Shown here: piece by piece, positions 1-64,000 of the stretch
How positions within the stretch are numbered: position 1 is the first letter of the stretch
How the letters are laid out: each line of letters begins with the position of its first letter
Origin: Lantana camara
Taxonomy: Eukaryota > Streptophyta > Magnoliopsida > Lamiales > Verbenaceae
NCBI GenBank assembly: GCA_037501455.1
Contig: CM074858.1
Location: 80,140,501-80,204,500 of the forward strand
Reading direction: 5' to 3'
Length of the DNA: 64,000 bases
The notes under the pieces: generated by a model
What the model saw: only the letters and a program-made list of their open reading frames with translations
The model's database searches: none
Told to the model about the DNA's origin: nothing
Program-made: the position numbers and the translations under genes

Positions 1-484
1 TATATGACGCACGGCAATGCTCAAGCATGATATGAAAGCATAAAGGTAATATTATGTTATGAAACTGTTCATGTGCACTATTAAGGCATTTATATCGTAT
101 AACCAAGTCATTCGCTCATTCATTCATTTTCATTCAAATTCATCAATTCATATCTCCAATCAAATTAATTCAAGAATTCAAATAGGAGCATAGAACATAT
201 TCAAGCTCTCCCATAATGCTACCACATACTTCATATTACATAAGATAGCATAATTCCAAGGTTTGACAACAAGAAGGAATCATATGATATAGAAAATGAG
301 TTACGCGATTCATACACGACATATAAACACACATAAACGGCGTTAAGCAAAAGCATGCCTACAACTCAACCAAATGCCATGAAATTAAACCATAATGCTC
401 CCAACATATAGCAAAACAAGTTCATAGTTCAACACAAAAGGATCAAAAACCGAAAAGGAAGCAACAAGGACTGCGCAGGAGAAG

Positions 485-609
485 GGACACGGCGGTGTCA
501 CCCTCCTTAGCTAAACTGAGTCATGACCGTGGCTCAGTACAGACCTGCCCAGAAGGTGTGACACGCCTGTGTCTCACACTTATGTGTAAATGAGACACGG
601 GGGTCTCAC
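485..609 (-). repeat. Palindrome cluster in LTR M (GACAC-type, four copies)
   Basis: Four imperfect inverted repeats with arms such as GTGTGACAC / GTGTCTCAC and TGAGAC / GTCTCA around a short GC-rich centre. They lie about 1.8-1.9 kb from the LTR start. They occupy the place where other LTR families in the window carry differently sequenced palindromes. Confidence 0.65.
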
Positions 610-1863
610 GGTACAGAACTTAAAACGTTCATAGAGTTTTCCAGCAAAACTGATCTCATACCAAATCAATCCAAAAGCATAACAAATGAGGCTTAAAACT
701 GATCTCATAAATGCAACATTTTTAGCATGTAAGGAACATTTTTCATTTAGATTGTAAAGGCTAAATCACACGTTTTGAGCATCTAAATCATGCAGCAAAA
801 CTGGGTCGCCAAAATCGGACATATGAGCCCTATTGATTCAATCAAGCCATGATCAAGTACTTAGGGGTTGAATTTGGATCTGAAACTTTGGGGAATGCAT
901 GCTAACATACTCAAAAACTAATATGCTTCATATATATGCAAAATGGCACAATTTAAAGCACATTAGGGTGACCAACAACCACACAATTGCAACAGCAACA
1001 AGTCTATCATAGATCATGCATAGGAACAGGCCAAGTCTTTCGGTTTTGAGGCTTAAAATGGATCCAAATACTTGAAACATGAATGTTAACATATAGATAA
1101 ATGAGTGTACATCAACTCCATGCAATTTCACACGAAATGGAGACCATTTGATCAAGCAACAACACAAAATTTCACACAGCAGTTCGAAAAACAGGGGAAA
1201 CAGTTTGATCATCAAGTTTGGAGCTCCATATCTCATAATTTCATTAAAGGGTCAAGAGATGAAATCCTCCTAACATCATATACTATCAGTTAGGAAATAA
1301 ATAGGCCAAGAAAAAAGCTCATATAATCATGTATAAGCAAGAAAATCAGCTACACAAGCAAATAGGTCACAAGAGCAAAAATCCCTAGAAGTTCATACCA
1401 AACTCATCACCCAAACCCTAATAAAATCTAATCCAAATCATGTTGTAAGTAGATGAAATCAAGCATAATAGAGTATAGAAGACATAAATATTCATACCTT
1501 GAATATTAGAAGAAGAAGGGAGGTGATTTGAGCTCAAAATCTCAAGAATGGCCAAGGCTTTTCTTCCTTTCCTTCTCTTCCTCTATCTCGATCAGTTGCA
1601 GCAATGAGATGAGATATTTGGCTCGGTTTTCAGAGGTAAAGGGGGAAGAAAGAGCTTAACTCATGGTACATAAGTCATGGTTTAAGGTATGGTTAGGTTA
1701 GAGGAGTGTTAAGGGTCCCACCATGAAGACAAGTCAACAAAAGAAGCTCTTCTTGCACGAGTTGTCCGTTACGGTTGGATTTCGAAGGTCTTAATGATTT
1801 CAAAAAGGCATGAGGCTTGTTCCATTGTCTCCGAATCGTCGATACAAAGGCAACGGAGGTTTC

Positions 1864-1950
1864 GGAATTCGAATCCGAATTCCCGAGCTTAAGATATCAC
1901 GTACGGAACCAAGGGTGCGCTAATTGCTCGTTAGCCCCCGATTTGGTTCC
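1864..1950 (-). repeat. Twin stem-loop module in LTR M
   Basis: Two inverted repeats. GGAATTCG / CGAATTCC with spacer AATC lies at 1864-1883. A larger one with arms GGAACC...TTGGTTCC lies at 1905-1950 and encloses the TTAGC/GCTAA inner arms. The same module occurs in LTRs B, E, F and H. Confidence 0.75.
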
Positions 1951-2410
1951 ACAATCAAAATTAAATTCGTTAACACGTCAAATGAATCCGAAAACATAAG
2001 TTCATAACACACATATTTACGACATACTAAATTTCCATACCAATCCGATATCATTACATAAAAGAACGAAGTACAAATAGAACACTCATGCACATGAATA
2101 AATTCATAACGTTATAAATTAATTACTAAAACTTAAATTCCATTTTAATTAAATTACAACCAACTAATAACATGTTGAAATTAATTAACAGAATTACGGA
2201 AATAGTGAAGGTAACACGAAACCTTAATTAAGAAATTAAACACTAAATATCAAGTTGAAATAGAATGAATTAAATTAAAATAGCAATAGTTTATACTTTA
2301 AATCAAATATAAACATTTATAAACAATTAATCAAATAATTAAATAATTAAATCGTGTAATTTATAAATAAATACGCCACATTATTATAACTGAAAAACTG
2401 GGGCGTTACA

Positions 2411-3098
2411 ACAACAGATTTCAGGCTTCAATAGAAATGGCATCCTATGAGGATCTCTACGAACGGAAATGTTGGTCTCCGTTGTTCTTTGATTTAGAAG
2501 AGTGGAATTGGACCAAACAGGATGGTGTAAAACGAGGGGAGAATAAGGAAAAGCCTTCCAAGATCGTGCAAGAAGCGAATGATAAGGTCCAAATAATACA
2601 ACAACGGATGAAAGCAGTTAAGGATCGATAGAAAAGTTCTGCAGACCACTGGAGGAAGAATCTTGAATTTGAGGTAGGCGATAGGGTCTTTCTAAAGGCT
2701 TCTCCAAGGAAAGGATTTTCCAGGATTGGAAAAGGAGGAAACCTAAATCCTCGGTATTTAGGTCCGTATGATATTTTGGAGAGAATCGGGGATACAACTT
2801 ACCGTTTGGACCTACCTCCGAGTTTGACCGGGATTCACAACATATTCCATGTTTCTCAGCTTTGGAAGTACTATCCGGATGAATCAGAGATCCTAATGTT
2901 GAAGAAGTGGAACTTGAGCCTAACCTTACCTTCGTTCAGAAACCGGTTAAAATATTGGATTGGAAATTTTAAGAACTCAGAAACTGGTAATTCCCACTGG
3001 TTAAGGTCTTATGGAGAAGTGATAAAATGGAAGAGGCTACGTGGGAGACGGAGGATAAGATGAAAAGATTCCACCCCCAGTTATTTTCGGATAATCAA
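2411..3098 (+). pseudogene. Integrase C-terminus and chromodomain of gypsy element F (broken)
   Basis: The reading starts inside the integrase core (NNRFQASI) and continues through the block before the C-terminal domain (SPLFFDLEEWNW). After an amber stop at 2629-2631 the GDRVF / GIHNIFHVSQL region continues in the same frame to about 2910. Around 2920-2940 the frame shifts, and the chromodomain-like end (WRSDKMEEATWE, then KMKRFHPQLF) is read in another frame up to about 3098. This is the usual C-terminal order of plant Tekay/Del-type chromoviruses, in which the chromodomain is thought to guide integration to marked chromatin. The copy cannot make a working protein. A closer relative in the window is element A, which keeps the same order. 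Confidence 0.85.
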
Positions 3099-3099
3099 T

Positions 3100-3134
3100 G
3101 AATCCGAGGACGGATTCTTTTAAGGGGGAAAGGT
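3100..3134 (+). promoter_or_regulatory. Pre-PPT hairpin and polypurine tract of element F
   Basis: GAATCCG AGGA CGGATTC (3100-3117) is a perfect 7-bp stem with a 4-nt loop. It is followed by TTTTAAGGGGGAAAGG, the polypurine tract that primes plus-strand DNA synthesis, directly before the LTR start at 3135. Confidence 0.85.
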
Positions 3135-3461
3135 TGTGACTCCCCGCTATTTCGGTTATTCAGGTATAACTTGTGTGCTCTTTAATTGCACGTTTACTTT
3201 ATTATAATTACGAGATTATATGATTTAGTTTATTATTAATTGAAATTCTTGATGATTTGAATTATTTTGAATTGAATTTATATGAATTCTTGAACTATTT
3301 ACGCTTGTATGACTTGTTTGCTTGTCGTTTCTATGTGAAATGAAATCGAAATTTCGTGAAAATTTTATATGTCGGAGATATGTGTCTTATGAACATGTAT
3401 TTATGCCCGTTTTACATTTTCGGATTATTTTGATTGCGTTTTAAATTTATTTGGTATGATT

Positions 3462-3548
3462 GGAACCAAACCGGGGGCTAATGGGCACTTAGCGCACCTT
3501 TGGTTCCGTATGTGATATCTTGAGCTCGGGAACTCGGAATCGAGTTCC
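3462..3548 (+). repeat. Twin stem-loop module in LTR F
   Basis: First stem-loop: GGAACCAAA (3462-3470) pairs with TTTGGTTCC (3499-3507), with an inner GCTAA/TTAGC stem. Second: GGAACTCG GAAT CGAGTTCC (3529-3548), perfect 8-bp arms. This is the least broken copy of the module in the window. Confidence 0.8.
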
Positions 3549-4343
3549 GTCAACTTCATTGAACTCGTATCGAAAATTTGGGTTTAATGAACTTACCGTT
3601 ATATTTTTCAAAAATTATTTAAACCTCCGAAATTGAACCGAAAACCGGAACGGACGCATAAACTGCCACCTTTTACTAAAATGGCCATAACTTCTTCAAA
3701 CCTTGACCAAATTAACCATGGTTAGATCCCTTGGAACCCTAAATCAACCCTCTAACATCCATACTCATCCCCAACCGAACCAACCCTCATACTTAGAGAA
3801 AATTCAGCAAAAGCCCCCTGCTCTCCAGTCCTTCCCTTCACCTTGTCACCTTTGGCGATTGAAAGCTCAAATCTCTTCCAACCTCCATCCAATCCACAAG
3901 GTGAGTTTAGGGTGATGATATACATTAAATAGGGGTCATTTTGAACCAGGTATCCCCATTTTTAAGCATGCTTTCATGGAGATATGAAGAGGATGATGAA
4001 TAGTAGGTTATAGACTATATTGTTGAATTCATGCATTCCTTGGAAGTTTTGGTTGTTTTAAACCATGAAAATGATTGTCTTAGCTTCCTATTGCACATTA
4101 ATGATCATGAATTTTGTGGTAGTTGAAGGATTGGTGAGATGCCATTAATAAGTTTTGGAAGAAAATGGAAGAAAAGATCATCTATTTCTCCTCCTCACGT
4201 TTGATCACTTTGGGAGCATGTTTAAGTGTTGTTTTGGAGTTGTTTTGTTGCATATTTGTTATCATATCAAAGCTGGACTTGATGATTGAGATTTGACATG
4301 GTTGTTACTCTGTTTTCATTGCATTTTTCAGCTGGTAATGGGC

Positions 4344-4579
4344 GGTCGCGGCCGCGACCTCGATTAGTGGAAAATCGGTAGCGGACGCGACATGTGAGTG
4401 TGCTTATCACTTTGCTCTCACAGGTTACGCCTTCGACCTGAATTAGTTCACTTTTTGTCGCGCGCACTACCCCATTTTGGCCAAGTTTTGAGTTGTTGAA
4501 AAATTGGAGGAAAAATTCGAATTTTTTTAGGTAGCGGCCGCTACCATTTCATGAAGATAATGGGTCGCGGCCACGACCC
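4344..4579 (+). repeat. Palindrome cluster in LTR F (GCGGCCGC-type, four copies)
   Basis: Copies at 4344-4359 (GGTCGCGGCCGCGACC, perfect), 4377-4391 (degenerate), 4530-4545 (GGTAGCGGCCGCTACC, perfect) and 4562-4579 (one mismatch). The second arm type exchanges TCGC for TAGC with the matching change in the other arm, so symmetry is kept while sequence changes. Confidence 0.8.
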
Positions 4580-6281
4580 CTTCTTTTGCTGCATGAAATT
4601 TCGATTTTCAAACGTTAAATGCATGGCTTCCTTGGCTCGTTTTTGGTTCATACACTTAATTAACATGTCATATAATGTGTTATCTTGTGTGTTATGAAAA
4701 TTTATGATTTTTCATGGAATATTTGACGAGTTATGCTTCAACGTGTCTTCATTGCTCCAATATGTGCATGCATGGACTTTAACTCTCAACTTGAACCCTA
4801 ATTGTTTATATATTCCTTATCTTGTGACTAATATGATATTTATACATGTTATTTTACGTGTTATGATCATTATTTGAATATCTTGGATTAAATTGATATA
4901 CTATATTGAAGTTATGAACTTGATTGAATTCAAACGTTTCTTGAAATGAATGAAATGATCGTTCACATGTCTTTAAGATATTAATTGTGCATAAGAACAT
5001 TTCCATGACATGATATCATCTCTTATGCATTTATATCATATTCATGACTTAGTTGTGCGTCTTATATGGTCATTTAAGTCTCACTTCACCTTGTTTGCAC
5101 AGATACGGGTCCAGTTGGAGGCGAGGACGAGCAGTGAAGCTCTTGCCTTTTCGTTTTATCTTCGATGGTGGATGTTCTCTACTATTTAGTTAAACAACCC
5201 TATATAGTCCCAATGTGTAAAGATTTCGGCCAAAATTATATTATGTATATAGAGTTGTTTTCAAGAGTCAAAGATTTCAACGTAAAACCTATCTTTTATG
5301 AACCCTACCGAATGTTTTGGAAAGAATGAATGATTGATCGCACGAATAGGGGCCCTGAGACTTAGTACACGTGGCTAACCGGGGAAGTAAGGGCTGACAG
5401 GGATCCCGTATACTAGTTCCACCAAACTACGGCGATACCGGCCCTCGCTAGGAGGTTAGTGGGGAATGGGAACCGGGCTTTTATGGATTCATGTACCCCA
5501 CTAGCCACAATGATTGAGGTGACCGGGCTTTGCAAACGCGTCCACCGCCCAGAGGGAAAAGGTGTAAATGATCATGAATGTGCACAAAGAATTGTTATGC
5601 ATGAAAAGATTGAATGAATGAATGTCTAATGAAATACACAAGGTGTTGGTTGGAGATAATGCATGCCCACTCGCCGGGCTACGAAAGACCTAATTGAAAA
5701 TTGATTGTTATAATCCCCTTTGATGATTTATTTATCTCACCCACTTGGGAAAATGCTTTGAAAACCTCATTTGGGATTATAACTTGCATGTGAATGTTTA
5801 AATACCGTCTTATATTATACTTATGACCTGTTTTTATAGCCACTAGTCCCTTTTGGACTGAACCTGGATTGTTTTCAGTTGTTTTGTGCAGGTGTAAGTG
5901 AGCTAGGCGGGAATTCGAGTCGGTGTGTCTCGCATTTGTCTCTAGCTCTTAGATTTTGGGTCTTACACTTGCATCCGCATACTTTTGATTATTTTATATG
6001 ACTTATGACTTGGAGCATATCTATTTTGGGCCGTGATGGCATGTGAATATTGTTTATGATCTATTTTGGAGCTTGATGCTCGTTGTAAATGTTATATAAC
6101 AATCATGTTTCCGCTTTATTGTTTTACTCGGATTTTATGGTTTAAGGGTTAGTCCTTCCTAGCATAGAGTGTGTGTTTGGTCCCCGTTCGCCGTGATTTA
6201 GCTCGAGTATGGATCGTCCATTTCATATTCGGGCCGGGTCTCAGTGCGGGGGGATGTGGTACCTCGCGCTCGGGTGCTACA

Positions 6282-8085
6282 CGTACTGTGAATTCGGTCC
6301 ACATATGAAATGGGCTAATCCATACATAAACCAAACTCAAAGCGAGCGGAAGACAATGAAAATAACAGTCCTGACTAGGCGGAATCTAACCCTAGAGTAA
6401 ATCAACAATACCAAAGATGCGGAAGCAAGGCAATTGTTCATTCAATATCCAAGAAATAAACACAACACCATTAGGAAAGTAGATACGGGTTCTACTAAGC
6501 AAGGCACCTATCCTAACCTTTCTCGAGTCCATACAATTCAATAAATGGCACACCGGTCCAATGAATTAATCAGTATGATACAATAAACAGTATAAGATGT
6601 AATGAGTGTACAAGTGTAGGACTCGAACAAAGACCGACAATGCAATTCCGCCTAGCAACCAACTGTAGAGAACCTGGAGAAAAAAGTCTCTAGAAGACTG
6701 ACTGAGCAGGAGGTATACATAAATATAGAAACATGCACATGCAAGCTGTAAATCCCGAGAAAAGTTTTAGTTAAAGTAGTTCCCGTAGAGGGCCAGAACT
6801 CAGTTACTCTATGCTCGGACTTTACAACTATCAACTTATACCATTAGTTACAATTACATGCTATCAGTGGCTCGGTGAGTAAGCGTGCACAATCTCCAAC
6901 CAAACTCCGACAGTGTATAATAATTAACTTCTCGTTCAAGGCGATCATGCAATTAATAGGTTTCAATCATTTCAATACAGCCAATTCAGTAACAGTGCAC
7001 AATCCGTTCCATTTCATCCTTCTTCCTCTGAGTGATGGTTCGGGGTAGCTAGCCCTTGCCATCCAATCAATATGGTCAATGGGTGCATGAATCCCCAAGG
7101 ACCGAGACTCCATCCTCCACTAACATCCTAGCGGATTTCGGGTTTATCTCAGCAATGTAGGGAGTACAAGAGATCACCGTCAGCCCGATACCTCCCCGAA
7201 TTACTCAATACGCTCAACCCTGGGCCTCGATCAATGTGCAGTACAATATCTCGCCAAAACAAAAAGGGTCAAAAATAACAATAACAGTAGGTTCAATTGC
7301 AACAAACATTTACTCGATTATAGCCTTTGAAACAATATAAATATAAGTATGGTTTTTGGGGCAAAACTCATTCATGTAGGTTTTAGGGTTTAGGTATGTA
7401 ACTAGAACGAAAACACCCTCACCTGCTAAGTGAAGGGACAAGATAAGTGTGCAAGATAGTGCCTATTCGATCGATGATCTCCGCCCTGGAGAAGAACTTA
7501 AATGAAAAAGAGAAGAAAAGAGATGAAGTTATGTGGTTGATTGGAGCTTCAAGGTTCGTTGATTGCCCGAATTAAAGCTTGAAAATGAAAATCGTACTTC
7601 CTCTTCTTCCTTGAGTTCAACCGAGAGAGAGAGAGAGAGAGACAGAGATCAAAAGAGCAAGTGTATGTATGTTGTGTATGAGGTGAATTACGTGATTTAT
7701 CTCTTATAAGAGATGATATGCCATAAATTGCAACTAGGTCCCCCAAGTTGATGAGTGATGCAATTAGCTTCTAAACTCATGAAATGTTATCAATTAAATC
7801 CTATTCAATTTCATGCAATTAGGTCCTCAATTTGTGGAAATGATCACTTAAGGCCATGCAAACAAATAAGACATGTTCCGCAATTTAATTCACGTATCAA
7901 TTAAATACGAATCATACAATAATTACCGAATTGGTAATAATTTCACTTAAACATTTAGTAATATAATTCACATAATATCATGAAGTGTGTAGAATAATAA
8001 ATGAAAGAATTAAATAAATCCTAACTCTCGAAAACTTACACGCGTGGCGCGCGTACCTGAACGGCTGAAAAACTGAGGCGTTACA
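6282..8085 (-). mobile_element. LTR G (part), interrupted by F
   Basis: Minus-strand LTR starting at 8085 (TGTAACGCCTCAGTTTTTCAG). Element F is inserted near its far end at 6282. It holds the AGTCT CTAGA AGACT hairpin (6685-6699) and a (GA)n run near 7623. TGTCC (8086-8090) should be its target duplication, with the partner off-window. No palindrome cluster was seen. Whether G is solo or complete cannot be told. Confidence 0.75.
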
Positions 8086-9128
8086 TGTCCTCAGATTCTA
8101 CTTATGTTTCATAATAACTTTAGGCAATGTTTGTATCCTCTGTCCATGAAAAGGTAGGTTGCCAAAGGAGAACTTACTTTAAACACATAAGATAATTGTT
8201 CAAGTGGGAAATTTGAACGCGCACATAAGTGATGCAATGAAAGCATGGTGCCAGGATCATATAAAGCAATAACTCGCATGTTTAGAATGTGTATCGTACC
8301 CTCAACATTATTGGTAGGGCCTGGATCTGCTTTTTCTTCAATAGCATAAGTTTGGCCTTTGACTACTGACTTTCTAGATGATCCTTCGGTAGTCTTTCCT
8401 CTATTCCATTGCTTTAGCTTCTTTGGGCAGTCTTCAATTTGATGATTAGGGTTTCCACACCAGATATACGTACCTACTTTCTTCCTACATTCCTCCTCAG
8501 TATGCCCCTTCTTACGGCAATATTCACAAATGATCTCTTCTTGAGGTTGTGGTGGTGTCTGTTGAGGTATAGGCCAAGATTGCACTTGTTTCTTTTCGGA
8601 AGTTGACTTAAATTGTTCAACAGGACGTTTGGATTCCTCGGGTGGTTATAGGGTGCTTTTGGAATGATTATCTGCCAGATAAACCTCTTTATGTGTGGCC
8701 TCCATCTTCATAGTCGTTTCTACTACCTTAGTATAAGTTTCCAATACAAATAGAGCTAAGGCCCATCAAAGATCGGATCTAAGACCATCAACAAACCGCT
8801 TAGTTTTGCGGCGTTAATCGTGTAGGATATATGGTGCATACTGCATTAGTTTAACAAACTGAGCTTCGTATTCAGCCACTAACGCATTGCCTCGAACGAG
8901 ATTCATGAATTCTGCTTCTCGGGCATCCCTAGTCACCTGGGGAATATACTTGTCATAAAATATTCTTACAAAGTCATTCCACCGTTAATTCACCTGATTT
9001 TCTGCCCAAACTCATTTTATATATTTCCACCAACTTAAGGTTATTTCTTCTAGCATAAAGATAGCATATTGAAGTCTTTAGGGTTGTTTAGGACCAATGC
9101 CCAGTGCTTTAAAGATTTTCTCAAGACT
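8086..9128 (-). pseudogene. gag (C-terminal half) and start of protease of element I
   Basis: Read on the minus strand from 9128 down. A capsid-type segment includes FYDKYIPQVTRDAREAEFM and LVRGNALVAEYEAQFVKLMQ. A nucleocapsid region follows with a CCHC knuckle CEYCRKKGHTEEEC and a second knuckle that has lost its first cysteine (TYIWCGNPNHQIEDC). An aspartic-protease start reads LYDPGTMLSLHH where D-S/T-G-A is expected. The longest intact stretch is 8109-8585. Several stops and shifts lie upstream, and the protease loses frame before it is cut by LTR G. Gag packages element RNA; this copy is dead. Confidence 0.85.
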
Positions 9129-10969
9129 TACTATGTAGCGCCCCAACGGAGGGCCCCACATCCCCCGCACCGAGACCCGACCCGCATATGAAATGGAGAG
9201 TCCGTACACGAGCCGAATCACGGCGAATGGGGACCCACTCACACACTAGGCTAGGCGGGAACTAGAACCTTCGAAACCAATCAACCAACCCAAGAATTAA
9301 TGCGAGTGCAGAAGCAGGAAATAAAATCAATCACGAGGTTTAACGGAAAAGATCACTAACATGAGTACCTAAACTCGGAATAATTAAAACATAAATCATA
9401 ATCACAAATTCACTGGTTCCATTATCCTTAGAAGTCTGTCCCGAATCAATATCAAAACATAATCATAATCGTACAATGCTCACAATTGATCAAGTTTACA
9501 AGGTGTACGTGACAAGACTCAACTTAAACAAAAGACTTGACAGACACGACTTCCCGCCTAGCACTCCAAACCTGCAAGAAACTGAAAACAATCCGGCTTC
9601 AATCTATAGGAGACTGGTGGGTATAAAACAGGGCATAACGTAAATAATATCTCAGAATTTAAACACCCACACATGCACGCTATAATCCTGTGCGAGGTTT
9701 TTAAGATATCTCCCAAGTGGGTAAAATAAAGGAAAACAACGCTCGGGATTACAACTATCAAATTTATTCATTTCATTCATAAGGTTTCATAGCCCGGCGA
9801 GAGGGCGTGCATAATCTCCAACCTTCTCCTCGTGTGTGCATATCAATTCAATCTTTTCATTAGTGATCATTCACATTCACACATATTCGTTCATAATCGT
9901 AGTTATAATCATAATCATAAACACTTACACCTTTTTCCTCCAGGTGGTCGACGGGATTGCAAGGCCCGGCCACCTAATCATATCAATGTAGCCATGAGGT
10001 TCATGAGTCCTCAAAGCCCGGTTAGCGTTTCCTCATCAAAAACTCCTTGACGAGGTCCGTTTCGCCGTAGTTCATTGTGGAACTAGCTCATGGGATCCCC
10101 GTCGGCCCGATGCCTCCCCGGATAGCCACATGTACTAAATTCCTGGGCCCGTGTTCAGTTTATATCGTGCACTCGCCAAAATCATAGGTAGGGTTCATAA
10201 ATAGAAGGGGTCATACATTTGAAATCATTTACTCAAAATGACTCGATATATAAATATACTATTTTGGCTTAAAACCTTTCACGTAAGGGATATATCGGGT
10301 CATTTTAGCTATTAGAAGAGAAATCCACCTGTACGCCTCTTACCGAACAATACCAAAAGAAAGGAAGACTTGAAGTGCCCTAAGAACCCGACATCTCCGC
10401 CCTGAAGAAGACTGTACAAAGACAACATAAAGTATACGTGAGACTCAAGACTCTATATGAACCATATACGATGAACGGCATGTTATGCACATGATATGAG
10501 ATGCATACTAGGTATAAATCAGGTTAAGAATTCAAACTACCAACTATTTCATTCAACAAATTCCATACATGAACGCTTCATATTTTAACGTTTCATATTT
10601 CATAGCAATTCAAGTCATGAATTTCATATAACAATTAAAATTCAAATATATCAAGTTTTCAATTATAAATTAAACAAAACAAAGGCATTCAAATCATTTA
10701 AATATGTAAAATATAAAATAGATAACAATCAATTCCATAAATTAAGTTCATAAGTCATATCATAAAATTCCACAATTAAAAGGTCACATTTTATATCAAT
10801 TGAATCCAAGAATTTATATAACGATCATAACATGTACTATTTCAAGTTTATAATTATAAAATAACAAATAAAGGCATTCAAATCATTTAAATATGTGTAA
10901 GAACACGAAATAGATAACAATTTTTAATTCTATAATTCAATTAAATTAAACAATACTTAATATGTAATA

Positions 10970-10971
<2 letters not shown>

Positions 10972-11008
<37 letters not shown>
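10972..11008. repeat. (AT)n microsatellite in LTR H
   Basis: An uninterrupted AT dinucleotide run of roughly 36 bp. Shorter TA-rich runs follow to about 11260. Confidence 0.9.
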
Positions 11009-11013
<5 letters not shown>

Positions 11014-11313
11014 TATAATTACACATTCACATGCATAAATATATAATACATACCTATACATGCATTAATATATATATATTCACATGCACAATCTAACAAA
11101 TATATATACATTCAGGTAGATGCATGCACAAACAATCACATGAATGCAATAATACCTATATATAATATATATACATAACACACAGGTAATGTAATATAGT
11201 TTATATATATATCATGCACTCAGTATAATCTATACATAGATATATATATATATATAACGACATACATGCACAGGAAATACAAAACAAAAGCACACCCACA
11301 CTCAACCATGCAG

Positions 11314-11438
11314 GTCCCCGCCCGGGGAAAGAAATGAAAGCAAAAGTCCCCGGTCGGGCAACGGGAAGGTAGTAGCTACTGCTAGAAGTGTCCCCGCCCG
11401 GGGACACAACCAACGCAAGATCTCCCCGCCCGGGGAGA
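11314..11438 (-). repeat. Palindrome cluster in LTR H (CCCCGCCCGGGG-type, four copies)
   Basis: Copies near 11314-11328, 11347-11360, 11391-11404 and 11421-11438; the last (TCTCCCCGCCCGGGGAGA) is the longest. It sits about 1.4-1.5 kb into the LTR. LTR B has the same type with a GGGC centre. Confidence 0.8.
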
Positions 11439-12251
11439 TCACAATAGGCACGAAAAACAACAGCAACTGCTCCCCTGTTCTCCTGTTATTCCTTCTCCAA
11501 GGTCGCAGCAACGAAACAGCACGAAAAGGACCAGCTAAAGCAGCAGCAACAACTCCGAAACACCACAGAATCGCACACATATCACGCAAAACCTTACAGC
11601 AGCGGCAATGGAGGAAAAATAGACACACAACTCCCAAAACTCACAAATTCAACACTGGTGAAATCTTGTACATATCATATACTTCAAATTCAAGTCCATG
11701 AATGTCTAAAAGGATCTAAAGTGCACATATTTCAGGTATCAAACCTCCAGAAATTTGAGAAATAAACAAGGAATTCAAGAAATGCAAATTAAACCTAACT
11801 ATTCATCATCACCTTCAAATCATGCCCAAAACTCAATGATAAACTGCAAAGAGGCACTTAAAAGAAAGAGGAAAGGATGGAGGATAAAACCATAGACTTA
11901 CCTTTCGAATTCGAGAAGGATCGAAGAAGATACGGGCTTGAAATCACCAAGAGTGAATAGTGACAAGTTTCTCCCTTCCTTTCTCTTTTCCAGCTCTGTC
12001 TCGGTTCTTGTACAAGGAGAATGTAAAATATCTGAATATAGGAGTGTATAGGGGTGATTTGGGGTTATGTAGGTTCAAGAATCGGGTCATTTAGTTAAGA
12101 AACGAATAAGTTATGGGCAAAATGGTAAAACGTGGCAAATCTGTGCGAAGCTCTTGATTCGGGCAAGTTTCGGAGGTCTAAACGGGCTTAGAAAATTATG
12201 AGGTTAGATTCTATAGCTCAAAATTTTTGTCCCGAGTCCAGCGCCACTTCC

Positions 12252-12338
12252 GGAATTCGAATCCGAATTCCCTAGCTCAAGATATCACATACGGAACCAA
12301 GGGTGCGCTAATTGCCCATTAGCCCCCGCTTTGGTTCC
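12252..12338 (-). repeat. Twin stem-loop module in LTR H
   Basis: GGAATTCG AATC CGAATTCC (12252-12271) and GGAACCAA...TTGGTTCC (12293-12338), the same order and spacing as in M, B, E and F once orientation is considered. Confidence 0.8.
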
Positions 12339-12826
12339 ACAACACAAAATAAATTCGTTACCACATCAAACAAGATCGAAAACGTAAAACAAGTATATGG
12401 ACATGTTCATAACACATAAATCTACTACATACTAAATTTTCATGAATTCTCAATATCAAATCATATAAGAACGACGTACGATTAAAACACTCTTGCGCAA
12501 ACATAACAATTCAAATCATTTCCAAATTAAATACACACATTTATATTTCATTTTAATTTAAATAAAATTCAACGGTAAATATGAAATTAATTCACATAAT
12601 AAAAAAAAATTGTAGCTTAATTAACATTAAACCTTAATTATCAATATAACTATGTTAATTACGAAAATAGAAGAAAATAAAATAAAATGAAATAATATTA
12701 ATTTATAATAAAATTAAATGTATATAAAACACTTATAAATAATTAATCACATAATTAAATAATTTAATTGCGCAATTTATAAACACATATGACATATTTG
12801 AACGAATGAAAAAACGGGGCGTTACA

Positions 12827-13030
12827 TACTATCCAGTTTTCAGCCTTAACATCGTTGGGTTCTCCGAAGAACTTAGGTGGATCCATCTGTAGAAACTTTT
12901 TACAATGACTTCTCATTGTTACCTTTTGATCCATTAGTGCATGTTTGCACTATCTCCTTTAAAGCATGTACTAATGCATATTCTCTTAGTGGAGTGCTAT
13001 CTTGGGCGGTTCTTCAGGGAGACATTATGA
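12827..13030 (-). pseudogene. gag N-terminus of element I
   Basis: The minus strand reads MDPPKFFGEPNDVKAENWI, the conserved start of the plant gypsy gag capsid domain. It runs into the H insertion at 12826 and resumes with SLEKIFKALGIGP on the other side near 9128. An upstream segment in another frame (ALVHALKEIVQTC) suggests an additional shift. This pairing confirms that H interrupts gag. Confidence 0.8.
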
Positions 13031-13313
13031 GCTGCAATTAACTTTAGAAAGAATATGATGCATGATGGTTAAGAATGACTCGCAGATAATCACTTAGATA
13101 GGAATTTCCAAGTAATAGCAATCAATACACATAATATCACATAATTCGTAGCAGAGATAAGGCATACAAAGGTATAGGAAAATAACATGTTAACTTACGG
13201 TCCAACTGGTATCTTGAAGCAACTCTAACTTATAATGCAACCGATAAGAGAATAGAGCACCCTTCCAGTTATGTCTCTTCTTAACTTAACCGGCCTCTGA
13301 TACCACTTCAAGC
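13031..13313 (-). other. Leader region of element I with primer-binding site
   Basis: Between LTR and gag. The minus-strand primer-binding site TGGTATCAGAGG lies at 13294-13305, eight bases from the LTR end at 13314. It matches the plant initiator-methionine tRNA 3' end over its first 11 bases. The rest is non-coding. Confidence 0.8.
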
Positions 13314-16300
13314 TGTAGTGCCTCCCCTAGAACTACAACTCCCGCACCATAATACTCCCCGAATGGAGGTTATACCTAACAATTGGGAAATATTACGGCG
13401 AACGATCTAGATGGTACTTAAATAGGGCGCAAGGTATAAAACAGCGAAAGATAGTGAAACATAAAACTTTGTAAATAAACGGGGATGATAATACGCCAGA
13501 AGAGTTATGACTTATTATTATCGATTAAAGTAGCTCACATAAAAGGAGTATAATATAGTAACATGCTGAGGGAAAACATAAGGGCAGCTTATTCATATTA
13601 TCTACATGCTCAGGACTAAGTGCCCTTAAAGTAGTCCAGACCTACTATGTACGACACCCTATTACTCCAAGATACCTCTAGGTATCGTTCTTTCGCTCCT
13701 TGAAATCATGCAATTTAAACCAGGCGAGGGGTTAGTCAAAGTGACTAAGTGAAGGAATATTAGCTTATAGGTATACGTATTTATATATAGGACCAAGAGG
13801 AACTCGGACTAAAATATTTGCAATAGGATCTAACAAATATAATACGGTCCATAATACGTTTTAAATAGAAATAGTGGTATGTGGAAATTATTTATAAAAG
13901 TATGAACTGTTTAATAAAAGAGTTGTATTGCCCGCAAGCCAGGCCTCTCCAACCGTAACTCCTTAAATAATTGGTAAAAACAATAACGGCACCGTACATT
14001 GTACCGATACTTTAATAAAACCAAGTATGATAATACCCCCGCTACACCTTGGTGTCAATAGGGGGGGCAAACCCTAGAGACGGTAAACAATAATCGGGAA
14101 GTAGTGTTCCCTTATCTCTTGGCATGGAGTAACTAGCCTCCAGCTAAACCATTACTAAGAGTTGGTGGCAGTCTACATCATCAACAATACCCTCGTCCCG
14201 ATACCTTCTGGGTAATTGCTCAATACGGATACAGCTAGGGCCCATAACAGTAATGAGTGAATATTTTGCTTGCTTGCCAGGAATCAATGTTTTGATAAAG
14301 TGGGACTTAAAGTATATAGTGTCCAAATAAAACGTTGATTCCGGCATAAAAGTATTTTTCCCTTAAAAAGGAATATAATAATATGACATTATGTATATAA
14401 CGTAATAAATCATAAACAATAGGTAGGCTTTGAAAATAGTTTTTATATAGATATATATGTATAGACATGATTCCAGTTGAAAACATTTTAACCCTCACCT
14501 AGTACATGAGATTTAAGTAAAGTCGCGCGGGTTCCACTGCTCAGTCCTATTGTCGCCTAAAAGTAATAGCTACTATAGACTTAGGACTAAGTTCAAATTA
14601 TTCTAATCCAGGAAGCACATAAAATACACAATGTTCACATTTAAAAGAGTAACAAATTAGAGAAACCCAGTAAACCCTAATTTAACGGTTTAAGTGGATT
14701 TCTTTAATTAATTAGATTTTATGAATTCTTTATCTAATCAAATATTTATTAATCACATTACGATCCTAATTATAAGATTTGAAATGAAAATTTAGGGTTA
14801 ATTTTGCAATGTAGGACATGATTTAGAAAACGTTTACAAAATTATCGATTTTTGGAAAATTCAGGTAAAATCCTTCTTTAATAATTTCAAAACTTATTTT
14901 ATAATTATATTTATATTATTTTCGAAATATTTAATATCTTTGTTGACCAAAAAGTCAAAATTACTATTGAAAACATTTTCTATTCAAATTTTTATAAATT
15001 AAACACTTTATAACATAAAATTGAACACACACACACACACTATCATACGTGCACCTTATTTTATTTCAAGAACATTATGAACATGTTCTTAGACTAATGA
15101 ATGTGGTCATATTAGTTCATGATCATATTTAATAAATTTTAAGTTCATAACACATGATTAAACTTAAAATGTAGCACTTTATTTAACTTTAATTATAAAA
15201 TAAATCTAAATAAATTATTCTATGCATGAATTTAATCAAATAAGATCATAAATATTTAAACACATAATCACATTATATCGTATCATAAATTATGTATTTA
15301 ATTAAATAAAATTCATAATGTAGGCACATTGTACATAAAACATAGCAATTATGCATATATTTCATAAGATAAAATTCCTGAAACATAATTTAATTAAATC
15401 TAAGCATGTTATAACTATATTATACTAAAGACAATATGTAAAGCATGAAATAATAAAAGAAAAGCACACCTTGTGTAGTAGAGAGGGAGAGTGTCGTGAC
15501 CTTAGTGAGGGAGAGAGTGAGTGATTTTGTGTGAATTTTGTGAATGCTTCTTAGGGTATTTATAGGTAAAATTTTGGGGACTTAAGTGTAAATTACTATT
15601 GTTTAGGGTAGTGAATAAGGCTCTAGGGTAGGTAGGTGTATAATTATAGGATGCTAAGGTGTAGTGTTAGGTGTATAATGATGTAAGAGCATATGTATAC
15701 ATGTATTAGCTAATAAATACATCATAAAAAATAAATCTAAAATATGGTGAAAATAATAATAAAAACGTAGAAGAATTTCTAGATTGTAGTTTGAAATTAG
15801 AAAAATTGCAAAATAAAGAGAATCAGAAGAGCTTTCCGATGATTATAAACACTTAACGTTTAAACGTCTAATTTTAAAGTAGTAAGCATTTGGAATTTTG
15901 AAAAATATAAGAAAATACTTAAAATGGAGCTAGGATGTGAATTAACTTCCGAGAAGTAGTTCATGATTCATAAAATAATTTAAGGATTATTTTGAGTATA
16001 ATATTGAATATCAAACGTTGTACGACGGGAATAGTACTATAGGAAAATTAGGAAAAATATGTAAAATGAGCTACAATTTGAACCAAGGTTTGGAAAAAGT
16101 CTTAAAATTCATAAAATAATTCAAAGGTCATTTTTTTATAATATCGAATAGGAAAAATATTGAACTTCGAAAATCTCTAATTTAGGGCTAAAGTAGGTTT
16201 TCTAGCCGGTTTTGGTTGCTACGGGAGTTTCAACGAGAATTAGAATTCGGGAGTGATACCATAATTCAAAAAATTTCGCAAGGATTCATTTGACCTCTAT

Positions 16301-16504
16301 ATTTGATAGGTAAAAGTGTCCGGGAAAATTTCTACATTAAGGAGTGAATAGTAACTAGGGACCTAATGGGAATTTTTAACAAACAATTTTCAACTGTATC
16401 TTGGGATAACAAAGGCTAGGATATGAATCCAGAAAATGTGGAGTTTAACTTCCTAATCCTTTTCTTACGTATTTCTTCTTGGCCCTGAAATCCGGGATGT
16501 TACA
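13314..16504 (-). repeat. 5' LTR of element I
   Basis: Minus-strand LTR from TGTAACATCCCGGATTTC (16504) to GGGAGGCACTACA (13314), 3191 bp. It is AT-rich and without open frames of note. It differs from the other LTRs: the start is TGTAACATCCC, and neither the twin stem-loops nor a palindrome cluster was seen. Confidence 0.85.
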
Positions 16505-16727
16505 ATTACTTCTTAAGGATGTAATCACACAAGTAAATCTCAAACGAGTCAAATTAACACTCCCACTATTTGTTGGACTCGTCGACTTGAAGTGATTTCT
16601 AATCTATTTTGAATTAGAGTTTTTTTCAAGTGTCGTTAACCTAAAAGACAAAACCCTAAAAGATTGATGGATTATAGGAGTTCAAATACATGTGTATATA
16701 AATGTAAACAACATAACATACAAGAGC
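16505..16727. other. Host-like intergenic sequence left of the main nest
   Basis: Sequence between LTR I and the hAT-like element K. It contains no gene I can recognise. It ends in the 8-bp duplication ACAAGAGC (16720-16727) repeated at 63040-63047. Confidence 0.6.
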
Positions 16728-17597
16728 TAGGGGTGTATGTGGTCGGTTTTGGTAGGTTTAATGGTATAAAATCTACCTGACCTATTTTAGGCAGGATCCT
16801 AAAAACTTAAATTATTGCGATTTAAATTATATTATCAACCGAGCAGTTCAGGTCGATTTTTTTTTTAAATCTAATGGACGGATTGGCGAATTGACACTTA
16901 ATAAAAAAAATATTTCAAAAAATATATATATAGCATTACCTAAACATTTCAAAGTCTCAAAATAAAAAGTTTTCATATTACATCAAAAGCCTTGCAATTA
17001 ACCAATTATAAAAACTAACTAACTAAACAAAAAAATATATTTCAATGAGGTAGGAATGATGGAATGACATAAATCTCTAATAGCATGATTGGAATGATGG
17101 AATGAGGTGGGAATGGAATGACCATTAGCGCATCCATTCCCAACCCTTAATTAGTACAAAATATTATTAGGAATGCTCATTTCCATGGTAATGCCCATTC
17201 CTACAAGCATGGGATTACCCACTCCTTTGGTCCCCTAGGATATTAGTCATTCCCAAGGTTCAAAACTTACTTTTGTTTTTATATTGTCGTCATATATTTA
17301 TTTAATTCATATTATATTTTATTATTTTCATAAATAAAAATTAAATACTAATAATCACATTGAAAATTTAATAAATTATATTAAATATATATAAATTTAA
17401 ATACATTATATATTTAAAAAAACATATTCAATATATTATTTTATTTATATTATAAATTTAGATATTTTAAAAAGAATTAATTTTGATAATTATATTAAAA
17501 TTTATTTTTAAAAGTCAAACATTATATTAAATATAATAAATAATTAATAAATAATCTATTCATGAATACGAAAATAGTAATACATATATATATACAC

Positions 17598-17629
<32 letters not shown>

Positions 17630-17654
17630 ATATCACAAGCTCACTCTCTCTCTC

Positions 17655-19257
17655 TGTAACGCCCCGCTTCTTCAGCATTCCAGGTACGACGTCACGAGAG
17701 AGTTTAATTCAGTAATTTCGTGATTTATGTGAATTCGCATTCTTTAAGTGTCAACGTGAAATTTATTTAAGTTATATGTGCTTTAGATTTAATTAAATTT
17801 GCTTGGGCTCGAATGCCCAATATTTGAAAGTTTAGGGACCTAATTATAATTACGGTGTTTTCGGCCTTCGTGGCTATCTTGAACTCGGGAATTCGGATTC
17901 GAATTCCAACCTTAACATTGAGTTTGTTTTGACGATTCGGATTCGATGAAATTAACTTTGTATTTTTTTCTAGAGCCATTTAATAGCCCTATCGTTTTAA
18001 AATCCGATCCGAATGGACCAGAATACGTTTGACCCTACCCGTTTTTCCCGACCCGTTTCTTGGCCTAGAAAAGGTTCGAACCCCCTTTTTCTTCCCCATT
18101 TAGATCGGTCAAGCAAAGAGAAGAGGGAGAAGAAGAAAAGAAAGAGAAGAAAGCCAACCCCAAGCCTTCGAGCTCAAGAACTTCGTCCCCGTCCGCCCGA
18201 TCAATGATCCAAGGTAAGATTTGTATTCTTCTCGTTACGTGCTTCTTTTCTACGTGCTTTTCGTGGCGTGGTTTCGTGTTTATGTGCTTATTTGGGAAAG
18301 ATAGTGAATAGTATTGGTTTCGGGTTTTTGGGTGTTCGGGCTCCTTTCGGAGTCCGATTTGTGTTCTTATGTGTTCTACGTATGCTATTTGATGTTGTAG
18401 GTTGGTTTTGCTTCGTTTTGTGGGGTTTTGGGTTGGTTTTGCTTCTTTGTGAGCCTAAGTCTTGTCTTTTGCCTTTAGCTTGTTCAGGTACACCGGGGTG
18501 GTGTTTTGTCGGCCTAGTTGATTTCGGGGTGAATCAAGCGCTTTGTCTTCGTCTTCGTCTGGTACAAGGTGAGGTTAGGATATAGTTAAACCCTAATGTA
18601 ACGTGCTCTTTTTGAATGCATGTGACTTATAAGCCCTATGTATATGTAAGTATGTGCGAGATACGTATCTTGGTGGCTTTGCTACATGTTTGAAAGTATG
18701 AACGCTATGTTGGAGTCTATGTATGCTTGTTTTTGGATTTGATACGTATGTATGTGGTAAACACGTATGTGTGTATGTATAGTATGTACGCATGTGATAA
18801 GTATGTAAGAGTGTATGTTTGGTACGTATGCATGTGGTATATAAGTATATGTGTGTATCTGATACGTATGCTTGTGGTATGTACGATATGTCTTAGTATG
18901 CACGTTTGTAGCGGGCTTAGGACTTAACTTGACTTGTACATGACTTGCTTGATGGGGCCCTAGAGACTCTGGGTAAGGAGCACCCGGGGCGACCAAGGAG
19001 TCGCCTTGCACGGATCCTGTGAATAGTCTCTACTTGTTATGTGATAAGGATGTGCCGGAACCCACCAAGAGGTTTGGTTGGGGGATGGAGTCCTGAGGGT
19101 TGAGAAGCATTGAGCTCTCCCCTCGTCTACTTATATGGTTAGGGTCGCGCAACCCTTCTATCACCCGGAGAAGAGGTTTGACACGTCTTGACTTGCTTGG
19201 TATGTCTTGTTCCGTTTATTTTGTTGTTTTGGCACGCTATGTCTTTAGAAGCTTTGG
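17655..19257 (+). repeat. Left (5') LTR of J, first segment
   Basis: Starts TGTAACGCCCCGCTTCTTCAG and stops at the C insertion, where TTTGG (19253-19257) is C's target duplication. Compared with the right LTR it lacks about 490 bp after 18437, including the whole palindrome cluster. It contains GGAATTCG GATT CGAATTCC (17888-17907) and a TACGTATG-rich alternating tract (about 18650-18910). Confidence 0.85.
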
Positions 19258-19788
19258 TGTAGCACCCGGGACGATAGGCGCCACATCCCCCGCACTATGA
19301 GTCTAGTCCACACATGAAATGGATAGTCCAAGCATGAACCGGACTCATAGCGAACGGGAGAGAAAATAAAAGATATCCTAGCTAGGCGGAATCTAACCCT
19401 GTACCAAGTAAATCAAGAATAACCAAAAGTGCGATGCAGAAGCAATAATAGTTCATAAATTTCAACAACGGCTACAAGCCCAACAATTCCAATGCATAAG
19501 TTAAATCCATCATGCATCCTAACAACGGGTTCAATTAAACATGCAATCTGTCCCGAATCAATATCCAAAAATCCCATAGTTGGCACAAAGGCCAAATTAC
19601 ATAAGGAGATACAATTATAAAATAACAATATGAAATGTGACTCGAGTGTACAAGTGTGACTCGATCAAGAATGCTATGACTAGACTCCCGCCTAGTCAAA
19701 CCCTGCAAGAACTGAGAAGTGGGAAGGAGGGGTCAGTCTCTAGAAGACTGAGTGAGCAGGAGCTATACATGTATATAAAAACATGCGC
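19258..19788 (-). repeat. Left LTR of C, outer segment
   Basis: Starts TGTAGCACCCGGGACGATAG, the inverted form of the LTR end. The hairpin CAGTCT CTAGA AGACTG is at 19734-19750. It is interrupted after 19788 by element B and resumes at 40604. Confidence 0.9.
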
Positions 19789-20321
19789 TGTGACGCGCCC
19801 CGATATTTCGGCCGTACAGGTATGACGTATATGTTTACCAAATTGCACTAATAAATTGTTTATAAGTGATGTATATATTTAATTTTATATATTAAATGTT
19901 AATTATTATATATATTAAGTTAATTAATATTATATATGTATATATGAATTAGTTGACATATAATTTTAATGTTATTAATGCAATATATATATGTATATAT
20001 TTAATCGTGTAGTTGTGTTTAAATTAAATAAAATTGTACATTTTATATTCTAATTGTGTTTTTTTAAATTAAAGTATATATTAATTGTGTACTCTAGTTT
20101 AATTTAATGATGTATTTAATTTTTCAATTTATTTGAATTGTTATGGATTTTCAAATGCATTACTTATGAGTGATATAAACGTGCTTCGTTTTTATATGAT
20201 TTGATATCGAAATTTCGTGTAAATTTAATATGTCAGAGATATACGTGTCTTGAATATAAATATATGTTCGTTTCAAATTTTCGGGTTTATTTGCATGAGT
20301 TTCGAATTTATTTCGATTTTT

Positions 20322-20408
20322 GGAATCCAAGTCGGGGGCTAACGAGTAATTAGCGCACCCTTGGTTCCGTATGTGATATCTTGAGCTCGAGAACTCGGAA
20401 TTGAGTTC
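20322..20408 (+). repeat. Twin stem-loop module in 5' LTR of B
   Basis: GGAATCCAAG...CTTGGTTCC (one extra base in the left arm) and a slightly damaged GAACTCG / TGAGTTC pair. The 3' LTR copy is at 37491-37578, with damage at a different position of the second stem. Confidence 0.75.
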
Positions 20409-21231
20409 CGTCAACTTCGCTGAACTTGCAACGAAAATTTGAGTTTAGTGAACTTAGCCTTATATTTTTCCAAAGTCATTTGAACCTCCGAAATTCAACT
20501 GAAAAACGAAACGGCGACAAAACTGTCGTGTTTTACTAAAATGACCATAACTCATACAATTCTTGACCAAATTAACCATGGTTTGATGCTATGAAACCCT
20601 AACTCAACCACCTAACCTGTTATACCATCCCTTAACCGAACCAACCCTCCCACAAACAAGAAATCTCAGCCAAAGCCACTGACTTCCAGTCATTCCCGTA
20701 ACCTTGCCTTCCTTGGAGATTTTGGAGCTCAAATCTCTTCCAACCTTCATCCAATCAACAAGGTAAGCTTAGGGTTGTAATATACATTCATTCCTGGTCA
20801 TTTTGATCCTTTCATTCCCAAATTTGAGCATGTTTTCATGGATTTTCGGCTGCTTCTGTGAATAGTTAGGTTTTGAGCATTTTTGTTGATCTCCTTCGAT
20901 TCTTGTTGGTTTTGGTTGATTCCAAGCTTAAATATGATTGTTTTGACATCCTCTTCTCATTTCTGATCATTGATTACATGGTAGTTGAAGTATTCATGAG
21001 ATTTCATTAATGACACTTTGAGGAAAAATTCATGAAATAAAATCATATATCTTCATCTCACGTCTGAGCATTCTTGGGGCTGATTTGTATGCTAATTTGG
21101 AGTTGTTTTGCTGCATTTTGGATGGCCTAACTTACCTGAACATGTTGAGATAAAGGAGATCAGTTGTTGCCCTGTTTTTTCATCGTTTTACCCTGTTTTG
21201 GGACTGGTTTTAGCTGCTGCTGTCTGCTGCG

Positions 21232-21475
21232 TTTCCTTGCCTTGTTGCTGTCAATTTTAATCAGTTTTTGGGAGTTTCTTGGCCTGTTTTGCTACTGATT
21301 TCATGGCTTTTGGTTGCTGCTTGTTGCTGTTGCATTTCCATGACCAAAAACAGTTTCCTTGCCTTGTTGCTGTCAATTTTAATCAGTTTTTTGGAGTTTC
21401 TTGGCCTGTTTTGCTACTGATTTCATGGCTTTTGGTTGCTGCTTGTAGATGTTGCATTTCCATGACAAAAAACAG
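21232..21475 (+). repeat. 122-bp tandem duplication in 5' LTR of B
   Basis: Two adjacent copies, 21232-21353 and 21354-21475, each beginning TTTCCTTGCC and ending in AACAG. The 3' LTR has one copy near 38400-38521, so the change happened in one LTR only. Confidence 0.85.
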
Positions 21476-21519
21476 GGGTAGGCCGTGCGTTTAAACTGCT
21501 GCATCATTTCTGGAATGAG

Positions 21520-21566
21520 CTCCCCGGGCGGGTAATTTTGTGAACAAAATCTCCCCGGGCGGGGAG
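21520..21566 (+). repeat. Palindrome pair in 5' LTR of B (CCCCGGGCGGGG-type)
   Basis: CTCCCCGGGCGGGT (21520-21533, right arm eroded) and CTCCCCGGGCGGGGAG (21551-21566, near perfect). 3' LTR copies are at 38566-38578 and 38597-38612. Confidence 0.75.
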
Positions 21567-22495
21567 ATTGGATCTGTAAACTGCTGTTGCTGTTTGCTTT
21601 CCTTTTCTTCTTCGCTGCTTCGGTTTTCTTCTTCTTCCTTGTTTTGTTGCGTCTTTTCTTCCTTCATCTGTTGCAATGCGTGTGCGTGGATAGGTAATTG
21701 TTGCTGCTGCTATCTTTATTCTTTCCTTCCTTCTTTAATCTAATTGCATGTGATGTGTTTAATTGTTGTGTGTGCATGTAATAGGGCTTTAAATGTTTAC
21801 ATGCATGAAGTTTGTTTGTGCATGAATTGCATGCATTGTAATAAGTTAAATTGCATGAGAATTGTAATTGGTACATGTTAGTTTACATGCATAGGGTTGT
21901 ACGTGTGCATGTATGTTTATATATATATATATATGTTTAGATAGTTATGCATGCATGTTTGTTTTCCTTTGAAGTGGCACCTATATAGATGTATATTTAT
22001 GTATATATATGTTTATATTATATTAAATATTATTTGATTTAATTGAACTATAGAATTTAATTGTTACCTATTTCATGTTTTATTTAATTTCCGATTTTAA
22101 ATTGAATGTATTTAGTTGTCTATTTTCTAATTGTAAATGTGATTTAATACGTGCTATGATCATATTTGAAATTCTTTGATTAAATTGATATGAAATATGA
22201 ATTTATGAATTCGAATGAAAGTGAACGAATGAATGAATGACTTGTTTATATGTCTTAAATTCCTTAATAGTGCACATGAACATTTTCATGACATAATCTT
22301 ATCTTTTAAACATTCATATCATGATCATTACATTACCGAGAGTCTTATATGGTCATATTGAGTCTCACTTCACCTTTCTTGCACAGATTTTGATTCCATT
22401 GGAGACGAGGCCGATCAGTGAGCCTCGTATGTTCTCCTTTTTGCCGTTTAAGGTGGGTTTCTCTTCTATTTAGATAAATGGCCATATATACTCCC

Positions 22496-25169
22496 TGTAA
22501 CGCCCCGGTTCCGGATGAACAGGTAAGCACGCCACGTGTGAGATTTTTGAGCGCAGGTTTTATTTTAATTCTTTAAATCTTTATTTTTCTTACGTGGCAT
22601 CTCATATTTTTATAAAATTCATGAAATATCATTTATATGAATTATGTGAATTCATATCATTGAAAATATTATTTCATGACACGGGAAAATATTTATGGCG
22701 TAAAACCGTTACCGAGAGTGCTTCAAATTACGAAATTATCCCTAGTTGAACATTTCTTTAAATTTTAGGGACTTAACTGCATAGGTTTCAAGGATCTAAT
22801 TGGTAATCTTTTAAAATCACATACACTTGTATGCATAACTTGAATTCTTGGAGGATCAAATTGCAAAATTGGACATTCCACACTTTTCAAAAATGGGATG
22901 TATCGGTATAAGGCTTCCTTAAGCTTCTTTGATCAAATTTCATCTCAAAATCACCTAACACATTCGCTCCTCACTCTTGGTTCATACAAGAAAGAGAAGG
23001 GAAGAGAATTTCATCATTTACCTCAAGAATTTCCAAGAAAGATTTGAAGAAATTAAGTTTGATCATCATTTTCATCCATCTTCTTCATTTCTTGAACTTC
23101 AAAGGTGATAGTTGCATGATTTCATGATTCTTGAGCATATTTGATGGAGCTAGGGTTTGAGAATTATGTGTTAGATGAATTAATTGGAGTTGGAGGCATG
23201 ATTATGGGATCATATCATGAATTATGGCATGATTTATTCATGAAATTTTTGAATATTTGAGCTTGAATGATCAAAAGGAGCATGAGCATGAAACCTTGAA
23301 TTCTTGATGATATTTCATGTTTTAAGTGTTTAAGTGTTATGTTATCACTTCTTTTTAATATATATGCATCATATTTCCAGAAACTTTGGCTTTGTTGATC
23401 AAAAATTGGGTTTTGTTGTTGTTGTTGTTATGCATTCCCGTAGCCATGCTCTGTTTTTTCCTCTGTTCTTTCCAGTTGCAGAACTGGGAACGACCGTTCC
23501 TAGCCTCAAGCCCTTGAGGGAACGGGCGTTCCCACCTTTTCAAATAAAATAGGCGGCCGAGACTAGGAACGGGCGTTCCCATTGTGGCCTGCGTGCCGGA
23601 AGGGCCGTTCCCAGCTTCAGCGCATTTTAAAATTGGAAATCGTTGGCGCGTTTTTGGGGTTTATGGGAACGGCCCTTCCCATTTACAAAGGGAACCCGGA
23701 ACGGCTGTTCCCAGGGGTCTGACAGAACAAAATTCTCTGCATAAAATTACGATTTTAGCCCCTCGATCCAACGACTTCTTTAACCCCGAATTGTTTTTAT
23801 ATGATCCAATATGTACTGAAACAAGATGTTATCATGCCACATTCCATTTTCCTCGTCATCTCCTTGCATTTCTGTCGTTCGTCATATTTGGTTCATTTTA
23901 GGTCATGTCTCACGTATACACGTCGTGTTTGCACAGTTCACGAGGGCGTGGACGAGGAGCAGGCTCCGTAGAGCATATCTTTGTTGTATTTTGTAAGAAA
24001 AGGTGTGGTTTTATTCTAGGTATATAGAACCCTATAACCGTTATGTGATATTTTCGGCCAAAACGTATTATAAATATAAACGTTTTCCAAAATATAAACC
24101 TTTCAAGCAAGCAAGCCATTATTGTCATGATTTCAAGCAAGTTTGGCGATTACATGATTGCACGTGGGCCCAAGGGTAATTCTTGAACCAACCGGGAAAG
24201 CAAGGGCTGACGGGTAACTCCTGAATTATCCTCACATTGTTGGGATCACCCCCGAAGCCACTAGGAGATTAGTGGTGGAAGGAGTTCCGTGTCTAGGGAG
24301 TCATGTTCCCTACACACACCATGTCGTGGATAGTTGGGCCTTGCAAACCCACTATCACCCGGAGGAAGAAGGAGACTGGGGATTAATCCGGCATGTCGGG
24401 TTATCCTCGTGTTATTGCCTGTTTTCAAGCATGAAATTTTCTAATTGAGCACTAATTGGAACTGCATGATCATGTATTGAATTAATATCGCAAGCACGTA
24501 TTGTTCACGATTGGTGTAAAGGTTGGAGAATCGCCCTTACTCGCCGGGGCCACATGTTCATGAAATGATCAAGTTAAATTGTTAAAATGATTAGCTGTAA
24601 TCTCGGGCAAAGGATAAATTCTCTCGAACTACATATCTATTTCATTTTCAAAGCCTTCACCCGAGGTTACAACTTGCATGTGACGTGTGATATATATATC
24701 TTATTGCCCCTCACTCAGTCTTCGGTAGACTGATACTTCACTTTTCAGGTACTTGAGAGCGTGGTCGTGCTAGGCCGGAGTCCGGTCAAGTCTTACACTT
24801 TCACGGGTCTAGTATTGCACCTCTCATGTATAGACTTTTGATAGGCATCATGTTATGATCATGATTGTTACATTTTGAATACTCTAGCATGTATATAGTA
24901 TATGGAGATGATAATGTATTGATTGTTAAATTTGGTATCTGTATGTATCTATATCGGTAAATATGGTACCTATATATATGTTCGTTTTATTGCTTCCGCT
25001 TTTATATTCTTGTTTTGGTTGAATTATGTTGGGAGTGTCCCGCCTAGCTCGTTTGTTTTAATTGTCACCCGTTCTCTATAGTTTTGGTTTATGTATGAAT
25101 TGTCCGTTTCATACGTGGATCGAGACTATAGTGCGGGGGGATGTAGTGCCTTGGGGTTAGGGTGCTACA
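22496..25169 (+). repeat. 5' LTR of A
   Basis: TGTAACGCCCCGGTTCCGG...GGGTGCTACA. CAGGTAAG lies at 22520-22527 near the start. The palindrome cluster is at 23486-23712 and the CAGTCT/AGACTG hairpin at 24716-24732. It differs from the 3' copy by scattered substitutions and small indels, for example about 11 bp near 24402. Confidence 0.95.
23486..23712 (+). repeat. Palindrome cluster in 5' LTR of A (GGGAACGGCCGTTCCC-type, six copies)
   Basis: Copies at 23486-23500, 23518-23533, 23566-23580, 23598-23612, 23665-23680 and 23698-23712, each GGGAACGGNCGTTCCC with zero to two mismatches. 3' LTR copies are at 30953-31179. LTR D has the same type. Confidence 0.85.
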
Positions 25170-25177
25170 TCTACAGG

Positions 25178-25190
25178 TGGTATCAGAGCC
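25178..25190 (+). promoter_or_regulatory. Primer-binding site of A
   Basis: TGGTATCAGAGCC, eight bases after the LTR, complementary to the initiator-methionine tRNA 3' end used by many plant LTR elements. Confidence 0.9.
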
Positions 25191-25423
25191 CGGTTGGAAA
25201 ACCGAGGTACTCGAGTCGTGTCAAGTCAATCTAGGTCGCACGGCATAGGATTACTTATTACTTGAGAGTCTTCATTTCATTGAAATACTTGATTTACTTG
25301 AATTCTTGGGTTAATTGAGTTATTTGATCTTCCTTGAATGTGTGTTTATTGATATGATGGAATTATATGCACACATTTGTATTTATTAATCAAACCACGC
25401 ATGTGTAGTGATTGGATCTCAGG

Positions 25424-26671
25424 ATGGATCGTGATAGACATCACCGTGACCAATCTCCGAGACACAGGCATCATCATCATCGCCGTCACCACCATCATCG
25501 TGAGAGATCACCTCCTCCTCCACCTGCTCAGGTACAGCCTTAGGATTTTATGAACGCGGTAGTGGGGCTAATTGATCAGAGACTACAGGACAGGGTTCCT
25601 CCACCACCACCAGCACCCGTGGCACCCCAGGAGAACCCCATTTCTACCATTTTCCGAGAGTTCCAGAATCAGCATCCCCCGAAGTTCTATAAGGGCGACG
25701 ATATACAGGCAGAGATGTGGTTGAAGGAGATCGAGAGAATTTGGCAGCTTATCCCTTGTGATACCCAGGAGAAGGCTCGCTGTACACTTACTTTGATTCA
25801 GGACGAGGCCTATTCCTGGTGGGAAAGCACACAGATCGTCTTGGAGGCAGCCGGGACAGAGATTTCTTGGGAGGTCTTCGTACGGGAGTTTGGAAACAAA
25901 TTTATTCCTCCAGCTTCCCGTACCCGCAGGTTGAGGGAGTTTACCGAGCTGAAACAAGGAGGAAGGTCCGTGGGGCAGTATATCGCCGAGTTCGAGAGAC
26001 TTTCTCGCTATGCACCCAACATAGCGAATGATGACTTTCATAAGGCAATGCTGTTCGTCGAGGGACTCAGGCCAGACATCCAGGATGCACTGAAAGCGGC
26101 TAACACTAGCACCTGGGCCAAAGCTACCGCTAAAGCTTTGAAAGTCGAGGATTCTGATATTGCCAGGAGGTCTATTCCTCGCACAGGACAGGCTTCAGGC
26201 TCGAGAGCGGGTCAGGGATCGAGTTCAGGGAAGAAACCGATGATCTATTCTGTACCTCCAGCCCCGAAGGACACCGGGAAGAAGTTTAAGGCTACAGGAC
26301 AGTTACAGAAGGGTCCAAGAGCTCCAGCACCACCACAGCCACCTTAGAAACCGGGCTGCAGATTCTGTGGACTTACTACTCACACCTATGATAACTGCAG
26401 ACGAAGGTTGGGCTTATGTTTGATCTGTGGGAGCGACGAGCATTTGGTTGATGGTTGTCCGGATCGTCGGGATCCGCCACCTGCAGGTCCGAGGCCACTT
26501 GTTAGAGCTCGGGCTTACGCACTCACTGGAGAGGAGCAGGATGCAGAGATCAACCCCGCAGCGGTAGTTGAAGGTACTGTTTGCATCTATGGCACGAACA
26601 TCCATACGTTATTTGATCCAGGAGTTACACACTCCTTTCTTGTGCACTCTATTGCTATTACATTACCTTAG
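25424..26671 (+). pseudogene. gag and protease start of element A (interrupted)
   Basis: The start at 25424 (MDRDRHHRDQ) is chosen because it opens the frame that continues through the capsid domain. A His/Arg- and Pro-rich leader is followed by TAG at 25541. The capsid core includes WLKEIERIWQL, SWWES, FIPPASR and VGQYIAEFERLSRYAP. After TAG at 26345 two CCHC zinc knuckles follow in frame: CRFCGLTTHTYDNC (26357-26398) and CLICGSDEHLVDGC (26417-26458). The protease site reads LFDPGVTHSF (Asp codon 26615-26617), with Pro where Ser or Thr is normal, so the protease would be inactive. TAG follows at 26669. Gag binds and packages element RNA. Confidence 0.9.
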
Positions 26672-27870
26672 CCTGCTATGTGCTCTTCTGTGCGCTATCT
26701 AGTTAGTACTCCTTTTGGTAGTAGGCGAGAGACGGATCAGGTTTACAGGGATGTTCCAGTGGTGATTGAAGGCAGGGAATTCTTAACAGATTTTATTGTT
26801 ATGCCGATGGAGAGGTACGGGTCTATACTGGGGATGGATTAGTTATACCGGCACTGTGCTACCGTGGATTGCCGAGCAAAGAAAGTGCAGTTAGGTTCAG
26901 GGGTTATCACGGGTTGTACTTCGAAGACAGTACCCCTATTTCATTCTCAGAGGCTCAGAAATTGGTCACTGACGGGGCTACAGGGTTCGTTGCTTATATT
27001 CTGAACAAGCCAAAGGATCAGGTGAAATTAGAAGACACCGAAGTGGTAAAAGAATTTCCCGAAGTTTTCCCAGAGAAGTTAGATTCTTTGCCTCCTGAAC
27101 GAGAAATAGAGTTTTTGATTGATCTTTATCCGAATGCCGAGCCGTATTCAAAGACTCCGTACCGGATGGCTCCAGCCGAATTGAAAGAATTAACAGTTCA
27201 GCTTGAGGCACTATTGGAAGTTGGGTACATCCGGCCGAGTTCTTCACCTTTTGGAGCACCGGTGTTATTTGTAAAGAAAAAGGACGGAACTTTAAGAATG
27301 TGCATCGACTACCGGGAGTTGAACCGGATGACTATTAAGAACAAGTATCCCCTTCCACATATCGAGGAGTTATTCGATATACTTCAGGGTTCCAAGGTTT
27401 ATTCAAAGTTGGATTTAAGATAGGGATACTATCAGTTGCGGATCCAAGCAGAGGATATTCCTAAGACGGGATTCAATACTCGGTACGGGCACTACGAGTT
27501 CGTGGTTATGCCGTTCGGGTTAACTAATGCCCCTGCAGCTTTCATGGATATGATGCACCGGATTTTCAGGCCTTTTCTCGACAAGTTTGTGGTGATTTTC
27601 ATCGATGATATTCTGGTGTTCTCAAAATCAGCCGAGGAACACGCGAGACATCTTAAGCTCATTCTACAGACATTGAAAGAGCATCAGTTGTTTGCCAAAT
27701 TCAGCAAGTGTGAATTTTGGATCGATCGGGTTTCCTTCTTGGGATATTTAATTTCGGGAAAAGGGTTGGAAGTCGATCCCTCGAAAATCGAGGCAGTGCT
27801 GAAATGGGAGAAACCAAAGAATGCCTCGGAAGTCAGAAGCTTTTTGGGATTGGCCGGTTATTACAGAAGG
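26672..27870 (+). pseudogene. Protease end and reverse transcriptase of element A (interrupted)
   Basis: Protease-linker sequence runs to TAG at 26840. A one-base loss near 26890 moves the reading to the frame of 26869-27423. RT motifs follow: [45 protein letters not shown] and [16 protein letters not shown] at 27421 sits inside the LDLRxGYYQL motif. The catalytic FIDD box is intact at 27601-27609 (Asp codons 27604 and 27607), then LGYLIS. A deletion near 27870 in the GYYRRF motif shifts frame again. RT would copy element RNA into DNA in the cytoplasmic particle. Confidence 0.95.
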
Positions 27871-28400
27871 TTCGGGACTTTTCTAAGATTGCTGCACGGT
27901 TAACCCGATTGACGAAGAAAGATGTTAAATTTGTCTGGGACGAGAAGTGTGATCAAAGCTTTAACTTTTTGAAAGAAAAGTTGGTCTCAGCTCCGGTGCT
28001 AGCACTTCCCGAGGGTTCAGAGGAATATGCAGTGTACACAAATGCTTCTAAAGAGGGCTTAGGTTGTGTTCTGACTCAGAAAGGAAAAGTGATCGGTTAT
28101 GCTTCTCGAAAGCTAAAGGAATATGAAAGGAATTATCCTACACACGACCAGGAGCTTGCACCAGTGATTTTTGCTCTCAGGAAATGGAGACATTATTTAT
28201 ACGGGACTTCCTTTGAGATTTTCACTGACCACAAAAGCCTCCAGTATTTATTCACGCAGAAGGACTTGAATATGAGGCAACGGCGTTGGATGGAAAAGTT
28301 AGAAGATTATGATTGTACAATCAAATATCATCCAGGGAAAGCCAACGTGGTCGCCGATGCACTTAGCAGGAAGGCTAGTGTGTCAAGTTTGGAAATAAAG
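27871..28400 (+). pseudogene. RNase H of element A (catalytic Asp lost)
   Basis: The connection to RT reads [15 protein letters not shown]. The RNase H start reads [13 protein letters not shown] where the first catalytic Asp is normally in YTDAS; here the codon is AAT, a G-to-A change. Later residues remain: THDQELA, FTDHKSL, and VVADALSRK after YHPGKAN. Even without the stops this enzyme would probably be inactive. Confidence 0.9.
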
Positions 28401-29929
28401 GAAAGTGAGGAAGTTGCTCCGATTGTTTTAAAGGCTCGGGTTTCGAATATCACCATTCAGCCAAAATTGAAGTATCAGTTATTTGAGGCTCAGAATAATG
28501 ATCCGGAAGTTCAGAAGCTTGTAAGCAAGGCTAGAGCTGACTCGGAGAGTCCTTTCGGGTTTGATGAGACCGGTTTGCTTAGATTTAAAAACAGAGTAGT
28601 AGTACCCGAAGAATTGAAACGGGTTCTACTCGAAAAAGCTCACAAGTCAGCCTATTCGATCCACCCGGGAGGAAACAAAATGTATAAGGATTTGAAACAA
28701 TACTATTAGTGGAACGGGATGAAAAGAGACATGGCCGAGTATGTGAAACATTGTCTAACTTGTCAGAAACTGAAAGCTGAACACCAAAAGCCCGCGGGCC
28801 TTCTACAACCGTTACCTATTCCCGAATGGAAGTGGGAACAAGTAACGATGGACTTTGTTTCCGGATTACCAAAGGTTAAAGGCGGGTTTGATGGAATTTG
28901 GGTAATCGTGGATAGATTTACGAAATCTGCTCACTTTCTACCAGTCCGGATGTCTTATAAGATTCCAAAGTTAGCCGAGATCTATAATAGAGAGATTATC
29001 CGACTTCATGGTGTTCCGGTGAGCATAGTTTCAGACCGAGACCCGAGGTTCACATCTAAGTTGTGGCAGGAGTTGCACGCCATTTTGGGGACGAGACTCA
29101 AATTCAGTACAACATTTCACCTGCAAACAGACGGTCAAACAGAAAGGTTAATCAGATATTTGGAAGATATTCTTCAGGCTTACGCGATGGATTTTCAGAA
29201 TTCATGGGCAGAACAGCTTCCTTTGATCGAATTTGCATATAATAACAGCTTTCAGGCTTCGATCGGGATGGCTCCTTATGAACTTCTTTACGGAAGAAAT
29301 TGCCGATCTCCGTTATTCTTCGACTTGGAAGAATGGAAATGGTCGAAACAAGAAGGGGTAAAGAAAGGTGAAAGATTTGAGAAACCTTCCAAGGTCGTTT
29401 AGGATATGATTGAGAAAGTTCAGATGATTCAACAACGGATGAAAGCCGAGCAAGATAGTCAAAAGAGCTATGCCGATACGTGCCGAAGAGATCTAGAATT
29501 TGAAGTTGGTGACCGGGTATTCTTGAAGGTGTCACCAAGGAAAGGTTTCATCCGGATCGGGAAAGGAGGGAAACTTAACCCTCGCGACTTAGGGCCTTTC
29601 GAGATTCTTGAAAGAATAGGCGAGGTAACCTATCGGTTGGACCTACCACCGAGTCTTACGGGGATTCACAACGTGTTTCATGTTTCACAACTCAGGAAAT
29701 ATTACCCCGATGAGACTACGATTCTCCCCGTGGAAGAAGTTGAGTTGGAACCGAATTTGACATTTGTTTAGAGACCGGTTAAAATCTTGGATCGAAAATT
29801 TCAAGAGTTGAGAATTGGAGGATTCCCATGGTTAAAGTTTTATGGAGAAGTGACAAGACTGAGGATGCTACGTGGGAAACTGAAGATAAAATGAAACGGT
29901 TCCACCCGGAGTTGTTCACGCAAGACTAG
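28401..29929 (+). pseudogene. Integrase and chromodomain of element A (interrupted)
   Basis: N-terminal HHCC zinc domain: His residues in [12 protein letters not shown], cysteines in CLTC. TAG at 28707 falls between them. The catalytic core has Asp in TMDFVSGLP (codon 28851), Asp in VSDRDPRF and Glu in RYLEDIL. The GAPYELLYGR-like region reads GMAPYELLYGR, then SPLFFDLEEW. TAG at 29400 and 29769. The C-terminal GDRVFLKVSP and GIHNVFHVSQLRKYYPD are intact. A shift after 29771 leads to the chromodomain end WRSDKTEDATWE and MKRFHPELF, stop at 29927-29929. Integrase joins element DNA to chromosomes; the chromodomain is thought to direct site choice. Confidence 0.92.
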
Positions 29930-29930
29930 A

Positions 29931-29967
29931 GAATCTGGGGACCAGATTCTTTTAAGGGGGGGAGAGT
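29931..29967 (+). promoter_or_regulatory. Pre-PPT hairpin and polypurine tract of A
   Basis: GAATCTGG GGA CCAGATTC (29931-29949), an 8-bp perfect stem, then TTTTAAGGGGGGGAGAG directly before the 3' LTR at 29968. Relative to F and B the stem has T-A for C-G at the sixth pair. Confidence 0.85.
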
Positions 29968-32624
29968 TGTAACGCCCCGGTTCCGGATGAACAGGTAAGC
30001 ACGCCACGTGTGAGATTTTTGAGCGCAGGTTTTATTTTAATTCTTTAAATCTTTATTGTTCTTACATGGCATCTCATATTTTTATAAAATTCATGAAATA
30101 TCATTTATATGAATTACGTGAATTCATATCATTGAAAATATTATTTCATGACACGGGAAAATATTTATGGCGTAAAACCGTTGCCGAGAGTGCTTCAAAT
30201 TACGGAATTGTCCCTAGTTGAACATTTCTTTAAATTTTAGGGACTTAACTGCATAGGTTTCAAGGAACTAATTGGTAATCTTTTAAAATCACATACACTT
30301 GAATGCATAACTTGAATTCTTGGAGGATCAAATTGCAAAATTGGACATTCCACACTTTTCAAAAATGGGATGTATCGGTATAAGGCTTCCTTAAGCTTCT
30401 TTGACCAAATTTCATCTCAAAATCACCAAACACATTTGCTCCTCACTCTCGGTTCATATAAGAAAGAGAAGGGAAGAGAATTTCATCATTTACCTCAAGA
30501 ATTTCCAAGAAAGATTTCAAGAAATTAAGTTTGATCATCATTTTCATCCATCTTCTTCATTTCTTGAACTTCAAAGGTGATACTTGCATGATTTCATGAT
30601 TCTTGAGCATATTTGATGGAGCTAGGGTTTGAGAATTATGTGCTATATGAATTAATTGGAGTTGGAAGCATGATTATGTGATCATATCATGAATTATGGC
30701 ATGATTTATTCATGAAATTATTGAATATTTGAACTTGAATATTAAAAGGAGCATGAGCATGAAACCTTGAACTCTTGATGATATTTCATGTTTTAAGTGT
30801 TTAAGTGTTATGTTATCACTTTTTTTGAATATATATGCATCATATTTCCAGAAACTTTGGCTTTGTTGATCAAAAATTGGGTTTTGTTGTTGTTGTTATG
30901 CATTCCCATAGCCATGCTCTGTTTTTCCTCTGTTCTTTCCAGTTGCAGAACTGGGAACAACCGTTCCCAGCCTCAAGGCCTTGAGGGAACGGGCGTTCCC
31001 ACCTTTTCAAATAAAATAGGCGGCCGAGACTGGGAACGGCCGTTCCCATTTTGGCCTGCGTGTCGGAAGGGCCGTTTCCAGCTTCAGCGCATTTTAAAAT
31101 TGGAAATCGTTGGCACGTTTTTGGGGTTTATGCGAACGGCCCTTCCCATTTACAAAGGGAACTCGGAACGGTCGTTCCCAGGGGTCTGACAAAACAAAAT
31201 TCTCTGCATAAAATTACGATTTTAGCCCCTCGATCCAACGACTTCTTTGACCCCAAATTGCTTTTATATGATCCAATATATACTGAAACAAGATGTTATC
31301 ATGCCACATTGCATTTTCCTCGTCATCTTGTTGCATTTCCGTCGTTCGTCATATTTGGTCCATTTTAGGTCATGTCTCACGTATACACGTCGTGTTTGCA
31401 CAGGTCACGAGGGCGTGGACGAGGAGCAGGCTCCGTAGAGCATATCCTTGTTATATTTTGCAAGAAAAGGTGAGGTTTTGTTCTAGGTATATAGAACCCT
31501 ATAACCGTTATGTGATATTTTCGGCCAAAACGTATTATAAATATAAACGTTTTCCAAAATATAAAAATTTCAAGCAAGCAAGCCATTATTGTCATGATTT
31601 CAAGCAAGTTTGGCGAGTACATGATTGCACGTGGGCCCGAGGGTAATTCTTGAGCCAATCGGGAAAGCAAGGGCTGACGAGTAACTCCTGAATTATCCTC
31701 ACATTGTTGGGATCACCCCCGAAGCCACTAGGAGATTAGTGGTGGAAGGAGTTCCGTGTCTAGGGATTCATGTTCCCTACACACACCATGTCGTGGATAG
31801 TTGGGCCTTGCACCCCCACTATCACCCGGAGGAAGAAGGAGACTGGGGATTAATCCGGCATGTCGGGTTATTGCATGTTTTCAAGCATGAAATTGTCTAA
31901 TTGAGCACTAATTGGAACTGCATGATCATGTATTGAATTAATATCGCAAGCACGTACTGTTCACGATTGGTGTAAAGGTTGGAGAATCGCCCTTACTCGT
32001 CGGGGCTACATGTTCATGAAATGATCAAGTTAAATTGTTAAAATGATTAGCGGTAATCTCTGGCAAAGGATAAATTCTCTCGAACTACATATCTATTTCA
32101 TTTTCAAAGCCTTCACCCGAGGTTACAACTTGCATGTGACGTGTGATATATATATCTTATTACCCCTCACTCAGTCTTCGGTAGACTGATACTTCACTTT
32201 TCAGGTACTTGAGAGCGTGGTCGTGCTAGGCGGGAGTCCGGTCAAGTCTTACACTTTCACGGGTCTAGTATTGCACCTCTCATGTATAGACTTTTGATAG
32301 GTATCATGTTATGATCATGATTGTTACATTTTGAATACTCTAGCATGTATATAGTATATGGAGATGATAATGTATTGATAGTTAAGTTTGGTATCTGTAT
32401 GTATCTATATCGGTAACTATGGTACCTATATGTATGTTCGTTTTATTGCTTCCGCTTTTATATTCATGTTTTGGTTGAATTATGTTGGGAGTGTCCCGCC
32501 TAGCTCGTTTGTTTTAATTGTCTCCCGTTCTCTATAGTTTTGGTTTATGTATGAATTGTCCGTTTCATACGTGGATCGAGACTATAGTGCGGGGGATGTA
32601 TTGCCTTGGGGTTAGGGTGCTACA
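29968..32624 (+). repeat. 3' LTR of A
   Basis: Same start and end as the 5' copy, 2657 bp. Palindromes at 30953-31179, hairpin CAGTCT TCGGT AGACTG at 32172-32188. Confidence 0.95.
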
Positions 32625-32629
32625 CTCCC

Positions 32630-33675
32630 AATGTGTAAAGATTTTAGCCAAAAGTATATATATGTATATAGAGTCGTTTTCAAGGGTCAATGATTTTAAA
32701 AAGTAAAGCCTTTATTTTATGAACCTACCAAATGTTTTGGCGAGAAAAGAACGAATGTTATTCACAGAATGGGGCCCAGGGACTTTGTGTGAGTGCTGAC
32801 CCGAGGAGGCATGGGCTGACGGTGAACCCTCACACTAGTCCCACCAATGAACGACGTAACCGGACCTCGTTAGGAGTTAGCGAGGAATGGACGCTGAGTG
32901 CCATCTGGGGAGTCATGTTCCCCTTTTGGTCAATGAATGGGTGGTCGGGCCTTGCAAACCCACCACCAACCCGGAGGAAGAAGGTGGAAATGTTAAAGAA
33001 TGTTATGCATGAAAGAAAGAATGAATGTTAATGAACTACACAAGGTGTTGGTTGGAGATAATGCATGCCCACTCGCCGGGCCAATAATGACCTAATGTAA
33101 ATGAATCGCTATAATCCCTTTTGATGATTTTCTATTCACCCACTTGGGAAATTCTCTAAAAACCTCACTTGGGATTATAGCTTGCATGTGACTGTTTAAA
33201 TACCATCGTATATTATATTTATGCCCTGTTTTTATACTCACCGGTCCCTTTTGGACTGAACCCGTTTGGTGTTCCGTTGTTTTATGCAAGTGTCGGGAGC
33301 TAGGCGGGAATTCGAGTCATAAGTCTTGCATTCGCTTTTAGCTCTTGTATTTTGGTCTTACACTTGCATACTCTTACATTTGATTGTTGTCTATGAATAT
33401 TGATGTAGAGCGTATATGTTTTGGCCGTGACGGCATGTGAATGATGTTGTAACTTATTTTTAATGAGCTTGAATGCTCATTGTATATACTATGATCAGTT
33501 ATTGCTTCCGCGTTAATGTTTACTCTGATTTTATGGTTCAAGGGTTAGTCCCGCCTATCATAGCGTGTGTGTTTATCCCCATTCGCCGTGATTTAGCTCG
33601 AGTATGGATCGTCCATTTTATATTCGGGTCGGGTCTCGGTGCGGGAGATGTGGTACCTTGCACTCGGGTGCTACA
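32630..33675 (+). repeat. 5' LTR of B, second segment
   Basis: Resumes after A's right duplication (CTCCC 32625-32629) and ends TGCTACA at 33675. It matches 39540-40598 of the 3' LTR throughout, including the GTTGGTTGGAGATAATGC block and the GTCC/GGAC hairpin. Confidence 0.9.
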
Positions 33676-35022
33676 TCCTTAAGTGGTATCAGAGCTTCGG
33701 GTTGCAAAACTCGGGCTCTCGTGTCGTGTGGGTCAGTCTAGGTCGTTCGGCATAGGAACTACGTGATAATGTGCGCATTGCATCAATCTTCAACATGAAA
33801 TTATCTTTCCTTTTTAATCTTGTCGAATTACCTGTTGCATTTTATATTGGATCCGTGCCTTTCGTGTTGAATATGTGCCATGGGCATGTACTAATCGCAT
33901 GCATATATCTTCGAAATGAGTTATGATTTACAGGTTATGAAGATAATATCAAACCACGGCCAAGCTCTACGATAAAGACGATCTATTGCAAGTTCTTCCT
34001 GAGTCATGGAAGATAGGAGGGATGCACCGGGGAGGAATATGGAGAATTCGAGATGTGAGGCCTTCCTATATGGAGCTAGAGTTCAAGGGTTGGGAGCCGG
34101 AATGGGAGGTTCCACTTTAGGGATGCAATGGTAGAGAGACACTTAATAAGATAAGAGTTGATCAGGGAAAATATTTATGACTCCTAATATGGGTATATAC
34201 GGCTCTCCTACATAAGATGCCATAATTGGATTCAATGGGATCGTTCAACCTAAGGAATGAAGTAAATGAACCTTGAAGGTATTTTGGTTCAGGGTTCGGA
34301 CTATTGAAGAGGTACCGAGGACTGAGAGGAGTCAAGGTAAAATAAATCCGATGGGAATTGAGCACTAAGAGTGGTTAAAGAAGGGTTTCTAAATAAACTT
34401 GGAAATTAAAAATCGAGATTGTAGAAGTCAAGATCAGGAAGAGTTTAGATTTTGGTGCTTTGGATTTCGACTAAGATAGAAACGAGTAGGGAAGGTGGTA
34501 ATATTGAGCACGGGAATTGAGTTCGTTTTCCAAATCCAAGCTAAATTGCCGAGTTGTGAGGTCGAATTGGGAGATATGGAGCAACAAATGGAAACGATAA
34601 AGTAAGGCGAAGACTCTTTGGAAGGAAATCATGTGCGCAAGTATAAGCAATCGGAAAAGAAGGTTAATTCGTCAGTCTAAGTTCATAAAGGATAAGCGCG
34701 GGAAATTTGATCAGGGGGATGATTCAAAGTAGAATTTAAAAACACAGTCGGAGTAATTTTATAAGACAATTTGGGGAAATGTCGAAGGGTAATTCTTGGG
34801 GAGAAATTCAGCTACTAATTCAATGGATGTAGAAGAAATTAGGGATCGCGAAATTTTAATTTCGGATCGTGGGAGATACAAGGGATGCACGAAGATTCAT
34901 GGAAAACTGGAAGACCGTGGGAAAGACAAGGCAGGATTAGCAAGTCAAAGTAATCTCAGAATTGGAGGAACGAGGAAAAGCTACCGAACTAACAGCTTAC
35001 TATATTGGTGACAGGTTCCAAA

Positions 35023-35181
35023 GCATTCATGGCACGTGCATCATACTTCGCACCAAATTATTTGTTTTTCTTTACTTATGTTCGTGCGCGCATTTTTATT
35101 TGATTTTGTTGCTTTAATGTACTGCATATTTAATTGTCGCAAGTGTGCCACGTGCATCGTCATTTTTAACCCGACATGCAT
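35023..35181 (+). promoter_or_regulatory. Conserved boxes 1 and 2 of B
   Basis: GCATTCATGGCACGTGCATC (35023-35042, containing the G-box palindrome CACGTG) and GTGTGCCACGTGCATCG followed by TTAACCCGACATGCAT (35143-35181). Counterparts: C minus 48231-48252 and 48107-48143, J 58798-58817 and 58904-58943, D 43904-43940 (box 2). Confidence 0.65.
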
Positions 35182-35551
35182 TCTAGTGTTTATTTGATAG
35201 GAAGTTCTTTCATCTCACTTATCAAGTATCTCTTCGATCGGGCCACATCTGAGTTAAGAGGAAAGAAATAATGGGATGGTACGTTACAATGAAGGTGACG
35301 TCGGGAAAATAAAGAATTTCAAGTAAGGGATAGGTTAATGGAAACGGGAATTCATAAAGAGAAGCGAGATTAGAGTTGATTGCGGGGTGTTTGGATCGGA
35401 CAGGAATAGGAAAGGGATTTCGGACATCAAGCGAATTAGAAGGGAAGTTGTTGGGGTTGCCCTTTTGATTAAAATGCTCCCTAATGGAAATTATTCATCC
35501 AGAATTTCGACAAAAGAAGAATCGATGGAGTTCAACATGTGACAATACAAA

Positions 35552-35567
35552 TTTAAGGGGGAGAGCA
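35552..35567 (+). promoter_or_regulatory. Internal polypurine tract of B
   Basis: TTTAAGGGGGAGAGCACG resembles the terminal tract TTTTAAGGGGGAGAG at 36955-36969 but lies 1.4 kb before it. C (47862-47879, minus) and D (44062-44076) have the same internal copy. Confidence 0.55.
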
Positions 35568-36510
35568 CGACCGAGAAATAAATTGGAAAATTGAAGTGGT
35601 GCTCGAAGATATATTTTAGTAGGAATAACGGAATTGCAAATTAATGAAGATCTGAGGAAGATCTGGAAGTCCTAGTGGTGGTGATCGGAAATAAATAAAA
35701 GAGCCTTAACGGTTAAACCGTTAAAGTGAGCGTTAAGTATTAAAGTTCGTGTTGAGGCCACCACGCGATATTGAGGAGATGGTTTGTTGAGCATTTCTAC
35801 ACATGGGATTTAAATTTTGGGAAATAATGGAATTATGGAGGAGCTTCTGCGAGACCATTAAATCGCCTCAGGGAACAGAAATTAAATCAAATTAATACGT
35901 TCGTGATGGCAACCATAGAGGGTAATTTGACTAAGGATTGGAGGAGTCCGGACATCACTTAACAAAATAAAACCCTACTGCATCGCTAGTTGTTTTTCCA
36001 TAATGAGTTAGAAGTGACTATGGAAGCACTTGAATTAAATCTCAAGAAGTATCAAGGAAGTTTTCCCACGATTAGAAATTTTGGTGGACCGAAATTTAAT
36101 ACACGCTTAATGACTCTAAGAGGATGAAGGGATGAGGAAACGATCCACGAATAAATTAATCCAAAATTTTTGGGAACCGATGATCACAATCCGGTTTGGA
36201 AAGAACTCGTCAAGAAGGCTGTGATCATTAATCAAAAAGGTTATTGAATTCCAGGGTGTTTCACCAAATTACAGAAGGAGACATGAACCGTGAAGAAGAC
36301 CGGTCCGAAATCTTAAAATGTAGGGTAAAACTCGTTTTGGAAGGGCAGGTTGATTGAATCAGAGTGGAATTAAGAATAGGACCAGTCGAGAGCCTTATCA
36401 GTTTCTCAAGTAGACACGTTGAGGATATTAAAGACAAGCCAAGAGTCGAGCTAGTTTTTGGGTTCAGACCATACCTTGGGACCATGAAGGCTTTAGCTTC
36501 AAATTCATTT

Positions 36511-36527
36511 CCACGGTGAACGGTACC
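36511..36527 (+). promoter_or_regulatory. Conserved box 4 of B
   Basis: CCACGGTGAACGGTACC, repeated exactly in D (44139-44155) and nearly so in C (47056-47070, minus), within otherwise diverged sequence. Confidence 0.6.
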
Positions 36528-36777
36528 TCAGATATCCATGGCATATGCATACACGCGTTGTTAATTTAAATAATTTTGATAATCTGTGCTTTGACTCTTT
36601 GATGTGTTAACTATTGTTGTATAATCGATGTTGGATGTAAGTAAGTGATAATTGTCCCCTGGCTTTATGTGATTGTTTTGATTAAGTTGTCGTAATTGGA
36701 TGTTTTGATGCTTTCTCCTTGGTGTTTGCCCTTCGTTGTGACTGTATTTTGTATTTTGAACTTCTTTACCTGTTTGC

Positions 36778-36911
36778 GAGAGACGGGGTTCTCTCATTGT
36801 TGTTCGAGAGACGGGGTTCTCTCGTTGTTGCTTTCGAGAGACGGGGTTCTCTCATTGTTGTTTGAGAGACGGGATTCTCTCCTTGTTGCTTGTGAGGAAC
36901 GGGGTTCCTTC
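36778..36911 (+). repeat. Hairpin array GAGAGACGGGGTTCTCTC of B (five copies)
   Basis: Copies at 36778-36795, 36806-36823, 36836-36853, 36864-36881 and a variant at 36894-36911 (AGGAAC GGG GTTCCT stem). Each is a six-pair stem GAGAGA/TCTCTC closing a CGGGGT loop, spaced about 28-30 bp and separated by TTGTTG-rich linkers. Confidence 0.85.
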
Positions 36912-36935
36912 ATTAATTGTTTTCAGGCAGACAGT

Positions 36936-36970
36936 GAATCCGAGGACGGATTCTTTTAAGGGGGAGAGAT
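36936..36970 (+). promoter_or_regulatory. Pre-PPT hairpin and polypurine tract of B
   Basis: GAATCCG AGGA CGGATTC (36936-36953), then TTTTAAGGGGGAGAGAT, directly before the LTR at 36971. Confidence 0.85.
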
Positions 36971-39900
36971 TGTGACGCCCCGATATTTCGGCCGTACAAG
37001 TATGACGTATATGTTTACCAAATTGCGCTAATAAATTGTTTATAAGTGATTTATATATTTAATTTTATATATTAAATGTTAATTATTATATATATTAAGT
37101 TAATTAATATTATATATGTATATATGAATTAGTTGATATATAATTTAAATGTTATTAATGCAATATATATATGTATATATTTAATCGTTAAATTAAATAA
37201 AATTGTACATTTTATATTCTAATTTTGTTTTTTTAAATTAAAGTATACATTAATTGTGCACTCTAGTTTAATTTAATGATGTATTTAATTTTTCAATTTA
37301 TTTGAATTGTTATGGATTTTCAAATGCATCACTTATGAGTGATATAAACGTGCTTCGTTTTTATATGATTTGATACCGAAATTTCGTGTAAATTTAATAT
37401 GTCGGAGATATACGTGTCTTGAATATGAATATATGTTCGTTTCATATTTTCGGGTTCATTTGCATGAGTTTCGAATTTATTTCGATTTTTGGAATCCAAG
37501 TCGGGGGCTAACGAGTAATTAGCGCACCCTTGGTTCCGTATGTGATATCTTGAGCTCGGGAACTTGGAATCGAGTTCCGTCAACTTCGCTGAACTCGCAA
37601 CGAAAATTTGAGTTTAGTGAACCTAGCCTTATATTTTTTCAAAGTTATTTGAACCTCCGAAATTTAACCGAAAAACGAAACCGCGACAAAACTACATGTT
37701 TTACTAAAATGACCATAACTCAAACAATTCTTAACCAAATTAACCATGGTTTGATGCTATGAAACCCTAACTCAACCACCTAACCTGTTATACCATCCCT
37801 TAACCAAACCAACCCTCCCACAAACAAGAAATCTCAGCCAAAGCCACTGACTTCCAGTCATTCCCGTAACCTTGCCTTCCTTGGAGATTTTGGAGCTCAA
37901 ATCTCTTCCAACCTTCATCCAATCAACAAGGTAAGCCTAGGGTTGTAATATACATTTATTCCTGGTCATTTTGATCCTTTCATTCCCAAATTTGAGCATG
38001 TTTTCATGGATTTTCGGCTGCTTCTGTGAATAGTTAGGTTTTGAGCATTTTTGTTGATCTCCTTCGATTCTTGTTGGTTTTAGTTGATTCCAAGCTTAAA
38101 TATGATAGTTTTGACAACCTCTTCTCATTTCTGATCATTGATTACATGGTAGTTGAAGTATTCATGAGATTTCATTAATGACACTTTGAGGAAAAATTCA
38201 TGAAATAAACTCATATATCTTCATCTCACGTCTGAGCATTCTTGGGGCTGATTTGTATGCTAATTTGGAGTTGTTTTGCTGCATTTTTGATGCCCTAACT
38301 TACCTAAACATGTTGAGATAAAGGAGATCAGTTGTTGCCCTATTTTTTCATCGTTTTACCCTGTTTTGGGACTGGTTTTAGCTGTTGCTGTCTGCTGCGT
38401 TTCCTTGCCATGTTGCTGTCAATTTTAATCAGTTTTTTGGAGTTTCTTGGCCTGTTTTGCTACTGCTTTAATGGCTTTTAGTTGCTGCTTGTTGTTGTTG
38501 CATTTCCATGACCAAAAACAGGGGTAGGGCGTGCGTTTAAACTGCTGCATCATTTCTGGAATGAGCTCCCCGGGCGGGTAATTTTGTGAACAAAATCTCC
38601 CCGGGCTGGGAGATTGGATCTGTAAACTGCTGCTGCTGTTTGCTTTCCTTTTCTTCTTTGCTGCTTCGGTTTCCTTCTTCTTCCTTGTTTTGCTGCGTCT
38701 GTTCTTCCTTCATCTGTTGCAATGTGTGTGCGTGGATAGGTAATTTGTTGCTGCTGCTATCTTTATTCTTTCCTTCCTTCTTTAATCTAATTGCATGTGA
38801 TGTGTTTAATTGTTGTGTGTGCAGGTAATAGGGCTTTAAATGTTTGCATGCATGAAGTTTGTTTGTGCATGAATTGCATGCATTGTAATAAGTTAAATTG
38901 CATGAGAATTGTAATTGGTACATGTTAGTTTGCATGCATGGGGTTGTACGTGTGCATGTATGTTTTTGTATATATGTTTAGATAGTTATGCATGCATGTT
39001 TGTTTTCCTTTGAAGTGGTACGTATATATATGTATATTTATGTATATATATGTTTATATTATATTAAATATTATTTGATTTAATTGAACTATAGAATTTA
39101 ATTGTTACCTATTTCATGTTTTATTTAATTTCCGATTTTAAATTGAATGTATTTAGTTGTCTATTTTCTAATTGTAAATACGATTTAATACGTGCTATGA
39201 TCATATTTGAAATTCTTTGATTGAATTGATATGAAATGTGAATTTATGAATTCGAATGAAAGTGAACGAATGATTGAATGACTTGTTTATATGTCTTAAA
39301 TTCCTTAATAGTGCACATGAACATTTTCATGACATAATCTTATCTTTTAAACATTCATATCATGATCATTACATTGCGGAGCGTATTATATGGTCATATT
39401 GAGTCTCACTTCACATTTCTTGCACAGATTTTCATTCCGTTGGAGACGAGGCCGGTCAGTGAGGCTCGTGTGTTCTCCTTTTTGCCGTTTAAGGTGGGTT
39501 TCTCTTCTATTTAGATAAATGGCCATATATACTCCTAATGTGTAAAGATTTCAGCCAAAAGTATATATATATAGATAGAGACGTTTTCAAGGGTCAATGA
39601 TTTTAAAAAGTAAAGCCTTTCTTTTATGAACCTACCAAATGTTTTGGCGAGAAAAGAACGAATGTTATGCACAGAATGGGCCCAGGGACTTTGTGTGAGT
39701 GCTGACCCGAGGAGGCATGGGCTCACGGTGAACCCTCACACTAGTCCGACCAATGAATAGCGTAACCGGACCTTGTTAGGAGTTAGCGAGGAATGGACGC
39801 TGAGTGTCATCTGGGGAGTCATGTTCCCCTTTTGGTCAATGAATGGGTGGTCGGGCCTTGCAAACCCACCACCAACCCGGAGGAAGAAGGTGGAAATGTT

Positions 39901-40598
39901 ATTGAATGTGCACGAAAGAATGTTATGCATGAAAAGAAAGAATGAATGAATGTTAATGAACTACACAAGGTGTTGGTTGGAGATAATGCACGCCCACCCG
40001 CCGGGCCAATAATGACCTAATGTAAATGAATCGCTATAATCCCTTTTGATGATTTTCTATTCACCCACTTGGGAAATTCTCTAAAAACCTCACTTGGGAT
40101 ATAGCTTGCATGTGACTGTTTAAATATCGTCGTATATTATATTTATGCCCTGTTTTTATACCCACCAGTCCCTTTTGGACTGAACCCATTTGGTTTTCAG
40201 TTGTTTTATGCAGGTGTCGGGAGCTAGGCGGGAATTCGAGTCATAGGTCTTGCATTCGCTTTTAGCTCTTGTATTTTGGTCTTACACTTGCATACTCTTA
40301 CATTTGATTGTTGTATATGACTATTGATGTAGAGCGTACATGTTTTAGCCGTGACGGCATGTGAATGATGCTATGACTTATTTTTAATCAGCTTTAATGC
40401 TCATTGTATATACTATGATCAGTTATTGCTTTCGCGTTAATGTTTACTCTGATTTTATGGTTCAAGGGTTAGTCCCGCCTAGCATAGTGTGTGTGTTTGT
40501 CCCCGTTCACCGTGATTTAGCTCGAGTATGGATCGTCCATTTCATATTCGGGTCGGGTCTCGGTGCGGGGATGTGGTACCTTGCGCTTGGGTGCTACA
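36971..40598 (+). repeat. 3' LTR of B
   Basis: TGTGACGCCCCGATATTTCGG to GGGTGCTACA, 3628 bp, uninterrupted. Twin stem-loops 37491-37537 and 37559-37578, palindromes 38566-38612, AGTCC CTTTT GGACT hairpin 40167-40181. Confidence 0.92.
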
Positions 40599-40603
40599 TA
40601 CGC

Positions 40604-41025
40604 ATGCAAGTCATAAATCCCGAGCAAAGGTTTATGTAAAGTTAGTTCCCATGAAGGGCAAGAAAATAACTAATCAATGCTCGGACTTTACAACTAATTC
40701 ATATTATATTCTTTAAGTTCATAATTCGTACATAAACATTAAGGCTCGGCGAGTGAGCGTGCATTATCTCCAACCAAACTCTGACCGTGTACAACAAATA
40801 TCAATAATATATTGAATACGTGATCATGCAATATCTTATAATACATGCAAGCCATATAACACAAGACATAGTAGTTTAAGCGATCCGTTTACCGGCCTTC
40901 CCGCACGGTGCATGACAATCATAACATAAACATAATCATAAGATAAGTTCCAACCTTCTTCCTCCGAGTGGTGGACGGGCTTGCAAGACTCGGCCACCTC
41001 ATGCATTGACCCAGGGGGGTACATG
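40604..41025 (-). repeat. Left LTR of C, middle segment
   Basis: Resumes after B and stops at the D insertion. ACATG (41021-41025) is D's target duplication. It aligns with 54149-54573 of the right LTR. Confidence 0.9.
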
Positions 41026-41966
41026 TGTAACGCCCCTATTTCAGGTACGCACGACACGTGTGATTTTTCGAGAGTTAGGATTTATTTAATCCTTTCGTTT
41101 ATTAAATTCCTACATTTTATGATAAATTATATAAATTATCATTCAATATGATTATGTGAAATATGTATCACTCTGAATATTACGACATGAATTGGATTCA
41201 TTTGTTACACGAATCAATTGCCAAAAATGATTTAATTGCTTAATTGCCCTTAATCGATCGTTTATTTAAATTGGTGGACTAAATTGCATGAAAATGGTTT
41301 GGACCAAATTGATCAATTTCCAAACTTGGCATACCTAATTGCATGACTTGTATACTTGGAGGATTTAGTTGCAAATAGCATATTTCCCTTGATATATTAC
41401 AGTATATGCATTCCTTCTACATACTTCATTTTATTTCATCATATACACACACCCATATTTGCTCTCCTTCCACCGAGCCAAAACCTTCAAGAAGGGAGGA
41501 GGAAATTTCATGAATTCAAGCTACGTTTCAAGGAAATTCCATGCTTTAGGAGCTCAATCATCTAATTTCATCATCTTCTTCCTTCTATTTTTCATTCAAG
41601 GTATAAATATGAGTTTATATGATTTCTTGAAATTTATATACAAAGCTAGGGTTATGATTTCCATGTAATAGCATGTTTATATGATGTTAAGATTATAATT
41701 CTAAGCTTTAGACTTGAAACTCATGCATAAATCTTGAGAATTATGGAATTATATTTTAATTTGATATTTGAGCTTGAAGGGATAATTGTGATGATCAAGG
41801 CATGAAACATGTATTTATGTTGGGTTTTATTACACTTTAGGTATATATACATGTTTTCTTTCATGAATTATAACATAAGGGATTGAGTTATGTGAGATTT
41901 GTTGAGGTTGGAGGGGTGTTCGTGTTTCTCCTGTTTTGCTGCTCTGTTTCTGCAGCTTCTGTAAAA

Positions 41967-42164
41967 CGGGAACAGCCCTTCCCGTTCCCTTTGTAATTGG
42001 GAACGGCCCTTCCCATAGTTTGAACAATGTGCATGGCGGCGAGGACGGGAACGACCGTTCCCACTTTGGTTTGCAAGCCGAAACGGCCGTTCCCATCTTC
42101 GGGGAGCCCGACAGGCGGGAACGGCCATTCCCACTTTGAACTAAAACCTGGAACGGCCGTTCCC
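41967..42164 (+). repeat. Palindrome cluster in LTR D (GGGAACGGCCGTTCCC-type, six copies)
   Basis: Copies at 41967-41984, 41999-42014, 42046-42062, 42079-42094, 42116-42132 and 42150-42164. Same palindrome type and copy number as in A, although the surrounding LTR backbone is strongly diverged. Confidence 0.85.
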
Positions 42165-42569
42165 AGCCCTCTGGAAGTGCAGAAAGTTTCTGCATAAAAA
42201 TGTAATTTTGGAATTTAATTCCAATGCCTTAATTGATCCCAACATGATATTACATGATCAATTTCATGTCATAATATGAATATATCATGCTACATTCGTG
42301 AATACATATCATCTCGTTGTATAAGTTAAGTCGTGCGTCCTATTTGGTAACATTGATGAGTTATTGTCTCACGAGTACACCATGTCCTGTTTCTTGTCCA
42401 GTTATTCTCCCGGGGCGGAGATTGTGATCAACAGAGCATGTTCACGCATCCATGAGTCATCGTGTCGCCTGTCAGGTGAGGTTTAATTGCTAGTTACTTA
42501 GAACCTGTATCACCTTATGTGACTTTTGAGCCAAGATGATATAAACATATAATGATAAGTGTTTCTAAA

Positions 42570-42735
42570 CTATCAAGTCGTGTTCTTTAATAGCAAACCG
42601 TGTTCCTTGAAAGCAAGTCATGTTCATGACAAGCAAGTCGTGCACCGTGTTACAAGCAAGTCGTGTATCGTGTTACAAGCAAGCCATGTATCGTGTTATC
42701 GTGTTACCGTGATCGTGTTTGGCAAACGATCGTGT
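42570..42735 (+). repeat. Degenerate tandem repeat in LTR D
   Basis: About six irregular copies of a 20-25 bp unit built on AAGCAAGTCGTG(T)ATCGTGTTAC. Confidence 0.7.
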
Positions 42736-44032
42736 ATCGTGTATTATGGGCCCGAGGGTGAGTGTTTGAGCCAACCGGGAAAGCATAGGGCTGACGGGTA
42801 ACTCACACACCTCTCTCAAACCGTGGGGATACCCCCTGAATCCACCAGGAGGTTTGGTGGAGGAAGGAGTCCCGTACGTGGGAGTCATGTTCCCGACGTG
42901 CAACGTGATATCGTGGGTGGTTCGGGCCTTGCAAACCCACCACCATTGAAGAAAGGAGAATTTCGTGTTATTGATCGTGTGCACTATAATGACTTGCATG
43001 ATAACTTAATTAAATAAAAGTGCAACCCTTGTTCACCGTCGAGGTTGGTTGGAGATCGTGCACGCCCCTCGCCAGGGCCACTGATTGTTATAATAAACGT
43101 GATTATTGTGTTAAACTTGATAGTTGTAATCTCGGGCGAGTTCTATGTTATTCTTGCTCTTATATTATTTTAGTTACAAAACCTTACCCCGAGGTTATAA
43201 CCTGCATGTTGTTTGCGCTAATATGTATGCCCCTCACTCAGTCTTCCATAGACTGATGCCTCCACCTTTCAGGTTCTTGCAGGTGCACGATAGGCGGGAG
43301 TCGAGTCGTGTCAAGTCCAGTCCATGTAGTCGAGTCAATCACGGTGCATATTGTTTATCGTTGTTTAGAGCTGTTATTATAGTTAATTGTATTTGTATTC
43401 AAAGATGATAATGTATTGATATGTGAAACTAGAACATATGTTACTTGGTGAGCGAGAAACATCATGACATGTTTAATAATTATATTTGATAGTGAATAGT
43501 TTATGCTTCCACTTTCACTGGTTGCATGTATACATTAATCCCGCCTGGCTTGTCGTGTATTGCATTATCACCCGTTCGCTATAGGTTAGTTCATGTACGG
43601 ATTGTCCGTTTCGTATGTGGATTGACCTATAGTGCGGGGGTGTGGCACCTCCACGTGTAAGGGGTGCTACATCTAAGGTGGTATCAGAGCCCGGTTGCAA
43701 AACCGAGGTTCTCGTGTCGTGTCGTGTCGTGTCGAGTCTAGGTCGAACGGCGTAGGAAATTATTTGATAATTTATGTAGTGCATTATTCTTGTCATTAAT
43801 TGCTCACTAAATGACTTTATGCGTCGTGAAATTCCTGTGATCAACGTGTCTCGTGAATCTTGTGAAATTAGTTGCTATATTTGGCATCCGGAATTGTTTT
43901 TAAGTGTGACACGTGCATTGACATCTTAACCGGCATGTATAATTTAGTGCTTCTTGTTAGCGAATAGTCATCCAGACTTGCTAAATCAAGTCAAGTGTGA
44001 ACACTTGGATATCCACTTCGAGCTTCGGAAGG

Positions 44033-44076
44033 CTTAAGAAAGAAAATTTTTATTTTCTTTCTTAAGGGGGAGAGAC
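44033..44076 (+). promoter_or_regulatory. 15-bp perfect hairpin fused to an internal polypurine tract (D)
   Basis: CTTAAGAAAGAAAAT (44033-44047), loop TTTT, ATTTTCTTTCTTAAG (44052-44066). The right arm ends in the AAG of TTAAGGGGGAGAGA. The layout copies the hairpin-plus-tract order found just before the LTRs of A, B, C, F and J. Confidence 0.75.
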
Positions 44077-44237
44077 GTCTAAGGAACTAATTTAAAGAAT
44101 CAAGTGTCAACCGCACTACCACAATGAAGAATTTCAATCCACGGTGAACGGTACCCTTGAACATGCATATCACGTGCATCATATATTTCATTATTGTTAC
44201 CCTTAATCTCTTGTTAGCTGGTTTTAATTTGTTAGTC

Positions 44238-44313
44238 AAGAGACGGGGTTCTCTTGGTTTTTGTGAGAGAGACGGGGTTCTCTCGTTGTTTGTTAGAGAG
44301 ATGGGGCACTCTC
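44238..44313 (+). repeat. Hairpin array of D (three copies)
   Basis: CAAGAGA CGGGGT TCTCTTG (7-bp stem), GAGAGA CGGGGT TCTCTC, and a degenerate GAGAG ATGGGGCA CTCTC. Same loop as in B and C. Confidence 0.8.
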
Positions 44314-44435
44314 ATTTTATTTGGCAATTTGTTCTAGTGAAAGGTTAGTTCATGTACGGATTGTCCGTTTCGTATGTGGATTGACCTATAGTGCGGGGGT
44401 GTGGCACCTCCACGTGTAAGGGGTGCTACAACATG

Positions 44436-46560
44436 AATCCCCCAAGGGCGCTCAGCTACCATTCCATGCTAATCTCCTAGCGAGGTCCGGTCTCTGTTAA
44501 ATGGTTGGGATTAGTACATGGGATCACCGTCGGCCCTTGCCTCCCCGCATAGCCACATGTACTAGATCCTAGGTCCGTGAAATCATTCATGTTCTCGCCA
44601 AAACATTCCAATTCATGAAAACATAACATATTCCATAATTCTTGAGAAAAGGTTTACTCGATATAAATTTACTCGATGACTCCACTTTGAAAATAACATA
44701 TATATATACATAAGGTTTTCGATAAAACTTGTCACATACGGGTTGTAGGGTTTGATACATAACTAGAAAGAAAACATCCTCACCTGCAAAACCACGAGAC
44801 AAAGAACAAGCATAATATGGTGCCTATTCGATCTGGAAGTCTCCGCCCTGGAGATGAACTGTACAAGCAAGAGAATAATGTGTACTCGTGAGAAATGACT
44901 CAATATGAAACCAATTAGGATGCACGACATTGACATGAGATGTTCATGAAGTGATATGGAAAGATTCAATATGCAATCGATCATAAAATGTCATGAATTG
45001 ATGTGATCGTGCTCATGTACATAATTAATTCCATTAAGGCACATAAATGATTAAATCATTCAATAGGCATGTATACAATGCATGTAAGTCACACAAGAGG
45101 TTGAGGAGGTGAAAGGAAAGTCATATAACGGTTTTTGGCAAAGTTTAGCAAAAGTTAGGAAAAGTTGACAATTTTCGAAAATGAACAAGCTGAAGGAAAA
45201 TGGGAATATCTTGAGTTCTAGAAATTAGAGTTAAGTTTTCTTGTTGGGTAAGAAACTAGACACATATAGATTTCCAAGGATATATGGCACGAATCATGGT
45301 TCAAAACGAGGTGAAAATGGAATAGACCCGAAGTTGAATGAATGCAGATTTCCGAGGAAGTGGTGATACCAAAAAGGATTTATTATAACTCACAATAGAG
45401 AATGGATAAAGAGGTGATTCCAATTGGATAATATTCTAGACTTCACGAGGTTTCCATAGGTTTAAAAATCAGGTCAATCGGAGTTCGTATGAGGGAGAAC
45501 GAAGTAAAAAAAAAACTCGGATCCACGGCCGTGGGTCAAAAATCCACGCCCGTGGGAAGACTTCCGAGTCTCTGGACACAAATCCACGGCCGTTGGAGAA
45601 AATCCACGCCCGTGGATACCTTCTCCAGCAGCAAACCGAATTAAAAATAGGGCAAGGCACTCGTGGCTTCCTCCCAAAGTTCAAACACAACCAAAACTCA
45701 ATCCAAATCGCTTAAAACATGCAATATATCATGTAGGAGCATTAAATACAAGTTTAGAACAACTTAAAACACATTAATTCACAAACCCACATCAAAATTC
45801 ACATATATACATACATATATACATACACAATTACATACACATATTCTTGCTCTAAGAATTCCAACAAGTAAGCATAGAATTCATAGATTATCATGTATTC
45901 ATGCATATTTACACAAGAATTCAAGTTATAAGGCAAAGATCACCAAACCCTATCTTATTTAACATATATACAAAATCCACATAATACCTTGGAAGAAAGG
46001 AGGAGGAGAAGAAGATGGTGAAAGCTTGAGTTCTTATCTTGAATGGAGAAGAATGAAGCTTGAATCCCTTGCCTTTCTTGGTTGATGATGGATCGTTGAT
46101 GGGGGAGAGAGATTGGAGGGTTTGGAAGCTTTGTGTGTTGAGAGAAGAAATGAAGAAGAAGAATGAGAAGAAAGGGGGGTTGGATCGTGTATTTAGGGAG
46201 AAGAAAGGAGGGAATTTGTACTTTGGTCCTTTGAGAGTTTAAGTGATTCGATTAGGCCCCAAGGTTTGGTAGGTGATCAATTGGGGTCCAAATTAAAGTT
46301 CGATTGAGTCCAAGGATTTCATATCAGATCAAATAGGTGCATAATCAAAACAAAAAACATTAATTACCAAGGATACATATTAAAACAAGTTTAAGTAACA
46401 AACTCAATTAAATCACATAAATCACATAGTAGTAATTAATTCACGAAATTATTTAATTAACAGTCACTTAACAATTAAAACATAAATAAAATCATATAAC
46501 ACTCGGTCTAATCCCACTCGTGAGGTCATACCTGACTTGTCAAGAAATCGGGGCGTTACA
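44436..46560 (-). repeat. Left LTR of C, inner segment
   Basis: Runs to the LTR start at 46560 (minus strand TGTAACGCCCCGATTTCTTG). Palindrome cluster 45523-45615. The AT-rich, A-biased second half has no gene. Confidence 0.9.
45523..45615 (-). repeat. Palindrome cluster in left LTR of C (CCACGGCCGTGG-type, four copies)
   Basis: Copies at 45523-45534, 45544-45555, 45584-45596 (one extra base) and 45604-45615, alternating GGCC and GCCC centres. Right LTR copies lie within 55677-55769. Confidence 0.85.
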
Positions 46561-46595
46561 ACCTCTCCCCTTAAGAGGACCTGGTCCCCAGGTCC
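46561..46595 (-). promoter_or_regulatory. Pre-PPT hairpin and polypurine tract of C
   Basis: On the plus strand: tract complement ACCTCTCCCCTTAA (46561-46574), then GGACCTGG TCC CCAGGTCC (46577-46595), an 8-bp perfect stem. Three pairs differ from the A and B hairpins and all remain complementary. Confidence 0.85.
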
Positions 46596-46781
46596 ACCAC
46601 CTTGATTTCTGAACTCTGCATAAACTTTCTCGTGTTCATCCCATACGGGTTAGCAACTCCCCGTCAGGAATTAGTTCGGAAGAGGTCTTCAAGTAACAAC
46701 GGGTCTTCAATCGCTGTTAAATCACGACCCTCAACTCACCGAAGCCTAAGCACTCGGAAGTCTAAACAAGTAGCAGGAAAT

Positions 46782-46856
46782 GAAAGAACCCCGTCTTTCG
46801 AACAATAAGGAGAGTGCCCCGTCTCTTACAAATAACAAGAGAGAACCCCGTCTCTC
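46782..46856 (-). repeat. Hairpin array of C (three copies)
   Basis: On the plus strand: GAAAGA ACCCCG TCTTTC (46782-46799), GGAGAGTGCCCCGTCTCTT (46810-46826) and GAGAGA ACCCCG TCTCTC (46839-46856). The first copy replaces one G-C pair with A-T on both arms relative to the third. Confidence 0.8.
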
Positions 46857-49131
46857 GAACAACAACACAACAACCAAGAGAAAAGATAAATGAACAATCA
46901 CGTGTATATCACACAGGAGACAGGTACAAAATATCAAGAAAATCAAGTATCGTTCATATAAGAGCAGCTAACATATCAAGCGATCAAAGCACACATAGTA
47001 TCATGAAATTGTTCAAATTAAAGTTACATGTATGTATATGCTATGAATGTTTGGTGTACCGTTCACCGTAGTAACGGGAATAAGGTTGGTGACCTTGTAA
47101 CACTACTGGATGGTTTGATCTCTAGCAATCGGTTAAAGTAGTAGCTTAATCCCCTGGTAGTCCAATTCTCGAGGATTATTTTCACTCTTCTATTTTAATC
47201 CCCTTCAACGTCTTGAGTGTGTGCTTGACCTTGACCCAATCAACTTGCTTTTCATATAAATCATATTCAATGATCTTGAATGTTCAAATCAAGATTCCAG
47301 CCCTTGAAATACCCCAGGCGCACCACGGAGAAACGACTGATGAGCTGAAGATCCATCTTGTTCATGTTATGTCTTTCCCATAGATATCTCACCTTCAAGG
47401 CTATGTTGAATTGACTCTCACAGTTACTCCTTGTGGAATGTAATGATTCAATTTGACTTTCCTTACTCGGTGTTCTCTTTGTTATCCTTTGAATTCCCAT
47501 CATTCTCAACCTTGAGACATGTCACCCATATTTCACTCCATTCAATTCTTGGGGAGATTAAATTCATCCGTGTCCCTTGACAAGAATCGACGGTATTGTT
47601 TCTCTAACCATCGATCATTCTTCGCCTGGTCTTAACGATTAAGTCTTAAACATCTCTTCTTGCTTGGAGCATAGCTTTTCCTTTATATGCTTTGGGGTTC
47701 TAATCTCCTCGATCTTGGAGTTCATCGAATGCTAAAGTCTTCCAGCTTATTCCTTACCGCTTTTGTAAGGTCACGTAACTTGCTAAATCTTGCATATCCA
47801 TTGTACTTACTAGAAGTAATTTTCGTGGCTCAATCGGGAGCTTAAGTTTACTTCTTCTTCGTGCTCTCCCCCTTAAAATTCTCTTCTTCAATTTGTTGAA
47901 CTTGATCCACTACTCTTTAATCAAAATTTTCAACTTCTTTAAGAATTATCCTCCAGCTCAATTTCCTAACTCTTCAAAACTTTCGTTGCATCCTTGTCTA
48001 TTTTGTAACTAAGATTCCTTTTCTTTCTTGATTAAAATTCGACTTATTTTGATATAGCATGCGGAGAGTAGAGTAGAGAAGACTCCTATCAAGAAAACAC
48101 TAAGCTATGCATGTTGGGTAAGAATGCTCGATGCATGTCACACATCTCCAACAATTCAAGGTATGCAACACATTTAGGCAATTATATCAATGAAACACAA
48201 TGTAAGGAAATTATGTAATTAACACAGTGGATGATGCACGTGCCATGAATGCAAGTACCTTCCACCGTAGAGATAATCTTTAGTCCGACACCTTATCCCT
48301 TACTCTCAAATTTGTTGATCTTTATTTGTTTAATCACGGCCTTTTGGATTTCCTTAGCTCTCTTGTATAAGGAAGTATGTTCCCCCGGTCCGAGATATTG
48401 TTTGATCCCAAATTCTATATCCATGGAACCGCTCTCTTGATTCTTTCCCAAATCTAATTCTAATTATTAAGATCTTCTCCATGGTCATTACCTTAGTCGA
48501 AGTTGTTTTGCTCCATCCTTTGCGAGTTCTTATGGGAAAATGAACTCTCATCCTCCATGATTAAGTAGTCCTATTTCTTTCACTTCGATCTAAATACCGA
48601 ACTTAAATGTCAACTTGGGTATCTTGACCTCCCATGGCTTCCAAATTCTTCAAAGTTCCTTTTTTGACTTACGCGTCTCCATGGTCTGAAATTTCGTGAT
48701 TCTTGAATCTAAATTCTTCTTGATCAAAGTCCTTTTTGACTTATCTCTTATGAGCTCAAATTGATTGAATGACTCGTCCTCCCATGGTTTACACTTAAGA
48801 ACATAATTTCCTTCCAAAAGCTCTTTGCCTTACTTTATCGTTTTCCTTTCGTTGCTCTATATCTTCTATAAGGTTATATTCACCCCGTTGACTAGTTTCT
48901 CTAACTCTTCCAAATTCAAATTTCATATCACCCGAAATCCAGAGTATCTCAATTCCCTTTTCTTTTCCTCTTTCCGAACTTAACTCCTAAGAACTTGACC
49001 TATTCGAAAACTCTTCCTTGATGGCCTTTATTGCTTATTTCTCGACAATCGATTTTACTTCGAGTCCTCTTGATTATCATCACCTCTTCGTTGATCCGAA
49101 CCACCAACTAAAGTACCTTCAAGGTTTTCCT

Positions 49132-49446
49132 TTACTTTTTTCGTGAATCAGGTGATCCCCAATTGGCTATTATATAAGCGTATTTGCTGATCAATTTATC
49201 GTAGGTATCGGGTGAGATAGTAATAATCTTAGTTGTAGAATCAAAAGCCCATGTCGATCCGAGTGAAAAGGAGAAGCCTCTACCGTCATCCAACAGTATA
49301 ATGTGCCCCATGCTAAATCTTCTCCCGAGTTCTTCTAAATCTCCGAAGTTTTCTTCAATCACCATACTTGAAAGAAAACCCATAGCAAGTTGTTGTGGTT
49401 GTGAAAATTGGCCGTGGTTGATGTTGTAAGAATATCCTACAATCAT
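49132..49446 (-). CDS. Unknown 104-residue frame in element C
   Basis: I do not recognise this protein. It starts about 260 bp after the primer-binding site, where gag would normally begin. It reads MIVGYSYNINHGQFSQPQ and ends KYAYIIANWGSPDSRKK. It is moderately hydrophobic without a clear signal peptide or membrane segment, and has no zinc knuckle. Element B carries a related but stop-interrupted stretch at about 33951-34260 followed by a matching CCTTGAAGGTA segment, so the stretch belongs to the family and is not a chance frame made by C alone. It could be a shrunken gag, a captured host fragment, or a non-coding leader that happens to be open. Confidence 0.35.
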   Translation of the reverse strand: MIVGYSYNINHGQFSQPQQLAMGFLSSMVIEENFGDLEELGRRFSMGHIILLDDGRGFSFSLGSTWAFDSTTKIITISPDTYDKLISKYAYIIANWGSPDSRKK

Positions 49447-49727
49447 AACTCACCTCAAACATAAATGCATGCCGGTTAGCAAGTGCATATGACACATAAT
49501 TAGCACCAAAATTACGTATTCGATGCAAAATGCAACACATAAGTTAACAAAATTTAAGTTACACCCATTTAACAATGTAATTTCATGTCAAGTTTCAATA
49601 ACAAAATTCATGATCAATGCGGTGCACACGTTGACATGTTGTTCCTAAGCCGTTCGACCTATACTTGACATGACACGACAAAAGAAACCCCGGTTTTACA
49701 ACCTGGGGCTCTGATACCACTTAAGGA

Positions 49728-49820
49728 TGTAGCACCCGGGACGATAGGCGCCACATCCCCCGCACTATGAGTCTAGTCCACACATGAAATGGATAGTCCA
49801 AGCATGAACCGGACTCATAG
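49728..49820 (-). repeat. Right (5') LTR of C, inner segment
   Basis: TGTAGCACCCGGGACGATAG to the E insertion; CATAG (49816-49820) is E's target duplication. It matches 19258-19350. Confidence 0.92.
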
Positions 49821-50394
49821 TGTAACGCCCCGGTTTTTCAATTTTATTAATATGTCATATTTGTTTCTGAATTGCGTAATTTAATTATTTAATTATGTGA
49901 TTAATTATTTTTACGTGTTTCATATTTAATTTTATTATAAATCGTTATAATTTTATTTTATTATATTTCTGTAATTATTGTTAACTTAATGATTAATGTT
50001 AATTATGTTATTAATTATGTATTATGTTAATTAATCATGCTTAACCATATTAATAATTTAATGATTATGCTAACTAAATGTTATGTTAATTAATCATGCT
50101 TTAATTAATTAATTACGTGACATTAATTTATGTTTACAAATTAATTTGATTTATTTAATTAAAATATTTGTGCATGGATTTTATTTGAATTATGCATGAA
50201 TATTAATGTATATATATGCATGAATTGCATGAATTGCGCATGTTGTTCATTTTGTGTTTCGTTCTTATATGAAAGGATATCGAATTGCCACGAATTTGTA
50301 GTATGTCGTAAATATATGTGTTATGAACATGATTATATGCTCGGTTTATGTTTTCGAATTTATTTGGTATGTTAACGAATTTAATTTGATTCGA

Positions 50395-50482
50395 GGAACC
50401 AAATCGGGGGGCTAACGAGCACTTAGCGTACCCTTGGTTCCGAATTTAATATCTTGAGCTCGGGAACTCGGATTCGAGTTCC
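50395..50482 (+). repeat. Twin stem-loop module in LTR E
   Basis: GGAACCAA...TTGGTTCC (50395-50441) and GGAACTCG GATT CGAGTTCC (50463-50482), both with intact arms. Confidence 0.8.
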
Positions 50483-51285
50483 GTCAACTCCGCTGAACTC
50501 ATAACGAAAATTCGAGTTTAGTAAATTTAGCCTTATATTTTTCCAGAATCATTTCAACCTCCGAAATCCAACCGACAAACCTACACGGCGCCAAAACTGC
50601 CACATTTCACCAAAATAGTCATATCTCTTACCATACTTGACCAAATTAACCATGGTTTGAACCTATGGGACCCTAACTCAACCATCTAGCTGATCATTAT
50701 CCTCCCCAACCAAAATAGTCTCTCTTACTTAGAGAAATTTAGCCCTCTTTCCTCTGTTTTCCAGAAATCCCGTAGCTCAAGCAAACCTCCTGAGATTCAA
50801 GCTCAAATCTCTTCCAAACCTCCATTAATCCACAAGGTAAGCTTGGTTATGTTATATACATCCATTATGAGTCATTTCATTCATTCATCCCTAAATTTGA
50901 GCATGATTTCGTGAACTTTTGGCAGAAATGGATATATAGATTTAGGTTTTGAGTTTTGGTGGATCTCTTTCAATCCTTGAGCTTTTTGGATGACTCCAAG
51001 CATGAAAATGATTGTCTTGATCTCTTCTTGGAATTTATGGTAATATTTTAGCTGGTAGTTGAAGCATTCATGAGCTATCATTAATGATATATTGAAGGTT
51101 GTGGGATTTGCTCTGTTTTTCGCTGCGTTGCCTGGTCAGTTTTTGTTGCTGCGTTTGAGAGGTGTTTGAGGCTTGTTTTTGCTGAGTTTTATTGTCTATT
51201 TCATGTGCATACTTGCCTGATCTTGTTGGGAGAAGATTGGTTTTGGGTCTGCTCTGTTTCGCTGACTGCTGCGTTTTTTGTTGCT

Positions 51286-51447
51286 GTCGCGCGGGTCACG
51301 CCCGCGACCTTGATTGCCTGTAATTTGGGTCACGCCCGCGACTGTACAGTACGCTGCCCTCGTATTCTGTAAATTGGAGAAAATGCTGGAAATTAAGGGT
51401 AGCGGCCGCTACCATTTCATGAAGAAAATGGGTCGCGGCCGCGACCC
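51286..51447 (+). repeat. Palindrome cluster in LTR E (GCGGCCGC-type, four copies)
   Basis: Copies at 51286-51308, 51327-51342, 51398-51413 (GGTAGCGGCCGCTACC) and 51430-51447 (GGGTCGCGGCCGCGACCC). Same type as F and J. Confidence 0.85.
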
Positions 51448-52374
51448 CTGTTTTCTGAAAAAATTCCAGTTCGAGTTGTTGTGTGTGTGTAGGCTGTAAT
51501 TCTTTTCCTTTCCTTAATTGCATGCATGGAGTGGGACGTGTATATATATATGTATAGATATAACATTTCATGCATGAAATATGATTTAAGTGCTAGAGTG
51601 CATGCATGAATTAATTGTAAAGTTTCATTTTTATATTGCATGCATACGTGTATATATATATGTATATATAAATATATCTATATAAATATTGGTATTAAGT
51701 TAAATAATGATATATATATATATTAATTATGGTTTAATTTGTTTAAATTTTAGAATTTAATTGTTATTTATTTCATGTTTTATTTAATTTCCTAAATTTA
51801 ATTGAATGTATTTACTTGTTTATTTTCTAATTGTAAATGTGATTGAATGTATTTAATTATCGAATTCTTAATTTTATATGTGATTTACTTTGTGCTAAGA
51901 TTTAATTGAAATTCTTGAATTGAATTGATTGAAATGTGAAATTATGATTCGGATGAAAGTGAATGAAAGATTGAACGACTTGATTATATAATTTAAATTC
52001 CCTTTGACGTGAAATGTGAAGGATATGAACTCGTTTGAATTCGAATGCTTCATTAAATGAATGAATTTAATGTTTATGTGTCTTTAAGACTTTAATAGTG
52101 CACATGAACGTGTTTATTACATTATAGCATCTCTTGTACATTCATATCATAATCATTTCATAGCCGAGCGTCTATGTGGTTTCATATTGAGTAATTCTCA
52201 CAAGTACACATTGTTCCTTCTCTTGTATAGTTTGTTTCCAGGGCGGAGACTTCCCAATTGAATAGGCACCCGTATTGCTCTTGTTTCTTGTCTCGTGGTA
52301 TTCCAGGTGAGGGTGTTTTCGTTCTAGTTACATATCAATCCCTACAACCCGTGTGTGATAAGTTTTGGACCAAA

Positions 52375-52380
<6 letters not shown>

Positions 52381-52412
<32 letters not shown>

Positions 52413-52507
52413 CCATTTTCAAAGTGGAGTCATCGAGTAAATATTGATCGAGTAAATATTGATCGAGTAAATATTGATTGATCGAGTAAATATTGATCGA
52501 GTAAACC
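52381..52507 (+). repeat. (TA)n run and ATCGAGTAAATATTG tandem repeat in LTR E
   Basis: A TA run at about 52381-52405 is followed by five copies of a 15-19 bp unit, ATCGAGTAAATATTG(ATTG), at 52432-52507. LTR C has a single inverted copy at the same place, so the array expanded in E. Confidence 0.85.
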
Positions 52508-53713
52508 CCTTTTCAAATGGATAATGATGAAATATGTTATGTTACTCATGGATCAAATGTTTTGGCGAGAAAAGAAAGAATGATTGATTGATTGCACTGA
52601 ATGGGGCACAGGGGCTTGGTGTGAGTGGGGACCCCAGGAGGCAAGGGCTGACGGTAAACCCTCACACTAGTCCCACTATTGAACGGCGGTACCGGACCTC
52701 GTCAGGAGATTGGCGGGGAAAGGGAGCTGAGTGCCATCTGGGGAGTCATGTAACCCCTTTTGGTCAATGATTGGGTGGTCGGGCCTTGCAAACCCACCAC
52801 CACCCGGAGGAAGAAGGGAGCTGAGTGCCATCTGGGGAGTCATTATGATTGATTGATTGATTGATTATGATATGATTGATAAGCACCGTGCGGGAAGGCC
52901 GGGAAACGGATTGCCCAAACGAATATATTCAGGACATGATATGTGATCTGTGTGTATTATGATATATTGCATGATCACCTATTTAATGTATTAATGATAT
53001 ATGTCGTACACGGTCGGAGTTTGGTTGGAGATTGTGCACACTCACTCGTCGAGCCTTATTGATTGAGTATGATTTATGAACTTAATGAATTTAATATGAA
53101 TAGTCGTAAAGTCTGAGCATTGCTTAGTCATTCTTTTGCCCTTTTTAGGAACTAACTTTAAATAAAACCTTGCTCGGGATTTATGACTTGCATGTGCATA
53201 TTTCTATATGATATGTATCGCTCCAGCTCACTCAGTCTTCTAGAGACTGACCCCTCCTTCCCCCTTTTTCCAGTTTCTTTTGCAGGCGTTGGTTACTAGG
53301 CGGAGTTATGATTGTCGAGTCATTGTTCTAGTCTCACTCATTTACACTCACTGCATATTATATTGTCTCTAAGTACTGTATTGATTTATTATTGTTGGCC
53401 GGTGTGCCCTTATTGAATTGATATTGATTCGGGACAGGTTAGGACAGGTATATTGATTAGTGGAACCCGTATTTATATTCGTATTGGATTTCATTTATTT
53501 CATGGATATTACATAAATGATTTCCTTGCTTCCGCATTTTGGGTTTTTTTTTGTTGATTGTCCCAGGGTTAGCTTCCGCCTAGTCAGGACTGTTCTTCTG
53601 ATTGTCACCCGTTCGCTGTGAGTCCGATTCATGTGTGGACTGCCTATTTCGTATGTGGATTAGACTCATAGTGCGGGGGAAGTGGTGCCTATCGTCCCGG
53701 GTGCTACACATAG

Positions 53714-56710
53714 CGAACGGGAGACAAAATAAAAGATATCCTAGCTAGGCGGAATCTAACCCTGTACCAAGTAAATCAAGAATAACCAAAAGTGCGATGC
53801 GGAAGCAATAATAGTTCATAAATTTCAACAATGGCTACAAGTCCAACAATTCCAATGAATAAGTTAAATCCATCATGCATCATAACAACGGGTTCAACTA
53901 AACATGCAATCTGTCCCAAATCAATATCCAAATATCCCATAGTTGGCACAAAGGCCCAATTACAAAAGGAGATACAATTATAACATAACAATATGAAATG
54001 TGACTCGAGTGTACAAGTGTGACTCGATCAAGAATGCTATGACTCGACTCCCGCCTAGCCAAAACCTGCAAGAACTGAGAAGTGGGAAGGAGGGGTCAGT
54101 CTCTAGAAGACTGAGTGAGCAGGAGCTACACATGAATATAAAAACATGTGCATGCAAGTCATAAATCCCGAGCAAAGTTTTATGTAAAGTTAGTTCCCAT
54201 GAACGGCAAGAAAATAACTAATCAATGCTCGGACTTTACAACTAATTCATATTATATTCTTTAAGTTCATAATTCGTACATAAACATTAAGGCTCGGCGA
54301 GTGAGTGTGCATTATCTCCAACCAAACTCCGATCGTGTACGGCAAATATCAATAATATATTGAATACATGATCATGAAATATCTTATAATACATGCAAGC
54401 CATATAACATAAGACATAGTAGTTTGGGCGATCCGTTTATCGGCCTTCCCACACGGTGCATAACAATCATAACATAAACATAATCATAAGATAGGTTCCA
54501 ACCTTCTTCCTCCGGGTGGTGGACGAGCTTGCAAGACCCGGCCACCTCATGCATTGACCCAGGGGGGTACATGAATCCTGCAAGGGCGCTCAGCTACCAT
54601 TCCATGCTAATCTCCTAGCGAGGTCCGGTCTCTGTTAAATGGCTGGGACTAGCACATGGGATCACCGTCGGCCCTTGCCTCCCCGCATAGCCACATGTAC
54701 TAGATCCCAAGCCCATGAAATCATTCATGTTCTCGCCAAAACATTCCAATTCATGAAAACATAACATATTCCATAATTCTTGAGAAAAGGTTTACTCGAT
54801 AATAATTTACTCGATCACTCCACTTTGAAAATAACATATATATATACATAAGGTTTTGGATAAAACTTGTCACATACGGGTTGTAGGGTTCGATACATAA
54901 CTAGAACGAAAACACCCTCACCTGCAAAACCACGAGACAAAGAACAAGCATAATATGGTACCTATTCGATCTGGAAGTCTCCGCCCTGGAGATGAACTGT
55001 ACAAGAAAGAGAATAATGTGTACTCGTGAGAAATGACTCAATATAAAACCAATTAGGACACACGGCATTGACATGCGATGTTCATGAAGTGATATGGAAA
55101 GATTCAATATGCAATCGATCATAAAATGTCATGAATTGATGTGATCGTGCTCATATACATAATTAATTCCATTAAGGCACATAAATGCTTAAATCATTAA
55201 ATAGGCATGTATACAGTGCATGTAAGTCACACAAGAGGTTGAGTAGGTGAAAGGAAAGTCATAAAACGGTTTTTGGCAAAGTTTAGCAAAAGTTAGGAAC
55301 AGTTGACAATTTTCGGAAATGAACAAGCTGAAGGAAAATGGGAATATCTTGAGTTATAGAAATTGGAATTAAGTTTTGCTTGTTGGGTAAGAAACTAGAC
55401 ACATATATATTTCATAGAATATATGGCACGAATCATGGTTCAAAATGAGGTGAAAATGGCATAGGCCCGAAGTTGAATGAATGCAGATTTCCGAGAAAGT
55501 GGCGATACCAAAAATGATTGATTATAACTCACAATAGAGAAAGGATAAAGAGGTGATTCCCATTGGATAATATTTTAGACTTGAAAAGGTTTCCGTAGGT
55601 TCAGAAATCAGTTAAATCGGAGTTCATATGAGGGAGAACGAAGCAAAACAAACTCGGACAGAAAACAGAGGAGGATCCACGGCCGTGGGTCTATAATCCA
55701 CGCCCGTGGGAAGACTTCCGAGTCTCTGGACACAAATCCACGGCCGTCGGAGAAAATCCACGCCCTTGGATACCTTCTCCAGCAGCAAATCGAATGAAAA
55801 ATAGGGCAAGGCACTCGGGGCTTCCTCCCAAAGCTCAAACACAACCAAAACTCAATCCAAATCACTTAAAACATGTAATATATCATGTAGGAGCCTTAAA
55901 TACAAGTTTAGAACAACTTAAAACACATTAATTCACAAACCCACATCAAAATTCACATATATACATACATATATACATACACAATTACATACACATATTC
56001 TTGCTCCAAGAATTCCAACAAGTAAGCATAGAATTCATAGATTATCATGTATTCATGCATTACACAAGAATTCAAGTTATTAGGAAAAGATCACCAAACC
56101 CTATCTTATTTAACATATATACAAAATCCACATAATACCTTGGAAGAAAGGAGGAGGAGAAGAAGATGGTGAAAGCTTGAGTTCTTATCTTGAATGGAGA
56201 AGAATGAAGCTTGAATCCCTTGCCTTTCTTGCTTGATGATGGATCATTGATGGGGGAGAGAGATTGGAGGGTTTGGAAGCTTTGTGTGTTGAGAGAAGAA
56301 ATGAAGAAGAAGAATGAGAAGAAAGGGGGGTTGGCTCGTGTATTTAGGGAGAAGAAAGGAGAGAATTTGCACTTTGGTCCTTTGAGAGTTTAAGTGATTC
56401 AATTAGGCCCCAAGGTTTGGTAGGTGATCAATTGGGGTCCAAATTAAAGTTCGATTGAGTCCAAGGATTTCATATCAGATCAAATAGGTGCATAATCAAA
56501 ACAAAAACATTAATTACCAAGGATACATATTAAAACAAGTTTAAGTAACAAACTCAATTAAATCACATAAATCACATAGTAGTAATTAATTCACGAAATT
56601 ATTAAATTAACAGTCACTTAACAATTAAAACATAAATAAAATCACATAACACTCGGTCTAATCCCACTCGTGACGTCATACCTGACTTGTCAAGAAATCG
56701 GGGCGTTACA
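53714..56710 (-). repeat. Right (5') LTR of C, outer segment
   Basis: Continues from E to the LTR start at 56710; TTTGG follows at 56711-56715. It contains hairpin 54097-54113 and palindromes 55677-55769. Confidence 0.92.
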
Positions 56711-56715
56711 TTTGG

Positions 56716-57582
56716 TGGTTTGAACTCATGCCCGTCGTGTCTTGTTACATTTATCTTGAGTTCGTGTAATGGGGGTAGATTCCTAAACTAAGATAAATTT
56801 TGGAATATTAATAATCTAATAAAATGTTCTTGAAATGCATGCTAAGTTTGATTTGTCTTGAACGTAAACTTTGTTCTGTATCGCTAGCCTTGTTTTGCTT
56901 TATCTTATTAAATTACTCTATATATATATATATATTATGACGAGCAAATATTTGGGAGTGCAATAAAAAATCCCCGGATTCACGAACGTCTACTTTTGAC
57001 TTACTTTGCTCTGTATATATATATAGTGTGCGTGTGTTAACGCCTCACTCAGTCAGTGTGACTGACCCCTCCCTCTTAAGGTTTTTAGTCTGGAGGTTCG
57101 CTTTGGAGGTTTGAGCTAGGCGGAGTCAGTCAATCTGTTGAGTCTGTTTTGAGCCGGGTCTTTTGTTAAGTTTGTTTTTCGCATTTCGTATTTTGTATTC
57201 AATTATGTTTGTTTGCTTTGATCGCATGCTTGTATAAGTATGATTTGTTTAATTATGTTATAGATTTTGGGATAGGGTTTTAGGGCTAGTATGAACCCGT
57301 TTACACGTATGATTTATGTTATGATTTGACTTTCGGGATTAGGAATCTGTGCCAGTTGAACCCGTCATCTGCTTTTATCGTTTGAATTTTTATATGGCAT
57401 GTTCACTCTTCCGTATATATATTGTTTGTATGGTGAAGTTCACGTTCTATGTTCCACCTAGCTTAGGTTGGTTTTTGTTTGTCTCTCGTTTGTTGCGCTT
57501 GGCGCATGTGCGGAGTCCTTATTTCGTTACACGTTTTGAGTTATGGTGCGGGGGATGTGGTGCCCACCGCTTGGGTGCTGCA
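56716..57582 (+). repeat. Left (5') LTR of J, second segment
   Basis: Resumes with TGGTTTGAACTCATGCCCG after C and ends TTGGGTGCTGCA. Hairpin CAGTCA GTG TGACTG at 57050-57064. Confidence 0.88.
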
Positions 57583-57589
57583 TCTTAAG

Positions 57590-57601
57590 TGGTATCAGAG
57601 C
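57590..57601 (+). promoter_or_regulatory. Primer-binding site of J
   Basis: TGGTATCAGAGC, seven bases after the LTR end, again initiator-methionine tRNA type. Confidence 0.85.
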
Positions 57602-57912
57602 CCCAGGTTACAAAACAGGGGTTCAGAGTCGTGTTGTGTCTTTCTAGGTCATACGGTATAGGACAACTTGGCTATGTGCACGTTTGCATCACGGTTTGAT
57701 ACGCTTTGCATATGCAAATTCTATTACTTGGTTGATTTATATTACGCAATACATTGCATCTCCTAATTTCTCTTGATTGATTTAATTACGTGACATATGC
57801 ACTTACTAATCGACACGTATATACCTCTATTTTAGTTGTTGAGATTTTCAGGAGGCCACTACGTCGGCAACACCCATAGAATCAAAAGCAATCCTCAACC
57901 AAAGTACCACCT

Positions 57913-58766
57913 ATGAATCTGATGGCAATGATGTATCGGGAGTTCAAGGCATTTGATCCTCCCCTGTTTCGAGAAGGAGATGACATAAAGGCCGAGGAAT
58001 GGCTCTTGGAGATAGAGAGCATATTTGAGATATGACCGTGCAATTCTCAAGACATGGCCCGTCTTGCGATACAACTTCTACAAGGACAAGCAAGACAACG
58101 GTGGAAAGGAGTTGCTCAACAATTAGAGGCAACGCATGAAGAGTTGACATGGGATGTGTTTATTCGAGAATTTAGAAAGAGGTTCACACCAGCCGCTTTA
58201 CGAGAACGAAGACTCAAAGAATTCCTCGCTCTAAAACAAGGAGACAAAACGGTTATGCAGTACTTGGAAGAATTCTAGAGATTGGGTACGTATGTGGTCC
58301 ATATTAAGAGCCACGATGAAATGAAGGCTAGGCATTTTATGAAAGGTCTTCAGGATGAAATCAAGGAAGCATTAATTGCGAAGGATACGGGTATGTGGGA
58401 TAAAGCTGCAAAGAGAGCTTTAAAGGTCAAAACGTGGATTCTAACAAGAAGTAAAGAAAAGATGGAACGGAGCCCAGACTTGAATTGGGTTTATGCTCCA
58501 ATCTACAAGTGGAATAAAGGTTCCATCTACATGGAAATTGAACCAAGAAGAATCGTATGAAGAAGTATAAGATCGAAAATCGCTCAAAGTCAAAGAAAGA
58601 ACCTCAACCGTGTACCTACTGTGGAGGAACCAACTATGCCTATGACGTATGTTGGGATAGGTTGAAAAGATGCTACGCTTGTAGATCAACAGAGCACAAG
58701 ATCTCCAATTGTGATCGATCTAGAGATAACAGGCACCGAATACGACGTCAACGGCTTCGAATTTGA
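57913..58766 (+). pseudogene. gag of element J (broken)
   Basis: The start at 57913 (MNLMAMMYREFKAFDPP) opens the capsid frame: FREGDDIKAEEWLLEIE, then TGA at 58033, WDVFIREFRKRFTP, FLALKQGDKTVMQYLEEF, TAG at 58276, and HFMKGLQDEIKEALIAKD. A shift before 58557 leads to two nucleocapsid knuckles: CTYCGGTNYAYDVC, with Tyr where the zinc-binding His belongs, and intact CYACRSTEHKISNC. No protease or RT follows, so J is a gag-only derivative. The gag differs in sequence from those of A and I and so marks another lineage. Confidence 0.88.
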
Positions 58767-59462
58767 GACCTACATGAACCCGAGAATTGTGGTACTCGCA
58801 TTCATGGCACGTGCATCCATATCATAATTTAAAGTGCAATTATTCTTCCTACGTGCCTCAATTTTATTGATTATTTGTGCTATTATGTGCTCAATTCGTG
58901 ACTATGTGTCGCATTCCATTTGCACCTTTAACCCGACATGCATCTTTTTGCTTTGCTTGTGTGTGTGGTTGTTGTTAGTTACCTTTCGGGGTAGTTTTGA
59001 GTGTGCAAGTACTTTTACTTTGCGGTTAGTAGAGGGTCGTGCTTTGCAACGAATCTTACATTGTGTTCTTGGAGGCCAACGCTTGGGAACTGAACTTCGA
59101 GCCACGAGTTGAAGTGGCATTAGAAGGCCTATTTAGGTTGGTAAACGAGTGGTGGAAGTTCTTTAACGACCCCATTCGTGATTCCGAGTTGTGGGTGGTT
59201 TGGATCGATTCAAATGGTGGGATTTGAATCACTATGGACCCTCCTATCGTGCGAAAGTATTCGAGCTATTCCAAGTGGGTATCAAGTTCGTGTGAAGTTT
59301 GAAGTGAAGAATCGAACCCCCCTTTGTGCTGGAAGACCTTTCTCGAGCTAACCCTTCTCGGGAGGTCACGAATCCGAACTTGGGTGAATCTGCCAGAGTT
59401 GCTCGTAGTTCTAACTCGAGCGGTAGGACCTGAGGACAGGTCCTTTTTAAGGGGGGGGAGTT
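58767..59462 (+). other. 3' internal region of J: non-coding boxes, hairpin, polypurine tract
   Basis: No pol. Box 1 at 58798-58817, box 2 (TTAACCCGACATGCAT) within 58904-58943, pre-tract hairpin GGACCTG AGGA CAGGTCC (59426-59443), polypurine tract AAGGGGGGGGAG (59449-59460). The stretch from 58950 to 59420 has scattered short frames with no recognisable product. Confidence 0.75.
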
Positions 59463-62333
59463 TGTAAAGCCCCACTTCTTCGATATTCAAGGTATGACGT
59501 CACGAGAGAGTTTAATTCAGTAATTTCGTGATTTATGTGAATTCGCATACTTTAAGTGTCAACGTGGAATTTATTTAAGTTATATGAGCTTTAGATTTAA
59601 TTAAATTTGTTTGGCCTCGAATGCCCAATATTTGAAAGTTTAGGGACCTAATTCTAATTAGTGTATTTTCGGCCTTCGTGACTATCTTGAGCTCGGGAAT
59701 TCAGATTCGAATTCCAACCTTGCTATTGAGTTCGTTTCGATGATTCGGATTCGATGAAATTAACTTTGTATTTTTTTCTAAAGCCATTTGATAACCCTAT
59801 CGTTTTAAAATCCGATCTAAATGGACCAAATATCGTTTGACCCTACCCATTTTGCCTGACCCGTTTCTTGGCCTAGAAAAGGGCCGAACCCCCCTTTTGC
59901 CTCCCCATTTGGATCGGTCAACCAAGGAGAAGAGGGAGAAGAAGAAAAGAAAGAGAAAAAAGCCAACCCCAAGCCTTCGAGCTCAAGAACCTCATCCCCA
60001 TCCGCCTGATCAACGATCCAAGGTAAGAATTGTATTCTTCTCGCTACATGTTTCTTTTCTACGTGCTTTTCGTGGCATGGTTTCATGTTTATGTGACTAT
60101 TTGGGGAAGGTAGTGAATAGTGTGGGTTTCAAGTTTTGAGGTGTTCAGGCTCGTTTCGGAGCCTGATTTGTGTTCTATTGTGATCTACGAAAGTATTTGA
60201 TGTTATATGTTGGTTTTGCTTCGTTTTGTGGGGTTTTGGGGAGATTGGAAATTAGTTCATTTCGCGTCGCGAGCGCTACGCCTTGTGTTTTTGGGCGTCT
60301 GGATGTGTGTCGCGGGTACGACCAAATTGTGTACATTTTGGGTCGTGGCCACAACTCAAGGTCAGTGGAGGTTCTGGACGTGCGTCGCGGGCGCGACCAA
60401 AATTCATACAATTTTGGTCGCGGCCGCGACACCCTTCCAGTTTGGGTGTCTATTGTTACGGCGCGGTCGTGACGCTTTTGGGCTCGGCCGCTACGCCTTG
60501 CTGTGTTCGTTTTCATACTTTTCTTTCGTTTCTTTCGGCTTTGTTCGTTCTTTCCCGCCCCGAGCATGCTCCCAACATTATTTATGATTGTTTTATGTTA
60601 TGCATCTCCTTGATTGTTATGCTATGCATATGTATGCTTCGATTACGTGTAACTTGTATAATTTGGAACCATACATCTACGAGTAATGACTTATGAACGT
60701 TCATGCATTTGTCGTGCGTCCATGTGGTTCTTTGTGAGCCTAAGTCTTGTCTTTTGCCTTCAGCTTGTTCAGGTACACCCAGGGTGAATCAAGCGTTTTG
60801 TCTTCATCTCCATTTGGTACAAGGTGAGGTTAGGATATAGTTAAACCCTAATGCAACTTGCTCGTTTTGAATGCATGCGACTTATAAGCCCTGTGTATAT
60901 GTAAATATGTGCGAAATAAGTATCTTGATGAATGTATGAAAGCTATGTAGGAGCCTATGTATGCTTGTTTTTGGATTTGATACATATGTATGTGGTAAAC
61001 ACGTATGTGTATATGTATAGTATGTACGCATGTGATAAGTATGTAAGAGTGTATGTTTGGTACGTATGCATGTGGTATGTACGTATATGTGTGTGTGTAT
61101 ATGATAAGTATGCTTGTGACACGCACGATATGTCTTGGTATGGACGTTTGTAGGGGGCTTAGGACTTGACTTGACTTGACTTGTACATGACTTGCTTGAT
61201 GAGGCCCTAGAGACTGTGGGTAAGGACACATGGGGCGACCAAGGGGTCACCGGGCACGGCTCCTGTGCATAGTCTCCACTTATTAGGTGATAAGGATGTA
61301 CCAGAACCCACCAGGAGGTTTGGTTGGGGGATGGAGCCCTGAGGGTTGAGAAGCATTGAGCACTCCCCTTGGTTATGGTCGCACAACCCTTCCATCACCC
61401 AGAGAAGAGGTTTGATACATCTTAACTTGCTTGGTATGTCTTTTTTTGTTTATTTGGTTGTTTTAGCACGCTATTTCTCGAGGAGCTTGGGTGGTTTGAA
61501 CTCGTGCCCGCTGAGTCTTGTTACGTTTGTCTTGAGTTCGTGAAATAAGGGTAGATTCCTAAATTAAGATAAAATTTGGAATATTAATAATCTAATAAAA
61601 TGTTCTTGAAATGCATGATAAGTTTGATTTGTCTTGAACGTAAACCTTTTTTTGTATTGCTAGCCTTGTTTTGCTTTATCTTGTCAAATTACCCTATATA
61701 TATATTATCACAGGTAAATGTTTTGGATTGCAAAAACTAATCCCGGATTCACGAACAATTACTTTTGACGTGCTTTGCTCTGTATATATGTATAGTGTGC
61801 GTGTGTTAACCCCTCACTCAGTCATTGTGACTGACCCCTCCCTCTTTACATTTTTAGTTTGCAGGTTTGCTTTGGAGGTTCGAGTTAGGTGGAGTCACTC
61901 AGTCTGTGAAGTCCGTTTTGAGTCGGGTATTTTGTTAAGTCTGCTTTTCGCATTTCTTATTTTGTATTCGATTACGTTTGTTTTCTTTGATCGCACGCCA
62001 GTATAAGTATGATTTGTTTAACTATGTTATACATTTCGGGACAGGCTTGCATGTATGATTTATGTTATGAATTGACTTTCGGGATTAGGAATCTATGCTA
62101 GTTGAACCTGTCATCTGCTTTTATCTTTTAAATTTTTGTATGGAATGTTCACGCTTCCGCATATATGTTGTTTGTACAGTGATGTTCAGGGTCTATGTTC
62201 CACCTAACTTAAGTTTGGTTTTTGTTCGTCTCCCTTTCACTGTGGCTTGGCGCATATACGGAGTCTTTGTTTCGTTACACCTGTCGAGTTATGGTGGGAG
62301 GGGGATGTGACACCCACAGCTTGGGGAGCAATA
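59463..62333 (+). repeat. Right (3') LTR of J
   Basis: Starts TGTAAAGCCCCACTTCTTCG, about 2.87 kb. It contains GGAATTCA GATT CGAATTCC (59692-59716 area), a palindrome cluster, a TACGTATG alternating tract (about 60900-61150) and hairpin CAGTCA TTG TGACTG (61819-61833). The final bases are mutated. Confidence 0.85.
60265..60497 (+). repeat. Palindrome cluster in right LTR of J (about seven copies)
   Basis: Imperfect GGTCGCGGCCGCGACC-type copies near 60265, 60308, 60340, 60383, 60416 (perfect core), 60460 and 60481. The left LTR has lost the whole block. Confidence 0.75.
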
Positions 62334-63039
62334 CTCTCTCTCACGCACACATATATACATATATATATATATATATAATATAAAATAAATGTTATATATA
62401 TGACGAATTCGATATAAAATAGTAACAATATATTTTACATATAAGAATATATTATTGCTCAAAATAGAAAATTTAAAAATATATATCTTTAATCATATAC
62501 TTAATCATCATCACCATTATTATTATTCATTCCTAACTTTATTACTTAGCGTGACCAATCATAATAATGATATAATAAAGTCATTTCATTCCTTTGTTCA
62601 TTTCATTGCAAAGTTTATTCCTTCCCTACCTCATTTCATTCATGTATACCACTCATGTCGTAAAATTTATGAATATACTCATCATAATAATAGATGGGAT
62701 AAAAAAAGGTTAATGATATATTTTGTAAATCTGCTTTGTGGATAAATATGTAGAAAGTTAATGCCTAAACTAATGAACTAAATCCTAACGGATTATTCTT
62801 GGACTCTTATATAGTTATATATAATTATAATATATGTACATATAATTTAATATTATAAGGGGGGGGGGGGGGCGGTATATGGCAGGTGTAATCCTTTAAA
62901 CCCGCCACCACCGAATCTTAGCGAGTGTTAAAATTTTAAATCATACAAAAAAATTAAAATAAAGAACCCGACGGTTCATGGGCGGATCGACTCTGTTCAC
63001 GTGGATTTTACAGGTGATGCGAGTTTATGTTCACCCCTA
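62334..63039. other. Right remainder of K (and L)
   Basis: (TA)n at about 62351-62382, GGAATG-type words inverted relative to 17045-17240 (62520-62634), G14 at 62859-62872, right terminal CACCCCTA at 63032-63039. No gene. Confidence 0.65.
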
Positions 63040-63047
63040 ACAAGAGC

Positions 63048-63744
63048 AAGTAATAAAGTGATTGTCTTTGGTTATAATCAATTCTTTTATTGTTCAAAGA
63101 CCGTTTGTGATTTTACAAGAAAATTGGTAAAGCGGATTACATATAATCAGTTTTCAGGACATTCTTAACATGATAGCCGTGTTTGTCGTTTTAGAAATAA
63201 GTCATGTAGGTAAGTGGGATCATGCCATGTCACCATAGATGGAAATGACTTTGAAAAATGACAAGGAAACAATTTTCCAAACACCACTTTATTTATACCG
63301 ACGTGAGAAAGGAAGATTCTAAAGTCAGCTTTAAATTTCAGGGGTAGTGCCGAAACGTGCGTAAGGCGAGTGGGCTACACGTGTACGTAGTTAATAATTA
63401 AAAGGTTCATTTTGTCCATATTAAATTATTAAAAATGTAAAACAAAGAATCATTACTCAGGTGTTTTGTGAAAGGCCCAACATAGATTTTGGAGCGCAAA
63501 CACCTCATAACCAATGATTGCATAGGGCTGTCTGTAACTCCTCATTTGTCTTCCATTTTTGTAACATAAAAGAAAAACAAAAGAAAACTTGTTGAATTTT
63601 TGAAACTCTGTCTCTTGTTCAATTCTCGATGAGTCCAATATAATTGTGTAAGACGAGGACAAGTTTCTCGAGGATGCACTTGATTATGTCCTTTGGACAT
63701 AGTTAACATCAAAACAATAACTACACGATTAGATTTGGTGGAAA
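63048..63744 (+). promoter_or_regulatory. Upstream region of the NET-like gene
   Basis: About 0.7 kb of non-repeat sequence between the hAT-like element and the start codon. Promoter and 5' leader must lie here or farther off, beyond the 46-kb nest. A TATA-like TTTATTTATACC lies near 63286-63297 and another A/T-rich stretch near 63390-63440; neither can be assigned with confidence. Confidence 0.4.
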
Positions 63745-63838
63745 ATGTTGCAGAGAGCTGCAAGCAATGCCTATTCATGGTGGTGGGCAAGCCACATTCG
63801 TACAAAGCAATCCAAATGGCTCGAACAGAGCCTTCAAG
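63745..63838 (+). CDS. First coding exon of a NET/KIP1-like actin-binding protein (partial gene)
   Basis: The start at 63745 gives MLQRAASNAYSWWWASH followed by RTKQSKWLEQSLQ. This is the beginning of the plant-specific NAB actin-binding domain of the NETWORKED / kinase-interacting-protein-1 family, whose members link actin filaments to membranes. The MLQRAASNAYSWWW start is that of the NET2/KIP1 branch, which is known mostly from pollen. The exon ends after CAA G at a GT donor (63838/63839), splitting the codon after one base. The intron runs to the window end, so the rest of the NAB domain and the coiled coil are not visible. It is the only convincing host gene here. No stop or shift is seen in the 31 codons. 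Confidence 0.85.
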
Positions 63839-64000
63839 GTATCAAACCAATCGACGGCGAATTAATTTGTTGTTGTTAATCTTTTTCTGATTTTGATTAT
63901 TTCAATTTACTAACATTTTGCGTTTAATTTTCCTAATCAAAGTTATTGAATTACCAACTCATTAAAAAGTTTGATTGCTTATAGAGAAGAAGATTATTAA
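63839..64000 (+). other. Start of intron 1 of the NET-like gene
   Basis: Begins GTATCA and is T-rich to the end of the window; no acceptor and exon 2 could be identified. Confidence 0.6.

Follow-up and report, generated by a model that had tools for sequence, protein, structure and literature searches.

The LTRs of nested Ty3/gypsy elements examined here carry clusters of GC-rich, 16-bp palindromic units that often stand in pairs 31-34 bp apart (21 bp in family C). The clusters themselves had been seen in a first-pass annotation, which missed the pairing, and it is the pairing that is new. With a probability of roughly 55%, the clusters are putative cis-regulatory arrays, made of paired operator sites for a two-fold-symmetric DNA-binding protein. 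Among the roles proposed in the first-pass annotation, a site for a dimeric protein is the best reading, as a prediction from sequence. The units, the pair spacing, the conservation of the arms and the place relative to a TATA-like block in four families are observed directly.

Palindromic units and the elements that carry them

The window, meaning the whole 64,000-nucleotide stretch of DNA that was analysed (contig C4, bases 80140501-80204500; the genome is of plant type and measures 1.27 Gb), is built of nested LTR elements and sits within nested Ty3/gypsy elements (table 1). The presence of GC-rich palindrome clusters in these LTRs is confirmed: counting GC-rich 16-mers in which at least 7 of 8 positions pair gives 24 for the window, whereas 15 first-order Markov shuffles gave 0-5 (mean 1.8). 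The 24 are not independent, as both LTRs per element and multiple units per cluster are included. In twenty 10-kb windows taken at even steps from contigs C1 and C4 and not selected for the motif, 40 palindromes have 7 perfect arm pairs irrespective of the centre bases, where three shuffles averaged 2.7. By our count, the CG-NN-CG kind makes up 28 of the 40 and other palindromes the remaining 12. These windows add the arm types CTACCCG, AGCCACG, TGACACG and GGTTGCG. Genome-wide, GGGAACGGCCGTTCCC occurs 15,128 times, GGTNGCGNNCGCNACC 11,252 times and GGTAGCGNNCGCTACC 1,238 times, the same patterns read backwards giving 0, 22 and 0, and the repeat counts may be lower bounds. Among the first 50 A-type places (GGGAACGGCCGTTCCC) listed, 27 have another at 4-9 kb (mean 4.8, maximum 15 in 2000 random placements), an excess as expected of LTR pairs.

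Each 16-bp unit has two loosely constrained bases at its centre, flanked by 7-bp arms that end in CG. The claim that arms are family-specific and surround a common centre, given here as CG-NN-CG, holds in the typed units, and the arm types named for families A, B, C, D, E, F, H and J are found in the window. For M the cluster is present, and its arms are better given as the GACAC..GTGTC units at 485-607. None of the six units of Cluster A in the 5' LTR matches the perfect GGGAACGGCCGTTCCC, which is found at 31032 in the 3' LTR of element A, and one additional, different palindrome, CCTCAAGCCCTTGAGG, lies in Cluster A at 23504.

Table 1. Coordinates in the window of the palindrome clusters and of the parts of element A
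Feature	Position	Strand	Details
Cluster M	485..607		GACAC..GTGTC and GTCATG/GTGGC units; 485/519 34 bp apart; unit order same in L015
Cluster E	4344..4578	+	GGTCGCG and GGTAGCG units, pairs at 33 bp
Cluster H	11314..11437	-	GTCCCCG and CTCCCCG units, pair at 32 bp
Cluster B	21520..21566	+	CTCCCCG units, pair at 31 bp; second LTR copy 38566-38612
5' LTR of element A	22496..25169	+	96.3% match to 29968-32624; TG..CA ends and downstream sequence read directly
Cluster A	23486..23712	+	three pairs of 16-bp units: 23486/23518, 23565/23597, 23665/23697; each 32 bp start to start
TATA-like block TATATAGAACCCT	24021..24033	+	309 bp after Cluster A; same in L018, with changes in L008
gag, RT, RNase H and integrase pieces of element A	25544..29402	+	Ty3/gypsy order
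3' LTR of element A	29968..32624	+	units at 30953, 30985, 31032, 31132, 31164
Cluster D	41968..42164		six A-type units, pairs at 31, 32 and 32 bp
Cluster C	45521..45617	-	ATCCACG units, 21 bp apart; second LTR copy 55675-55771
Cluster F	51294..51446	+	GGTCACG, GGTAGCG and GGTCGCG units, pairs at 34 and 33 bp
Cluster J	60265..60431	+	GTCGCG-type units, one pair at 33 bp

Profile matches place the coding pieces of element A in the Tekay/Del order of gag, RT, RNase H and integrase, the rve match of the integrase (27.8 bits) being under the Pfam cut-off of 32.6. The relatives of one RT piece, among the matches listed, are largely plant proteins, many of them from Asteraceae. Locus L008 holds a near relative of element A (90-95% identity over the longer matches to A pieces), with a Tf2-1-like SH3 domain well over the Pfam cut-off and a Chromo match (E 4.2e-4, 20.6 bits) under the cut-off of 25.1. 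The cluster-bearing elements are likely to be chromoviruses of the Tekay/Del kind; the lineage name Tekay is our assumption, made from the look of the sequence and the LTR length. The gag-pol of element A and its relatives is of Ty3/gypsy type and not of the Ty1/copia type of Sireviruses. A search of LTR A against Rfam gave no match. The two LTRs of the element at L018:3081-9741 are 99.5% identical, and its inner part of 1.4 kb matches gag alone; the element is thus recent and apparently non-autonomous, although an E-type cluster lies in each of its LTRs.

In LTR A the cluster occupies bases 991-1217 of 2674 and the TATA-like block is at 1526. This block is probably the core promoter, as judged from its sequence. 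It follows the cluster at 309 bp in A and in L008, at 505 bp in L018 and at about 780 bp in C; because it lies downstream, the clusters of these four families are likely to be in U3. A search for TATATAGAACCCT-like blocks with at most 2 mismatches gave 17 hits in all sequence searched. Seven are in cluster-bearing LTRs (both LTRs each of A, L018 and L008, and one LTR of C), three belong to a wider block common to L013 and L024, where the LTR stretch covered has no cluster, and the remaining seven resemble chance. The block of C is weaker and lies at 54885, on the minus strand, in the second LTR copy. At the same threshold no such block was found in the cluster-bearing LTRs of B, D, E, F, H, J, L005, L012, L020 and L022, which counts against the operator reading.

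Palindromes of other kinds were also encountered. In L006 (1119-1165 and 7423), the palindrome TGGGGTTCGAACCCCA, which we take to resemble a tRNA T-arm, is present twice, at a distance of 31 bp, close to where a 373-bp repeat (1140-1512 and 7413-7785) begins. The palindromes TGTGACACGTGTCACA and CGTGTGA..TCACACG occur at L007:7159-7266, L009:3168-3228 and L021:2319-2363; those of L009 lie inside 1.1-kb inverted arms and are therefore perhaps in a DNA transposon and not in an LTR. One 10-kb sample window (L010:1-10000) consists wholly of tandem repeats with a period near 457 bp.

Pair spacing and cassette-like differences on LTR backbones

Measured from start to start, the distance within pairs is 32 bp in A (three times), 31-32 bp in B, D and H, 33-34 bp in E, F and J, 34 bp in M, L015 and L022, and 21 bp in C, and the families so paired have unrelated arms and mostly unrelated spacers. 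The same spacing emerges when arm types are disregarded: with masking of L002, L004, the satellite L010 and, for each LTR pair, the second copy, 21 of 50 de novo neighbour distances of up to 60 bp fall at 31-34 bp, and two of the 21 (L006, L009) are other palindromes. Typed pairs at 31-34 bp are present in 9 of the 20 even-step windows (L005, L008, L012, L013, L014, L015, L018, L020 and L022). Seven of eight loci picked for a single GGTAGCG unit from the listing of GGTAGCGNNCGCTACC have a pair at 33-34 bp, the exception being L026, and so do all four loci picked from the listing of GGTNGCGNNCGCNACC, three of which had pairs already visible. Among the 50 E-type places listed for GGTNGCGNNCGCNACC, 10 of 11 neighbours within 60 bp are at 33-34 bp. 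At L003, a single array mixes ATCCAC-type and A-type units at distances of 33, 38, 31, 43, 32, 43 and 31 bp.

The recurrence of 31-34 bp across families with unrelated arms supports the operator reading. Against it, the distances between successive pairs vary (about 38-104 bp), and neighbour distances chosen by hand out of the de novo set showed no peak at 10.5 when tested for a helical period, though this test is uninformative.

Ordinary tandem repetition, named in the first-pass annotation as an outcome that would overturn its view, is not supported. Over 16 clusters the units are 85% identical within a cluster and the 12-bp flanks 29% and 32% (the value for C is depressed by one unit, at 45581, that is out of register), the sequence between palindromes is not part of a repeated unit, and no array lies over the cluster. 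Tandem repeats near Cluster A are limited to a TTG run and a repeat of 12 bp, and neither lies within it.

The proposal that different palindromes sit on one LTR backbone, as if a cassette were exchanged, is borne out by flank alignments. The LTRs of E and B align at 75% and 78% on either side of a stretch that does not align, and on this common backbone E carries GGTCGCG units and B carries CTCCCCG units; the LTR of F, on the E backbone (E-F flanks 71-76%), has E-type units. A 52-bp module at 4530-4581 in E is 96% identical, spacer included, to the second module of F at 51398-51449. This may reflect strong constraint or exchange between families; here the module as a whole has been either retained or exchanged.

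Conservation of the arms and the competing readings

In five A-type LTRs compared, the arms are 93% identical, the centres 74%, the spacers 59% and the flanks 65%; the 7-bp arms are thus conserved islands. Of the 40 A units, 39 or 40 retain each base of GGAA.G..C.TTCC; changes at position 6 (6 units) and position 11 (7 units) were, by eye, never seen together. When the units are oriented, the first base is C in 11 of 40, which is a one-sided and apparently inherited asymmetry. In the second unit of an A-type pair (e.g. 23597, 23697), the inner end is often C and not G.

Whether change in the arms keeps dyad symmetry, as had been suggested, depends on the type: in A-type units the changes affect one side, and in the other types they are in part paired. 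With second LTR copies left out and the orientation of L020 and D inferred, pairing of A-type arms with their own partners (6.18) does not exceed that of permuted arms (6.23), so the suggestion is not supported for the A type, to which the cluster at 23486-23712 belongs. In non-A types own-arm pairing is 5.96 of 7 against 5.67, a value reached by 2 of 5000 permutations, to be read with the caution that units were chosen for near-palindromy and that the M unit at 592, which is off register, inflates the result. All types together give 6.06 against 5.91 (reached by 74 of 5000). Among the 50 E-type places listed, the arm pair is C/G in 42, C/T in 5, A/T in 2 and C/C in 1; mixed arms thus exist and paired change is not strict, six of the 50 places being counted against it.

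On the one hand, these features are consistent with operator sites. Besides the constant pair spacing, this reading is supported by the conservation of the arms over spacers and flanks, by the likeness of units within clusters whose flanks differ, by one-sided changes at fixed places of the A arm, as for independent half-sites, by the loosely constrained centre, by T-rich and A-rich linkers common to families (spacers tend to begin with ATTTT and end with AAAAT), and by the TATA-like block downstream in A, L018, L008 and C. The arrays would be placed in the probable U3 of Ty3/gypsy LTRs, upstream of the core promoter, and each 16-bp unit would offer a double half-site to a DNA-binding protein with two-fold symmetry. 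A module would consist of two such units at a distance of about 32 bp, near three helical turns, joined by a linker that is first T-rich and then A-rich, and it would carry a pair of dimers on the same face of the DNA, probably in a cooperative manner. The arm sequence may vary by family because families use, or evade, different factors. From the sequence we infer protein binding, cooperativity and a role at the promoter.

On the other hand, several of the observations are expected if units or modules fold in LTR transcripts and serve dimerisation, packaging or hairpins that give rise to silencing small RNAs, as proposed for maize Sireviruses. One long hairpin is the best fold in 13 of 15 modules, and such hairpins are the best folds in 6 of 7 stretches, with z-scores from -1.6 to -6.7. 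The paired changes in non-A types are predicted by structure too. Dyad symmetry in the spacers exceeds that of their letters when shuffled (2.83 against 2.39, reached by 0 of 500), symmetry extends a little past the 16-bp unit (2.45 against 1.77 for flanks), and an excess of small RNAs over Sirevirus palindromes is described in the parts of PMC10760457 compared. Good folding, paired change and symmetry of this kind count against the operator reading. However, spacer halves match no better within a module (2.10) than between modules (2.06, the former reached by 2134 of 5000), and the reading of the module as one long hairpin was not adopted; spacers beat their own shuffled letters at any centre, which we read as the common ATTTT...AAAAT composition. 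Arms pair with their own unit better than with the partner unit in 7 cases, equally in 33 and worse in 2 (n=42). Among mismatched arm pairs, G-T (22) shows no clear excess over A-C (14) beside 43 of other kinds, the split being 5 against 3 in known and 17 against 11 in inferred orientation and not decisive. The A type keeps one-sided, non-wobble changes, a fixed spacing of 31-34 bp is not predicted by folding, and the probable place in U3 would exclude the 5' copy, though not the 3' copy, from the genomic transcript. The RNA dimer of the first-pass annotation keeps the folding in its favour but is judged less likely than a protein site, given the spacer halves and the lack of a clear G-T excess, and an RNA role in general we consider unlikely.

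Less probable still is an epigenetic or anti-silencing island, in which dense CG and CCG sites would be read by the methylation machinery or by an element-specific, VANC-like protein. Each unit has CG on both sides of its centre, and the motif density and family-specific arms recall the VANC case, as far as PMC5735166 was compared. However, element A shows gag-pol pieces only, so that no element-coded binder is known, and CG density alone leaves the conserved outer arms (GGAA..TTCC) and the spacing unexplained. A purely mutational origin, where template switching or quasi-palindrome correction creates and repairs dyads without selection, would yield paired arm changes and spare the centre, but it predicts neither the constant CG-NN-CG centre nor the fixed pair spacing nor the one-sided changes in A, and the arms are conserved while the flanks diverge; we regard it as very improbable.

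Relation to known palindromic motifs

The statement in the first-pass annotation that no feature like this had been described was too strong, since the repeated motifs of Sirevirus (Ty1/copia) LTRs are very similar in the parts of PMC2829016 compared. These are palindromic, element-specific motifs with a CGG-CCG core, found upstream of the TATA box and called Sirevirus-specific, being absent from the classic elements compared there. Here, too, clusters of short dyad palindromes with a CG-rich core and arms that differ between elements are found in the LTR, and the predicted TATA-like block of A, L018, L008 and C lies downstream, so that the clusters of these families may correspond to the position in the upper LTR half described for Sireviruses. 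The differences concern the host, which is Ty3/gypsy, and the centre, which is CG-NN-CG and only partly CGG-CCG: among the 50 E-type places listed, the core is CGGCCG in 13, and in the rest the middle of CG..CG is CC/GG in 19, AC/GT in 17 and GA in 1. Our units are paired at 31-34 bp, and no spacing of box pairs is given in the parts of the Sirevirus paper compared. Sireviruses are credited there with at least 8 copies per element and the LTR of A, on which the comparison was made, has 6 typed units. The Ty3/gypsy host, the fixed pairing and the CG-NN-CG centre are new with respect to the Sirevirus motifs, and no report of similar palindromes in Ty3/gypsy elements was found by title or abstract opening among open-licence papers.

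In the parts of PMC10760457 compared, Sirevirus palindromes form a cluster in the regulatory LTR that changes fast on a conserved backbone, as here, and are linked to small RNAs; the present case differs in its superfamily and is known from sequence. The VANC motif arrays of VANDAL elements are likewise dense, family-differing short motifs in non-coding parts of the element. According to the parts of PMC5735166 compared, however, they belong to DNA transposons, have their motifs in one orientation within tandem repeats and are bound by an element-coded protein.

The palindromes of Sireviruses may act in regulation or may supply small-RNA silencing. The occurrence of such motifs in a second, unrelated superfamily, with a fixed spacing, offers a way to decide: altering the spacing or a single arm would tell binding to duplex DNA from RNA folding. 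Any binder of GGGAACGGCCGTTCCC would meet very many sites, since more than 15,000 exact copies are present in one genome. Tentatively, and with more doubt than attaches to the operator reading itself, the clusters may represent a modular paired operator of Ty3/gypsy elements in which the layout is kept, the half-site is exchanged by family and a group of dimeric plant regulators coevolves with the elements, the Sirevirus motifs then being of the same class in an unrelated superfamily.
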